A DNA stretch of 47,169 nucleotides. It comes from an uncultured Burkholderiales bacterium (lineage in GTDB: Bacteria; Pseudomonadota; Gammaproteobacteria; Burkholderiales; Burkholderiaceae_C). Below the pieces are notes generated by a model. The model ran no database searches. It was not told the DNA's origin and saw only the letters and a program-made list of their open reading frames with translations. How positions within the stretch are numbered: the stretch's first letter is position 1; each line of letters opens with the position of its first letter. Positions 1-47,169 of this stretch are shown piece after piece. Location: positions 1-47,169 of the forward strand of contig CALMYH010000003.1 of assembly GCA_937873395.1 (NCBI GenBank), given 5' to 3'. A program made the position numbers and the translations under genes.

Positions 1-258
1 GGCCGCAAGCGCGCCCGCCAGGACGTCAAACTGAACGCCGCCAACAGCTCGCTGCGCTCCAAGTACCGCACGGCCGTCAAGAACGTCGAAAAGGCTGTCG
101 TGGCCGGCGACAAGGACAAGGCCACCGAGCTGTTCGCCAAGATGCAGAAAGTCGTCGACACCATCGCCGACAAGGGCATCTTCCACAAGAACAAGGCTGC
201 CCGCGACAAGAGCCGCCTCTCCGCCAAGGTCAAGACCCTGGCCACCGCCGCCGCCTGA
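1..258 (+). CDS. rpsT: 30S ribosomal protein S20, 5' end outside window
   Basis: The first 85 codons are open from base 1 and end at TGA 256-258. The product begins [17 protein letters not shown] and contains the S20 features: a basic N-terminal stretch, the segment around [14 protein letters not shown], and a C-terminal part with [17 protein letters not shown]20 is a small primary 16S-rRNA-binding protein of the 30S subunit. Only a few N-terminal residues are missing, since the family is about 87-88 residues. Its promoter and start lie outside the window. A strong hairpin terminator follows about 105 bp downstream. Confidence 0.95.
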
Positions 259-364
259 TCGGCCGGCCACCGGCCTGCCCCGGCAGGCCATCAGCCCGGA
301 CCCGGATCCTCACCGATACCAGGTCCGCCGTTTGAATCGGTGCGCTGCCAGCAAAGAAAAAAGG

Positions 365-397
365 AAAACCGCCGCGGTCGCAAGACCCGGCGGTTTT
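365..397. terminator. Bidirectional Rho-independent terminator between rpsT and the chemoreceptor gene
   Basis: A 10-bp perfect stem AAAACCGCCG (365-374) pairs with CGGCGGTTTT (388-397). An inner stem GGTC/GACC (376-379 with 384-387) is capped by a GCAA tetraloop, with one unpaired C at 375. The 3' arm runs into six Ts, and the 5' arm gives an A/T-rich tail for the other strand. It therefore can end rpsT and the convergent chemoreceptor gene. Confidence 0.9.
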
Positions 398-435
398 TTC
401 TTGGGTGCGGCGGACATCCGCCGCGGGAGGGTTTT

Positions 436-2364
436 TCAGCCGCGCAACCTGAAAGCTCCCACCACCCGCGCCAGCTGTTCGGCCTGGCTGCGCAAGCTCT
501 CGGCCGCGGCGGCACTTTCCTCCACCAGGGCCGCGTTCTGCTGGGTGACCTGATCCAGCTGGGCCACGGCCGAGCCCACCTGGGCAATGCCGTCGGACTG
601 CTCCTGGCTGGCCAGGGTGATGCCGTCAATGAGCTGGGACACGCGCGCCACCTGCTCGACGATGCGGCCGACGCTGTCGCCCGCCTGGGCCACCAGGCCG
701 GTGCCGGACTCGACCCGTTCGACACTCTGGCCGATCAGCTGCTTGATCTCCCGGGCGGCGTCGGCGCTGCGCTTGGCCAGGCTGCGCACCTCGCCGGCCA
801 CGACGGCAAACCCTCGGCCCTGCTCCCCTGCCCGCGCCGCCTCCACGGCGGCATTGAGCGCCAGGATGTTGGTCTGGAAGGCAATGCCGTCGATGACGCC
901 GATGATGTCGCTGATGCGGCGGCTGCTGTCGTTGATGTCCTGCATGGTGGCCACCACCCGGCCCACCACCTGGCCGCCTTCTTCTGCAGCCTGTCTCGCC
1001 TCGCGGGCAATGCGGGCCGCCTCGCGCGAGGTCTCGGCGTTCTGCTGCACGGTGGACGTCAGCTGTTCCATGCTGGCCGCTGTCTCTTCGAGGTTGCTGG
1101 CCTGGGTTTCGGTGCGCGCCGACAGGTCGGCATTGCCGGTGGCGATCTGGGTGCTGCCGGTGGCGATGTTGTCGCTGCCCTGGCGCACCGTGTGAACCAT
1201 CTCGGCCAGACTGCCGTTCATCGTCCGCAATGCGATCAGCAGCTGACCGGTTTCGTCGGTGCTGTGCACCTCGATGCTCGAAGTGAGGTCGCCCGAAGCC
1301 ACGGTTTCCGCCACCCGCACGGCCTTTGCGATGGCGCCACTGGTCTGGCGGGCTATGGCCCACATGATGGCGGCGCCGGTTCCCAGCAGCATTCCCATGC
1401 CTGTCAGCAGCAGGATCAGGCCTTGCAGTGAGTCCGCCGCGTGTGTGCTCAGACGGGTGCCGAGTGCCCGAAATGCCTCGTCCACGAGGGCAAACTGGGT
1501 GTCGATGTGGCCCGTGACGGCACCGAAAAAGTCGCTGGAGTCCCGGGAAAGAGCGTCCGCCCGCAGCACCTCCCGGTCCACGAGCGCGAATGCGCTGTCG
1601 GCGGCGGCCCAGGCCGCATCGCCTTTGCCGCCAAGCGCAGCGCGCAGGTCGGCCTGGCCGGCCAGTGCCTTGTCCAGACTGCGACGGGCCTGGTCCACGT
1701 GCAGGCGGGACAGGCTCATCAGGGTGCTCAGGCCCGTGCGCTGTGTGCCGCCCAGTTCACCCCGTGCCAGCGCCAGCGAACCCTGCGCCCGTGCCTGCCC
1801 CAAGGTTTCAGTCAGGCGGGGAAGGTGCACCAGCACCGATTGAATGAGATGGTAGTTGCTGGCGTTTGAATCCTGGCTCATGCCGGAAGCGTCGGCGATG
1901 TCTTCGATCAGCACCAGCTGACGGGCAATGAGTGCGGAATGGCGCTCGAAGCTCTGCGGACCTGGAATGGTCCGACCGGACACGTCGGCCGCCAGCGCCT
2001 TCCAGTCCTGGCCCAGGGCCTGAACCCTCGCATGCAGATCGGCAAACCCCGCCCTGGCCAGGGCATCCGCCAGGCCACCCATGGCGGCATCCACATCGGC
2101 TTGTCGCTGTTCTCGGCCGGCCCGGACGGCGTCATTGCCCCCCAGAAAATTGGCCGACAGCCCCCGGTGCTGCTGAGTCTGCTGTAACAGCTTGAGGGCC
2201 GCTCCGGCGGATGGAATGCCCTGGGTTTCACCCCAGGCGGCCTGCCAGGACACCAGATGGGCCCGGACGGCCATGACGGTCGGAACAGTCACCATCGCCA
2301 GCGCGATGAGGCCGATCAGCAGGAATTTGTGGGCCAGGCGAAGGTTGGCGAGACGGTGTTTCAT
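436..2364 (-). CDS. Methyl-accepting chemotaxis protein with large periplasmic domain
   Basis: 642-residue inner-membrane chemoreceptor. A first transmembrane helix lies at about residues 13-33, a periplasmic domain of about 280 residues follows, and a second helix lies at about 314-337. Then come a HAMP linker and a long helical signalling domain. The highly conserved hairpin tip, around [20 protein letters not shown] and [18 protein letters not shown], is intact and binds CheA/CheW. The periplasmic part begins with [19 protein letters not shown], which resembles the start of nitrate/nitrite-sensing (NIT-like) domains; the ligand is not deducible. There is no C-terminal CheR-tethering pentapeptide: the protein ends FRLRG. 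The gene stands alone, without che genes nearby, and ends against the rpsT terminator. Confidence 0.93.
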
Positions 2365-2501
2365 GGGGCAATGCCTTGCATGGCTGTGATATCTGTTGCT
2401 TTCAGATATCGGCCCCGAGCCGAGCTTGCACAGTGCAAGCCGGGGGTTTATTTCGAACTAGTCCTTTGGAACGATCCGACCAAGCTCACCGGAATCGGGG
2501 A

Positions 2502-2831
2502 TCAGGACGACCCGGCACTCCGCTCTGGAAGCAGACATCCCTCGGACACCTGAAGCTCGTTGTCCTTGGCGAAGTTCATGACGAAGTCCCAGGCCATGGG
2601 TTCGGCGTCGCGCAGGTCGGTGTGAACGATGACCACCTTGACGCCGTTCATGACCGTGGGCACGCACCAGGGCGAGTAGGCCAGGTGAGCGCCGGGCCTG
2701 TTGCCAGCGCCACCAGGACGGAACTGGCTCATGACACCCGCCAGCCGCTCGGCCCAGTCGCTGGGGCGAAACGTGCGTCCACTGAGGGTCACGCCCTGGA
2801 TGAACACTTGCTTGGCGGTGGGGTTGTCCAT
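2502..2831 (-). CDS. DUF3579 family protein
   Basis: 109-residue protein of unknown function starting MDNPTAKQVFIQGVTLSGR. It has the DUF3579 look: TFRPSDWAERLAGVMSQF near the start, a central LAYSPWCVPTVMNGVKVVIV, and a C-terminal AWDFVMNFAKDNELQV. The family is small, single-domain and mostly betaproteobacterial. The ATG at 2831 is preferred over an in-frame ATG 33 bases upstream because homologues, as I remember them, start near MDN. It is divergent from argD. No signal peptide or membrane segment is visible, so it is probably cytosolic. Confidence 0.8.
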   Translation of the reverse strand: MDNPTAKQVFIQGVTLSGRTFRPSDWAERLAGVMSQFRPGGAGNRPGAHLAYSPWCVPTVMNGVKVVIVHTDLRDAEPMAWDFVMNFAKDNELQVSEGCLLPERSAGSS

Positions 2832-2913
2832 GGGTGCGAAAGGCCTTCGGGTAGAGGGCGGCAAGCCCGGGAACGGCAGCGGGTGAAGTGCCGTTTCGGA
2901 TGCCGGTATTGTA

Positions 2914-2925
2914 TCTTATATAAGA
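2914..2925. promoter_or_regulatory. Perfect 12-bp palindrome TCTTATATAAGA in the argD divergent promoter region
   Basis: TCTTAT/ATAAGA is self-complementary and sits in an AT-rich island inside GC-rich DNA. It is 83 bp upstream of the DUF3579 start and about 190 bp upstream of argD. Its form is like a GntR-family operator, but the binding regulator cannot be named from the window. It could instead be promoter -10 material for the DUF3579 gene. Confidence 0.45.
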
Positions 2926-3116
2926 CCTGAGATCAGGGATAACCCGGGCATTCCCATCTGATGCGCTGCGCCGGGGCATGGCTTTGATGCCCAACCAGCA
3001 ACGATCGTGCCCGGCTCTGCCCCTAAAATCGCGCTTCAACGGCTCAACCTTCGTTGGGCCGCTTGTTTTTGGATTGCCCGCTTCCCCGCCATTCCGGCCG
3101 TTTCACGGAGTCTTTC

Positions 3117-4325
3117 ATGTCTGTTGCCGCCCCCGCCGCCCCGTCATCCCCCCACGTGATGAACACCTACGGCCGCCTGCCCATTGCCATGTCGCATGGC
3201 AAGGGCTGCCGTGTCTGGGACACGAACGGCAAGGAGTATCTGGACGCGCTGGCCGGCATCGCGGTCAACACGCTGGGGCATGCCCACCCCAAACTGGTGC
3301 CTGCGCTGCAGGACCAGGTGGCCAAGATGATCCACTGCTGCAACTACTACCATGTGCCGGACCAGGAACGGCTGGCGCAGATGCTGGTCGAGCGATCCGG
3401 CCTGACCAACGTCTTCTTCTGCTCCACCGGACTGGAAGCCAACGAGGCGGCCCTGAAGCTGGCGCGCAAGTACGGGCACGACAAGGGCATCGAGAAGCCG
3501 CAGATCGTGGTCTACGAGAAGGCCTTTCATGGCCGCTCCATCGCCACACTCAGCGCCACCGGGAACCCCAAGATTCAGGCGGGCTTCGGTCCGCTGGTGG
3601 AAGGCTTCATCCGGGTGCCGGCGAACGACATCGAGGCGCTCAGAAAAGCCACCGAAGGCAACCCCAACGTGGTCGCGGTGTTCTTCGAGACCATCCAGGG
3701 CGAGGGCGGCATCAACCCCATGCGCGCCGAATACCTGCAGGCGGTGCGTGCGCTGTGCGACGCGCGCGACTGGCTGATGATGATCGACGAGGTGCAGTGC
3801 GGCATGGGCCGCACCGGCAAATGGTTTGCGCACCAGTGGGCGGGCATCCAACCCGATGTGATGCCGCTGGCCAAGGGGCTGGGCTCGGGCGTGCCCATTG
3901 GTGCGGTGGTGGCCGGCCCCAAGGCGGCCCACATCTTCCAGCCGGGCAACCACGGCACCACCTTTGGTGGCAACCCACTGGCCATGCGCGCCGGCGTGGA
4001 AACCATCCGCATCATTGAGGAAGACGGTCTGCTGGAGAACGCAGCCCAAATGGGCCATCTGATCCAGACCCGGCTGCTGACCGCGCTGATGAACAAAAAG
4101 GGCGTGAAGGAAGTGCGCGGCCAGGGTCTGATGATCGGCATCGAGCTGGACAAGCCCTGTGGCGTGATCACCCAGCGCGCGGCCGATGCCGGCCTGCTGC
4201 TCTCGGTCACGGCCGACAACGTGATCCGCCTGGTGCCGCCACTGGTCATCAGCGGCGCCGAGGCCGACGAGATCGTGGCCCGCCTGCTGCCCATCATTGA
4301 ACAGTTCCTGACGGAGAACCCATGA
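3117..4325 (+). CDS. argD: Acetylornithine aminotransferase
   Basis: 402-residue PLP-dependent class III aminotransferase. In arginine biosynthesis it makes N-acetylornithine from N-acetylglutamate semialdehyde and glutamate. Visible features are the N-terminal MNTYGRLPIAMSHGKGCRVWD, the STGLEANEAALKLAR segment that contacts the cofactor phosphate, the IDEVQCGMGRTGKWFAHQ segment, and the PLP lysine in LAKGLGSGVPIGA (K253). ATG 3117 is used because a GGAG lies just upstream and the reading starts MSVAAPAAP; an upstream in-frame ATG at 3054 would add an unconserved tail. The stop overlaps the argF start (ATGA), which indicates translational coupling. Succinyldiaminopimelate aminotransferase activity is also common in this family. 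Confidence 0.93.
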   Translation: MSVAAPAAPSSPHVMNTYGRLPIAMSHGKGCRVWDTNGKEYLDALAGIAVNTLGHAHPKLVPALQDQVAKMIHCCNYYHVPDQERLAQMLVERSGLTNVFFCSTGLEANEAALKLARKYGHDKGIEKPQIVVYEKAFHGRSIATLSATGNPKIQAGFGPLVEGFIRVPANDIEALRKATEGNPNVVAVFFETIQGEGGINPMRAEYLQAVRALCDARDWLMMIDEVQCGMGRTGKWFAHQWAGIQPDVMPLAKGLGSGVPIGAVVAGPKAAHIFQPGNHGTTFGGNPLAMRAGVETIRIIEEDGLLENAAQMGHLIQTRLLTALMNKKGVKEVRGQGLMIGIELDKPCGVITQRAADAGLLLSVTADNVIRLVPPLVISGAEADEIVARLLPIIEQFLTENP

Positions 4326-5269
4326 GCATCCGCCACTACCTGCAGTTCAAGGACTTCAGCGCCGACGAGTACGGCTACCTGCTGCGCCGCGCGGCCTTCA
4401 TCAAGGCCAAGTTCAAGGCGGTCGAGAAGTACCAGCCCTTCGCCGACCCGGACCGCACCCTGGCCATGATCTTCGAGAAGGCCAGCACGCGCACCCGCGT
4501 GAGCTTCGAGGCCGGCATGTACCAGATGGGTGGCTCGGTGGTGCACCTGACCACCGGGGACAGCCAGCTGGGCCGTGCCGAGCCGATCGAGGACAGCGCG
4601 CGCGTGATCAGCCGCATGGTCGACATCGTGATGATCCGCACCTTCGGCCAGGACAAGCTGGAGACGTTTGCCGAGTACTCGCGCGTGCCGGTCATCAACG
4701 GCCTGACCAACGAGTTCCACCCCTGCCAGATCCTGGCCGACCTGTTCACCCTGGTCGAGCACCGCCCCGCACCCGGCGGCGACCCGCTGGATGCCATCAA
4801 GGGCAAGGTGGTGGCCTGGGTGGGCGACGGCAACAACATGGCCAACACCTGGTTGCAGGCGGCCGAACTGCTGGGCTTCACCGTGCACGTGAGCACACCC
4901 AGTGGCTACGAGGTGGACGCCAAGCTGGCCGGCATCAGCAACCCGGCCTGCTACAAGGTCTTCAGCGATCCGAAGGAAGCGTGCAAAGGCGCCGACCTGG
5001 TGACCACCGACGTCTGGACCAGCATGGGCTACGAGGCCGAGAACGAAGTGCGCCGCAAGGCCTTTGCGCAGTGGTGCGTGGACGAGGCCATGATGGCCGT
5101 GGCCCAGCCCGATGCCCTGTTCATGCACTGCCTGCCCGCCCACCGCGGCGAGGAAGTGACGGCCGAAGTCATCGATGGCCCGCAGAGCGTGGTGTGGGAC
5201 GAGGCCGAGAACAGGATGCATGTGCAGAAGGCGCTGATGGAGTACCTGCTGCTGGGCAAGCTGGCTTGA
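4322..5269 (+). CDS. argF: Ornithine carbamoyltransferase, anabolic
   Basis: 315 residues. It catalyses carbamoyl phosphate plus ornithine to citrulline. The carbamoyl-phosphate motif STRTR is at residues 55-59, the HPCQ motif appears in NEFHPCQILADLF, and the ornithine-side motif HCLP is at 269-272 (MHCLPAHRGEEV). The length suits the shorter bacterial type. The start overlaps the argD stop by four bases, giving a two-gene arginine unit. Confidence 0.95.
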   Translation: MSIRHYLQFKDFSADEYGYLLRRAAFIKAKFKAVEKYQPFADPDRTLAMIFEKASTRTRVSFEAGMYQMGGSVVHLTTGDSQLGRAEPIEDSARVISRMVDIVMIRTFGQDKLETFAEYSRVPVINGLTNEFHPCQILADLFTLVEHRPAPGGDPLDAIKGKVVAWVGDGNNMANTWLQAAELLGFTVHVSTPSGYEVDAKLAGISNPACYKVFSDPKEACKGADLVTTDVWTSMGYEAENEVRRKAFAQWCVDEAMMAVAQPDALFMHCLPAHRGEEVTAEVIDGPQSVVWDEAENRMHVQKALMEYLLLGKLA

Positions 5270-5300
5270 GTCTGCCCCTGCGGTCTGGTTCGGTGTTGAC

Positions 5301-5609
5301 ATGAGCGCGTGCACCACCTGTGGCGCCTGCTGCGCCAGCTTTCGCGTGGACTTCTCGGTGTTCGAGACCCAGTCCGAAGGCGGCAACGTGCCCGACGGCC
5401 TGTGGGTGCCGGTGACCGACCACACGGCCCGCATGCGCGGCACCGACCACGCCAGCCCGCGCTGCGCGGCTTTGTACGGCCAGGTGGGCGAAAAAGCCCT
5501 CTGCGGCATCTACGAGTGGCGATCCAGCCCATGCCGCGAGTTTGAAGAGGGCAGCGAAACGTGTCTGCAGGCACGCCGTCGCCACGGGCTGGGCGGCTTG
5601 CCAGTATGA
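5301..5609 (+). CDS. YkgJ-family cysteine cluster protein
   Basis: 102-residue protein with the cysteine-rich pattern of the CxxCxxCC (YkgJ/UPF0153-like) family. It begins MSACTTCGACC, and further cysteines fall in SPRCAAL, ALCGIY, SPCREF and ETCLQA. The family is thought to bind zinc or an iron-sulfur cluster; no reaction is established. It starts 31 bp after argF. An in-frame start for the following methyltransferase exists inside this gene, but the later ATG at 5620 leaves the two genes separate. Confidence 0.85.
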   Translation: MSACTTCGACCASFRVDFSVFETQSEGGNVPDGLWVPVTDHTARMRGTDHASPRCAALYGQVGEKALCGIYEWRSSPCREFEEGSETCLQARRRHGLGGLPV

Positions 5610-5619
5610 CAATGCAGTC

Positions 5620-6540
5620 ATGCAAGCCCTGATCGACGCCATCGCGTCGGCCTCCCACCCTGCGGATGCCTGCCGCGTCTTTCATGGCCGTGGTGGCCTG
5701 TACCCCGGCTGCGAGGACTGGACCCTGGACTGGTACCCGCCGGTTTGGGTGGCCACGCACTTTGGTGACACATCAGCGACCGAGGTTCAGACATTGGGTG
5801 ATGCGTTGGCGGCGCGCTGGGCCCAGATCGGCCAGGGACAACCGCTGAACTGGGTGCTGCAACGGCGCCAGCCCGACGGCCCGGCCAGCCGCGCCGTGAC
5901 CAAGCTGATGGCCGGCAGCATGCCCGAGCCGCACGTGGTGACCGAAGACGGCGCCCGCTACCGGGTGCAGGTGCTCAAGGGCCAGAACCGGGGCCTGTTC
6001 CTGGACATGGCCGAGGGCCGGCGGTGGGTGCGGCAGCACGCGCAAGGCGCCAAGGTGCTGAACCTGTTTGCCTACACCTGCGCGTTTTCGGTGGTGGCAC
6101 TGCAGGGGGGTGCGCGCGAGGTGGTCAACCTGGACATGGCCCAGGGTGCGCTGACCACGGGCCAGCAGAACCACCAGCTCAACGGGTTCAACGGGCGGGC
6201 CAAGTTCCTCGCGCACGACCTGTTCAGTTCCTGGGGCAAGGTCAATCGACTGGGCCCCTACGACGTGGTCATCATGGATCCGCCCAGCTACCAGAAGGGC
6301 AGCTTCGTGGCCCAGAAGGACTGGCCTCGCCTGCTGCGGCGCCTGCCCGATCTGCTGAAGCCGGGAGGGCGGGCCCTGATCTGCCTGAACGCCCCCGAGA
6401 TTCCCGAGTCGGTGCTGCGTGAACAGCTGGCGAAGGAGGCACCCGCCATGGTGGTGGAGCAGCGTCTGCCCAACCCGCCGGTGTTCGCCGACATCTCACC
6501 CGATCGCGGGCTCAAGGTGCTGGTGGCCCGGCTGGGGTAA
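5620..6540 (+). CDS. RlmI-like class I SAM-dependent RNA methyltransferase
   Basis: 306 residues, resembling the C-terminal catalytic part of RlmI-type rRNA cytosine-C5 methyltransferases without the N-terminal PUA domain. SAM motif I is VLNLFAYTCAFSVVALQGGA, the acidic post-I residue follows in VVNLDMAQGAL, and the target-base motif is IMDPPSYQKGSF. The later part GGRALICLNAPEIP fits the same fold. RNA methylation is inferred from the family; the actual substrate is unknown. ATG 5620 is preferred because it begins MQALIDAIASA directly after the cysteine-cluster gene. A hairpin follows the stop. Confidence 0.8.
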   Translation: MQALIDAIASASHPADACRVFHGRGGLYPGCEDWTLDWYPPVWVATHFGDTSATEVQTLGDALAARWAQIGQGQPLNWVLQRRQPDGPASRAVTKLMAGSMPEPHVVTEDGARYRVQVLKGQNRGLFLDMAEGRRWVRQHAQGAKVLNLFAYTCAFSVVALQGGAREVVNLDMAQGALTTGQQNHQLNGFNGRAKFLAHDLFSSWGKVNRLGPYDVVIMDPPSYQKGSFVAQKDWPRLLRRLPDLLKPGGRALICLNAPEIPESVLREQLAKEAPAMVVEQRLPNPPVFADISPDRGLKVLVARLG

Positions 6541-6560
6541 AGGAAATCGCCAGAGACCGA

Positions 6561-6581
6561 CGGCCTGGCCACCACAGGCCG
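6561..6581 (+). terminator. Probable Rho-independent terminator after the methyltransferase
   Basis: CGGCCTG (6561-6567) and CAGGCCG (6575-6581) form a 7-bp perfect stem with a seven-base loop, followed by ATTATTTGCTTT. The T tract is broken, so efficiency is uncertain. It separates the arginine/methyltransferase genes from the kyn operon. Confidence 0.65.
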
Positions 6582-6670
6582 ATTATTTGCTTTAGGCTTG
6601 AAGTAATTTTTGAGCTTGTTGGAAATAACCGACACCACGGCGTTTTCACGGGTGCTAACTTCCCTGAACG

Positions 6671-7297
6671 ATGAAAAAGCTCTGGGACATTTCCCCCCCC
6701 ATCCATGCCGCGTCGCCTGTGTTTCCAGGCGACACGGCCTACAGCCAGCAGTGGGTGGCCAGCATCGCGCCCGGTTGCCCGGTCAACGTCAGCGCGATCA
6801 CGCTCAGCCCTCACGTGGGTGCGCACGCCGATGCGCCGCTGCACTACGACCCGGATGGCGCGGCCATTGGCACGGTGTCGCTGGACGCCTTCATCGGCCC
6901 TTGTCGCGTCATCCACGCGATCGGCTGCGGCCCGTTGGTGCGGCCCGAGCACCTCGCACACGCGATGGACGGTCTGCCCCCCCGCGTGCTGGTTCGTGTC
7001 TACCAGCAGATGCCTCAGACCGCGTTCGACAACGACCTGCCTGCCTTTGCACCCGAGACGGTGGAGCTGCTGGCCGACCGCGGTGTGGTGCTGATCGGCA
7101 TCGACAGCGCCAGCATCGACCCGGCCAGCAGCAAGACGCTGGACAGCCACCAGGTGATCCGCCACCGCGGCCTGCGCGTGCTGGAGAACCTGCTGCTGGA
7201 TAACGTGTCCGAGGGCGACTACGAGCTGATCGCCCTGCCCCTGAAGCTGAGCACTTGCGACGCCAGCCCGGTGCGGGCCGTGCTGCGCGAGCCGTGA
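6671..7297 (+). CDS. kynB: Kynurenine formamidase (arylformamidase)
   Basis: 208 residues of the metal-dependent cyclase/KynB family. It hydrolyses N-formylkynurenine to kynurenine and formate. The metal-binding HxGxHxDAPxH signature is visible in [16 protein letters not shown], and the [20 protein letters not shown] and [15 protein letters not shown] segments are typical. It begins [21 protein letters not shown], with the usual DxSPP opening. It is the first gene of kynB-kynU-kynA. The 130-bp upstream gap should contain the promoter; I see no clear operator and no regulator gene next to it. Confidence 0.93.
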
Positions 7298-7320
7298 ACA
7301 CACAAAGAGGAGAACCCCCG

Positions 7321-8598
7321 ATGACAACGACCCTTCAGGACTGCCAGGCCTTGGACGCGGCCGACCCGCTGCGCGGCCTGCGCGCGCAGTTCAACATCCC
7401 GGCCGGCACCATCTACCTGGACGGCAATTCGCTGGGCGTGATGCCCGCCAGCGCACCGGCCCGGGTGGCCGAGGTGGTGACACAGGAATGGGGCACCGAC
7501 CTGATCCAGAGCTGGAACAAGCACGGCTGGTTCCAGATGCCGGGCCAGGTGGGCGACAAGATTGCACGCCTCATTGGGGCCGGCCCCGGCGAGGTGGTGG
7601 CCACCGACAGCACCTCGGTCAACCTGTTCAAGGTACTGAGCGCGGCGCTGAACATGGTGCAGGCGGATGCGCCCCAGCGCAAACGCATCGTGAGCGAGCG
7701 CAGCAACTTCCCGACCGACCTGTACATTGCCGAGGCACTGTGCAGGCAGCATGGCATGGAGCTGGTGCTGGTCGAGCCGGAGGACATCGCTGTTTCGCTG
7801 AACGCCGAAGTGGCGATCCTCATGCTCACCCACGTGAACTACCGCACCGGCGCCATGCACGACATGGCGGCCGTGACCGCCGCGGCGCATGCCGAGGGTA
7901 TCCTGACCGTGTGGGATCTGGCGCACAGCGCCGGTGCGGTGCCGGTGGATCTCACAGGGGCCAAAGCCGACTTCGCGGTCGGCTGCGGCTACAAGTACCT
8001 CAACGGCGGCCCCGGTGCGCCGGCCTTCGTCTGGGTGAACCCGCTGCACACCGACCGCTTCTGGCAGCCGCTGGCCGGCTGGTGGGGTCACGCGGCGCCG
8101 TTCGCCTTCACCCCCGACTACCAGCCCGCACCGGGCATCACGCGTTACCAGTGCGGCACGCAACCCATGATCAGCCTGGCCGCGCTGGAATGCGGTGTGG
8201 ACACGGTGCTGGCGGCCGAGCCGCTGGGCGGCATGGCGGCGTTGCGCGCCAAGTCGCTGGCGCTGACCGACCTGTTCATCCAACTCGTGGAAGAGCGCTG
8301 TGCCGGCCACGGTCTGGGCCTGGCGACGCCGCGCGAGCATGCGCTGCGCGGCTCGCAGGTGTGTTTGACAAGGGACGATGGTGCCTACGCCATCGTGCAG
8401 GCGCTGATCGCGCGCGGCGTGGTGGGCGACTTCCGTGCCGGTGATGGCGGCATCCACAAGGACATCCTCCGCTTCGGCTTCACGCCGCTGTACATCGGCT
8501 TCGAGGACGTGTGGAACGCGGTCGAGCATCTGAAGCAGGTGCTCGAATCGGGCGAGTGGCAGCGCCCCGAGTTCAACCGCAAGCACGCCGTGACCTGA
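7321..8598 (+). CDS. kynU: Kynureninase
   Basis: 425-residue PLP enzyme that cleaves L-kynurenine to anthranilate and alanine. The start ATG 7321 has a good ribosome site (AAAGAGGAGAA). The N-terminus has TIYLDGNSLGVMP, STSVNLFK lies in the phosphate-binding region, and the Schiff-base lysine is K225 in CGYKYLNGGPGAPAF. The substrate-side WWGHAAPFAF and the C-terminal RFGFTPLYIGFEDVW are also present. It is the middle gene of the kyn operon, with 23- and 12-bp spacers either side. Confidence 0.95.
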   Translation: MTTTLQDCQALDAADPLRGLRAQFNIPAGTIYLDGNSLGVMPASAPARVAEVVTQEWGTDLIQSWNKHGWFQMPGQVGDKIARLIGAGPGEVVATDSTSVNLFKVLSAALNMVQADAPQRKRIVSERSNFPTDLYIAEALCRQHGMELVLVEPEDIAVSLNAEVAILMLTHVNYRTGAMHDMAAVTAAAHAEGILTVWDLAHSAGAVPVDLTGAKADFAVGCGYKYLNGGPGAPAFVWVNPLHTDRFWQPLAGWWGHAAPFAFTPDYQPAPGITRYQCGTQPMISLAALECGVDTVLAAEPLGGMAALRAKSLALTDLFIQLVEERCAGHGLGLATPREHALRGSQVCLTRDDGAYAIVQALIARGVVGDFRAGDGGIHKDILRFGFTPLYIGFEDVWNAVEHLKQVLESGEWQRPEFNRKHAVT

Positions 8599-8610
8599 AG
8601 GAGACGCGTC

Positions 8611-9480
8611 ATGACCTGCCCCCACCACGACGACCCACCGGCATCGGCCACCGAGGCCATCGTGCGCGACGAGAAGGCGCAGCTGGACTTCAGCCGCGAC
8701 ATGAGCTACGGCGACTACCTGCAGCTCGACGCCATCCTGAACGCGCAGAAGCCGCTCTCGCCCGCGCACGACGAGATGCTGTTCATCGTGCAGCACCAGA
8801 CCAGCGAGCTGTGGATGAAGCTCATGCTGCACGAGCTGACTGCGGCCATGCGCAACATCGCCACCGATGAACTCAACCCGGCGTTCAAGCAGATGGCGCG
8901 CGTGTCCAAGATCATGGAGCAGCTGGTGCACGCCTGGGACGTACTGGCCACCATGACGCCGCCCGAGTACAGCGCCATCCGGCCTTACCTGGGCCACTCC
9001 AGCGGCTTCCAGAGTTTTCAGTACCGCTGCATCGAGTTCAGTCTGGGCAACAAGAACGCCGCCATGCTCAAACCGCACGCCCACAGCGCCGAGCGCCTGG
9101 CCATGGTGCAGGCCGCGTACGAAGCGCCATCGCTGTACGACGAGTGCCTGCGCCTGCTGGCACGGCGCGGACTGGCCCTGCCGGACTCCCACACCCGGCG
9201 CGACTGGACGCGTCCCTACGAAGAGAGTGATGTGGTCAAGCAGGCCTGGCTGCAGGTCTACCGTGACCCGAAAGCGCACTGGGACCTGTACCAGCTGGCC
9301 GAAGAACTGACCGACCTGGAAGACGCGTTCCGGCTCTGGCGTTTTCGTCACCTGACCACGGTGGAGCGGGTGATCGGCTTCAAGCGCGGCACCGGCGGCA
9401 CGGGTGGCGTGAGCTACCTGCGCAAAATGCTGGACGTGGTACTGTTCCCGGAGATCTGGAAGCTGCGCACCAACCTGTGA
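8611..9480 (+). CDS. kynA: Tryptophan 2,3-dioxygenase
   Basis: 289-residue heme dioxygenase that opens the indole ring of tryptophan to N-formylkynurenine, the first step of the pathway. Visible are the substrate-pocket segment [14 protein letters not shown] (H62 region), the conserved [13 protein letters not shown], and the C-terminal [20 protein letters not shown]. That C-terminal stretch holds the probable proximal heme histidine (about H247) and the glycine-rich loop. The start has a strong AAGGAG. The operon ends at anthranilate; no anthranilate-degrading genes are in the window. The last bases overlap the next gene's GTG start. Confidence 0.95.
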
Positions 9481-11255
9481 ACCTTCGCCTCCCTCGCCGA
9501 AAGACCGGACGCGTCAGCCCGCTCTGGCTGGCCTTGTTCGGCTTGCCCTTTCTGCTGATCGGTCTGGGGGTGTGGTTGGTGGGCATGCTGCCGACCGCCT
9601 ACGATGCGGTTCGCATGCGCGACTGGCAACCGGTGACAGCCGAGTTGCAGTCGGCCTCGCTGGAGCGGCGGCGCGGCAGCAAACAGTCCATCACCTACAT
9701 CGCGCACGCCCGCTACGCCTACGAGTTCGGCGGCGTGCGCTACGAAGGGGAGCGGGTGGCCATCAACGGCATGGCCGACAACATCGGGCCGTTCTGGATC
9801 GACCTGGGCCGCCAGCTGGAGCGCGCCCATCGGCAAGGCCAACCGGTTTCCGCCTGGGTGAACCCGCAAGCACCGCACGAGGCGGTGCTGGACCGCAGTC
9901 TGCGGTGGCCGCTGATGGCCTTCATGGGGGTGTTCGGCCTGCTGTTCACCGGCGTGGGTGCGGGCCTGGTGGCCGCTGCGGTGTATGCCCAGCGCAAGGC
10001 GTCGGCGCCGCCCCATCCCGACGCCGGCACCCGCCCCTGGCTGAGCCACGCGGCCTGGGCCACACCGAACATACCGTCCAGGACGCAGGCCGAAGGCTGG
10101 GTCTTGCTGGCGGCAGGGGTGGTCTTCAGCCTGGTCGGCACGGCCGCGTCGGTGGCTGCACTGCCCTCGGCCATGAAGGGTGAGGCCCTGGTCTGGGTGG
10201 TGCTGCTGTTTCCGCTGGTTGGCCTGCTGATGCTCTGGCAGGCGTTCAGGCACTGGCGGCGGATGGGCCGCTACGGCAACCCCGCCCTGCTGATCGACCC
10301 GCACCCCGCCCCGCTGGGCGGCCAGGCCAGCATGCGGCTGGTGTTGCCTGTGGTTCACCAGGCAGGACTGCGGTTCGACTATGCGGTCAGCGCGCTCGAT
10401 CGGCGCACCACAGGCAGTGGCAAGAACCGCCGCACCCAGGAAAAGCTGGACTGGGAGACCGAGGGTCAGGCCAGGGTGGCGCCCACCACCGAAGGCGTGC
10501 GTCTGCAGTGGTCTGCGGTGTTGCCGGCCCACCTGGGCTGTTCTGCCCTGCCCGAAGAAAACGGCCGTGTCTGGCAGGTTTCTGTCACGGGCCATGGGCC
10601 GGCGGCCGATTTCAAGACCCGCTTCGAGATCCCGGTTTTTGACACCGCCACAAGCACCGACTTCGTCCAGCCCGCCCATGACGGCGACGTGTGGGGAAAC
10701 CATGACCCGGTGGACAACACCATCGCCCGCGAGCGTCTGTTGTCCACCTGCCAGACCCGGATGGACCTGGATGGGGCCCTGGTGCTGACCCAGCCCTACC
10801 GCCGTCAATGGGCCATGAAGGCGGTGTGGCTGGTCATGGGCCTGTTGTTCGCAGGCGCCGGCACCTTCATGCTTCAGGAAAGAGGCGGCGCGTTCTGGAT
10901 GGGGGCGGTGTTCGCTTCCGTGGGGCTGCTGATGGCTGGCATCAGTCTCTGGAGCATGGCCACAAGACGCAGTGCCCGCCTGGGTCGCCTGGCAGGCCTG
11001 CAGGCAACCCGCCACTTCCTGGGGTTGCCGGTGCGGTCGAGGCACTGGCCGGCCGATGCCGTGCAGAACCTGGCCATCCACCAGAGCTACAGCACGCAAA
11101 GCACCGGCCAGCGGCCAAAGACCATTGTTCAGGTGCGTGCCCTGCTGCGCGCGGGGGGTCATGTGGTGCTGGCCGACGGGATCGACGGCGAGCCGGCCGC
11201 CCGCTTGCTGGTGGCCGACATCGCCCGCCACACCGGCTGGACCTTGCGAGCCTGA
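9477..11255 (+). CDS. DUF3592 multi-pass membrane protein
   Basis: 592 residues, starting at a GTG that overlaps the kynA stop (GTGA), so probably translationally coupled to the kyn operon. Hydrophobic helices occur near residues 13-37 and 140-170, twice around 205-255, and twice near 440-485. A soluble beta-rich segment lies after the first helix ([20 protein letters not shown] and a [15 protein letters not shown] repeat-like piece), as in DUF3592. A second such segment sits in the middle. The function of the family is unknown. The coupling to kynA may be only a transcriptional accident. Confidence 0.75.
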
Positions 11256-11260
11256 TCCTT

Positions 11261-11635
11261 TCAGGCGCCCGATCTCAGGCGTTTCTGGATGCGGCGCAGG
11301 GCCGGCATGGCGGCCTGCCGGGCCGCCGTTTCGGCTTCACGGTAAGCCTGCAACACCCGTTGCCCGGTGTCGGTCAGGGCAGCACCCCCCCCCGTCTGGC
11401 CACCCCGCTGCTTGTCCACCAGGGGTTCGGCAAAGTCGGCGTTCATGGCCTGCACCAGCGACCAGGCGCGCTGGTAGCTCATGCCCAGCCGACGCCCGGC
11501 CTCGGCAATGGATCCGGTCTCGGCAATGCCCTGCAGCACGTCCGCCCGGCCAGGGCCGATGAAAATGTGATCGGCCTGCTGCAGGCGCAGCCGCACGCGG
11601 GGTGTGGGTTGGTCGGTCAAGGTCGACAGGCTCAT
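11261..11635 (-). CDS. modE: ModE-like HTH regulator without molybdate-binding domain
   Basis: 124-residue winged-helix protein resembling the N-terminal DNA-binding part of ModE: FIGPGRADVLQGIAETGSI, then AGRRLGMSYQRAWSLVQAMN (the helix-turn-helix), then GGQTGGGAALTDTGQRVLQAY. The C-terminal molybdate-binding (TOBE) domains of E. coli ModE are absent, so molybdate sensing must work differently or through a partner. It is divergent from modABC with a ModE-box-like site between. The start is taken at 11635 (MSLSTLTDQ); an in-frame ATG at 11758 would add a basic, unconserved leader running into the promoter. Confidence 0.82.
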   Translation of the reverse strand: MSLSTLTDQPTPRVRLRLQQADHIFIGPGRADVLQGIAETGSIAEAGRRLGMSYQRAWSLVQAMNADFAEPLVDKQRGGQTGGGAALTDTGQRVLQAYREAETAARQAAMPALRRIQKRLRSGA

Positions 11636-11689
11636 GGACAAAGGAAAGCGGCGCCGAGGCAGCAGCCGGCCTGGCGGACAAACCAGGCG

Positions 11690-11709
11690 ATATCTTTCGC
11701 GGAAGATAT
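11690..11709. promoter_or_regulatory. Inverted repeat ATATCTT-n6-AAGATAT upstream of modA
   Basis: Seven-base perfect arms (11690-11696 and 11703-11709) lie just before the ModE-like box, between the divergent modE and modA genes. It may be a second operator or part of a promoter. Which protein binds is not shown by the sequence. Confidence 0.5.
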
Positions 11710-11711
11710 TT

Positions 11712-11735
11712 CGATATACTGCATGAAAGATAACG
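11712..11735. promoter_or_regulatory. Probable ModE-binding box in modE-modA intergenic region
   Basis: A 24-bp site with outer arms CGATATAC and AGATAACG around an 8-base centre lies 39 bp before the modA start. The arms match the classic ModE box layout as I know it from E. coli modA (CG-TATA type arm, 8-base gap, ATAACG arm). Binding of molybdate-loaded ModE would repress modABC when molybdate is plentiful. The match is by eye. Confidence 0.7.
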
Positions 11736-11774
11736 ATTGTCTGACGCCTTCTCTTCACTGTAAAGCCCTGCGCG

Positions 11775-12554
11775 ATGAAACCGATCCGGTCGCTCTACCG
11801 GCAGCTCCTGGCTGCGCTGGCCCTGAGCCTGGGGCTGCAGGCTGCACACGCGCAGGCCTCCACCGTGGCAGCGGCCTCCGACCTCAAGTTCGCCATCGAG
11901 GAACTGGCTGCCCAGTTCGAAAAAGACACCGGCCACAAGCTGCGGCTGATCTTCGGCTCATCGGGCAACTTCTATTCGCAGATCCTGCAGGGCGCGCCCT
12001 TTCACCTGTTCATGTCCGCAGACGAGGACTTTGTGTTCAGGCTGGCCGACGCCGGCCGCACCATGGACCGCGGACGCCTGTACGCCCGGGGTCGCATCGG
12101 CATATTGGTGCCCAAAGGTTCGGCGCTAAAGGCCGATGGTGAACTGAAAGACCTGGCACAGGCCCTGCAGGATGGCCGCGTGCGCCGATTTGCCATCGCC
12201 AATCCGGAACACGCGCCCTACGGCATGCGCGCCCGCGAGGCCCTGCAGCATGCCGGCCTGTGGCAGGCCATCGAGCCGCGGCTGGTGCTGGGCGAGAACA
12301 TCTCGCAGGCAACCCAGTTCGCCACCTCCGGGTCCACCCAGGGCGGCATCGTGGCGCAGTCGCTGGCCCTGGCGCCGAGTGTGGCGCGTTTGGGCGACTT
12401 CGCCCTGATCCCGGAAAGCTGGCACCAGCCTCTGACGCAGCGCATGGTGCTGATGAAGGGGGCCCCCGAAGGTGCCAGGGCCTTCTACGACCACCTGGCC
12501 ACGCCAGCCGCCCAGGCGGTGATGCGGCGCTACGGCTTCGAGCTGCCGCGCTGA
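11775..12554 (+). CDS. modA: Molybdate ABC transporter, periplasmic binding protein
   Basis: 259 residues with a signal peptide (MKPIRSLYRQLLAALALSLG through AHAQA). The mature protein starts STVAAASDLKFAIEELAAQF, the standard ModA opening whose Ser/Ala backbone binds the oxyanion. GSSGNFYSQILQGAPFHLFMSAD is the second binding loop. It captures molybdate (and tungstate) in the periplasm for ModBC. It is the first gene of modABC, with 13 bp to modB. Confidence 0.95.
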   Translation: MKPIRSLYRQLLAALALSLGLQAAHAQASTVAAASDLKFAIEELAAQFEKDTGHKLRLIFGSSGNFYSQILQGAPFHLFMSADEDFVFRLADAGRTMDRGRLYARGRIGILVPKGSALKADGELKDLAQALQDGRVRRFAIANPEHAPYGMRAREALQHAGLWQAIEPRLVLGENISQATQFATSGSTQGGIVAQSLALAPSVARLGDFALIPESWHQPLTQRMVLMKGAPEGARAFYDHLATPAAQAVMRRYGFELPR

Positions 12555-12567
12555 GGGACCACAAACC

Positions 12568-13251
12568 ATGGACTGGCAGGCCCTGGTGCTCTCGGTGGAG
12601 CTGGCGGCGGTGACGCTGCTGGTGCTGCTGCTGCCGTCCTTGCTGGTGGCGCGCTGGCTGGCCCGCACCGCCTGGCGGCACAAAGCCTGGCTGGAGGCAG
12701 CCATCCTGATGCCATTGGTGCTGCCGCCCACGGTGCTGGGGTACTACCTGCTGGTCAGCCTGGGGGGCAACTCCTGGATCGGGCAGTGGCTGCAGGAGCA
12801 ATGGGGTCTGTCGCTCACCTTCAACTTCCTGGGCCTGGTGGTGGCTTCGGTGGTGTTCAATGTGCCATTCATGGTGCAACCCATGCTGAGGGCCTATGAG
12901 GCCATTCCGCGGCAGCTGCTGGAGGCTGGTCTGGTCAACGGCCTGCGGCCGCACGAGATCTTCTGGCGTATCGAGCTGCCACTGATCTGGCCCGGGGTGC
13001 TCTCGGCACTGGTCATCACCTTCGTGCACACACTGGGCGAGTTCGGTGTGGTGCTGATGGTGGGCGGCAACATTCCGGGCGAGACCAAGACCATTGCCAT
13101 TGCCATCTACGACCGGGTGCAGGCCTTCGACCTCGCGGGCGCCCACCTGATGTCGCTCATCCTGGTGGTGGTGTCCATGGTGGCGGTGGCCGCATCCCTG
13201 CTCGCCAGCCGGCGCCTGAGCCACGCGCAGCGCACAGGTGTTCACACATGA
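12568..13251 (+). CDS. modB: Molybdate ABC transporter permease
   Basis: 227-residue inner-membrane permease with about five hydrophobic helices. The cytoplasmic EAA loop that docks the ATPase is visible as EAGLVNGLRPHEIFWRIELPL followed by IWPGV, and VTFVHTLGEFGVVLMVGGNIPGET is typical of ModB. The stop overlaps the modC start by four bases (ATGA), so the two are translationally coupled. Confidence 0.95.
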   Translation: MDWQALVLSVELAAVTLLVLLLPSLLVARWLARTAWRHKAWLEAAILMPLVLPPTVLGYYLLVSLGGNSWIGQWLQEQWGLSLTFNFLGLVVASVVFNVPFMVQPMLRAYEAIPRQLLEAGLVNGLRPHEIFWRIELPLIWPGVLSALVITFVHTLGEFGVVLMVGGNIPGETKTIAIAIYDRVQAFDLAGAHLMSLILVVVSMVAVAASLLASRRLSHAQRTGVHT

Positions 13252-14414
13252 CGCTCGAATTGGCCATCGACCAGGGAGAGCCCATGCGGCTGGCGGGATC
13301 ACTGCGGTGCGAACCGGGCCAGCTGGTGGCCCTGGTCGGTCCGTCGGGTGCGGGCAAGACCTCGCTGCTGCGGGCGGTGGCCGGCCTGATGCGGCCGCAG
13401 AGCGCCCACATCCGCTGTGGCGACAGCGTCTGGTGCGACAGCGCTGCGGGTGTCTTTGTGCCGCCCCAATCGCGCCGCGTGGGCCTGGTGTTCCAGGACT
13501 ACGCGCTGATGCCGCACATGAGCGCCCTGCACAACGTGGCCCTGCCCTTGCGCGGACCGCAGCGCCTCGCGCAGGCCCAGTCCATGCTCCAGCGTGTGGG
13601 GCTGACGCGCGAGCAGATGCTGCGCCGGCCAGCCGGACTGTCGGGCGGGCAGCAGCAACGCGTGGCGCTGGCGCGCGCCCTGGTGCGCGAGCCGCAGGTG
13701 CTGCTGCTGGACGAACCGTTTTCGGCCGTCGACCAGATGACCCGGCAGCAACTCTATGGCCTGCTGGCCGAGCTGCGCGAGGACATTGCGGTACCCATGC
13801 TGCTGGTGACCCACGATCTGCACGAGGCGCGCTTGCTGGCCGATGAGCTGGTGGTCATGGCCGAAGGGGTGGTGTTGCAGCAGGGGCGGGCCGATGCCAT
13901 CCACCGCACGCCACGCAATGCCCGGGTGGCCGACATCGTGGGCTTGGCCAACCGCTTCGATGGCGTCTGGGAAGGACCGGTCGCCGGCAGCCCGGCTGGC
14001 ACTGGCTGGCTTCGCTGGGGCAGCGGCCCGGATGGCCTACGTCTGCCGGTGCGCGACAAGGGCCGCATCGATGTGGGCCAGCGGGTGAGCTGGGTCGTGC
14101 CCGGCGAAGGCCTGCAGTTGTGCGGGCTCGATACCACCGGTGCCGAATCACTGGTCAAGCCACCGAAAAATGGGCTTGAACTGATCGTGCGCCTGAGCGA
14201 ACTGCGACACCTGGGCGAGGTCTGGCTGCTGCACCTGCGCTGCGAGAGCGGTCCGTCAGCGGTGTTCCGTCTCATGCTCACCGGTCCCCAGGTGCTGCCG
14301 CTCCAAACCGGCCAGTCCCTGCGCCTGTGCCTGGACCTCGACATGGTGCACATCATGCCGGTGCGGACCGGCGCCGGGACCGCATTGCCGGGTCAGGCTG
14401 AGCCCGCCCATTGA
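13248..14414 (+). CDS. modC: Molybdate ABC transporter ATP-binding protein
   Basis: 388 residues. The ABC domain has Walker A GPSGAGKTSLL (about 30-40), the Q-loop in VGLVFQDYALMPHMS, the signature LSGGQQQRVALARAL, Walker B VLLLDEPFSAVD and the switch histidine in LLVTHDLHEAR. A C-terminal regulatory region of about 150 residues follows. It contains a TOBE-type part (NGLELIVRLSELRHLGEVWLL) that may bind molybdate and inhibit transport. It ends 4 bp before the convergent radical SAM gene. Confidence 0.94.
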   Translation: MTLELAIDQGEPMRLAGSLRCEPGQLVALVGPSGAGKTSLLRAVAGLMRPQSAHIRCGDSVWCDSAAGVFVPPQSRRVGLVFQDYALMPHMSALHNVALPLRGPQRLAQAQSMLQRVGLTREQMLRRPAGLSGGQQQRVALARALVREPQVLLLDEPFSAVDQMTRQQLYGLLAELREDIAVPMLLVTHDLHEARLLADELVVMAEGVVLQQGRADAIHRTPRNARVADIVGLANRFDGVWEGPVAGSPAGTGWLRWGSGPDGLRLPVRDKGRIDVGQRVSWVVPGEGLQLCGLDTTGAESLVKPPKNGLELIVRLSELRHLGEVWLLHLRCESGPSAVFRLMLTGPQVLPLQTGQSLRLCLDLDMVHIMPVRTGAGTALPGQAEPAH

Positions 14415-14418
14415 CCGA

Positions 14419-15510
14419 TCAGTCTAACAGGGCGAGCTGGGCCTGCAGAGCCGAGGGCGTGAAACGGCTGTTGTCGAGCGGCTGCCGCTCGGCGTTCAGG
14501 CCCAGGCGGTGACAGGCCCTGGTGAACCGCTGGCGGATCAGGTCGGACCAGATGCCCTGTCCTTTCATGCGGGTGGCAAAATCGGCCCGATAGTCCTGTC
14601 CGCCATGCAGGTCCTGCACGCGCGCCATGATGCGTTCGGCGCGCTCCGGCACATGCTGTTGCAGCCACAGGCGGAACATGGGCTTGAGTTCCCAGGGCAG
14701 GCGCAGCACCTGGTAGAAGGCCCGAGTGGCGCCTGCCTCGGCCGCCGCCTGCAGCACCTGCTCCATGTCGTCGTTGAGAAAGGGAATCTGGGGCGAGACG
14801 CTGACCCCCACCGGCACACCGGCTTCGGCCAGGGTGCGGATGGTGCGCAGCCGCCGGTGCGGCGCGGCGGCCCGGGGCTCCAGCCGGCGAGCCAGCGACG
14901 CATCCAGCGTGGTGACGGTGACATAGACCGCCGCCAGCCCCAGCCGCCCCATGGGCGCCAGCAGGTCCAGGTCTCGTTCGACACCGCTGCCCTTGGTGAC
15001 GATGGCCACCGGATGCCGCGCGGCGTGAAGCACCTCCAGCACCCCGCGCGTCAGGCGCAGTTCGCGTTCGACGGGCTGGTAGGCATCGGTCACCGTGCCC
15101 AGGGCCAGCAGATCGGGCTGGTAGCCGGGGCGCAGCAGCTCGCGCTGCAGCACACCCGCGATGTTGCGCTTGGCGATGATGCGGGTCTCGAAGTCCAGCC
15201 CGGGCGAAAGGTTGAGGTAGCTGTGGCTGGGGCGGGCATAGCAGTAGGCACAGCCATGCTCGCAGCCCCGGTACGGGTTGAGGCCGAGCGAGAAGCCGAT
15301 GTCGGGCGAGTCGTTGCGGGTGATGGCACTGCGGGCGTCTTCCCAGATGACCTCGGTGTGCGGTGAAGCGCGCAGTTCATCGGGCAGTGCGGACAGCGTG
15401 TCCCAGCCGTCATCGAAGGCCGCGCGCTGCTCGCGCTCGAAGCGATGCGGCTGCCGGTGGGGCACGCCGCGGCCCTTGAGGGTGATCAGTGGAGTCCGGA
15501 TTTCGGGCAT
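14419..15510 (-). CDS. PA0069-family radical SAM protein
   Basis: 363 residues. A CX3CX2C cluster (C83, C87, C90 in RGCEHGCAYCYARPSH) binds the SAM-cleaving 4Fe-4S cluster, and the following YLNLSPGLDFETRI matches the PA0069/Rv2578c-like family, often likened to spore photoproduct lyase. The reaction is unknown. The start is ATG 15510 (MPEIRTPLITLKGRG, with a GRG motif typical of this family). A perfect LexA-type box lies 22 bp upstream of the start codon, so induction by DNA damage is likely. I recall that the Pseudomonas aeruginosa homologue PA0069 is also in the LexA regulon, which would fit. Confidence 0.88.
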   Translation of the reverse strand: MPEIRTPLITLKGRGVPHRQPHRFEREQRAAFDDGWDTLSALPDELRASPHTEVIWEDARSAITRNDSPDIGFSLGLNPYRGCEHGCAYCYARPSHSYLNLSPGLDFETRIIAKRNIAGVLQRELLRPGYQPDLLALGTVTDAYQPVERELRLTRGVLEVLHAARHPVAIVTKGSGVERDLDLLAPMGRLGLAAVYVTVTTLDASLARRLEPRAAAPHRRLRTIRTLAEAGVPVGVSVSPQIPFLNDDMEQVLQAAAEAGATRAFYQVLRLPWELKPMFRLWLQQHVPERAERIMARVQDLHGGQDYRADFATRMKGQGIWSDLIRQRFTRACHRLGLNAERQPLDNSRFTPSALQAQLALLD

Positions 15511-15531
15511 GACATGGACTGTAGCCATAGA

Positions 15532-15547
15532 CTGTGTTTTTGTACAG
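15532..15547. promoter_or_regulatory. LexA (SOS) box
   Basis: CTGTGTTTTTGTACAG is an exact CTGT-N8-ACAG match, flanked by A and T as in strong boxes. It lies between the divergent radical SAM gene (start 15510) and the WS/DGAT gene (start 15598). Position favours control of the radical SAM gene, but the WS/DGAT promoter could also be affected. Confidence 0.85.
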
Positions 15548-15597
15548 TTTTCAGAACGATGACTGGCTCTCACAATGGCCGCAAACCGAGCACACGC

Positions 15598-17115
15598 ATG
15601 AAACAACTCTCCGGCCTGGACGCCACCTTTCTCTACCTGGAGAAACCCGAAATGCCCATGCATGTGGGCGCCATGCACCTGCTGGAGCTGCCGGCTGGCT
15701 ACCGCGGCCGCTATGTGAATGACCTGCGCCACCACATCGCCGCCCGCCTGCCGGCCGCTCCCGTGCTGCGCAGGCGGCTGTGGTGGATGCCGCTGAACCT
15801 GGCCAATCCGGCCTGGGTCGATGCCGACCCAGACCTCGCGGAGCACATCGTCGAGATCCGTCTGCCCCGCGGCAGTACCGCCGGCGCCGACGTGCGCAGC
15901 CTGATGGAAGCACAGGTCTCGCGGCTGCACCCGGTGCTGCTGGACCGCCACCGCCCCTTGTGGAGAATGCACGTCATCGAGGGTCTGCCGCGCACGGCCG
16001 AAGGGCACAGACAGGTGGGCGTATACACCCAGTTGCACCACGCGGCGGTCGACGGCCAGGCGGCGGTGGCGCTGGCCAACGTGCTGTTCGACCTCACACC
16101 CGTGCCGCGCCAGCTCGAGATCCGCCCGTCAAGTCGCACGCGCACCTTCCGGCTCGACATGATGGAGATGCTGCGCGATGCCCTGGGCAACGAGGTGTCG
16201 CAAGTGACACGCATCGTGCGCGAACTGCCAGCCACACTGGGCACGGTGGTCGGCACCGCAAAGTCCGCGCTCCGTCTGGACACACTGCTGGGCAAGGGCT
16301 CGGGCAACGTCACACTGGCACCTGCGACGCCGATGAACGTCACCGTCACGCCCGCGCGCGCCTTCGCCGCTGTCAGTCTTCCGCTGGCCGAGCTCAAGAC
16401 CCTGGCCCATGCCCACGGCGCCACACTCAACGACCTGGTGCTCATGCTCTGTGCCGGCGCCCTGCGCAGCTATCTGCAGCACCGGGGTGCTCTGCCCCGC
16501 AAGAGCCTGGTGGCCGCCGTTCCGATCTCCCTGCGCGAAGCCGGGGACACGCGCGCCGACAACCAGGCCTCCATGAGCCTGGTCAGCCTGGGCACCCACC
16601 TGGCCGACCCGGCGAAGCGGCTCAGGCACATCACCCGGGCCACCGCGGCGATGAAATCGACCATGGGCCGCATGAAGCGCATTCTGCCGACCGACTACCC
16701 GTCCATCGGCGTGCCCTGGCTGATCGAGGCGGCCGCCTCGCTGTATGGCAAGGCCCGGGTGGCCGAGCGGCTGCCTCAGGTGGCCAACCTCGTGATCTCC
16801 AACGTGCCCGGGCCGCAGGTGCCGCTGTATCTCGCGGGCGCCCGGGTGCAGTCGAACCACCCGACCAGCATCGTCGTGCATGGCCTGGCGCTGAACATCA
16901 CCGTGCAGAGTTTCGACGCCTCGATGGATTTCGGCCTGATGGCCGACGCCGCCGCACTGCCCGATCTTCGCCGGCTGGCACAGGAGGTGGAAGCTGCGAT
17001 GGAAGAACTGCGTGGTCTGCCCCTGCCCGGCGCCCGAAAGAGAGCCCGCCCTGTGTCCCCCAAGCGACCGCGGACCGGAGACGATGCTCACCAAAAACCT
17101 GCCCCTGGCCGATAA
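15598..17115 (+). CDS. Wax ester synthase / diacylglycerol acyltransferase (WS/DGAT)
   Basis: 505-residue acyl-CoA-dependent acyltransferase that makes wax esters or triacylglycerol from fatty alcohol or diacylglycerol. The catalytic HHxxxDG motif is LHHAAVDGQ (H147, H148, D152). The usual opening KQLSGLDATFLYLE, the PLWRMHVIEGL segment, and the C-terminal VISNVPGPQVPLYLAGA are intact. The ATG at 15598 starts exactly at the conserved KQLSG; an in-frame ATG at 15559 would add 13 residues. The presence of the gene suggests storage-lipid formation. Two alpha/beta hydrolases follow. Confidence 0.92.
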   Translation: MKQLSGLDATFLYLEKPEMPMHVGAMHLLELPAGYRGRYVNDLRHHIAARLPAAPVLRRRLWWMPLNLANPAWVDADPDLAEHIVEIRLPRGSTAGADVRSLMEAQVSRLHPVLLDRHRPLWRMHVIEGLPRTAEGHRQVGVYTQLHHAAVDGQAAVALANVLFDLTPVPRQLEIRPSSRTRTFRLDMMEMLRDALGNEVSQVTRIVRELPATLGTVVGTAKSALRLDTLLGKGSGNVTLAPATPMNVTVTPARAFAAVSLPLAELKTLAHAHGATLNDLVLMLCAGALRSYLQHRGALPRKSLVAAVPISLREAGDTRADNQASMSLVSLGTHLADPAKRLRHITRATAAMKSTMGRMKRILPTDYPSIGVPWLIEAAASLYGKARVAERLPQVANLVISNVPGPQVPLYLAGARVQSNHPTSIVVHGLALNITVQSFDASMDFGLMADAAALPDLRRLAQEVEAAMEELRGLPLPGARKRARPVSPKRPRTGDDAHQKPAPGR

Positions 17116-17147
17116 CATGCAGCCATGATGTTCTGCGAGCGCGACGC

Positions 17148-17984
17148 ATGAGACCACGCACCCGCCACCAGCCCACCCCCGACCCGCAACAGGGCACCGA
17201 GGAGGCGCTGCACACCGTGCCTCCCGGCCTCTGGCTGATGATGCTGGAAGCCAGAGCCCCCTGGGAAGCTCTGGCCCTGGCCGCCGTGTCACCCTGGCTC
17301 TCGAAAATGCCATCCGGCGATGGCCATGCGGTTCTGGTGTTCCCGGGTCTGGGCGCTTCCGACCTGAGCACGGTGGCGCTGCGCCGCTTCCTCAGACAGC
17401 ACAACTACGAACCCTACGGCTGGGAGCAAGGCCTGAACCTCGGTCCGCGCGATGGCGTGCTCGAGGGCTGCCGGGAGCGCATCGAGGCCATTTGCCGCGA
17501 ACATGGAGGTCCGGTCAGCCTGATCGGCTGGAGTCTGGGTGGCATCTACGCGCGCGAGATGGCCAAGGAGATGCCAGACCGGGTGCGCTCGGTCATCACC
17601 CTGGGCACCCCCTTCACCGGTCACCCCAAGGCCACCAACGCGTGGCGCTTCTACAAACTGGTCAGCGGCCAGCACCCGCACGACGAAGAACTGCTCGCCC
17701 AGGTGCGCAAGCCGCCGCCCGTGCCCACCACCTCCATCTACAGCAAGACCGACGGCGTGGTGGCCTGGCAGTGCAGCATCAACCCTGTGCGCCATGCCCA
17801 CACCGAGAACATCGAAGTGCACGCCAGTCATCTGGGCATGGGCATGAATCCGATGGCCCTGTATGCCATCGCCGACCGGCTGCGCCAGGATCCGGGACAC
17901 TGGCGGCGCTTCGACGTCCAGGGTGCGCGGCGCTGGTTCTTCAAGGTGGCACACCAGCCCGAAACCGTGACCCAGTGGTATTGA
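17148..17984 (+). CDS. Alpha/beta hydrolase with lipase-like nucleophile elbow
   Basis: 278 residues. The nucleophile elbow is LIGWSLGGIYA (S129) and the oxyanion region is VLVFPGLGASD. A probable acid residue is in YSKTDGVVAW and a histidine in VHASHLGMG. No signal peptide or membrane segment is seen. It starts 32 bp after the WS/DGAT stop and is probably co-transcribed, so a role in storage-lipid turnover is possible. The sequence resembles PGAP1-like/lipase-type hydrolases, but the substrate is unknown. Confidence 0.83.
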   Translation: MRPRTRHQPTPDPQQGTEEALHTVPPGLWLMMLEARAPWEALALAAVSPWLSKMPSGDGHAVLVFPGLGASDLSTVALRRFLRQHNYEPYGWEQGLNLGPRDGVLEGCRERIEAICREHGGPVSLIGWSLGGIYAREMAKEMPDRVRSVITLGTPFTGHPKATNAWRFYKLVSGQHPHDEELLAQVRKPPPVPTTSIYSKTDGVVAWQCSINPVRHAHTENIEVHASHLGMGMNPMALYAIADRLRQDPGHWRRFDVQGARRWFFKVAHQPETVTQWY

Positions 17985-18025
17985 GCCGGAGCCGAATCCG
18001 TGTTTTTCGTTCAGGAGCTTAACCA

Positions 18026-18913
18026 GTGCAGCTGAAGGCCAATGGTCTGCGCATCGAGGTGGACGACCAGGGACCGAAAGACGGGCCGCCGATGCTGCTG
18101 ATCATGGGTCTGGGCATGCAGTTGATCGCCTGGCCGCAGCCGCTGGTGCAGATGCTGGTCGATCGCGGTTTCCGGGTGATCCGCTTCGACAACCGGGACA
18201 TCGGCCTGAGCCAGGGCTTCGACCATGCCGGCATACCCAACATGGCACTTGCCGGCCTGCGCCACGCCTTTCGCCTGCCGGTGCGCAGCCCCTACACGCT
18301 GGGCGACATGGCCCAGGACTCCCTGGGCGTACTCGATGCGCTGGGCATTTCCCGGGCTCACGTGTGCGGCGCCTCCATGGGAGGCATGATCGCGCAGCAC
18401 ATGGCCGTGATGGCGCCCGCGCATGTGGCCAGCCTGACACTGATGATGACCAGCAGCGGCGCGCGACACCTGCCACAGCCGCCGTGGCTCTTGCAGCGCA
18501 CGCTGATGTCGCGCCCGATGGGCCACCGGGTTGACGCTGCCGTCGAATGGGTGCTGCGCGTGCTGCAGGCGATCGGCAGTCCGGCCTACCCGGCAGACCC
18601 GCAGGTGCGGCGCCAGCGGGTACTGGCCTCGGTGCAACGCGCCTGGAACCCCGGTGGCTCGGTGCGCCAGCTGCTGGCGGTCGCGGCCGACGGGGACCGC
18701 TCGCCCCTGCTGCCCCGCATCACGCAGCCCACGCTGGTGATCCACGGCACGGACGACCCGCTGGTGCCCCTGGCCTGCGGGGAAGAGCTGGCGCGCCGCA
18801 TCCCGGGCGCCCGCACCGACTTCATCGCCGGCATGGGGCACGACCTGCCGGATGCCCTGCTGGCACGCTTTGCCCAGGGCATGGCAGACAACGCCGCCCG
18901 GGGCAGCGACTGA
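18026..18913 (+). CDS. Alpha/beta hydrolase
   Basis: 295 residues, starting at GTG 18026 after a weak AGGAG. Oxyanion region LLIMGLGMQLIAWP, the RFDNRDIGLSQGFDH loop, nucleophile elbow VCGASMGGMIAQH (S117), acid in HGTDDPLVPL, and histidine in GMGHDLPDALL make a complete triad of the type seen in esterases and polyketide-tailoring hydrolases. It follows the lipase-like gene by 41 bp. Its stop codon lies inside a 25-bp palindrome shared with the convergent fumarylacetoacetase gene. Confidence 0.85.
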   Translation: MQLKANGLRIEVDDQGPKDGPPMLLIMGLGMQLIAWPQPLVQMLVDRGFRVIRFDNRDIGLSQGFDHAGIPNMALAGLRHAFRLPVRSPYTLGDMAQDSLGVLDALGISRAHVCGASMGGMIAQHMAVMAPAHVASLTLMMTSSGARHLPQPPWLLQRTLMSRPMGHRVDAAVEWVLRVLQAIGSPAYPADPQVRRQRVLASVQRAWNPGGSVRQLLAVAADGDRSPLLPRITQPTLVIHGTDDPLVPLACGEELARRIPGARTDFIAGMGHDLPDALLARFAQGMADNAARGSD

Positions 18914-18932
18914 GGTCGGACCGACCTCAGTC
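18908..18932. terminator. 25-bp palindrome containing both convergent stop codons
   Basis: GACTGAGGTCGG (18908-18919) and CCGACCTCAGTC (18921-18932) are perfect 12-base arms around a single A. The TGA stop of the hydrolase (18911-18913) and the TGA of the fumarylacetoacetase on the other strand (18927-18929) are mirror images within it. It could fold in both transcripts and act as a two-way terminator or RNA end-protector. No long T tract follows on either strand. Confidence 0.65.
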
Positions 18933-20243
18933 CCTTGCAGGCAACACCGTCCCGCGGCACTCACCGAACCCGATGCGCGCCGCACCGGGCTTCTCGCACC
19001 AGCCGCGCAACACCACCGCATCACCGTCCTCCAGGAAGGTGCGGGTTTCGCCGCCCGGCAGTTGCAGCGGATTCTTGCCACCGGCCGTCAGCTCGATGAG
19101 GGCACCGGCCTGGTCCAGCGTGGGCCCCGACAGCGTGCCACTGCCGAACAGGTCGCCAGGCTGCAGGTTGCAGCCGTTGACCGTGTGGTGCGTGACCATC
19201 TGCGCCACGGTCCAGTAGGCGTGGCGGTAGCTGGTGCGGCAGATGGTGGCATCGCCCTGCCCGGCTTCGCGCATCTTCGGGGTTTCCAGACCCACCTGCA
19301 GCTGGATGTCGAAAGCGCCTCCCTGGCGGTTGGCCTCGCTGTCCAGGTAGTGCAGCGGCTGCGGGTCGTCCGCCGGCCGCTCGAAGGCCACGCGGTAGGG
19401 TGCCAGGGCCTCCAGCGTCACGACCCAGGGCGAGATGGTGGTGGCGAAGTTCTTGGACAGGAAGGGACCCAGCGGCTGGTATTCCCAGGCCTGGATATCG
19501 CGGGCCGACCAGTCGTTGAGCAGGCAGAGGCCGAACACGTGGTCCTCGGCCTGCGCCATGGCCACCGGGTCGCCCAGCTCATTGGCCGTGCCGACAAAGA
19601 TGCCCAGCTCCAGTTCGATGTCCAGGCGCTTGCAGGGACCAAAGGAGGGTTGCGTCGCTCCCGGCGCCAGCGTCTGGCCCACCGGCCGATGGAACTGCTG
19701 GCCCGAGACACCGATGCTGGACGCGCGACCGTGGTAGCCGATGGGGATCCACTTGTAGTTGGGCAGCAGCGGGTTGTCCGGACGGAACAGCTTGCCGATG
19801 TTGGTGGCGTGGTGCACCGAGGTGTAGAAATCGGTGTAGTCGCCGATGCGGGCGGGCACACCGTATTCGGCCTGCGCCTGCGGCACCAGGCAGGCCTGCA
19901 GCGCCGCCTGCTCGGCAGCGCCTTCGCGCAGGGCGCGCGAGAGCACCAGGCGCAGCGTGCTCCAGGCCGGTGCGCCCTTGGCCATCAGTTCATTGAGCTG
20001 GGGCTGGGCACCGGCCTGCACGGCCGGGGCGGCTTCACCGCCGAGGAGGCCAGCCCGGGCCACGGCCGCCAGATCCAGGATCTGGTCACCAATGGCCACA
20101 CCTCCGCGGAAGCTCTCGTCACTGCCCTGGCGGCGAAAGCTCGCAAACGGCAGGTTCTGGATCGGGAAGTCGGTGCCTGTCAGGTTGGCCGATGCCACCC
20201 AGCTGCGCAGCGCCGGGTCGTGGGTCTCGTTGAGCATTGTCAT
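18927..20243 (-). CDS. fahA: Fumarylacetoacetase
   Basis: 438-residue full-length fumarylacetoacetate hydrolase that splits fumarylacetoacetate to fumarate and acetoacetate, the last step of homogentisate breakdown. The N-terminal domain (LTGTDFPIQNLPFASFRR) and catalytic domain are both present. Active-site pieces include DFYTSVHHATNIGKLFRP (metal Asp and catalytic His), LDIELELGIFVG (metal glutamates) and LLNDWSARDIQAWEYQPLGP (metal Asp). It is the last gene of a four-gene minus-strand operon, 12 bp after the VOC gene. No homogentisate 1,2-dioxygenase is in the window. Confidence 0.93.
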   Translation of the reverse strand: MTMLNETHDPALRSWVASANLTGTDFPIQNLPFASFRRQGSDESFRGGVAIGDQILDLAAVARAGLLGGEAAPAVQAGAQPQLNELMAKGAPAWSTLRLVLSRALREGAAEQAALQACLVPQAQAEYGVPARIGDYTDFYTSVHHATNIGKLFRPDNPLLPNYKWIPIGYHGRASSIGVSGQQFHRPVGQTLAPGATQPSFGPCKRLDIELELGIFVGTANELGDPVAMAQAEDHVFGLCLLNDWSARDIQAWEYQPLGPFLSKNFATTISPWVVTLEALAPYRVAFERPADDPQPLHYLDSEANRQGGAFDIQLQVGLETPKMREAGQGDATICRTSYRHAYWTVAQMVTHHTVNGCNLQPGDLFGSGTLSGPTLDQAGALIELTAGGKNPLQLPGGETRTFLEDGDAVVLRGWCEKPGAARIGFGECRGTVLPARD

Positions 20244-20255
20244 GTCGGGTGAATC

Positions 20256-20798
20256 TCAGTCCAGGGCCTTGAATTCCTTGTCGTGCATCCAGGCGGCGTG
20301 CTTGGGGGCGCGCTTGGTCTGGGCCCATTCGTTGAGCATGTCCCACTTCACCTCGTCCAGGTCCTTGTGCATCTGGGGCGTGCCCACGTCGGCGCACAGC
20401 TCCAGGCGGTGGCCGTTGGGGTCGAAGAAATAGATGCTCTTGAAGATGGTGTGGTCGGTCGGCCCGATGACGTCGATGCCCGCGGCCTGCAGACGGTCCT
20501 TGGTGGCCACCAGGTCGTCCATGCTGCCGAGCTTGAACGCAATGTGCTGCACCCACTCGGGTGTGTTGCCGTCGCGGCCCATGGCGGGCGAGTTCGGCAG
20601 CTCAAAGAAGGCCAGCACGTTGCCCTGCCCGGCGTCCAGGAACACGTGCATGTAGGGATCGGGTGCCTTGGTGGACGGCACCTGGTCTTCGGCAATGGCC
20701 AGCACGAAGTCCATGTTCAGGTGTTTGACGTACCAGTCGACGGTTTCCTTGGCGTCCTTGCAGCGGTAGGCGACATGGTGAATGCGTTCGATCTTCAT
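20256..20798 (-). CDS. VOC-superfamily metalloprotein (glyoxalase/extradiol dioxygenase type)
   Basis: 180 residues, one vicinal-oxygen-chelate unit made of two beta-alpha-beta-beta-beta modules. Residues that can form the metal site are all present: H8 (RIHHVAYR), E66 (AFFELP), H85 (VQHIAFK) and E133 (GHRLELCAD). This is the glyoxalase-I-like H/E/H/E set. In this operon, with a flavin monooxygenase and fumarylacetoacetase, it could be a ring-opening dioxygenase, an isomerase, or a lyase. Sequence alone does not decide. The start is ATG 20798, with GGAG upstream (AAGGAGCCACC). Confidence 0.82.
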   Translation of the reverse strand: MKIERIHHVAYRCKDAKETVDWYVKHLNMDFVLAIAEDQVPSTKAPDPYMHVFLDAGQGNVLAFFELPNSPAMGRDGNTPEWVQHIAFKLGSMDDLVATKDRLQAAGIDVIGPTDHTIFKSIYFFDPNGHRLELCADVGTPQMHKDLDEVKWDMLNEWAQTKRAPKHAAWMHDKEFKALD

Positions 20799-20824
20799 GG
20801 TGGCTCCTTGGGGTGGGTCGGTGG

Positions 20825-21016
20825 TCAGAGGTCTTGCAGGGCGGCCTGCACATGTTGCTGGAAAACGCCCGCGTCTGCCAGTGCGTTGGCATTGAGCAGG
20901 GCCAGCTTGACAAGAAACAGTTCGGTCTTCTCGGGGCCGGCCTGGTCGATGGCCTGGGCCAGCGTGTCGTACACGGTTTCCAGTCCTTCGATGGGCAGTG
21001 CGGCGGTCGGGTTCAT
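20825..21016 (-). CDS. DUF2783 small protein
   Basis: 63-residue, mostly helical protein beginning MNPTAALPIEGLETVYDTLA, with LFLVKLALLNANALAD in the middle, matching the DUF2783 pattern as I recall it. Function is unknown. It sits 26 bp after the FAD monooxygenase gene and 26 bp before the VOC gene. From memory, DUF2783 genes are usually found next to this kind of FAD-dependent hydroxylase, which suggests an accessory subunit or chaperone-like helper. Confidence 0.72.
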   Translation of the reverse strand: MNPTAALPIEGLETVYDTLAQAIDQAGPEKTELFLVKLALLNANALADAGVFQQHVQAALQDL

Positions 21017-21042
21017 GGTCTCGGTCCTGGTTGGCGTGTGTG

Positions 21043-22734
21043 TCAACGGGGCAGCGCGGCATCGATGGCGGCCTGCAGGCGGTGGGCGTCCAGCGTGAGC
21101 CATCGGGCACAGACATGCTGGTCCGGTCGCAGCAGGTAGGCCGCACCACTGGCCCGCACCCCGTAGCGGGACCGGAAATGCCCGTCGGCATCGGCAAAGC
21201 ACTGGTCGGCGCCGGCCACCGGCCCGCCGTGACCCACGGCACTCACGCGCAGCGCCACACCGCGCTCGCGCGCCTGGCGCACCACCGTCTGGATGGTCTC
21301 GGGCAGCGTGTCGCCCTCGGTGAAGTACAGCAGGTCAAAGCCACCGCCCAGGTGGTCCAGCAGGTAGTCGTCGGCCGCCAGCCGGATGTTGCGCGGCGGC
21401 GCGCCGTGGGCCGGACCCTCGGTGAACAGCGCGTTGTCGTCGCCCGGGCTGTTGAGCATCGAGTGCGTGTATTCGTGGGGCCGCGAGGTGCGCCAATGGT
21501 AGAGCGGACGCACAAACTCGTGCTGCAGCGACAGCGACAGCACCGCATCGCGCAGCAGCCGGAATCCCCGGGTGGGCGGTGTCATGAAACGCACGCTCTT
21601 GCCGGCCTCGCCGATGATCTCGCGCGCTGCACCCACCCGCTCGGCGCTGTGGTTGGCCAGCAGACGGGGGCCCGCCAGACCCTTGACCACATAGGCCAGG
21701 TGCCAGCCCAGCGACTGCGCGTCCTGGAAAGCGGTGTTGGCCCCGCGCACGCCGAAGATGGGCAGCAGATGGGCCGCGTCACCGGTGAAGATGAGGCTGC
21801 CGTGCACAAAGTCCGGCAGCGTGAGGGTGCGCGCCGAGTACACCGAACTCCAGTCCATCTCCCAGGGCGTGCCGGCATGGCCGATCATCGCCAGCTGGGC
21901 GTCGATGCGGGCCTTGAGCGACTCGGGGCGCAGCGCCTCTTCGGGTGTCTCGCCCTCGGGCAACTGGTAGTCCACGCGCCAGATGCCGTGCGGCTCGCGG
22001 TGCATCAGGATGGTGTTGCCCGGGTTCCACTCGGGGTCGAAGAAGGCCAGTCGCTCGGTCGGCAGCGGCAGGTCGATGCGGATGTCGGCAATGACAAATA
22101 GGCCTTCGTAAGACGCTCCTTCCATCTGCAGGCCGGTGGCCGCGCGGATGGCCGATCGGCCGCCGGAGGCGTCCACCACCCAGTCGCTTTGCAGGGTGTA
22201 TTCACCCTCGGGGGTGTCCACCTGCACCTCGGCGAAGCCCTCGCACTGGGACACGCCCACCACCTTGTTGCCCCAGCGGGTCTCGATCAGCGGGCTGGCC
22301 GCGCAGGCATCGTGCAGGTATTCCTCCATGTACTGCTGCTGCAGGTTGAGCATGGGGTAGAAGCGGTCATCGGCGTCGTGCGGTGCTTCCATGCGAAAGA
22401 CGCGCTGGCCCCGGTAGAACGAGTTGCCAAAGCGCCAGGGCAGGCCACCCTCGGTCATGCGGCCGGCCACCCCCACCTGCTGCAGGATCTCCATGGAGCG
22501 GCGGGTGAACACGATGGCCCGGCTGCCCTGCGAGAACTGAAGCTCGGCGCTGAGCACCACGCTGGCCACCCCGTGGCGCGCCAGCTCCAGCGCGGTGACC
22601 ATGCCCGCCGGCCCGTTGCCGACAATGACCACCTTCTGCCGCGGCTGCGTCCCGTGCTGCGACGGCAGCCAGGGCTGGAACACCTGGTAGGGGTAGTAGA
22701 TCGACGGCCGGGGCTGCGTCGTCGGCTGGTGCAT
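21043..22734 (-). CDS. FAD-dependent aromatic monooxygenase (MhpA/PheA-like)
   Basis: 563 residues. The N-terminal Rossmann fold has VVIVGNGPAGMVTALELARHG (GxGxxG, about residues 36-46), the DG-type motif falls in WVVDASGGRSAIR, and the second FAD motif is FTGDAAHLLPIFGVRGANTA (D319). A C-terminal thioredoxin-like extension of about 150 residues carries the RPDQHVCARW segment. This is the layout of class A flavoprotein hydroxylases acting on phenolic acids. The substrate is unknown; the downstream fumarylacetoacetase hints at a homogentisate-like route. It is divergent from a MarR gene, with a palindrome midway. Confidence 0.87.
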   Translation of the reverse strand: MHQPTTQPRPSIYYPYQVFQPWLPSQHGTQPRQKVVIVGNGPAGMVTALELARHGVASVVLSAELQFSQGSRAIVFTRRSMEILQQVGVAGRMTEGGLPWRFGNSFYRGQRVFRMEAPHDADDRFYPMLNLQQQYMEEYLHDACAASPLIETRWGNKVVGVSQCEGFAEVQVDTPEGEYTLQSDWVVDASGGRSAIRAATGLQMEGASYEGLFVIADIRIDLPLPTERLAFFDPEWNPGNTILMHREPHGIWRVDYQLPEGETPEEALRPESLKARIDAQLAMIGHAGTPWEMDWSSVYSARTLTLPDFVHGSLIFTGDAAHLLPIFGVRGANTAFQDAQSLGWHLAYVVKGLAGPRLLANHSAERVGAAREIIGEAGKSVRFMTPPTRGFRLLRDAVLSLSLQHEFVRPLYHWRTSRPHEYTHSMLNSPGDDNALFTEGPAHGAPPRNIRLAADDYLLDHLGGGFDLLYFTEGDTLPETIQTVVRQARERGVALRVSAVGHGGPVAGADQCFADADGHFRSRYGVRASGAAYLLRPDQHVCARWLTLDAHRLQAAIDAALPR

Positions 22735-22787
22735 GGGGCTCTGTCTCCGGGATTTTTGTCTGGCGATGTCGGGATTGTGCGCGATTT

Positions 22788-22805
22788 TAGTTGCGTGCGC
22801 AACTA
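22788..22805. promoter_or_regulatory. Probable MarR operator between FAD monooxygenase and marR genes
   Basis: TAGTTGC-GTGC-GCAACTA is a perfect inverted repeat with 7-base arms. It is 53 bp upstream of the monooxygenase start and 51 bp upstream of the MarR start, so it could control both divergent promoters. The size and symmetry fit a MarR dimer site. Assignment to the adjacent regulator is inferred. Confidence 0.75.
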
Positions 22806-22856
22806 TTTCTGCAAGCCCCCTGATGTGTGCCCGCCGGCCTGACGGACAATGCAGGC

Positions 22857-23327
22857 ATGAGTGAACGCAGCCCTTCCCCTCCCGCCCTGGAGCGGTTCTT
22901 CACCTACCGCCTCAACACCCTGGCCAAACTCAACGACATGGCCACCCATTCCCTGTACCTGGCCGAGGTCGGGCTGGGTCTTTCGGAGGCCCGCACGCTC
23001 TCGTCCATCGGCTCCTTCTCCCAGCTCACGGTGAACCAGCTGGCGTTCGAGGCCAACCTCGACAAGGCCCAGGCCAGCCGGGCGGCGCAGTCGCTGGTCG
23101 ACAAGGGCCTGGTGCAGAAGGTGGCCAGCCCGCTGGACGGCCGCAGCGTGTTCCTGGCGCTCACACCCAAGGGCAAAAGCCTGTGGCGCCGGGTGATGGT
23201 GCTGGTGGAGCAGCGCAACCAGGCGCTGACCAGCTGCCTGAGCGAGGCCGAGTACCAGCAGCTGCTGGGCATGTTCGAACGCATGCTGGCGCAGGCCAAG
23301 ACGGCGCAGCGCCCGGAAAAGGCCTGA
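22857..23327 (+). CDS. MarR-family transcriptional regulator
   Basis: 156 residues with the MarR winged-helix fold. Helix-turn-helix [20 protein letters not shown] plus [15 protein letters not shown] is followed by the wing [17 protein letters not shown] and a C-terminal dimer helix. It is divergent from the FAD monooxygenase operon, with a shared palindromic operator, so it probably represses that operon until an aromatic ligand binds. The start at 22857 is chosen over upstream in-frame codons because it begins [20 protein letters not shown]. Confidence 0.88.
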
Positions 23328-23364
23328 CGCGGCAGACCACAGCCAGAGGCGGGACAATAGGCCC

Positions 23365-24327
23365 ATGCCCGAAACCCCCGCCGTCATCCTGCGCATCCGC
23401 GACCTGAGCAAAACCTACGCGGGCGGCTTCCAGGCGCTCAAGCGCGTGAACCTGGACATCCACCGCGGCGAGATCTTCGCCCTGCTCGGTCCCAACGGCG
23501 CCGGCAAGACCACCCTCATCAGCATCGTCTGCGGCATGGCCCTGGCCAGCACGGGCCAGGTGCAGGCTGGCGGCTTCGACACCGTGCGGGACTACCGCCA
23601 GGCCCGCAGCCTGATCGGGCTGGTGCCGCAGGAATTGCATGCCGACGCCTTTGAAACCGTCTGGGACACGGTCAGCTTCAGCCGCGGCCTGTTCGGCAAG
23701 GCCCCCGATCCGGCCTACATCGAGAAAATCCTGCGCGACCTGTCGCTCTGGGACAAGAAGGACAACCGCATGCTGCAGCTATCGGGCGGCATGAAGCGGC
23801 GGGTGCTGATTGCCAAGGCCTTGTCGCACGAGCCGACCATCCTGTTCCTGGACGAGCCCAGCGCCGGCGTGGACGTGGAGCTGCGGCACGACATGTGGCG
23901 CCTGGTGCGGCAGCTGCGTGACGCCGGCACCACCATCATCCTGACCACGCATTACATCGAGGAGGCCGAAGACATGGCCGACCGCATCGGCGTGATCCGC
24001 CAGGGCGAACTGATCGTGGTCGAAGACAAGGACACGCTGATGCGCCAGCTCGGCCGCAAGGAGCTGTCGCTGTCGCTCCAACACGCCCTCTCGTCCGTGC
24101 CCGATGCCCTGGGTCGCTGGCCGCTGCAACTCTCGGCCGACGGCCTGACCCTGACCTACACCTTTGACGCCCAGAAGGAGGACACCGGCATTGCCGAACT
24201 GCTGGCCGCGCTGGGCGCCGAGGGCATCCATTTCCGCGACCTGAAATCCCGCGAAAGCTCGCTGGAGGACATTTTTGTCAGCCTGATCAACTCGAACGAC
24301 CACACGACCGACGAGGTGGCCGCATGA
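23365..24327 (+). CDS. ABC transporter ATP-binding protein (YadG/NodI type)
   Basis: 320 residues. Walker [17 protein letters not shown], signature [15 protein letters not shown], Walker [13 protein letters not shown] and switch histidine [14 protein letters not shown] are present, as in the ABC-2 exporter group related to NodI and E. coli YadG. A C-terminal region of about 80 residues follows. It overlaps the permease gene start by four bases. The exported substrate is unknown. It starts 37 bp after marR on the same strand but looks functionally separate. Confidence 0.88.
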
Positions 24328-25091
24328 GTCTGAACATCCATGGCATCCGCGCCATCTACGCGTTCGAAATGAACCGGGCCAAACGCACCTGGGCGCAGAG
24401 CATCATGGCGCCGGTGCTCACCACCTCGCTGTACTTCATCGTGTTCGGCACCGCCATCGGCTCGCGCATGGGCGACATCGGCGGCGTGAGCTACGGCGCC
24501 TACATCATCCCCGGCCTGCTCATGCTCTCCCTGCTGTCCGAGAGCATCTCCAACGCGGCCTTCGGCATCTACCTGCCCAAATGGTCGGGCACCATCTACG
24601 AGCTGCTGAGTGCGCCGGTCAACTGGGTCGAGGCTCTGCTGGGTTATGTGGGCGCGGCCGCCACCAAAAGCCTGGTGCTCAGCTGCCTGATCCTGCTGAC
24701 CGCCCGCCTCTTCGTGCCCTATCAGATCGCCCACCCGTTCTGGACCGTGGCCCTGCTGGTGCTGACCGCCGTCACCTTCTGCCTGTTCGGCTTCATCATC
24801 GGCCTGTGGGCGGACAACTTCCAGAAGCTGCAGGTGGTACCGCTGCTGGTCATCACACCGCTGACCTTTCTGGGTGGCGCCTTCTACAGCATCAACATGC
24901 TGCCCGAGCCGTGGCAGACGGTGTCCCTGTTCAACCCGGTGGTCTACCTCATCAGCGGCCTGCGCTGGGCCTTCTACGGCGCCGGTGACGTGCACATCGC
25001 GGTCAGCACCGGCATGACGCTGATGTTCATGCTGCTCTGCCTGGGCATCGTGTGGTGGGTGTTCCGCACCGGCTGGCGCATCCGGCGCTGA
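24324..25091 (+). CDS. ABC-2 type transporter permease (YadH/NodJ type)
   Basis: 255 residues with about six hydrophobic helices: [88 protein letters not shown] and the C-terminal [16 protein letters not shown] region. The [16 protein letters not shown] cytoplasmic loop is typical of the family. It is the membrane partner of the upstream ATPase (ATGA overlap). Cargo cannot be told. Confidence 0.88.
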
Positions 25092-25103
25092 GGGCTGTGC
25101 CTG

Positions 25104-25375
25104 ATGCGAAATCGCCCGCTGCCGGCCCCGCTGCTCTACACCTACCGCCGCTGCCCCTATGCCATGCGCGCCCGCATGGCGCTGCTTTCGATCTGTGACA
25201 GCGAGTTCAAGCACCACCTGGACCGCGCCAAGTGCCCCGAGCGCTTTGACGAAACCGCAGACCGCCACCGCCATCGGCATCTTTCCGTTCGTGCGCCAGT
25301 TCGGGGCCATTGAACCCGGGTGGTTTGACCGGCTGCCCTTGCCAACGGTCAAGGCCTGGGCTTGGCCGGGCGAAC
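25104..25375 (+). pseudogene. Decayed glutathione S-transferase
   Basis: The first frame gives PLLYTYRRCPYAMRARMALL, the thioredoxin-fold start of a bacterial GST with its CPYAMRAR motif. It then jumps to EFKHHLDRAKCPERF, which looks like the interior of the same family. A shift to the next frame near 25255 gives AIGIFPFVRQFGAIEPGWFD and LPTVKAW, the usual GST C-terminus. So at least two internal deletions and one frameshift have left about 40 percent of the gene. It is tightly squeezed between the exporter and the MipA gene. Confidence 0.75.
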
Positions 25376-26236
25376 TCAGTCTCGGGCCTGCGCCTGTGAA
25401 CGCCTCCAGGTGTAAGCGACGCCCAGGCCTGCGGAGACACCGCCCTTCTTGCGCACCAGCGGGCTGGCTTCATTGGCAGCACCCTGCACGGACTCCAGGC
25501 GGGCGAACCCGAACAGTTGCCAGTCGCGGCCCAGGCTTCGGCTGGCCGACAGCGACAGCCGCGTGGCGACCAGGCCGCCCCGCGCCACATAGGCAGGACG
25601 CCAGGGGGTTGCGTCTTGTGGACCCACGCCATAGAAGTCTTCTGCCAGACGGCGATCGGCCACGATGACGCTCAAACTCGTGCCATAGCGCCATCCACCG
25701 GCCGACCGCCGCTCGAACAGCAGCCGGGGTTCGAATGCCAGACCGCGGTAGCTGCCCCGGTCGCTCAGGTCGAACACGCCTCGCAGCGGAAAATCGGCAC
25801 GCCAGCGCCCGCCACCCGGCCCTGCCCCCAGTGCCAGCTTCAAACGGGGACCGAGCTCCACCAGCGTGCCCAGTTCGCGCATGCCATCGCGCGCCTCGAT
25901 CTCGTCGCCTCCGCCACCAAACGAGCCAGCGAGCCCCAGGTCCAATTCGACCCGCTCGGTCTTCAGGGCACGCAGCCCGACCGTCTCCTGGTCGGCCCGC
26001 AACCACTGGCCGCGGTACACCACGTAGGGCAGTGCCAGGGCACGTTTGAGCTGGGTGTCAGACCCCGGGTAGGCTTGCTGCGTCACACCCAGGGCAAAGG
26101 CACCGACCTCCCACAGCGGCGGCCCAACACGCCCGGCCTCTGTGGCGTGAACAGGCATGCTGCCTGCGACAGCCAGAAAGACACCGGCGACCAGACGCGA
26201 CGAAACACCACCCGACATGATGTTGATGCGGCCCAT
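25376..26236 (-). CDS. MipA/OmpV family outer membrane protein
   Basis: 286 residues. An N-terminal signal peptide (RLVAGVFLAVAGSMPVHATE) is followed by the family's opening PLWEVGAFALGVTQQAYPGSD. Repeated amphipathic strands come next, with ALPYVVYRGQWLRADQ, RGLAFEPRLLFERR, DFYGVGPQ and a C-terminal GVAYTW. The protein should form a beta barrel in the outer membrane; MipA homologues bind murein hydrolases in E. coli, but the role here is unknown. The start may be 26236 (MGRINIMSGG) or the internal ATG 26218 (MSGGVSS); neither has a clear ribosome site. Confidence 0.82.
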   Translation of the reverse strand: MGRINIMSGGVSSRLVAGVFLAVAGSMPVHATEAGRVGPPLWEVGAFALGVTQQAYPGSDTQLKRALALPYVVYRGQWLRADQETVGLRALKTERVELDLGLAGSFGGGGDEIEARDGMRELGTLVELGPRLKLALGAGPGGGRWRADFPLRGVFDLSDRGSYRGLAFEPRLLFERRSAGGWRYGTSLSVIVADRRLAEDFYGVGPQDATPWRPAYVARGGLVATRLSLSASRSLGRDWQLFGFARLESVQGAANEASPLVRKKGGVSAGLGVAYTWRRSQAQARD

Positions 26237-26335
26237 AAAAACCATTTGGTTGTGTATTGAACCGAACAGTTTACTCTCAAGTCGGGAAATGTGGTCGACC
26301 TTGTTTCCCGACCACACCTATGGAGCACCAGGTCG

Positions 26336-26734
26336 TCAGAGGAAAGCCAGGCCGAAAAATGCCAGCAGGGCACCGGCCACCAGGGCCATCAGGTGCGAGA
26401 ACCACGACGAACGACGTCTTTCTGGCGGAGGTGCCGCCTGGGCGCGCTGCTGTCGCAGTCTCTCCAGGTAGGGTGGGTCGGACAAGGTGCTGCTGGTTGC
26501 CGACGGTGGCGGGGCCACTGGGTCCACCAGGCGTGTCGGGCTGCCCGGCATGGCCCAGGATGCCCACAGGGCGTGGGCGTGCTGGGGCAGAACCGCACCC
26601 TGCTCGACGGCGGCCTCGACATCCCTCCAATGCAGACGGACACTCACCCCCGGGTGGAACACGTCCTCGGCGAGGGTCTCCGCCCACCGGGTGGGCTCCT
26701 CCATGGATACGGTGTTGGGGTTGTCGGTGATCAT
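26336..26734 (-). CDS. Small tail-anchored membrane protein of unknown function
   Basis: 132 residues beginning MITDNPNTVSMEEPTRWAET. A soluble region includes DVFHPGVSVRLHWRDVEAAV and LPQHAHALWASWAMPG. A proline/alanine-rich linker with a basic PPPERRRSSW follows, and one C-terminal hydrophobic helix (HLMALVAGALLAFFGLAFL) ends the protein. This suggests insertion with the bulk in the cytosol. I do not recognise the family. The longer open frame upstream runs into the tRNA fragment and is not believed. Confidence 0.6.
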   Translation of the reverse strand: MITDNPNTVSMEEPTRWAETLAEDVFHPGVSVRLHWRDVEAAVEQGAVLPQHAHALWASWAMPGSPTRLVDPVAPPPSATSSTLSDPPYLERLRQQRAQAAPPPERRRSSWFSHLMALVAGALLAFFGLAFL

Positions 26735-26890
26735 GGCTTCACGCAGGCTGCCGGCACGGACACTACCATAGCCCAAACCGATTGCCGCTGGGGCCGGCAG
26801 TCGCCCCCCCTGTCGCCGCCCCACCTGTTCAGATGTGAGGTTTTTGGGGTTGCCGACCGATACCGAGCGGTACGGGCTTGCCCAAAAAGA

Positions 26891-26920
26891 AAACCCGCAG
26901 CCCTTTCGGACAGCGGGTTT
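26891..26920 (-). terminator. Rho-independent terminator of the former tRNA-Pro gene
   Basis: AAACCCGC (26891-26898) pairs with GCGGGTTT (26913-26920). On the minus strand the hairpin is followed by TTTTCTTTTT (26881-26890 region). It sits 10 bp beyond the CCA end of the tRNA-Pro fragment, exactly where the terminator of that tRNA gene is expected. Confidence 0.85.
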
Positions 26921-26929
26921 CGGAACAAT

Positions 26930-26974
26930 TGGTCGGCGTGGCGGGATTCGAACTCGCGACCCCTTGCACCCCAT
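26930..26974 (-). other. Integration junction: 3' fragment of tRNA-Pro(GGG), probable att site
   Basis: Read on the minus strand this is the anticodon loop ATGGGGT (anticodon GGG), the 3' anticodon strand GCAAG, the variable region, the T-arm with TTCGAAT, the 3' acceptor strand CACGCCG, discriminator A and encoded CCA. The 5' half is missing: the bases before the loop do not pair with GCAAG, and no CGGCGTG acceptor start follows within 77 bases. The break at the anticodon loop is the usual crossover point of tyrosine integrases, and an integrase gene starts 164 bp away. The intact tRNA should be re-formed at the other end of the element. Confidence 0.85.
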
Positions 26975-27104
26975 CGAAATATACGTGAAATCTTGCGGGA
27001 TTTCCTGAGACGGTACGGGACGAATTTTTCTGTTTTAAATCATATAGATACAAAGAATACTTGATCCCAAGTCGTCCCACAAAATACACTGACAGCGTTT
27101 TTTC

Positions 27105-27128
27105 GGTTTACCCCCCGGTTTACCCCCC
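27105..27128. repeat. Tandem 12-bp repeat GGTTTACCCCCC x2 upstream of the integrase
   Basis: Two perfect adjacent copies (27105-27116 and 27117-27128) end 9 bp before the integrase start. They lie between the tRNA fragment and the gene, so they may be arm-type binding sites for the integrase or its own control site. The 26735-27137 gap otherwise contains only the tRNA fragment, its terminator and AT-rich sequence. Confidence 0.7.
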
Positions 27129-27137
27129 AGGACCTGT

Positions 27138-28586
27138 ATGACGCGATATCCGAAGTCAGGAAAAGGCAAAAAGTGGACGGCGCTGGAGCTCAAGGCCGTG
27201 CCTCTGGCATGGCGCGGCGACACGCTGAGCGACAGCGATGGACTGACCGGCGAAGTCCGCGTCGTCGGCGACCAGACCATCTCCATCCACTTCAAGTTCG
27301 CCTTCAAATGGAACGGCAAAGTGGCCTGGCACTACTGTGGCACCTGGCCGGCCCTGTCCATGGAACAGATCCGCCGGCAACGGGATGAGGCGCGTGACCT
27401 GGTCCGTTCCGGCGTCAACCCCAACGACCAGAAGAAGGCCGAACGCATCGAGAACCAGGCGGCGGTCGAAGCGACGATTGCACAGGCCGCAGCCGAGGCC
27501 AGCCAGAACAAGCCCTTCAAGGACATGTTCGACGCGTGGCTGGCCGACGGCGTGGCGCGCAAGGACGGCAACGCCGAACTGCGCCGCTCCTTTGAGAAAG
27601 ACGTGCTGCCTGTGCTGGGCGACAAACCCGTGCGCAGCATCACCGAGCACGACCTGCGCAAGGTCCTGCGTTCCATGGTGGCCCGTGGCGTGAACCGCAT
27701 GTCAGTGCGCGTGCACCAGGACCTGGTGCAGCTGTTCGCCTGGGCCGAAAAGCGACAGCCCTGGCGCGGCCTGCTGATCGAAGGCAACCCGGCCGACCTG
27801 ATCGAAATCCGCAAGATCGTCTCCAAGGACTTCGACATGGTCAACGAGCGCGACCGCGTGCTGACGGCGAAGGAGCTACAGGAACTGCAGTCGATCTTTG
27901 AGCGCATGGAGGCCGACTACGAAGCGACCCCCGCCGGTCACAAATACGAGGTGCCGCGCCCGCTCAAGCGCGAGACCCAGCTGGCGATCTGGATCTGCCT
28001 GGGCACGCTGTGCCGCATCGGCGAGCTGCTGATGACCCGGTGGGAAGACGTGGACCTGGTGGAGCGCTACTGGACCATCCCGATCGAGAACGTCAAGGGG
28101 CCGATGGGCAAGAAGCAGGGCCACCGGGTCTACCTCTCTGACTTCTCGCTGCGCCAGTTCCAGGCGCTCAAGAACCTGACCGGAACATCGCCCTACTGCT
28201 TCCCGGCCCGCAACCACAAGGAAGACAGCCACATCGACGTCAAGACCGTGTCCAAACAGGTGGGCGACCGACAGATCCAGTTCAAGACCCGCAAGGACCT
28301 TTCACGCCGTGCCAACGACAACGCACTGGTGCTCAAGAGCGGCAGCCTCCGCGAGTGGACACCGCACGACATGCGACGCACCGGCGCCACCATGATGCAA
28401 GCGCTGGGCATCCTGCCCGACATCATCGACCGCTGCCAGAACCACGTGATGGCCGGCAGCCGGGTGCGGCGGCATTACCTGCACCACGAGTTCGCCGACG
28501 AGAAGAAGGCGGCATGGGAGAAGCTGGGGCAGCGGATTGATGACATCCTGGGACAGAGCGCTCCATCGTCTGCGGTGTCCGCATGA
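27138..28586 (+). CDS. Tyrosine site-specific integrase
   Basis: 482 residues of the phage/P4-like integrase class. An N-terminal arm-binding region carries FKFAFKWNGKVAWHYCGTWPALSMEQIRRQRDEARDL (shown in part), then a core-binding region (FKDMFDAWLADGVARKDG). The catalytic domain has R293 (LGTLCRIGELLMTRWEDVD), H410 and R413 (WTPHDMRRTGAT), a late histidine in NHVMAGS, and nucleophile Y447 (RRHYLHHEF). All expected catalytic residues are present, so it should be active. It lies next to the split tRNA-Pro gene, its presumed target. AGGA precedes ATG 27138. Confidence 0.93.
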   Translation: MTRYPKSGKGKKWTALELKAVPLAWRGDTLSDSDGLTGEVRVVGDQTISIHFKFAFKWNGKVAWHYCGTWPALSMEQIRRQRDEARDLVRSGVNPNDQKKAERIENQAAVEATIAQAAAEASQNKPFKDMFDAWLADGVARKDGNAELRRSFEKDVLPVLGDKPVRSITEHDLRKVLRSMVARGVNRMSVRVHQDLVQLFAWAEKRQPWRGLLIEGNPADLIEIRKIVSKDFDMVNERDRVLTAKELQELQSIFERMEADYEATPAGHKYEVPRPLKRETQLAIWICLGTLCRIGELLMTRWEDVDLVERYWTIPIENVKGPMGKKQGHRVYLSDFSLRQFQALKNLTGTSPYCFPARNHKEDSHIDVKTVSKQVGDRQIQFKTRKDLSRRANDNALVLKSGSLREWTPHDMRRTGATMMQALGILPDIIDRCQNHVMAGSRVRRHYLHHEFADEKKAAWEKLGQRIDDILGQSAPSSAVSA

Positions 28587-28644
28587 GCTTCGGCGCGGCT
28601 GGTCGGAATCCCAAAGCCGGGCCAACTTAACATATGATTGCACG

Positions 28645-28663
28645 ATAACATCGTTAATGTTAT
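28645..28663. promoter_or_regulatory. Inverted repeat overlapping the start of the winged-helix gene
   Basis: ATAACAT-CGTTA-ATGTTAT has perfect 7-base arms, and its second arm contains the proposed ATG (28657). The AT-rich site stands out from surrounding GC-rich sequence. The downstream protein has a DNA-binding domain, so autorepression is likely. Confidence 0.65.
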
Positions 28664-29688
28664 TGTTCAAATTTGATGTTACGAAAGACCGAGCATTGAC
28701 GCTTGTAGCCGCCACCCGGAAGTACCTCAACGAGGTGTTGGGCATTCCCACGCCCAAGGAAAAGCCCTGGGCGCAAGCCGGCGCGCTGCCGTATTTCCTT
28801 CAAGACGCGTTCCAGTTTGCCGAGCTTGAACTGCTGGGCCATCCCATCGTGCTCGCGATCACTCCATCCAACGAAGAACAAGCCCTGGGGGACATCCGTG
28901 CCCGGCTGGACAAAGTGCGCGCGCAGGGAGAGCCGCCGGTTGTGTTCGTGACCGATGCCTTGGCGTCGTACGAGCGAAAACGCCTGATCGAGCAGAAGGT
29001 TCCATTCATCGTGCCCGGCAACCAGCTCTACCTGCCCGACCTGGGCCTGGACCTTCGCGAACACTTCAGGCAGCGGGCGCCATCCACAGGCACTACCCTG
29101 AGCCCATCGACACAGGCGATCCTCATCGCTGCGTTGGTGAACGAACCCCTGGCCACCGACTGGCATCCCGCCCGCCTGGCATCGGCCATGGGCTACACCC
29201 CTATGACCCTGTCCCGGGCGGTCAGGGAGCTGAACGCGGCGGGCCTCGCCGCGACGCGCAAATTGGGGCGTTCGCAGTATCTGCACCGCGAGTTGCCACC
29301 ACAGGATATTTGGGAAATGGCAAGACCCTTGCTCCGCAGCCCTGTGCGCCGGACGTTGTGGGCCGTGAGCGATACCTTGCCAGCAGGCCGCCAGTGGCGG
29401 CTGGCTGGCCTGAGCGCACTCGCCCGCGATTCCATGCTCACGGAGCCACGACAACCGGTGTACGCCACCACCTTCGCAGAATGGCGGGAGGCCCTGAAAG
29501 CCGGTGCCCGCGAGGCGCCGGAACCATCCGATGACACACAAGTGCTTGAGCTCTGGATCTACGATCCGGCTTTGGTGCCAGGTCAGGCGACTGTCGACCC
29601 ACTGTCGTTGACCCTCAGTCTGCAGGACAGCACCGATGAGCGCGTCCTGCAGGCCCTGGACGAACTGAAGGGACAACTCCCGTGGTGA
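28657..29688 (+). CDS. Winged-helix protein of an AbiE-like pair (probable antitoxin/regulator)
   Basis: 343 residues from ATG 28657 (MLLFKFDVTKDRALTLVAAT). A middle winged-helix segment reads DWHPARLASAMGYTPMTLSRAVRELNAAGL with a following RKLGRSQYLHREL wing. The N-terminal half looks like a nuclease-less restriction-like or binding domain with PFIVPGNQLYLPDLGLDL. Its stop overlaps the following nucleotidyltransferase gene by seven bases. This gene order (HTH protein, then AbiEii-like nucleotidyltransferase) resembles type IV toxin-antitoxin modules; the role is inferred from order. Longer in-frame starts exist within the integrase gene. No ribosome site precedes 28657, so it may be leaderless. 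Confidence 0.7.
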   Translation: MLLFKFDVTKDRALTLVAATRKYLNEVLGIPTPKEKPWAQAGALPYFLQDAFQFAELELLGHPIVLAITPSNEEQALGDIRARLDKVRAQGEPPVVFVTDALASYERKRLIEQKVPFIVPGNQLYLPDLGLDLREHFRQRAPSTGTTLSPSTQAILIAALVNEPLATDWHPARLASAMGYTPMTLSRAVRELNAAGLAATRKLGRSQYLHRELPPQDIWEMARPLLRSPVRRTLWAVSDTLPAGRQWRLAGLSALARDSMLTEPRQPVYATTFAEWREALKAGAREAPEPSDDTQVLELWIYDPALVPGQATVDPLSLTLSLQDSTDERVLQALDELKGQLPW

Positions 29689-30140
29689 GAGGGCTGGATC
29701 TTTTCCGTGACTGGTTTGCGGCGTACACCGATCAGTACCTGCTGATTGGTGGAACCGCCGCGAGCCTGACGATGGAAGACGCCGGGCTCCAGTTTCGGGC
29801 GACCAAGGACCTGGACATCGTCCTGCATGTGGAGGTGCTGACACCGGCCTTTGGCGCGGCGTTCTGGCAGTTCGTGAACGCTGGGGGCTATCAGCTGCAG
29901 CAGGTCAGCGACACCGGAAAGCCGAAGTTCTACCGCTTCCAGAAGCCCGCGGATGAACGCTACCCGGCCATGATCGAACTGTTTGCACGGGCTCCAGATG
30001 GCTTGACGCCCGCCGAGGGCAGCCAGCTCACCCCGATCCCACTGGATGAGGCAGTGTCCAGTTGTCGTGAGTCGCTGAGTCCTGAACACGAAGTGGCGAA
30101 AAATCAAGCAGTTAGCGCCGTGCTCAGAGAGGAGTTCTGA
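29682..30140 (+). CDS. AbiEii-like nucleotidyltransferase, C-terminally truncated
   Basis: 152 residues from GTG 29682. The nucleotidyltransferase core is visible: LLIGGTAASLTMEDAG, then FRATKDLDIVLHVEVL with the DxD that binds metal. FYRFQKPADERYPAMIELF and PLDEAVSS follow. Family members are normally 200 residues or more and continue with a helical part after this point. Here the frame runs instead into direct repeats starting at 30071 and stops 23 codons later. The toxin is therefore probably non-functional or altered. It is coupled to the upstream winged-helix gene by a seven-base overlap. Confidence 0.7.
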   Translation: MVRGLDLFRDWFAAYTDQYLLIGGTAASLTMEDAGLQFRATKDLDIVLHVEVLTPAFGAAFWQFVNAGGYQLQQVSDTGKPKFYRFQKPADERYPAMIELFARAPDGLTPAEGSQLTPIPLDEAVSSCRESLSPEHEVAKNQAVSAVLREEF

Positions 30141-30205
30141 ACTCGATTCTCACTGAGTTCTGAACTTTCCCGAAAACGTGTCACTGAGATTTGAATTTTT
30201 CGGAA
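30071..30205. repeat. Cluster of degenerate direct repeats, probable insertion-sequence end
   Basis: Three related units are seen: GTCGCTGAGTCCTGAAC (30071-30087), CACTGAGTTCTGAACTTTCC (starting 30151) and TCACTGAGATTTGAATTTTT (starting 30181). A partial GAGTTCTGAAC lies at 30132-30142. Multiple short terminal repeats of this kind are typical of IS21-like ends. No transposase gene accompanies them. The rest of the 30141-30476 gap holds nothing I recognise apart from the etfA terminator. Confidence 0.5.
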
Positions 30206-30421
30206 TGCCTGCAAGCTCCGTGAGACTTGGGCGTAGCTTCTGGAAGCGCGTGTGAACTCTCAACCTCAGTTCCCAAGAACGACAGTTCTCATGCGCGGTC
30301 TGCCCCAGTCTTGCGCGTCTGGAACTCATTGACTGATATGCAGGGTGGCCATTCAATTAGGCTCGACGACCTCACGGAATCCGGCGCACAGCGGTCATTG
30401 CGCATCGCATATCAAATGAAA

Positions 30422-30445
30422 AAAGGCATCGCAAGCGATGCCTTT
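30422..30445 (-). terminator. Rho-independent terminator of etfBA
   Basis: AAAGGCATCGC (30422-30432) and GCGATGCCTTT (30435-30445) form an 11-bp perfect stem. On the minus strand it is followed by TTTCATTT after the stem's own Ts, which makes a good T tract. It is 32 bp after the etfA stop. Confidence 0.88.
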
Positions 30446-30476
30446 GGATTGCATGCAGCAAATGCAACGCACTTAA

Positions 30477-31406
30477 TCAGAGCTCAGCGACCAGCTCCGG
30501 CACAGCCGCGAACAGGTCGGCTTCCAGGCCATAGTCGGCCACCGAGAAGATCGGGGCTTCGGGATCCTTGTTGATCGCCACGATCACCTTGGAGTCCTTC
30601 ATGCCAGCCAGGTGCTGGATGGCGCCGGAGATACCGGCGGCGATGTACAGCTGCGGGGCGACAATCTTGCCGGTCTGGCCGACCTGCAGGTCGTTGGGCG
30701 CGTAGCCGGCGTCCACCGCGGCGCGGCTGGCACCGATGGCCGCGCCCAGCTTGTCGGCCAGCGGTGTCATCACTTCGTTGAACTTCTCGCTGCTGCCCAG
30801 TGCGCGACCACCGGAGACGATGATCTTGGCGGCGGTCAGCTCGGGACGGTCGCTCTTGGCGATTTCGCTGCCCACGTAGGCGCTCTTGCCATTGCCGCTG
30901 GCTGCGGCCACGGTTTCCACGGCGGCCGAGCCACCCTGGCCGGCGGCGTCAAAGCCGGTGGTGCGCACGGTGATGACCTTGGTGGCGTCGCCGCTCTGCA
31001 CGGTGGCCATCGCGTTGCCGGCGTAGATCGGACGCTCGAAGGTGTCGGCGCTCACCACCTTGGTGATGTCGCTGATCTGGGCGACATCGAGCTTGGCGGC
31101 CACGCGCGGGGCCACGTTCTTGCCACTGGCGGTGGCGGGGAAGAGGATATGGCTGTAGCCTGAAGCGATGGCCAGTACCTGAGCGGCCACGTTCTCGGCC
31201 AGGCCGTGGGCGAAACCCTCGGCGTCGGCGTGGATCACCTTGGCCACACCGGCGATCTGTGCGGCGGCGGCAGCAGCAGCACCAGCGTTGTGGCCAGCCA
31301 CCAGTACATGCACCTCACCACCGCAGGCAGCGGCGGCGGTGACAGTGCTGAGCGTGGCGCCCTTGATGGAAGCGTTGTCGTGTTCGGCAATGACGAGAGC
31401 GGTCAT
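30477..31406 (-). CDS. etfA: Electron transfer flavoprotein, alpha subunit
   Basis: 309 residues. Starts [20 protein letters not shown]. The C-terminal FAD-binding part is intact: [17 protein letters not shown], then [32 protein letters not shown] (in part) and [19 protein letters not shown]. With EtfB it accepts electrons from acyl-CoA dehydrogenases and passes them to ETF-quinone oxidoreductase. It lies 37 bp after etfB in one transcript and close to an acyl-CoA dehydrogenase gene at 33.2 kb, a likely electron donor. GC content is higher than that of the genes to its right. Confidence 0.95.
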
Positions 31407-31443
31407 GACGTGAATTCCTTGATCAGTGTTGGGGGCGCGGCGA

Positions 31444-32193
31444 TCAGATCACCTTGGCTTCGTTCTTGAGCTTGTCGACCAGGGTGGCGACATCGGGCAC
31501 CTTCACACCCGCGCCACGCTTGGCCGGCTCGGCCACTTTCAGGGTTTTCAGTCGCGGGGCCACGTCCACACCGAGGTCTTCGGGCTTGACAGTCTCCAGC
31601 GGCTTCTTCTTGGCCTTCATGATGTTGGGCAGCGTCACGTAGCGCGGCTCGTTCAGGCGCAGGTCGGTGGTGACCACCGCCGGCAGGCTCACTTCCAGCG
31701 TCTCCAGGCCACCGTCGACTTCGCGCGTGACCTTGGCTTTGTCCCCCGCCACTTCGACCTTGGAAGCGAAGGTGGCCTGCGGCAGATCAGCCAGGGCCGC
31801 GAGCATCTGGCCAGTCTGGTTGGCATCGTCGTCAATGGCCTGCTTGCCCAGGATCACCAGGCCGGGCTGTTCCTTGTCCACCAGCGCCTTGAGCAGCTTG
31901 GCCACGGCCAGGGGCTGCAGCTCGACATCGGTCTCGACCAGGATGGCACGGTCGGCGCCGATGGCCATGGCCGTACGCAGGGTTTCCTGGCACTGGGCCA
32001 CGCCGCAGGAGACGGCGATCACCTCGGTCGCAGCGCCCTTCTCTTTGAGGCGCACCGCCTCTTCGACGGCGATCTCGTCGAACGGGTTCATGCTCATCTT
32101 GACGTTGGCAATGTCCACGCCCGTGCCGTCGCTCTTGACGCGCACCTTGACGTTGTAGTCGACCACACGTTTGACGGGGACGATGACTTTCAT
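31444..32193 (-). CDS. etfB: Electron transfer flavoprotein, beta subunit
   Basis: 249 residues starting [20 protein letters not shown], with a strong CAGGAG ribosome site. The AMP-binding region and partner-docking loop are in [20 protein letters not shown] and [21 protein letters not shown]; the signature [25 protein letters not shown] is complete in three parts. It is the first gene of etfBA. The 190-bp gap to the TetR gene should carry the promoter; no clear operator is visible there. Confidence 0.95.
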
Positions 32194-32383
32194 TTCATTA
32201 CTCCTGTTAAATCTGCTGGTGGATACTGGATGTCAAACCCCATCGCACAGCCAGGTCTTGACGTATCAGCCGACGCCGACTCGACCAGTTCATCGTTGTT
32301 GGCGTGTATTGCGGCCACCGCACCGCGAATGCCAGTTGCCCTCGCATGCGCGCGTCATGCAAGCGGGCACTCGCTTGTGAGCC

Positions 32384-33079
32384 TCAAGAGATAGTGGGAC
32401 AGGCAGTCTGCGGACGTATGCCATCAGCCAGGAAGCGGATGAATACCTCTGCCACCTGATCGCCAGTGAGTGTGCCGTCAGCGTGGTACCACTGGGAAAT
32501 AGAACTGATCGCCCCCATGAACCAAAACACCGCGAGCCTTGCGTCACAAGGCGCAATGGAACCGTCCCGAACGCCCTCTTCTATGATGTTGCGAAGCTGG
32601 AGGTCAAACTTTCTCCGGCGTGCGGTAATCTTTTTACGATCCGCTGGCGTCATAGCGGAAAAGTCGTGCAGGATCGCGGGAGCTCCCATCTGATCTGTCA
32701 GGTGCGAGATGTAATTCCGCATGAACGCGGTGATCCGTCCGTACCCAGTGGACTCTGATGCGATCGCGTCTTTCAACACCTGATCACCAATTTTCATCGC
32801 CAGCTCATGGCACTCGTAAATGAGTTCCTGCTTGCTCTTGAAATAGTAGTAGAGGGCAGGCTTGGTAACGTTGAGTGCGTTTGCAATCTCGTCGAGCGAG
32901 ACGTTTTGTGACCCATGGCGCCCAAAGGCTTTAGACGCTTCAGCAATCACTGCCTGCCGCTTGAGCTCGTACTGCTCATCCGCACCACTGACGGCGTTGT
33001 TCCACCTCGCCCCTTTGGTGGCGCGCTTGGTCGCTGAACGCACCCGTGGCTTGGGCTCCGCTTCGATGGATTGGCTCAT
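32384..33079 (-). CDS. TetR-family transcriptional regulator
   Basis: 231 residues. A basic N-terminal extension of about 35 residues precedes the helix-turn-helix (QAVIAEASKAFGRHGSQNVSLDEIANALNVTKPALYYYFKSKQELIYE, seen in sequence 43-90). The C-terminal ligand domain includes GAPAILHDFSAMTPADRKKI and a late FWFMGAISSISQWYHADG segment, as in TetR proteins of acyl-CoA catabolism. Probably it is the local regulator of the adjoining acyl-CoA genes; candidate operators lie at 43.45 and 44.59 kb, not beside its own promoter. GC content drops from this gene rightward. Confidence 0.88.
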   Translation of the reverse strand: MSQSIEAEPKPRVRSATKRATKGARWNNAVSGADEQYELKRQAVIAEASKAFGRHGSQNVSLDEIANALNVTKPALYYYFKSKQELIYECHELAMKIGDQVLKDAIASESTGYGRITAFMRNYISHLTDQMGAPAILHDFSAMTPADRKKITARRRKFDLQLRNIIEEGVRDGSIAPCDARLAVFWFMGAISSISQWYHADGTLTGDQVAEVFIRFLADGIRPQTACPTIS

Positions 33080-33145
33080 GAGGTTAGAGGTCGCGCTTTG
33101 CTAAGGGGAGACAGTTGTTAGTCGAACATGATATCCAATGACCTC

Positions 33146-33171
33146 GGGCAGCCGCCTTCGGCGGCTTGCCC
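33146..33171 (-). terminator. Hairpin after the acyl-CoA dehydrogenase gene
   Basis: GGGCA-GCCGCC (33146-33156) pairs with GGCGGC-TTGCCC (33160-33171) around TTC, with one bulged T. It lies 7 bp after the acyl-CoA dehydrogenase stop on the minus strand. No T tract follows, so it may act as an RNA stabiliser rather than a full terminator. Confidence 0.5.
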
Positions 33172-33177
33172 AGACAC

Positions 33178-34329
33178 TCACTCAGCCAAAATCTGGCGCG
33201 CAATAATCAGCTTCTGAATGTGGCTGGTACCTTCGTAAATCTTGGTAACGCGAACATCTCGGTAATAGCGCTCCACCGGGAAGTCCGAAACGTAGCCGTA
33301 GCCACCATGGACTTGAATCGCTGCAGAGCAGACCTTCTCAGCCATCTCACTGGCAAACAGCTTGGCGATCGAAGCCTCTTTGTCTGAGGGAAGCCCCGCA
33401 TCTCGCCGGCGCGCGGCGTAGATCATGTACTGGCGAGCCACCTCAACCTGCATCGCCATGTCGGCCAGATCAAAGCTGACGGCTTGGAGTGCCGAGATCG
33501 GCTTACCGTAGGCTTCCCGATCTTTGGCGTAACGAATGGCAGCCTCGAGCGCAGCGCGCGCGACACCGATCGCCAGGGCGGCAATCGCGATGCGCCCGTC
33601 TGACAAGAGCGACAGGGCCTTTGCATATCCTCGCCCTTCTTCTCCCACCAGATTGCCGACTGGAACGCGCAGATTGTCCAGCTGAATCTGGGCTGTATGC
33701 GCGGTGTGCTGTCCGAGCTTGTTCTCGATACGGAGCACCTGATAGCCCGGATCCTTGGGATCAACAATGAACAGGCTGAATCGATTCCGAGACCCAGGCT
33801 CCCCCGTGGCCGCCACGACAAAGGCGAAACCCGCTTCGCTTCCATTCGAAATCCATTGCTTGCTACCGTTGATCACGTAGTATTCACCATCGCGCTTGGC
33901 GGAGGTTCGGATGGAGGCAGTGTCAGAACCAGCATGAGGTTCCGACAGAAGAAATGCACCGATGTTCTTAGCCGAAGCCAACCCGGGCAGGTGCTGAGCC
34001 TTCTGCTCCTCTGTGCCGAAATTGCATAAGACATGCGCTGATGAGTTGTGCACGTGCATCATGGTGGCAAAGCCGCCATCGGCGACAGCGAACTCCTCAA
34101 TGGCCAAGCAATACTCCACGAAAGAAAGTCCCGCACCTCCATGTGTTTGAGGGGCCAGCATGCCCATGAACCCCAATTCGGCCACGGACTGAATTTCCGC
34201 ATGAGGCCACTTGCCGCTTTGGTCGCGTTGCGCCGCTGTGACGGCGACGACCTCCTCCGCTACGCGGCGGGCCGACTCCCGAATCATGACCTCTTGTTCG
34301 CTGAGGAAAGCGTTGGAAACACTGCTCAT
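33178..34329 (-). CDS. Acyl-CoA dehydrogenase
   Basis: 383-residue flavoprotein of the short/branched-chain acyl-CoA dehydrogenase type. It introduces the 2,3 double bond into an acyl-CoA and reduces ETF. Visible are FLLSEPHAGSDTASIRTSAK (FAD and substrate contacts), GSKQWISNGSEAGFAFVVA, the QIQLDNLRVP segment, and the catalytic-base region IYEGTSHIQ (E366). QVHGGYGYVSDFPVERYYRD is the signature. It is the last gene of a long minus-strand run beginning upstream at livG, 43 bp after livF. etfBA lies close downstream. Confidence 0.92.
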   Translation of the reverse strand: MSSVSNAFLSEQEVMIRESARRVAEEVVAVTAAQRDQSGKWPHAEIQSVAELGFMGMLAPQTHGGAGLSFVEYCLAIEEFAVADGGFATMMHVHNSSAHVLCNFGTEEQKAQHLPGLASAKNIGAFLLSEPHAGSDTASIRTSAKRDGEYYVINGSKQWISNGSEAGFAFVVAATGEPGSRNRFSLFIVDPKDPGYQVLRIENKLGQHTAHTAQIQLDNLRVPVGNLVGEEGRGYAKALSLLSDGRIAIAALAIGVARAALEAAIRYAKDREAYGKPISALQAVSFDLADMAMQVEVARQYMIYAARRRDAGLPSDKEASIAKLFASEMAEKVCSAAIQVHGGYGYVSDFPVERYYRDVRVTKIYEGTSHIQKLIIARQILAE

Positions 34330-34372
34330 CTGATGTCCTTGGGATTAACTTTTTTGTGTCAAAAAACGCAGC

Positions 34373-35161
34373 TCAACCGAGCCAGCGCTTGCGGCGCCGG
34401 TAGTGCTTCATGTCCCGGAAGCTCTTGCGCTCTCCTTCCACTGTCAAGCCGAGGTAGAACTCGCGAACGTCCTCATTGCTCTTGAGTTGGCTAGAAGGCC
34501 CCTCCAGCACGATGCGACCGCTCTCCATCACATAGCCGTAATCTGCGAGTTCAAGCGCGACGCGGGTGTTCTGCTCGACGATCAGCAAAGTCAGTCCGCT
34601 GGCTTTCAAGTCGGAAAGAAGGCCGTACACCTCCTCCACCATAAGGGGAGCCAATCCGAGCGATGGCTCATCGATCATCACCAACTTGGGTTGGGACATC
34701 AATGCGCGACCAATCACCAGCATCTGCTGTTCGCCTCCCGACAAATAACCTGCGGTTCGGTCGCGCAGGGCGGCCAAGCGCTTGATGCGGGAATAGACCT
34801 CGTCGAGCCTTTCCTTGGCCTCTCGCCCGCTTCCCAAGTGCCCACCGACCACCAGGTTCTGTTCGACCGTCATGTGACGCAGGACCTTGCGCCCCTCCAT
34901 CACGTGCACGAGACCCTGTCTCACCACATCCACCGGGTTCGCCCCGGTGATGTTGGTCCCGTCGAGCGTGATCGATCCTGCGGTGACCCGACCATCTTCG
35001 GTACGAATGAGGTTTGAAATGGCTTTGAGCGTCGTGCTCTTACCCGCGCCGTTGGCACCGAGCAGGGTAACGCACTGGCCCTTTGGTACACACGCTGTTA
35101 TGCCCTTTACAGCCAAAATCACTTCGCTGTAAAGAACCTCAACGTTATTTAGTTCAAGCAC
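34373..35161 (-). CDS. livF: Branched-chain-type ABC transporter ATP-binding protein LivF
   Basis: 262 residues from GTG 35161, preceded by GGAG at good spacing; an in-frame TTG at 35173 would add four residues. Walker A LLGANGAGKSTTLKAI, signature YLSGGEQQMLVIGRAL, Walker B VMIDEPSLGLAP and LTLLIVEQNTRVALE are present. The tail FRDMKHYRRRKRWLG is a basic extension I associate with LivF paralogues in aromatic or acyl-CoA gene clusters rather than true leucine transporters. It pairs with LivG (40454-41251) on the same strand. Confidence 0.9.
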   Translation of the reverse strand: MLELNNVEVLYSEVILAVKGITACVPKGQCVTLLGANGAGKSTTLKAISNLIRTEDGRVTAGSITLDGTNITGANPVDVVRQGLVHVMEGRKVLRHMTVEQNLVVGGHLGSGREAKERLDEVYSRIKRLAALRDRTAGYLSGGEQQMLVIGRALMSQPKLVMIDEPSLGLAPLMVEEVYGLLSDLKASGLTLLIVEQNTRVALELADYGYVMESGRIVLEGPSSQLKSNEDVREFYLGLTVEGERKSFRDMKHYRRRKRWLG

Positions 35162-35220
35162 AGGCAACTCCAATATTCGTCACTCCAGGCCCGTCGCGGC
35201 GGGCCTGGATATGCAGTCAA

Positions 35221-36468
35221 TTACCACTTGTTCACGTTCGGAACGGGAGCGCTTTGTTCGACCAGCTTGTACATCCCTTTTTCAATCGTTCCGATGTTCA
35301 CCGCCAAACCAGAAGTCGGGAACGGAGCATCGTTGCTGAACTTGATGTTGGGCAGAACACCAAATGTCAGCTCGCTTGGGAAAGCGTTGGTCTGCAAAGC
35401 AGTGCGAACATCCGCGCCCGTCACGCCGGCAGGACCCTTAATCTTGACCACCTGTTCCACCGCGCGGACCGTGAGTAGGGAAGTGGCCAACCCCATCATG
35501 CAGGGCGATGTGAAGTTGGCTTGCGTCTTGTACTGGGTGCGCAGCTTCTCGAAAAAGGCTCGCGCAGCTGTAGGATCGTCCGTCGGGATGGCCATGCCAT
35601 AAACCTCGTAACTTCCCTCCATCTGGTTGAGGTCGCCCAAGGCCTTGCCCGACGAGAGCAACCCGTTGTGTGCACTGACCACAATAGGTAGGTTGCCCTT
35701 ACCAAGGCTTTGCAAGGCACGACGGGTAGCCACCACCGATGCCGTATTGTTGAAGACTTGAATCACCGTCGCCCCTTTGCGAAGCAGTCGATGCACTTGC
35801 TGCGTAAGGTCCGTCGGCTGTGCCTCGGTGTAGATCGTCTCCACCACTTCCAGGATCTGGGGGTTGTCCTTGGCAAATCGCTCCACACCCTTGTGAATGT
35901 CCACATACGCGGGAGAAACTTCCGAAGAAATCACCCCGACCTTCAGCGGTCCACCCCCCATCTTCTTCTGATACCAAGCGTAAAAGCCGGCCGCTTCATG
36001 CGGGTAAGTCGCCCGTGCATTGAACACCCAGCTGCCATCCTTCCAAGCAAAGCCATAGCCAGCCGTGCCGAGCAGCAGGGGTACCTTGTCGTTGGGCAAT
36101 CTCTGCTGCAGCGCATTGCTGTCTGGCCCGCCGAGGCCCCAGACGGCAATCGGGTTGAGCTCCGCCTTGATGCCTGGCCAGAGGGAAGCGACTTGGGCCA
36201 CGTCGTAGCGTGCGTCATGCTCTTTGACTTTTAGGGTAACGCCGAGCGATTTGCCCACCTCTTCATTCCACCAGTCAAGCACCCCGCGGCGGCAGCCCGT
36301 GATGTCCTTCATCACGTCAGCGAAGGGCCCGGTGAAGTCAGCGATCCCAGCAATGTTGTATGTCGTCTGAGCGTAGACGGTGCTTCCACTGCCCAGTACG
36401 GCCAAGAGAGCAGCCGAGCCCAAAGCATGGCGGACTCTGACCGAAACCCATATCTTCTGTTTAATCAT
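35221..36468 (-). CDS. ABC transporter substrate-binding protein, branched-chain (LivJ) type
   Basis: 415-residue periplasmic protein. The start ATG 36468 has a strong AAGGAG. The signal peptide is MIKQKIWVSVRVRHALGSAA through STVYAQ. The mature protein begins TTYNIAGIADFTGPFADVM, the usual receptor-family opening. VWGLGGPDSNALQQRLP and KVGVISSEVSPAYVDIHKGV belong to the two-lobe type I fold. The ligand is unknown; the neighbouring CoA ligase and beta-oxidation genes suggest an organic acid instead of an amino acid. Confidence 0.9.
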   Translation of the reverse strand: MIKQKIWVSVRVRHALGSAALLAVLGSGSTVYAQTTYNIAGIADFTGPFADVMKDITGCRRGVLDWWNEEVGKSLGVTLKVKEHDARYDVAQVASLWPGIKAELNPIAVWGLGGPDSNALQQRLPNDKVPLLLGTAGYGFAWKDGSWVFNARATYPHEAAGFYAWYQKKMGGGPLKVGVISSEVSPAYVDIHKGVERFAKDNPQILEVVETIYTEAQPTDLTQQVHRLLRKGATVIQVFNNTASVVATRRALQSLGKGNLPIVVSAHNGLLSSGKALGDLNQMEGSYEVYGMAIPTDDPTAARAFFEKLRTQYKTQANFTSPCMMGLATSLLTVRAVEQVVKIKGPAGVTGADVRTALQTNAFPSELTFGVLPNIKFSNDAPFPTSGLAVNIGTIEKGMYKLVEQSAPVPNVNKW

Positions 36469-36553
36469 TTGCTTGTCTCCTTGGTGATTACGCTGTTTAA
36501 CCAAAATCAACCACCCACCAGCGTGAAAATGGGGATCGGGATAATGTTTATGT

Positions 36554-37606
36554 TCAATAGGGATAGGGCCACATTCGATAGGACTGCTTCGCAATATTCC
36601 AACGATGCATCAGGCCGCGAGGCTCAAAAATCAGAAAGCCAGCGATGATGCCACCGAGAAAAATATTCATAGCAGCAAACACCAAGTCTCCGCCTAGAAA
36701 TGGAATGCGCTCGATCAGTGCAGGCCCCATGCTCGTGATGGACTCCTGAGCCATACGAATAACGAGAACACCAATCAATGCGCCAGTAATCGAGCCCATG
36801 CCACCCACGATGATCATGGCAATAAACCAGATTGAATGAATCAGCGTGAACTGGTCAATCGCCACAAAGCGAATGTAGTATGCCCACAGCCCTCCACCAA
36901 TACCGGCATAAAAAGCACCAACCAAAAATGCCAGGGCTTTCGTCCTCACCACGTCGATGCCCATCATCCCTGAAGCCACATCATCATCACGAACGGCGGC
37001 GAAGATTCGTCCGTGTCGGCTACGCGCAATGCCGTATCCTCCAGCGATCATGATCATTGCGACCACGAGACACAGGTAATACATGCTTATATCCGTCTCA
37101 AACCTGAATCCAAACAGCTCAGCAGGCTCCAGGGTGATGCCGTTTGAGCCACCCAGCCACTTTTGTGGAAGATTGAGCACAAAGAAGTGAAACAGGATCT
37201 GCGCAGCAATCGTGGTAAGCGCGAGGTAGAACCCCTTTATCCGGACGGCAGCAAGACCGAAAATGAGGCCAAAAAGCGCTGCGAACACCCCACCCGCGGG
37301 CAGGGCCAGCCAGAATGGAAGGTGCAGTTTGCTGGCAAGCACAGCCGTCGAATAAGCACCGACCCCCATGAAGGCGGCCTGGCCTATATTGACCTGGCCA
37401 GCCAAACCAGTATTGATTTGCAGACCAAGAACCACCACTGCAGTGATCAGCATCGACGTCATCACTGCCACCGATCGAACCTCGGCGACCATCGGCAGGG
37501 CAAACAGAGCCACAACAAATATCAACAGCGCAAATGCTTGATTTCGCGTGCGGATAAGCGATTGATCCTGACGATAGGAGGTTGCGAAAATACCTGCGGG
37601 ATCCAT
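36554..37606 (-). CDS. livM: Branched-chain-type ABC transporter permease LivM
   Basis: 350 residues with about nine to ten hydrophobic helices, for example FALLIFVVALFALPMVAEV and SMLITAVVVLGLQINTGLAG. The family segment GQVNIGQAAFMGVGAYSTAVL is clear. FAAVRDDDVASGMMGIDVVRTKALAFLVGAFYAGIGGGLWA (in part) is the docking loop. The ATG at 37606 lies 2 bp after the livH stop with GAAAGGG upstream; a TTG two codons earlier is possible. Its GC content is near 53 percent by eye in the sampled part. Confidence 0.92.
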   Translation of the reverse strand: MDPAGIFATSYRQDQSLIRTRNQAFALLIFVVALFALPMVAEVRSVAVMTSMLITAVVVLGLQINTGLAGQVNIGQAAFMGVGAYSTAVLASKLHLPFWLALPAGGVFAALFGLIFGLAAVRIKGFYLALTTIAAQILFHFFVLNLPQKWLGGSNGITLEPAELFGFRFETDISMYYLCLVVAMIMIAGGYGIARSRHGRIFAAVRDDDVASGMMGIDVVRTKALAFLVGAFYAGIGGGLWAYYIRFVAIDQFTLIHSIWFIAMIIVGGMGSITGALIGVLVIRMAQESITSMGPALIERIPFLGGDLVFAAMNIFLGGIIAGFLIFEPRGLMHRWNIAKQSYRMWPYPY

Positions 37607-37608
37607 GA

Positions 37609-38493
37609 TCAAACCCTTTCAATGGTTTTCCAACCGAACATACCGGTTGGACGAATCAAGAGCATCAGCAACATGATGATGAATGGAAATACAGAGCCAA
37701 TTGCACCGCCAACCAGAGGATCAAGATAGGCCGATGCTAAACCTTGAATCACGCCCACCAGCACACCGGCGAGCAACAATCCTGCGAGCGATTCCAAGCC
37801 AGCGAGCAATGCCACAGGAAGCGCTGCCAATCCGATGTCGGAGCTCAGCATGTTGATAGAGCGGCCACTCAGGTGAACCATGGCACCCAGGGTGGAAAGC
37901 ACAGAGCCGAGAATCCAGGCAAAGGCAATGGATCGCTGCACGGAGATACCCATTGACATCGCCACCTGATGGTCTTCGGCCACGGCGGTCATCGTCAAAC
38001 CCGTACGCGTTTTGTTGAAAAACCACGAAAGTCCAAAACCAATGGCAATCGTGAGCAACCCACCATAGAACATCGAGCGAGAGATCAGGATGTCACCAAA
38101 GATCAGCGGATCAATTGGAAAAACCATCGGAAAGGCGCGGACTTGTGGACCAAACAGGACCAAGACCACACCCCGAATTAGGATCAGAAGCCCGATGGTC
38201 ACCATCACCATGGAAAAAACGGATTCACCGACAAGTCGCGCAAAGAAAATCCGCTCGATCATCAAGCCGAAGATGGCTGCGCTCACGAATGCCACTGGCA
38301 GGCCGATCCACAACGGCATTCCCATTTGAATCACTGTCCACCAGACCATGTACCCGCCGAAGACGACCAACTCCCCCTGCGCGAAGTTGAACACCTTTGA
38401 TGCCCGATAGATCACCACAAAACCCATGGCAATCAGTGCATACAAGAGGCCCGTCAACGCGCCATTGATGAGGTAATTCAGGAAATCAATCAT
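37609..38493 (-). CDS. livH: Branched-chain-type ABC transporter permease LivH
   Basis: 294 residues, about eight hydrophobic helices. Opening MIDFLNYLINGALTGLLYAL and the KVFNFAQGELVVFGGYM segment are typical LivH. The docking loop AVAEDHQVAMSMGISVQRSIAFAW (shown in 2 parts: AVAEDHQVAMSMG, ISVQRSIAFAW) is present. The start overlaps the CoA ligase stop by four bases, so the ligase and transporter genes are translationally coupled. Confidence 0.92.
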   Translation of the reverse strand: MIDFLNYLINGALTGLLYALIAMGFVVIYRASKVFNFAQGELVVFGGYMVWWTVIQMGMPLWIGLPVAFVSAAIFGLMIERIFFARLVGESVFSMVMVTIGLLILIRGVVLVLFGPQVRAFPMVFPIDPLIFGDILISRSMFYGGLLTIAIGFGLSWFFNKTRTGLTMTAVAEDHQVAMSMGISVQRSIAFAWILGSVLSTLGAMVHLSGRSINMLSSDIGLAALPVALLAGLESLAGLLLAGVLVGVIQGLASAYLDPLVGGAIGSVFPFIIMLLMLLIRPTGMFGWKTIERV

Positions 38494-40457
38494 TGCCTTC
38501 TCCCATTTGAAATACCGGCCTTGGTCGTCTGGTCGGCAGCCGCTACGTCGCGAATGAGTACCTGCGCGGTGAACTGGCTGCGACGTCCATCCTGATAGGT
38601 CACCGGTATGTCCACAGTCACTTCAGACGCCCCGTTGTAAAGACCTTGAATCAGCGCCGAATACCTATCTTCCAGAAACTCTCGACGCAGTTTTCTCGAT
38701 CGGGTCAACTCGCCCTCATCCGGGTCAAGCTCCTTCGGAAAGTTGGCGAAACGCCGGACTCGCGCGTGGGCGGGCAGGAACTGGTTTACCCGGGAGATTT
38801 CCCGGCTAAGGAGGTCGGCCACCTCTGGGCGCTGCGAGAGATCCGTGAAGGTCGAGAAGCCAATGCGCTTTTCTTCTGCCCAGCGAGACAGCACACCCAT
38901 GTCGATGTTGATTAGTGCTGCAACAAAGTCGCGCCTTTCATCTCCGACGGTCATGATGTCTTTGATGAACGGGCTGAAGCGAAGGCGGGTTTCAACAAAC
39001 TGCGGCGGGAACGTCTGGCCATCGGCAAGACGCTTCAGATCGGACACACGCTCCAAAAACACAAGTTCGCCTCGGTCCGTCTTGGTAACCGCATCTCCGG
39101 TTTGGTACCACCCGTCTTTGACCTTGGCCTCGACAGAGCCTTCGCGTCGGTAGTAGCCCAGAAACGAACTCCCTCCCCTGACGCACAACTCCCCATCTGC
39201 TGTCAGCATCCACTCCAGAGGAGTTCCTGCCTCGGGGTGCGTCTGCATCCAGTGACCAACGGTTTCTAGGTCAAAACGGTCTCCTTGGTGGCTCGTCAAC
39301 AGCCCGACCTCTGTCGAGCCATAGATGTTTCTCAAGGGAACGCCCATTGCATGGAACATGCGGAACACATCTGGTGCCATGGTGGCTCCTCCGCAGATGG
39401 CCACCTGCAATCGTGTCAGGCCAAGTTGGTCTCTCAACGGCCTAAGGACCAGCGCATTGGCGAGGGGCAGCAAGGCCCGACTCCACCACGACACGTGCTT
39501 GCCGTCCATACGCGCGACGTGCACAGCATGTCCAACCTTCAAACCCCACTCGTAAATTGCTCGCCGCACAGCGCCCGCGTCGAGCATGTGTGCCTGCACG
39601 GAAGACGCCATGCTTTCCCATTGGCGCGGGGCAAACGTCATGGCCTCGACCGCCAGCTCTCGAATGTTTTCAAGAACCTGCTCAGGGCCCTCAGGAAAAT
39701 TGACCACCATGGGCAGGCCGATTCCCAGGGCCAGACCCATGAATTGCTCCGTTGCCCATGCTGGGGCGATGTAGCTCAGGTACTGGGTGCCTGGCCTGGC
39801 CTTCGTGGCATTGATCAGACGTTGGGCGTTGTCAACCAAGCTACGATGTGAAAGGATCACCCCCTTGGGTTTGCCCGTGGTGCCTGATGTGTACGAAAGC
39901 ACCGCGATGTCGTCAGGACGGCCCTGATCAACGAGACGGTCGTACATCAGCTCATCCTTTTCGCCAAGGGACCGCCCCTCGCTCTGCAACTGATGAAACT
40001 TGCGCAAGATGGGGTCTCGGTACGACCACATGCCCGTGTCGTCCCAGTACACGATGTGCCGCAGGTTGGGAGTGGCCGTCTTCACCGCCAACCCTTTGTC
40101 CACCTGTTCCTGATCCTGAGCAAAGAGACAGACGGCCTCACTGTCATCCAGCAGGTACTGCACTTCGTCTGCCGTGAGGTCCGGATACAGTGAGATTACC
40201 TTGCACCCGACTGCTTGTGCCGCGTATTCGGCCCAGTAATGCTGAGGCTCGTTCTCACCAATGATTGCGACCGTCTCTCCGCGTTGAATACCCAGTTGGT
40301 GAAGACCCAAGGCCAAGTCCATGACATTGCGCTGGACCTGTGAGAAGTCGTACTCGCGCCAGATACCACGCGTCTTGTGCCGCTGCGAAAGTCGCTGCGG
40401 TGAGCGTCTGGCGTGGTCACGCAGCAGTTGCGGCAGTGTTGCCATGCGAATGTTCAT
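38490..40457 (-). CDS. AMP-forming acyl-CoA ligase (long-chain fatty-acid type)
   Basis: 655 residues. The P-loop YTSGTTGKPKG (about 189-199) is canonical, followed by NIYGSTEVGLL, the adenine/hinge motif YQTGDAVTKTDRGELVFLER (in part), and a C-terminal SRKLRREF region bearing the catalytic lysine. It resembles the FadD15/ACSBG-like long-chain ligases. It overlaps both livG and livH by four bases, an unusual embedding inside a transporter operon. This suggests the imported acid is immediately trapped as its CoA ester. The first step of the predicted pathway probably belongs to this enzyme. Confidence 0.9.
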   Translation of the reverse strand: MNIRMATLPQLLRDHARRSPQRLSQRHKTRGIWREYDFSQVQRNVMDLALGLHQLGIQRGETVAIIGENEPQHYWAEYAAQAVGCKVISLYPDLTADEVQYLLDDSEAVCLFAQDQEQVDKGLAVKTATPNLRHIVYWDDTGMWSYRDPILRKFHQLQSEGRSLGEKDELMYDRLVDQGRPDDIAVLSYTSGTTGKPKGVILSHRSLVDNAQRLINATKARPGTQYLSYIAPAWATEQFMGLALGIGLPMVVNFPEGPEQVLENIRELAVEAMTFAPRQWESMASSVQAHMLDAGAVRRAIYEWGLKVGHAVHVARMDGKHVSWWSRALLPLANALVLRPLRDQLGLTRLQVAICGGATMAPDVFRMFHAMGVPLRNIYGSTEVGLLTSHQGDRFDLETVGHWMQTHPEAGTPLEWMLTADGELCVRGGSSFLGYYRREGSVEAKVKDGWYQTGDAVTKTDRGELVFLERVSDLKRLADGQTFPPQFVETRLRFSPFIKDIMTVGDERRDFVAALINIDMGVLSRWAEEKRIGFSTFTDLSQRPEVADLLSREISRVNQFLPAHARVRRFANFPKELDPDEGELTRSRKLRREFLEDRYSALIQGLYNGASEVTVDIPVTYQDGRRSQFTAQVLIRDVAAADQTTKAGISNGRRQ

Positions 40458-41251
40458 GCCACCCCCTCACCCAGATATGCTTTCAATACGGCAGGATCGG
40501 CCTGGATTTCCTTGGGTGTTCCCTCGGCAATCTTTCGGCCAAAGTCCAGCACAGCCACGCGATCCGCAAGGTCCATGACAACCCCCATATCGTGCTCGAC
40601 CAGCACGATCGGGATGCGTTTGGCTTCTCTCACATCCAGAATGAACCTAGCCAGATCTTCCTTCTCCTCGGTATTCATTCCGGCCATTGGCTCGTCCATG
40701 AGAAGGATCTTGGGATCTTGAGCGAGAGCGCGCCCGAGGTCGACGCGCTTGCGAAGTCCATAACCCAGGCTGCCCACTGGGGAGTGCCGGATCGACTCGA
40801 TTTCCAGGAACTCGATGATTTCCTCCACCGCTTCCCTGTGAGCCACCTCTTCGCGTACAGCGGGTCCGAAATGGCAAAAGGACTGGATCAGGTTGGTGCG
40901 CATATGCAAGTGGCGCCCCACCATCAGGTTCTCAATGACCGTCATGCCCGAGAAGATGTGGGTACCTTGAAACGTGCGGGCCAATCCGCGGGCCGCCACT
41001 TCGTGTGTGCCCATGCCTCTGATCGAGTGCTCGCCAAGACGGATTTCGCCTGCCTTGGGACGATAGAAGCCACTTAGGCAATTCATCAGCGACGACTTCC
41101 CTGCTCCGTTAGGACCGATCACGGCCAACAACTCGTCGTCGCGTACATCAATGGAGACATCGTTCAGGGCCACGATTCCCCCAAACTTCAAAAGCAGATG
41201 GCTTGCGGAAAGCACGATCTGAGCGTGCTTACCCTTTGGCAGATCACTCAT
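40454..41251 (-). CDS. livG: Branched-chain-type ABC transporter ATP-binding protein LivG
   Basis: 265 residues with a strong ribosome site (GGAGGAAAGAATG). Walker A VIGPNGAGKSSLMNCLSGF, LARTFQGTHIFSGMTVIEN, signature region LGYGLRKRVDLGRALAQ (a degenerate LSGGQ, usual for LivG), and Walker B ILLMDEPMAGMN are visible. It is first in the run livG - ligase - livH - livM - binding protein - livF - acyl-CoA dehydrogenase. The 98-bp gap upstream separates it from the SDR gene and may hold a promoter; no palindrome is seen there. Confidence 0.92.
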   Translation of the reverse strand: MSDLPKGKHAQIVLSASHLLLKFGGIVALNDVSIDVRDDELLAVIGPNGAGKSSLMNCLSGFYRPKAGEIRLGEHSIRGMGTHEVAARGLARTFQGTHIFSGMTVIENLMVGRHLHMRTNLIQSFCHFGPAVREEVAHREAVEEIIEFLEIESIRHSPVGSLGYGLRKRVDLGRALAQDPKILLMDEPMAGMNTEEKEDLARFILDVREAKRIPIVLVEHDMGVVMDLADRVAVLDFGRKIAEGTPKEIQADPAVLKAYLGEGVA

Positions 41252-41349
41252 TCTTTCCTCCGCGATCCATCAGTCGTCTTACTTGCATGGAAACCTCTTT
41301 TCATTCAGTCCCAGAATAGGTTCAGCTCTTTTTTGTGAGATGCTGACCG

Positions 41350-42108
41350 TCAGCGGGTCCCCGCGTCCAGGCTGATGGTGGTGGCGTTGAAGTAGGCGTT
41401 TTCGACGATGTGTTGAACCAGTGAGGCAAACTCCTGCGGTCGCCCCATCCGGTGGGGGAAGAGGATCGAGTTATCGATCAGCCCCTGAGAGACCTTGGGC
41501 GGCATGCCGGCGGACATGCCCGTCTCGAACAGGCCGGGCGCAATAGCGACGACACGAATCCCGTGCTGTGCCAGGTCACGGGATACTGGGAGCGTCATTC
41601 CCATCACCCCAGCCTTCGTTGCGCTGTAGGCTGCCTGACCCATCTGTCCCTGCCAAGCGGCTCCAGAAGAGGTGTTCACGATCACACCTCGCTCGCCGTC
41701 CTCGCTGGCGGTATTTCGCGACATCGCAAGGCTCGCGTGGCGGATGACGTTAAACGTGCCCGTGAGGTTGACGGCAATCACCTGGTTCCAGAGAGAAAGG
41801 GGAAACAGTTCGCCTTTGCTCAAGGTTTTGCACGGCCCAAGAATGCCAGCACAGTTCACGGCCACCTGCAAAGAGCCAAAGGCCTGCACCGCAAAGTCGA
41901 CGGCAGCTTTCACCTCAGCATCGTTGGACACGTCGACCCGTTGAATGCGAACGCTTGACCCTAGGGGCAGTACGTTGTTGACCAAGCGCTCTTCATCAAC
42001 GTCCACTGCCATCACCTTGGCGCCCGCCGCTACCAGCGCCTGGCAGGTGGCCAGGCCCAGGCCCGATCCTGCTCCAGTGACGAGTGCCACTACGTTTTGA
42101 ATGTCCAT
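41350..42108 (-). CDS. Short-chain dehydrogenase, HSD10-like 3-hydroxyacyl-CoA dehydrogenase
   Basis: 252 residues from ATG 42108 (CAAGGAGACAAC upstream). NAD site TGAGSGLGLA (11-20), NCAGILG, catalytic S147, Y161 and K165 (VNTSSGAAWQGQMGQAAYSATK in parts), and the ending TISLDAGTR. Several stretches closely follow human HSD17B10: MGTFNVIRHASLAM-like, GQAAYSATKAGVMGMTLP, RDLAQHGIRVVAIAPGLF. HSD10 acts on 2-methyl-3-hydroxyacyl-CoA in isoleucine breakdown, which fits an alpha-methyl substrate in this cluster. It lies 32 bp after the thiolase gene. Confidence 0.88.
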   Translation of the reverse strand: MDIQNVVALVTGAGSGLGLATCQALVAAGAKVMAVDVDEERLVNNVLPLGSSVRIQRVDVSNDAEVKAAVDFAVQAFGSLQVAVNCAGILGPCKTLSKGELFPLSLWNQVIAVNLTGTFNVIRHASLAMSRNTASEDGERGVIVNTSSGAAWQGQMGQAAYSATKAGVMGMTLPVSRDLAQHGIRVVAIAPGLFETGMSAGMPPKVSQGLIDNSILFPHRMGRPQEFASLVQHIVENAYFNATTISLDAGTR

Positions 42109-42140
42109 GTTGTCTCCTTGTTCGTACTTGGTTCTGTGAT

Positions 42141-43379
42141 TCAGCGGCCAAGAATCGTTATGCATGCCACGGCTTCTTCAATCCCTTCCAGGCCCCCGCC
42201 GTTCTCGGCGAGCGCAAGCCGGGCACTTTCCACCTGGCGCTTCCCTGCCTCCCCTCGTAGTTGAGTGACCAGCTCATGGATCTGTGCAAGCCCGGTCGCA
42301 CCTACAGGGTGGCCCTTGGACTCCAGACCACCTGATGGGTTGATAGGGATCCGCCCTCCGATGCTTGTCTCACCGCGCTCCGCGATGACACCGCCCATGC
42401 CGAACTCGCAGAAGCCAAGGTTCTCGGACTGGATGATTTCGCCCATGGCGGTAGCGTCATGGACTTCGGCCACCGATATGTCTGCGGCTCCCACACCGGC
42501 CAATTCGTAGGCCTTGGTGGCCGCCAACGCTGTGCAGTGGGAGCGGTAGTCGGACTCATCGCGATCTGATCCGCTTTGCACCACCGAAGCGAGTACACGG
42601 ATCGCTCGGCTTGCGTCCAAGTTGAGGCGTTTAATGGCCTTGCCGGTGCACAAAATTGCGGCCGCGGCACCATCTGAGATTGGTGAACACATTGGCAAAG
42701 TCAGCGGATAGGTTATGGGTGGCGCCGCTAGGATCTCGTCGATGGTGTATGCCACACGGTACTGGGAGAGCGGGTTATGAACCGAATGGGTGTGGTTCTT
42801 GGCCGCCACAGCCGCGAGCTGCCGCTGGGTCGTACCGAATGTCCGCATGTGCGAACGCGCGAATGCGGCATATACGTCCATGAAGACGCTGTACGGCTTG
42901 GGCGAGGACGATCCTTCGGGTACGGACACCTCCCTGCCCAGCTTCATCAGGGAATCTCGAATCTCTTGTGCACGGGAGATATCCCAAGCACTGTCAAACA
43001 CGGAGAACATCCGCGCCTTGTCGGTAGAGAACATCTTCTCGGTTCCCACCGCGAGAGCGACGTCGCCCGCTCCGGACTTCAAGTGACTGCACGCCAGCGC
43101 AAACGCAGATGATCCACTCGCGCAGGCGTTCTCAATGTTCACCACCGGAACCCGGCCAATGCCCATGGCGCGCAAGGCAATCTGCCCGCGAATCATGTGC
43201 TGCCCTTCCATGTGTCCTTGAGAAGTGTTGCCAAAGAAGGCCGCTTCCAACTGCTCCTTCTGCATGGCGGCATCTGCAAGGGCTGCCTCCACTGCCTGCC
43301 TAGTAAGGGCTTTCATGTCAAGGTCGAGGTGTCGGCCAAACGGCGTCATGCCAACCCCAATCACGTAGATGTCATTCAT
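42141..43379 (-). CDS. SCP2-type thiolase / acetyl-CoA acetyltransferase
   Basis: 412 residues of the thiolase superfamily, SCP-x/lipid-transfer branch. The nucleophilic Cys is C86 in NIENACASGSSAFALA. VEVHDATAMGEIIQSENLGF and the histidine motif GGLESKGHPVGATGLAQIHEL follow. In mammals the SCPx thiolase cleaves 2-methyl-3-oxoacyl-CoA esters (pristanate, bile-acid intermediates) to propionyl-CoA, which suits the adjacent racemase. ATG 43379 has AAGGAAA upstream. A perfect 18-bp palindrome lies about 65 bp upstream. Confidence 0.9.
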   Translation of the reverse strand: MNDIYVIGVGMTPFGRHLDLDMKALTRQAVEAALADAAMQKEQLEAAFFGNTSQGHMEGQHMIRGQIALRAMGIGRVPVVNIENACASGSSAFALACSHLKSGAGDVALAVGTEKMFSTDKARMFSVFDSAWDISRAQEIRDSLMKLGREVSVPEGSSSPKPYSVFMDVYAAFARSHMRTFGTTQRQLAAVAAKNHTHSVHNPLSQYRVAYTIDEILAAPPITYPLTLPMCSPISDGAAAAILCTGKAIKRLNLDASRAIRVLASVVQSGSDRDESDYRSHCTALAATKAYELAGVGAADISVAEVHDATAMGEIIQSENLGFCEFGMGGVIAERGETSIGGRIPINPSGGLESKGHPVGATGLAQIHELVTQLRGEAGKRQVESARLALAENGGGLEGIEEAVACITILGR

Positions 43380-43443
43380 GCTCAGTTTCCTTATGGCTCT
43401 TGAATACTGGCGGAATAGCTAAACTTTACCCGCCGTGCAATGG

Positions 43444-43461
43444 TTTTACTTTAAAGTAAAA
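43444..43461. promoter_or_regulatory. Perfect 18-bp palindrome, operator candidate upstream of the thiolase gene
   Basis: TTTTACTTTAAAGTAAAA is fully self-complementary. It lies between the racemase stop and the thiolase start, about 65 bp before the latter. A near-identical site with one changed base lies at 44585-44600. The pair suggests sites for one regulator, possibly the TetR protein at 32.4 kb. Confidence 0.75.
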
Positions 43462-43488
43462 AACAAAAAAAGAGAGAGGGGTAAACCC

Positions 43489-44568
43489 TCATTGGGGCGA
43501 TCTCAAAAGGTCCGGATCGACCAGAGGCAGGAAGCGCAAGCCCCGCGCCGTCTCTACATCACCCTCGTCGGTCACGCGATACAGACCTCGACTGGCGTTA
43601 TGGGGATGCTTCGCTGCCTCTCCCAAGGTGAGGACTGGTGCGAAGCAGGCATCAGTGCCTTCCAGCTCTCCAGTCCAATAGCTGCTTGACCTCGACGCAA
43701 ATGCCTCAGCCATTCGGGCTTTCAGTGCGGGCCAAGCGGCCCTGTTCATCTGCTGAGAGGGATCCACGTCCGACAGCCCCATCTTTTCCAGAAGAAGCGC
43801 ATAGAACTGCGGCTCAATAGCGCCAACCGTGATGTACCGACCGTCTGCACACCGATAGCGGTCATAGAACGGTGAGTCGTGAAAGACGCTGGCCACGGTC
43901 CCCTCTAGAGCACCACCCTTGCGGAGAAGCTGAACCAAGGGCGCCAGGAGGGCCAGCACATCCACGATCGCTCCATCGACTACACAACCCTTTCCTTCGC
44001 CACTTCTCGCGGCGAACATCCCGGCGACGATTCCCATCGTCAGACCCAAGGCCCCCGCCGCGTCTCCCAAGACCGTGGGTGGCAGAATTGGAGGATGACC
44101 CGGCATTTCGGTCAGTGACATCAGTCCGGTTAGGGCCACGTAGTTCATGTCGTGGCCTGCGGCGTGGGCCAGCGGACCATCCTGCCCCCATCCCGTCATG
44201 CGGCCGTAGACGAGGCGGGGGTTCACCTTGGCGCAGTCTTGAGGCCCCAGACCCAGCCGCTCCATCACCCCTGGACGATTCCCTTCAATCAAGGCATCGC
44301 TTTGGGCAATCAAGTCGATTGCAGCCACTTTGTCGTGTGGCGTCTTCAAGTTCAGAGTGACACGATGTTTGCCGCGGTTAATCAAGCTATCGGTAGGCGG
44401 GGTCATTTCTGCTGGCAGAGCCCCTCGACCTGGGCGTGCGACCAGGGTCACGCTCGCGCCGAGCTGTACCAGATGAAAGCCCGCCAATGGGCCGGGTCCG
44501 ATTCCTTCGAACTCCACTACCTTGACTCCTGCCAACGGTAGCTGACTGCTTTGACTAGATGACTTCAT
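43489..44568 (-). CDS. Alpha-methylacyl-CoA racemase (CaiB/BaiF family III)
   Basis: 359 residues. It interconverts 2R- and 2S-2-methylacyl-CoA so that both can enter beta-oxidation. The residues matching the Mycobacterium tuberculosis MCR catalytic set, as I remember that sequence, are all present: H139 in AAGHDMNYVALTG, D169 in TVLGDAAGALGL, and E252 in VGAIEPQFYALLL. The stretch GAIEPQFY and the CADGRYITVG part mark racemases rather than CoA-transferases. An AGAGGAG ribosome site precedes ATG 44568. The upstream palindrome at 44585 is 17 bp from the start. Confidence 0.9.
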   Translation of the reverse strand: MKSSSQSSQLPLAGVKVVEFEGIGPGPLAGFHLVQLGASVTLVARPGRGALPAEMTPPTDSLINRGKHRVTLNLKTPHDKVAAIDLIAQSDALIEGNRPGVMERLGLGPQDCAKVNPRLVYGRMTGWGQDGPLAHAAGHDMNYVALTGLMSLTEMPGHPPILPPTVLGDAAGALGLTMGIVAGMFAARSGEGKGCVVDGAIVDVLALLAPLVQLLRKGGALEGTVASVFHDSPFYDRYRCADGRYITVGAIEPQFYALLLEKMGLSDVDPSQQMNRAAWPALKARMAEAFASRSSSYWTGELEGTDACFAPVLTLGEAAKHPHNASRGLYRVTDEGDVETARGLRFLPLVDPDLLRSPQ

Positions 44569-44584
44569 GGGGACTCCTCTTTTT

Positions 44585-44600
44585 TTTACTCTAAAGTAAA
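44585..44600. promoter_or_regulatory. Second copy of the palindromic operator, between racemase and crotonase genes
   Basis: TTTACTCTAAAGTAAA matches the 43444-43461 palindrome at 15 of 16 bases (one C for T). It is 17 bp before the racemase start and about 98 bp before the crotonase start, so it could control both divergent transcripts. Confidence 0.75.
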
Positions 44601-44697
44601 TTAGCTTTATTTTGGGTAAGGGAAATCACCAAGTTACTTACTCGATAGTCAAATGAAAGAATGTGAGGTCCCTAAGCACGCCGAGAATGGAGAAGAC

Positions 44698-45480
44698 ATG
44701 TCAGAGTCAGTGGTGGTTACCGAAGTCCGGAATCGATCTCTTTGGATCCGCCTGAATCGCCCAGATGCAATGAACTCGCTCACCCCAGAAGTGCTCCAAG
44801 CCATCGACAAGGGGCTGGACCAGGCACTGGAGAGCAACGACGTCATGACCGTTGTTCTTACTGGTACCGGCCGCGCCTTCTGCGCTGGGGCGGACCTTAA
44901 GTACGTGCGAGGTCAACTGGGCGAGAACGGCACGAGCGCCTTCCTCGCGGGTGTCTTGCGCACGATGAACCGCCTGGACCGATTCCCCAAGCCGGTCATT
45001 GCCTCGCTAAACGGCATTACCCTCGCGGGAGGGCTGGAGTTGGTGCTGTGCTGCGATCTGATTATCGCTGCCAAGAGCGCAAAGATCGGCGATGCACACG
45101 CCAACTACGGCCTGCTTCCTGGAGGTGGCGGCTCGGTGCGTCTCCCCCGTGTGATTGGCCCGACCCGCGCCAAGTACCTTCTCTACACCGGTGAGTTCGT
45201 TTCAGCCGAGGAGATGCGAGAAGCCGGGTTGGTGAATCAGGTCGTGGACGACTCGCAGCTCGACGCAGCGACCCAGAAGGTGGCCGACACCATTGCCACC
45301 AAGAGCCCTTTGGGCCTTCAGCGCATGAAGGCTCTGGTTGACGACGGGCTCGATCAATCAGAGGACACGGCACTTCGCTTGGAACTGCTGGCGTCAGAAG
45401 TTCATGCTTTCAGCGCCGACCTTCAAGAGGGGCTGGATGCCTTCCAGGGAAAACGCGCGCCGCGTTTCACCGGCAAGTGA
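44698..45480 (+). CDS. Crotonase-fold protein (enoyl-CoA hydratase/isomerase family) lacking usual catalytic glutamates
   Basis: 260 residues from ATG 44698 with GGAGAAGAC upstream (an in-frame ATG at 44653 is possible). Oxyanion-hole segments GRAFCAGADLK (58-68) and GITLAGGLELVLCCDLIIAA are intact, so CoA-ester binding is expected. At the positions of the two hydratase glutamates (E144 and E164 of rat mitochondrial enzyme) I align H134 in GDAHANYGLLPGGGG and Y160 in RAKYLLYTGE. A standard hydration mechanism is therefore doubtful; isomerase, hydrolase, or other crotonase chemistry is possible. It is followed by the PaaK-like gene. Confidence 0.85.
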   Translation: MSESVVVTEVRNRSLWIRLNRPDAMNSLTPEVLQAIDKGLDQALESNDVMTVVLTGTGRAFCAGADLKYVRGQLGENGTSAFLAGVLRTMNRLDRFPKPVIASLNGITLAGGLELVLCCDLIIAAKSAKIGDAHANYGLLPGGGGSVRLPRVIGPTRAKYLLYTGEFVSAEEMREAGLVNQVVDDSQLDAATQKVADTIATKSPLGLQRMKALVDDGLDQSEDTALRLELLASEVHAFSADLQEGLDAFQGKRAPRFTGK

Positions 45481-45496
45481 ACCAAGGTTCCGAACC

Positions 45497-46729
45497 ATGA
45501 CCACGCCCCCATGCTCCAACCGATTCGCAGCACTTCAGCGCATTCAGACCCAGGCTTACCGGAAGGCCCCAGCAATACGAGACATCTATGAGCGGGCGAA
45601 TATGGCGCCGGCCGACTTATGCGGCGCCAGTGATCTTGCCCGCCTGCCCGTCACGACCAAAGACCAACTACTCGCCCTCCAACGAGCACATCCCCCTTTT
45701 GGCGGGTTCCTGGCCGCGGACACTCACGACATTCGACGCATCTTTGTGTCTCCAGGGCCGATCTATGAACCAGAGCTTTCAAGCGATGTCACCGGGCGTG
45801 GATTCGCGCAAGTTTTTAACCAAGCAGGCATCGGCCCCGGCGATCGCGTGCTCAATACCTGGTCTTACCACCTTGTGCCCGCAGGTCTTTTGCTTGACCA
45901 AGGAATCGCATCTACCGGGGCCACGATCATCCCGTGTGGTCCGGGCGGCGCTGAACAGCAAGCCCAACTGATTCTGGAGTTGGACATCACGTGTATTTGC
46001 GCGTCCACCAGCTTCTTCATTACCTTGATCGAGACCTTGGAACGCATGGGGTACCAGTTGCCTCGTGACTGGCGCGTCAAAAATGCCATGCTCGGTGGAG
46101 AGATGGGCAACTGGATGCATAAGCGACGCTATCTTGAGCAGCGCTATGCCATCAACACGTTCTCCGCCTATGCGACCGGAGACTTTGGACTCATCGGTTA
46201 CGAACAAGATGGACTTGAGGGCTACCGCATTCACCCTGAACGCCTGGTCCAGGTGTGCGACCCGGTATCGGGCGAGCCCTTGCCAGTCGGCAGCACAGGT
46301 GAGATCGTGGTCACGACACTGGAAAGCGGGTGGCCATTGGTTCGATTCGGCACAGGCGACGTCGCTCAGGCGTTGAGCCAGACAGAAGACGGCCTCGTTG
46401 ATCGCATTGGTCTTCTGCAAGGCCGCGTCGGCCAGGGTGTAAAAGTGCGCGAGGTTTTTGTCTATCCGCGCAACATCGAAGAATTGCTGAGTCGAGTGCC
46501 GGAGATCAATCGTGCGCAGCTTGTCGTAGAGACCCTGGGCCACAGAGAGACCATGACATTGCGTGCAGAACTCAAGCCAAAAGGCACACCAGCCAACGTG
46601 GAAGCTCACCTAGCTGATGCATTCAAACAAGTAACTCGGCTCAAGCTAGACAACATCGAATGGCTCGAGGTGGGCCAACTCGCTGAAGGAGATCCAACGC
46701 TTGTCGATCGGAAGCACGCACAAGCTTGA
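45497..46729 (+). CDS. PaaK-like acyl-adenylate-forming protein with degenerate P-loop
   Basis: 410 residues, 16 bp after the crotonase gene. The fold markers of phenylacetate-CoA ligase are present: YRKAPAIRDIYERANM, LPVTTKDQLL, TFSAYATGDFGLIGYE, VRFGTGDVAQAL, and GVKVREVFVYPRNIEELL with the C-terminal subdomain. At the place of the usual Ser/Thr/Gly-rich P-loop (SSGTTGKP) it has VSPGPIYEPE (84-92). ATP handling may differ, or the protein may bind or transfer a preformed acyl group. Together with the 38.5 kb ligase this makes two adenylate-type proteins in one cluster. Confidence 0.85.
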   Translation: MTTPPCSNRFAALQRIQTQAYRKAPAIRDIYERANMAPADLCGASDLARLPVTTKDQLLALQRAHPPFGGFLAADTHDIRRIFVSPGPIYEPELSSDVTGRGFAQVFNQAGIGPGDRVLNTWSYHLVPAGLLLDQGIASTGATIIPCGPGGAEQQAQLILELDITCICASTSFFITLIETLERMGYQLPRDWRVKNAMLGGEMGNWMHKRRYLEQRYAINTFSAYATGDFGLIGYEQDGLEGYRIHPERLVQVCDPVSGEPLPVGSTGEIVVTTLESGWPLVRFGTGDVAQALSQTEDGLVDRIGLLQGRVGQGVKVREVFVYPRNIEELLSRVPEINRAQLVVETLGHRETMTLRAELKPKGTPANVEAHLADAFKQVTRLKLDNIEWLEVGQLAEGDPTLVDRKHAQA

Positions 46730-47024
46730 AGCACCACAGGACCCGGATGTACAAGTTGGAGTTGGAGTTGACCCACTTCCGTGGACGGGTACTGGTTTTC
46801 CGGGGGAACGTCAGTCAGTCAGTCACTGAAGCCCGAAGGGCTCTTCTCGGTTAGGATCCGTCTTGTTCCCGGCTTGTTTTAAGTGCTGTACTAGGCAATT
46901 GCCGCCCAGCCACTGCTTCTGACAATGCCGGGAATTTTTCGGGTCAATGTGGCCCAGCAAGGCTCTCGAGTACTCCATCGCTGGGTCGGAGTGCTCGTAT
47001 ACCGCGTATGTCGATCGCGTGGGG
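46730..47024. other. Intergenic region without recognised gene
   Basis: A 295-bp stretch between the PaaK-like gene and umuC. It contains a four-copy GTCA run near 46810-46825, a short hairpin AGCCC-GAA-GGGCT (46830-46842) that may end the crotonase transcript, and sequence around 46780-46800 that looks like an insertion-sequence end. No convincing reading frame is seen. Confidence 0.5.
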
Positions 47025-47169
47025 TCACGCTCTTGCCACCGGCACATCCTCCAGCCGCGTCGTGTACTGCGGCGTGCGCCTCTCCTGCTTCATGCCCCAT
47101 GCTCGCTGAGGTGCCGTCTGCCCGGTAGAGCCGACATGCAAGGTGCCCTTGCCGTAACGCTGGTTGATG
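47025..47169 (-). CDS. umuC: UmuC-like DNA polymerase V catalytic subunit, C-terminal end only
   Basis: The minus strand gives the last 48 codons: INQRYGKGTLHVGSTG, then APQRAWGMKQERRTPQYTTRLEDVPVARA and TGA at 47025-47027. The WGMKQERRTPQYTTRLEDVP block matches the C-terminal DUF4113-type end of UmuC family Y polymerases. These perform error-prone bypass of DNA lesions under SOS control. The polymerase body, and any umuD and LexA box, lie outside the window. umuDC genes are common on integrating elements and plasmids. Confidence 0.8.
   Translation of the reverse strand, partial: INQRYGKGTLHVGSTGQTAPQRAWGMKQERRTPQYTTRLEDVPVARA

Follow-up and report, generated by a model that had tools for sequence, protein, structure and literature searches.

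Organization of the locus

The window analysed here is a stretch of 47,169 nucleotides from an uncultured Burkholderiales bacterium (contig CALMYH010000003.1). Within about 14 kb of it (32384-46729), our reading of the open reading frames and of Pfam and NCBIfam matches places a regulator, an importer, a ligase, a racemase and beta-oxidation genes together (Table 1). By the same reading, every gene named in an earlier note on this DNA lies where that note had put it, and the four-base overlaps that it described are real (livM/livH, 37609-37612; livH/ligase, 38490-38493; ligase/livG, 40454-40457). The transport genes comprise the two permeases, two ATPases and type-1 binding protein of a LIV/HAAT ABC importer. 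That note had not mentioned the TetR gene, the PaaK-like protein, the two palindromes, the block's low G+C content or the integrase gene upstream of it.

Table 1. Genes and candidate operators of the cluster.
Feature	Position	Strand	Basis
TetR-family regulator (TetR_C_24), probable cluster repressor	32384..33079	-	Pfam PF00440, PF17932
Acyl-CoA dehydrogenase, SCAD/short-branched-chain type	33178..34329	-	Pfam; solved relatives at most 397 bits, human SBCAD 2jif 283 bits
LivF-like ABC ATPase	34373..35173	-	NCBIfam, under family cut-off
Periplasmic type-1 substrate-binding protein (LIV class); start position uncertain	35221..36474	-	PF13458
LivM-like permease	36554..37612	-	NCBIfam, under family cut-off
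LivH-like permease	37609..38493	-	NCBIfam, under family cut-off
Acyl-CoA ligase (AMP-forming), inside importer operon	38490..40457	-	PF00501, 195 bits
LivG-like ABC ATPase	40454..41251	-	NCBIfam, under family cut-off
HSD10-like short-chain 3-hydroxyacyl-CoA dehydrogenase; read from ATG 42108, frame open up to 42165	41350..42108	-	Best solved relatives
Thiolase, nearest SCP2 type 1, HDA variant	42141..43379	-	Pfam, solved relatives, motif rows
Perfect 16-base palindrome 5' of thiolase operon, probable TetR operator	43445..43460	.	Palindrome search
Alpha-methylacyl-CoA racemase (AMACR/MCR group), triad H139/D169/E252	43489..44568	-	Alignment to MCR, tree
Near-perfect palindrome in divergent racemase/crotonase gap, probable TetR operator	44585..44600	.	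Palindrome search
Crotonase-family protein with His at the second catalytic Glu position; frame open from 44653	44698..45480	+	PF00378, motif rows
PaaK-like ligase relative without canonical P-loop (VSPGP)	45497..46729	+	Alignment, motif rows

The G+C content of the block is 57% vs 67%, an integrase gene lies upstream of it, and the cluster is patchy, occurring in 8 of 399 family genomes. The block was probably acquired from another bacterium, as judged from its composition and distribution. The ETF genes at 30477-32193 were considered as cluster members and rejected on their third-position G+C, which is 0.84-0.86 compared with 0.62-0.71 in the six enzyme and regulator genes measured. In six relatives, no etf match was found past the TetR end in the 5 to 12 kb examined for each, and one stretch, L182, gave no match of any kind.

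Recurrence and shared palindromes

A scan for the thiolase confirmed 134 loci, of which 80 were kept, and a comparison anchored on the racemase covered 40 regions selected among a larger number of racemase matches. Among the 80 thiolase loci, 25 have the layout that we call A-type, with a racemase 69-100% identical to that of the window; at 98.5% DNA identity they represent 17 distinct thiolase genes. In all 25 the racemase immediately precedes the thiolase; all 13 genes are present in 21, and the TetR gene is present in 22, the stretches of L085 and L090 ending short of it. Within the family, a thiolase at least 81% identical occurs in the eight genomes noted above (our own included), and all eight carry the cluster with its racemase. 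The search for co-occurrence of racemase, thiolase and liv genes that the earlier note had suggested thus finds the gene order recurring in other genera.

A 16-base palindrome stands once before the racemase and once before the thiolase, a pairing that is a new observation. Its expected number in the window is 0.00, and a search of the genome assembly found it in only these two places. Allowing at most three mismatches, it is retained in the racemase gap of 24 of the 25 A-type loci and in the thiolase gap of 21. Given this expectation and the recurrence of the gene order in other genera, the arrangement is beyond chance. The shared sites suggest that the cluster is probably one regulon, and they are probable TetR operators. 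Locus L089 has both palindromes, yet no TetR gene lies within the stretch examined.

The CaiB-family protein groups with alpha-methylacyl-CoA racemases

The full racemase triad that had been read in the CaiB-family protein holds up on alignment, where H139, D169 and E252 fall on H126, D156 and E241 of the solved MCR, and it is present in all 25 A-type orthologues. The protein scores about 272 bits against the MCR structures 1x74 and 8rmw, compared with 119.5 bits for the best CoA-transferase, YfdE. Phylogeny had been named as the check on whether the protein falls among the CoA-transferases; it groups with MCR instead, in a set of 27 rows (SH-aLRT 100) apart from three E. coli CoA-transferases. 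This was a quick tree of 63 rows chosen from a larger set, without pieces under 200 residues or bootstrap, and with long-branch warnings in other parts. The active site also departs from that of class III CoA-transferases: the Asp is kept, but the window protein has His and a third-column Glu, and E. coli YfdE, Frc and CaiB have Tyr at the His column. Against this, the His also occurs outside the racemases, a CaiB member of the same genome (L006) reading H-D-T, and the third-column Glu is found in E. coli CaiB as well. By sequence, the window protein belongs with the alpha-methylacyl-CoA racemases.

The alternative, a CoA-transferase in a cluster for the degradation of an ordinary unbranched acid, draws on the name of the Pfam family (CoA_transf_3) and on the 8 of 80 loci where the thiolase occurs without any CaiB match. 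However, the triad, the bit scores and the tree all oppose it, and an ATP-dependent ligase is already present in the cluster. We therefore reject the CoA-transferase identity and regard this reading of the cluster as highly improbable.

With the A-type loci included, a CaiB protein bearing H, D and E is found in 72 of the 80 thiolase loci kept of 134, a count that leaves aside two CaiB members of our own genome (L001 and L003). In other lineages, the protein near the thiolase is of a different subfamily (30-35% identical) that also keeps H, D and E, and it scores about equally against the CaiB/BaiF family protein 4ed9 (171 bits) and MCR (170 bits). No CaiB match was found in eight of the 80 loci, one of which (L110) has the importer, and in three further loci the triad protein lies about 8 kb off, which indicates that the thiolase also works elsewhere without an adjacent racemase.

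Variant catalytic residues in the beta-oxidation enzymes

Several enzymes of the cluster have the residues expected of their families. The acyl-CoA dehydrogenase carries the SCAD/SBCAD catalytic-Glu motif YEGTS in 36 of 36 rows (at least 50% identity), and the ligase has TSGTTG in 65 of 66 rows, the remaining row ending before the motif. The dehydrogenase described as HSD10-like has 3-hydroxyacyl-CoA dehydrogenases as its closest solved relatives, human HSD10 among them, and keeps the Y-x3-K of type-II HADH in 39 of 39 rows. The thiolase retains its nucleophilic Cys (ENACAS, 81/81 rows), and the crotonase its first catalytic Glu (AGGLE for GGxE, 73/73 rows).

Other positions depart from the canon. 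The thiolase had been called SCP2-type, and its closest solved relative is indeed SCP2-thiolase type 1 (224 bits), but it has Pfam thiolase-type domains only, and the HDCF loop of SCP2 thiolase 6hsj reads HDATA in 81 of 81 rows. In the crotonase, His (GDAH) replaces the second catalytic Glu (PE in CaiD and 5zai) in 73 of 73 rows. The PaaK-like protein has VSPGP in place of the P-loop SSGTTGKP of 2y4o, with SPGP in 41 of 41 rows. Of the animal route invoked earlier, the HSD10-like dehydrogenase and racemase triad match. The thiolase, crotonase and PaaK-like protein each lack residues that are standard for catalysis, so the hydration and thiolysis steps may not follow the known route.

These features can be joined into a tentative reading in which the cluster forms a mobile module of its own that handles alpha-branched acyl-CoAs, with hydration and thiolysis unlike the textbook and two CaiB subfamilies filling the racemase slot. 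As a single claim, its parts would be the His-for-Glu crotonase, the HDA thiolase, the P-loop-less PaaK-like protein and the H/D/E CaiB slot, occupied by AMACR proper in Comamonadaceae and, in Cupriavidus, Paraburkholderia and Rhodobacteraceae, by the second subfamily, which is nearer to the transferases. We hold all of this as a possibility rather than as the expected outcome.

Discussion

What was observed directly is the gene content, the triad, the tree, the conserved synteny, the palindromes and the foreign composition. The explanation that fits these best, and that we consider likely, is a catabolic cluster under one regulator, gained by horizontal transfer and serving one or a few chiral carboxylic acids with an alpha branch (2-substituted). 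From these observations we infer every reaction, the TetR-palindrome link and the substrate. The LIV-class importer would take up the acid and the embedded ligase would convert it to its CoA thioester. The AMACR-family racemase would then interconvert the alpha-epimers, allowing both to serve a stereoselective acyl-CoA dehydrogenase, and hydration by the crotonase-family protein, oxidation by the HSD10-like enzyme and thiolysis would yield a shorter chain. A TetR-type repressor, freed by an intermediate, may act at the two palindromes and so regulate both the divergent promoters of racemase and crotonase and the thiolase-to-dehydrogenase operon. A methyl branch would lead to the release of propionyl-CoA, to be consumed by the host carboxylase and methylmalonyl-CoA mutase; this product would be expected from a 2-methyl acid only. 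The host can probably take up propionyl-CoA, since its genes for methylmalonyl-CoA mutase and for a carboxyltransferase subunit share one contig and fall within 5 kb. The methylcitrate route was rejected, with no PrpD match in the genome and PrpB under cut-off.

An alpha-branched acyl-CoA is argued for because a racemase-family protein sits in a complete uptake and beta-oxidation set that is conserved as a unit. The earlier proposal of a chiral 2-methyl acid is therefore well supported as to the alpha-branch, but no particular acid is. No solved sequence relative of the substrate-binding protein was found. Its AF2 model (pLDDT 79.8; an earlier model was weak, pLDDT 66) has a predicted LIV fold, and Foldseek/VIA matches to the model include LIV, aromatic-acid and fatty-acid binders and favour no single ligand. 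The flanking genes of distant clusters likewise do not converge on one substrate class.

One candidate is a 2-methyl acid derived from isoprenoids (citronellyl, pristanyl or prenyl side-chain type), of the kind degraded with the help of Mcr in actinobacteria. According to the available part of the source, Arenskotter 2008 found that Mcr disruption ends the use of polyisoprene and related methyl-branched isoprenoids (PMC8538451). Of two distant clusters on plasmids, the one in Nitratireductor has an AtuA-like gene and a biotin carboxylase nearby and the one in Paracoccus has carboxylase and HMG-CoA lyase genes; in addition, one of the best fold matches to the model of the binding protein is a fatty-acid binding protein. 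However, these plasmid clusters have the other CaiB subfamily, the window cluster has no AtuA-like, carboxylase or HMG-CoA lyase genes, and the fold matches to the model are mixed with aromatic and amino-acid binders, leaving this substrate possible but doubtful.

2-Ethylhexanoate, which derives from the plasticizer alcohol 2-ethyl-1-hexanol, is alpha-ethyl and chiral and would be thiolysed to two butyryl-CoA. As a natural or recently recruited substrate we judge it unlikely: Acidovorax sp. 210-6 has the cluster (L089) and, at L100, a further thiolase-SDR-dehydrogenase set that carries the same palindrome, but this is one strain, no expression link was found for it in the available part of the literature, and the wider family has a broad marine and soil range, which points to a substrate of natural origin.

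A substrate alicyclic or ring-bound at the alpha carbon, such as a substituted cyclohexanecarboxylate, would be epimerised by CaiB at its ring carbon, after which the ring would be opened by the unusual crotonase or thiolase. The invariant crotonase His fits such a role, as does an HDA motif common, by alignment, to the benzoylsuccinyl-CoA thiolase BbsB, but 7yvy, another acetyltransferase, is likewise HDA. The second-best dehydrogenase score is for cyclohexane-1-carbonyl-CoA dehydrogenase, although its 292 bits are far under the 650 cut-off and ordinary for the superfamily. The cluster has no ring-specific gene, and we consider this option improbable.

MCR racemises 2-arylpropionyl-CoA, and its PDB molecule name includes this compound. 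Plain beta-oxidation of 2-arylpropionyl-CoA, however, would attack the methyl group, and the cluster contains no oxygenase, hence no ipf-type ring dioxygenase. In the source's main text, the ibuprofen route consists of a CoA ligase, a ring dioxygenase and retro-aldol cleavage (PMC9195938). The 2-arylpropionate (ibuprofen-type) substrate offered earlier thus lacks positive support, and we give it very little credence.

Derivatives of plasticizer alcohols, isoprenoid side chains and certain drugs are among the alpha-branched chiral acids, whose degradation can halt when the enantiomer is the wrong one. The transfer of a cluster that brings an importer, a racemase and a regulator along would account for a one-step gain of the trait by soil and water bacteria, and the palindromes offer a direct route to the inducing substrate.

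Comparison with known systems

Racemase-dependent oxidation of branched acids is already known, and the cluster would be a further form of it; among the matches listed in open-access literature (titles and abstract openings), no description of this cluster was found. Actinobacterial examples are the mcr of Gordonia, reportedly the Mcr-disrupted organism of Arenskotter 2008, and the pristane mcr of Mycobacterium. Animal branched-chain oxidation employs AMACR, SCPx and HSD10. The cluster shares with the animal route the MCR-type triad, an HSD10-like SDR and an SCP2-type enzyme as nearest thiolase, but differs in its uptake operon, its HDA rather than HDC thiolase without an SCP2 domain, and its single-Glu crotonase. 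BbsB, which cleaves an alpha-substituted 3-ketoacyl-CoA, shares the HDA motif but scores lower (197 vs 224 bits), and no zinc-ribbon/OB partner was found among the scanned cluster proteins. Elsewhere in this genome, contig C33 has another LIV-class importer with an embedded acyl-CoA ligase next to an AtuA-family gene (ORFs read by eye), although with a 635-codon ligase ORF and another gene order. The Rhizorhabdus ibuprofen ipf pathway likewise has a CoA ligase, a thiolase-like protein and propionyl-CoA as product, but adds the ring dioxygenase and retro-aldol step, and the words racemase and transporter do not occur in the main text of that source (PMC9195938). In actinobacterial degradation of methyl-branched compounds and isoprenoids, as far as the available part of the source describes it, an AMACR-family racemase also feeds beta-oxidation and Mcr is required (PMC8538451). 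In contrast, one patchy, probably mobile Gram-negative cluster here unites the racemase with an importer, a ligase, a regulator and the four beta-oxidation steps, and its thiolase and crotonase are variant.

Conservation and layout of the cluster

The cluster is real and conserved, and its distribution is patchy. In its own genome (3.70 Mb in 183 contigs, the window being the entire contig C3) its genes occupy both strands, and the four-base overlaps that the earlier note described in the importer part are seen at three gene junctions. A thiolase-anchored scan of a species-genome collection gave 134 confirmed loci, 80 of which were kept. The A-type loci, 25 of the 80 (L077-L099, L101 and L112) and representing 17 distinct thiolase genes (98.5% DNA identity), have a racemase 69-100% identical directly before the thiolase. 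All 13 genes are present at 21 of the 25; the earlier note had suggested a search for such co-occurrence of racemase, thiolase and liv genes. Two others (L085, L090) are truncated at contig ends, and the PaaK-like gene was not found in the examined stretch of L101. The named organisms nearest by cluster are mostly Comamonadaceae.

Within the family, an AMACR scan of 150 genomes gave a match in 75, with the cluster in 4 of 40 chosen regions. Scanning 399 genomes of the family for the thiolase gave 27 at E 1e-150 or better and 8 (own genome included) at no less than 81% identity; all 8 carry the cluster with the racemase adjoining the thiolase; no match appeared in the four congeners listed.

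Features of the window and of related loci
Feature	Position	Strand	Remarks
Putative kynurenine-pathway genes	6671-9480		By eye: formamidase, kynureninase, tryptophan dioxygenase
Tyrosine integrase	27138-28586		PF00589 and arm-binding domain; between high-G+C DNA and low-G+C block
Two adjacent ORFs beside integrase	28651-30140	plus	No Pfam match at 1e-5; by eye, putative nucleotidyltransferase-like toxin-antitoxin or defence-like pair
Racemase, thiolase, SDR, livG, ligase, livH, livM, binding protein, livF, acyl-CoA dehydrogenase, TetR regulator	44568 to 32384	minus	Transcription order
Perfect 16-base palindrome	43445-43460		65 bases upstream of thiolase ATG
One-mismatch palindrome copy	44585-44600		16 bases upstream of racemase ATG; gap shared with crotonase gene
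Crotonase-family gene, PaaK-like gene	from 44698	plus	
Second LIV-type importer	L174 (own genome, C33:1-20000), 3338-11673		Embedded CoA ligase (by eye)
Homogentisate dioxygenase, VanA-type Rieske oxygenase	L111 (Tsuneonella flava), 3185-4525 and 12139-13200		Near thiolase

Identity of the racemase

Assignment of the CaiB-family protein of the window to the racemases, and not to the class III CoA-transferases, is upheld by the phylogenetic test that the earlier note had set for its refutation: the protein does not fall among the transferases. Against solved structures (Phmmer), alpha-methylacyl-CoA racemases score 267-272 bits and the top CoA-transferase, YfdE, 119.5 bits. The alignment places H139, D169 and E252, the set given in the earlier note, on the catalytic residues H126, D156 and E241 of the solved racemase MCR. 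In E. coli YfdE, Frc and CaiB the His column is Tyr, and among these three the third column is Glu only in CaiB. A quick tree was built by maximum likelihood from 63 selected rows (computed without bootstrap, with several long branches and a tool warning on one join); in it the window racemase and MCR share a 27-row group (SH-aLRT 100) nested in a 49-row group (SH-aLRT 99) separate from the E. coli transferases. The 49 rows carrying all three residues are, by name, all in the 49-row group; the triad is absent from all 12 checked rows outside it, two further rows falling outside the check. A further triad-bearing CaiB protein in the own genome (L005/L175, contig C34) is very divergent and sits on a long branch.

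Other CaiB proteins at thiolase loci

A triad-bearing CaiB protein occurs in 72 of the 80 thiolase loci. A second subfamily, 30-35% identical and retaining H, D and E, lies about 2 kb or less from the thiolase in Bordetella petrii, Cupriavidus, two Noviherbaspirillum, three Paraburkholderia, Vineibacter and a Bradyrhizobium MAG, and likewise in 33 of 36 Rhodobacteraceae-type loci (L115-L155 minus five Burkholderiaceae loci). Because its score against the CaiB/BaiF protein 4ed9 (171 bits) matches that against MCR (170 bits), its members are putative racemases. In two sphingomonads (L111, L113) an MCR-near racemase, 45-46% identical, lies 3.4 kb away on the thiolase's other side.

At 13 loci a triad-bearing CaiB, either additional to the near one or in its place, lies at a distance of 8-10 kb; in L138, L142 and L153 the triad-bearing CaiB is found only there, about 8 kb from the thiolase. 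A further triad-bearing group (GHD, A[LIV]EEKFW) occupies this position in the Rhodobacteraceae-type loci L115, L123, L130-L132, L134, L138, L139, L142, L143, L151 and L153, and yet another kind does so in L141. Eighteen additional CaiB matches in the 80 loci, five of them partial, are without the triad.

Eight loci have no CaiB match: L100, L110, which carries the importer, and six Burkholderiaceae loci without it. In five loci from Paraburkholderia, Burkholderia and Caballeronia (L127, L144, L148, L150, L156), which have no CaiB match, the thiolase is 68-70% identical and is accompanied by etf genes and by distant acyl-CoA dehydrogenases; an AMP ligase is also present in L156, along with a DUF5938 protein. 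L100 (Acidovorax sp. 210-6) holds a second thiolase-SDR-dehydrogenase set, 75-81% identical, with the palindrome upstream; neither racemase nor importer was found in its examined stretch.

Catalytic residues of the other enzymes

The thiolase had been called SCP2-type, and it keeps the nucleophilic Cys, but Ala replaces the cysteine of the SCP2-thiolase HDC motif in all 81 rows. HDA is read in BbsB and 7yvy, and HDC in 6esq, among the further solved relatives shown. The crotonase keeps its first Glu, with His at the second in 73 of 73 rows, and the PaaK-like protein reads VSPGP at PaaK's SSGTTG (SPGP in 41/41). Because these unusual residues are conserved, they are unlikely to reflect decay. 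The P-loop of the importer-embedded ligase is intact in 65 of 66 rows, the remaining one being cut off there, and YEGTS is found in the acyl-CoA dehydrogenase throughout (36/36).

Probable regulation and acquisition

At up to three mismatches the palindrome occurs in the window only at its two sites (expected 0.00), and these are also its only matches across the own-genome contigs with the middle base free and at most one mismatch; a reversed-palindrome control in those contigs gave no site. Among A-type loci, the racemase-gap site (up to three mismatches) is kept in 24 of 25 and the thiolase-gap site in 21, the latter being absent from L112; L078, L079, L082 and L101 each have one site at four mismatches. 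Only L100, L106 and L108 among the remaining 55 loci have a match at up to three mismatches. The TetR gene was found in 22 of the 25 A-type loci; L089, where it was not seen within the examined stretch, keeps both sites. This co-occurrence suggests that the TetR protein may act at the palindromes, and the cluster is probably one regulon.

G+C content is 57.1% in 32384-46729 versus 67.1% in 1-26000. Third-position values for the measured cluster genes lie at 0.62-0.71 and those for the etf genes next to them at 0.84-0.86; two ORFs within the first 9 kb have 0.87 and 0.94. We read the low-G+C block as an acquired island with its left border near 32.2-32.4 kb; its right end is the contig end. The integrase possibly marks an island border, and no tRNA was found in the window. 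The cluster is probably mobile.

Comparison with known systems

The cluster is likely to serve in the degradation of an alpha-branched acid. In the own genome, the second LIV-type importer adjoins an AtuA-family gene and dehydrogenase-like and carboxylase-like ORFs, and may belong to a terpenoid-acid cluster. Among the matches listed from the open-access literature, no title or abstract start described a cluster such as this one. Isoprenoid use dependent on a racemase has been reported (PMC8538451), and a route for ibuprofen degradation has been described (PMC9195938).
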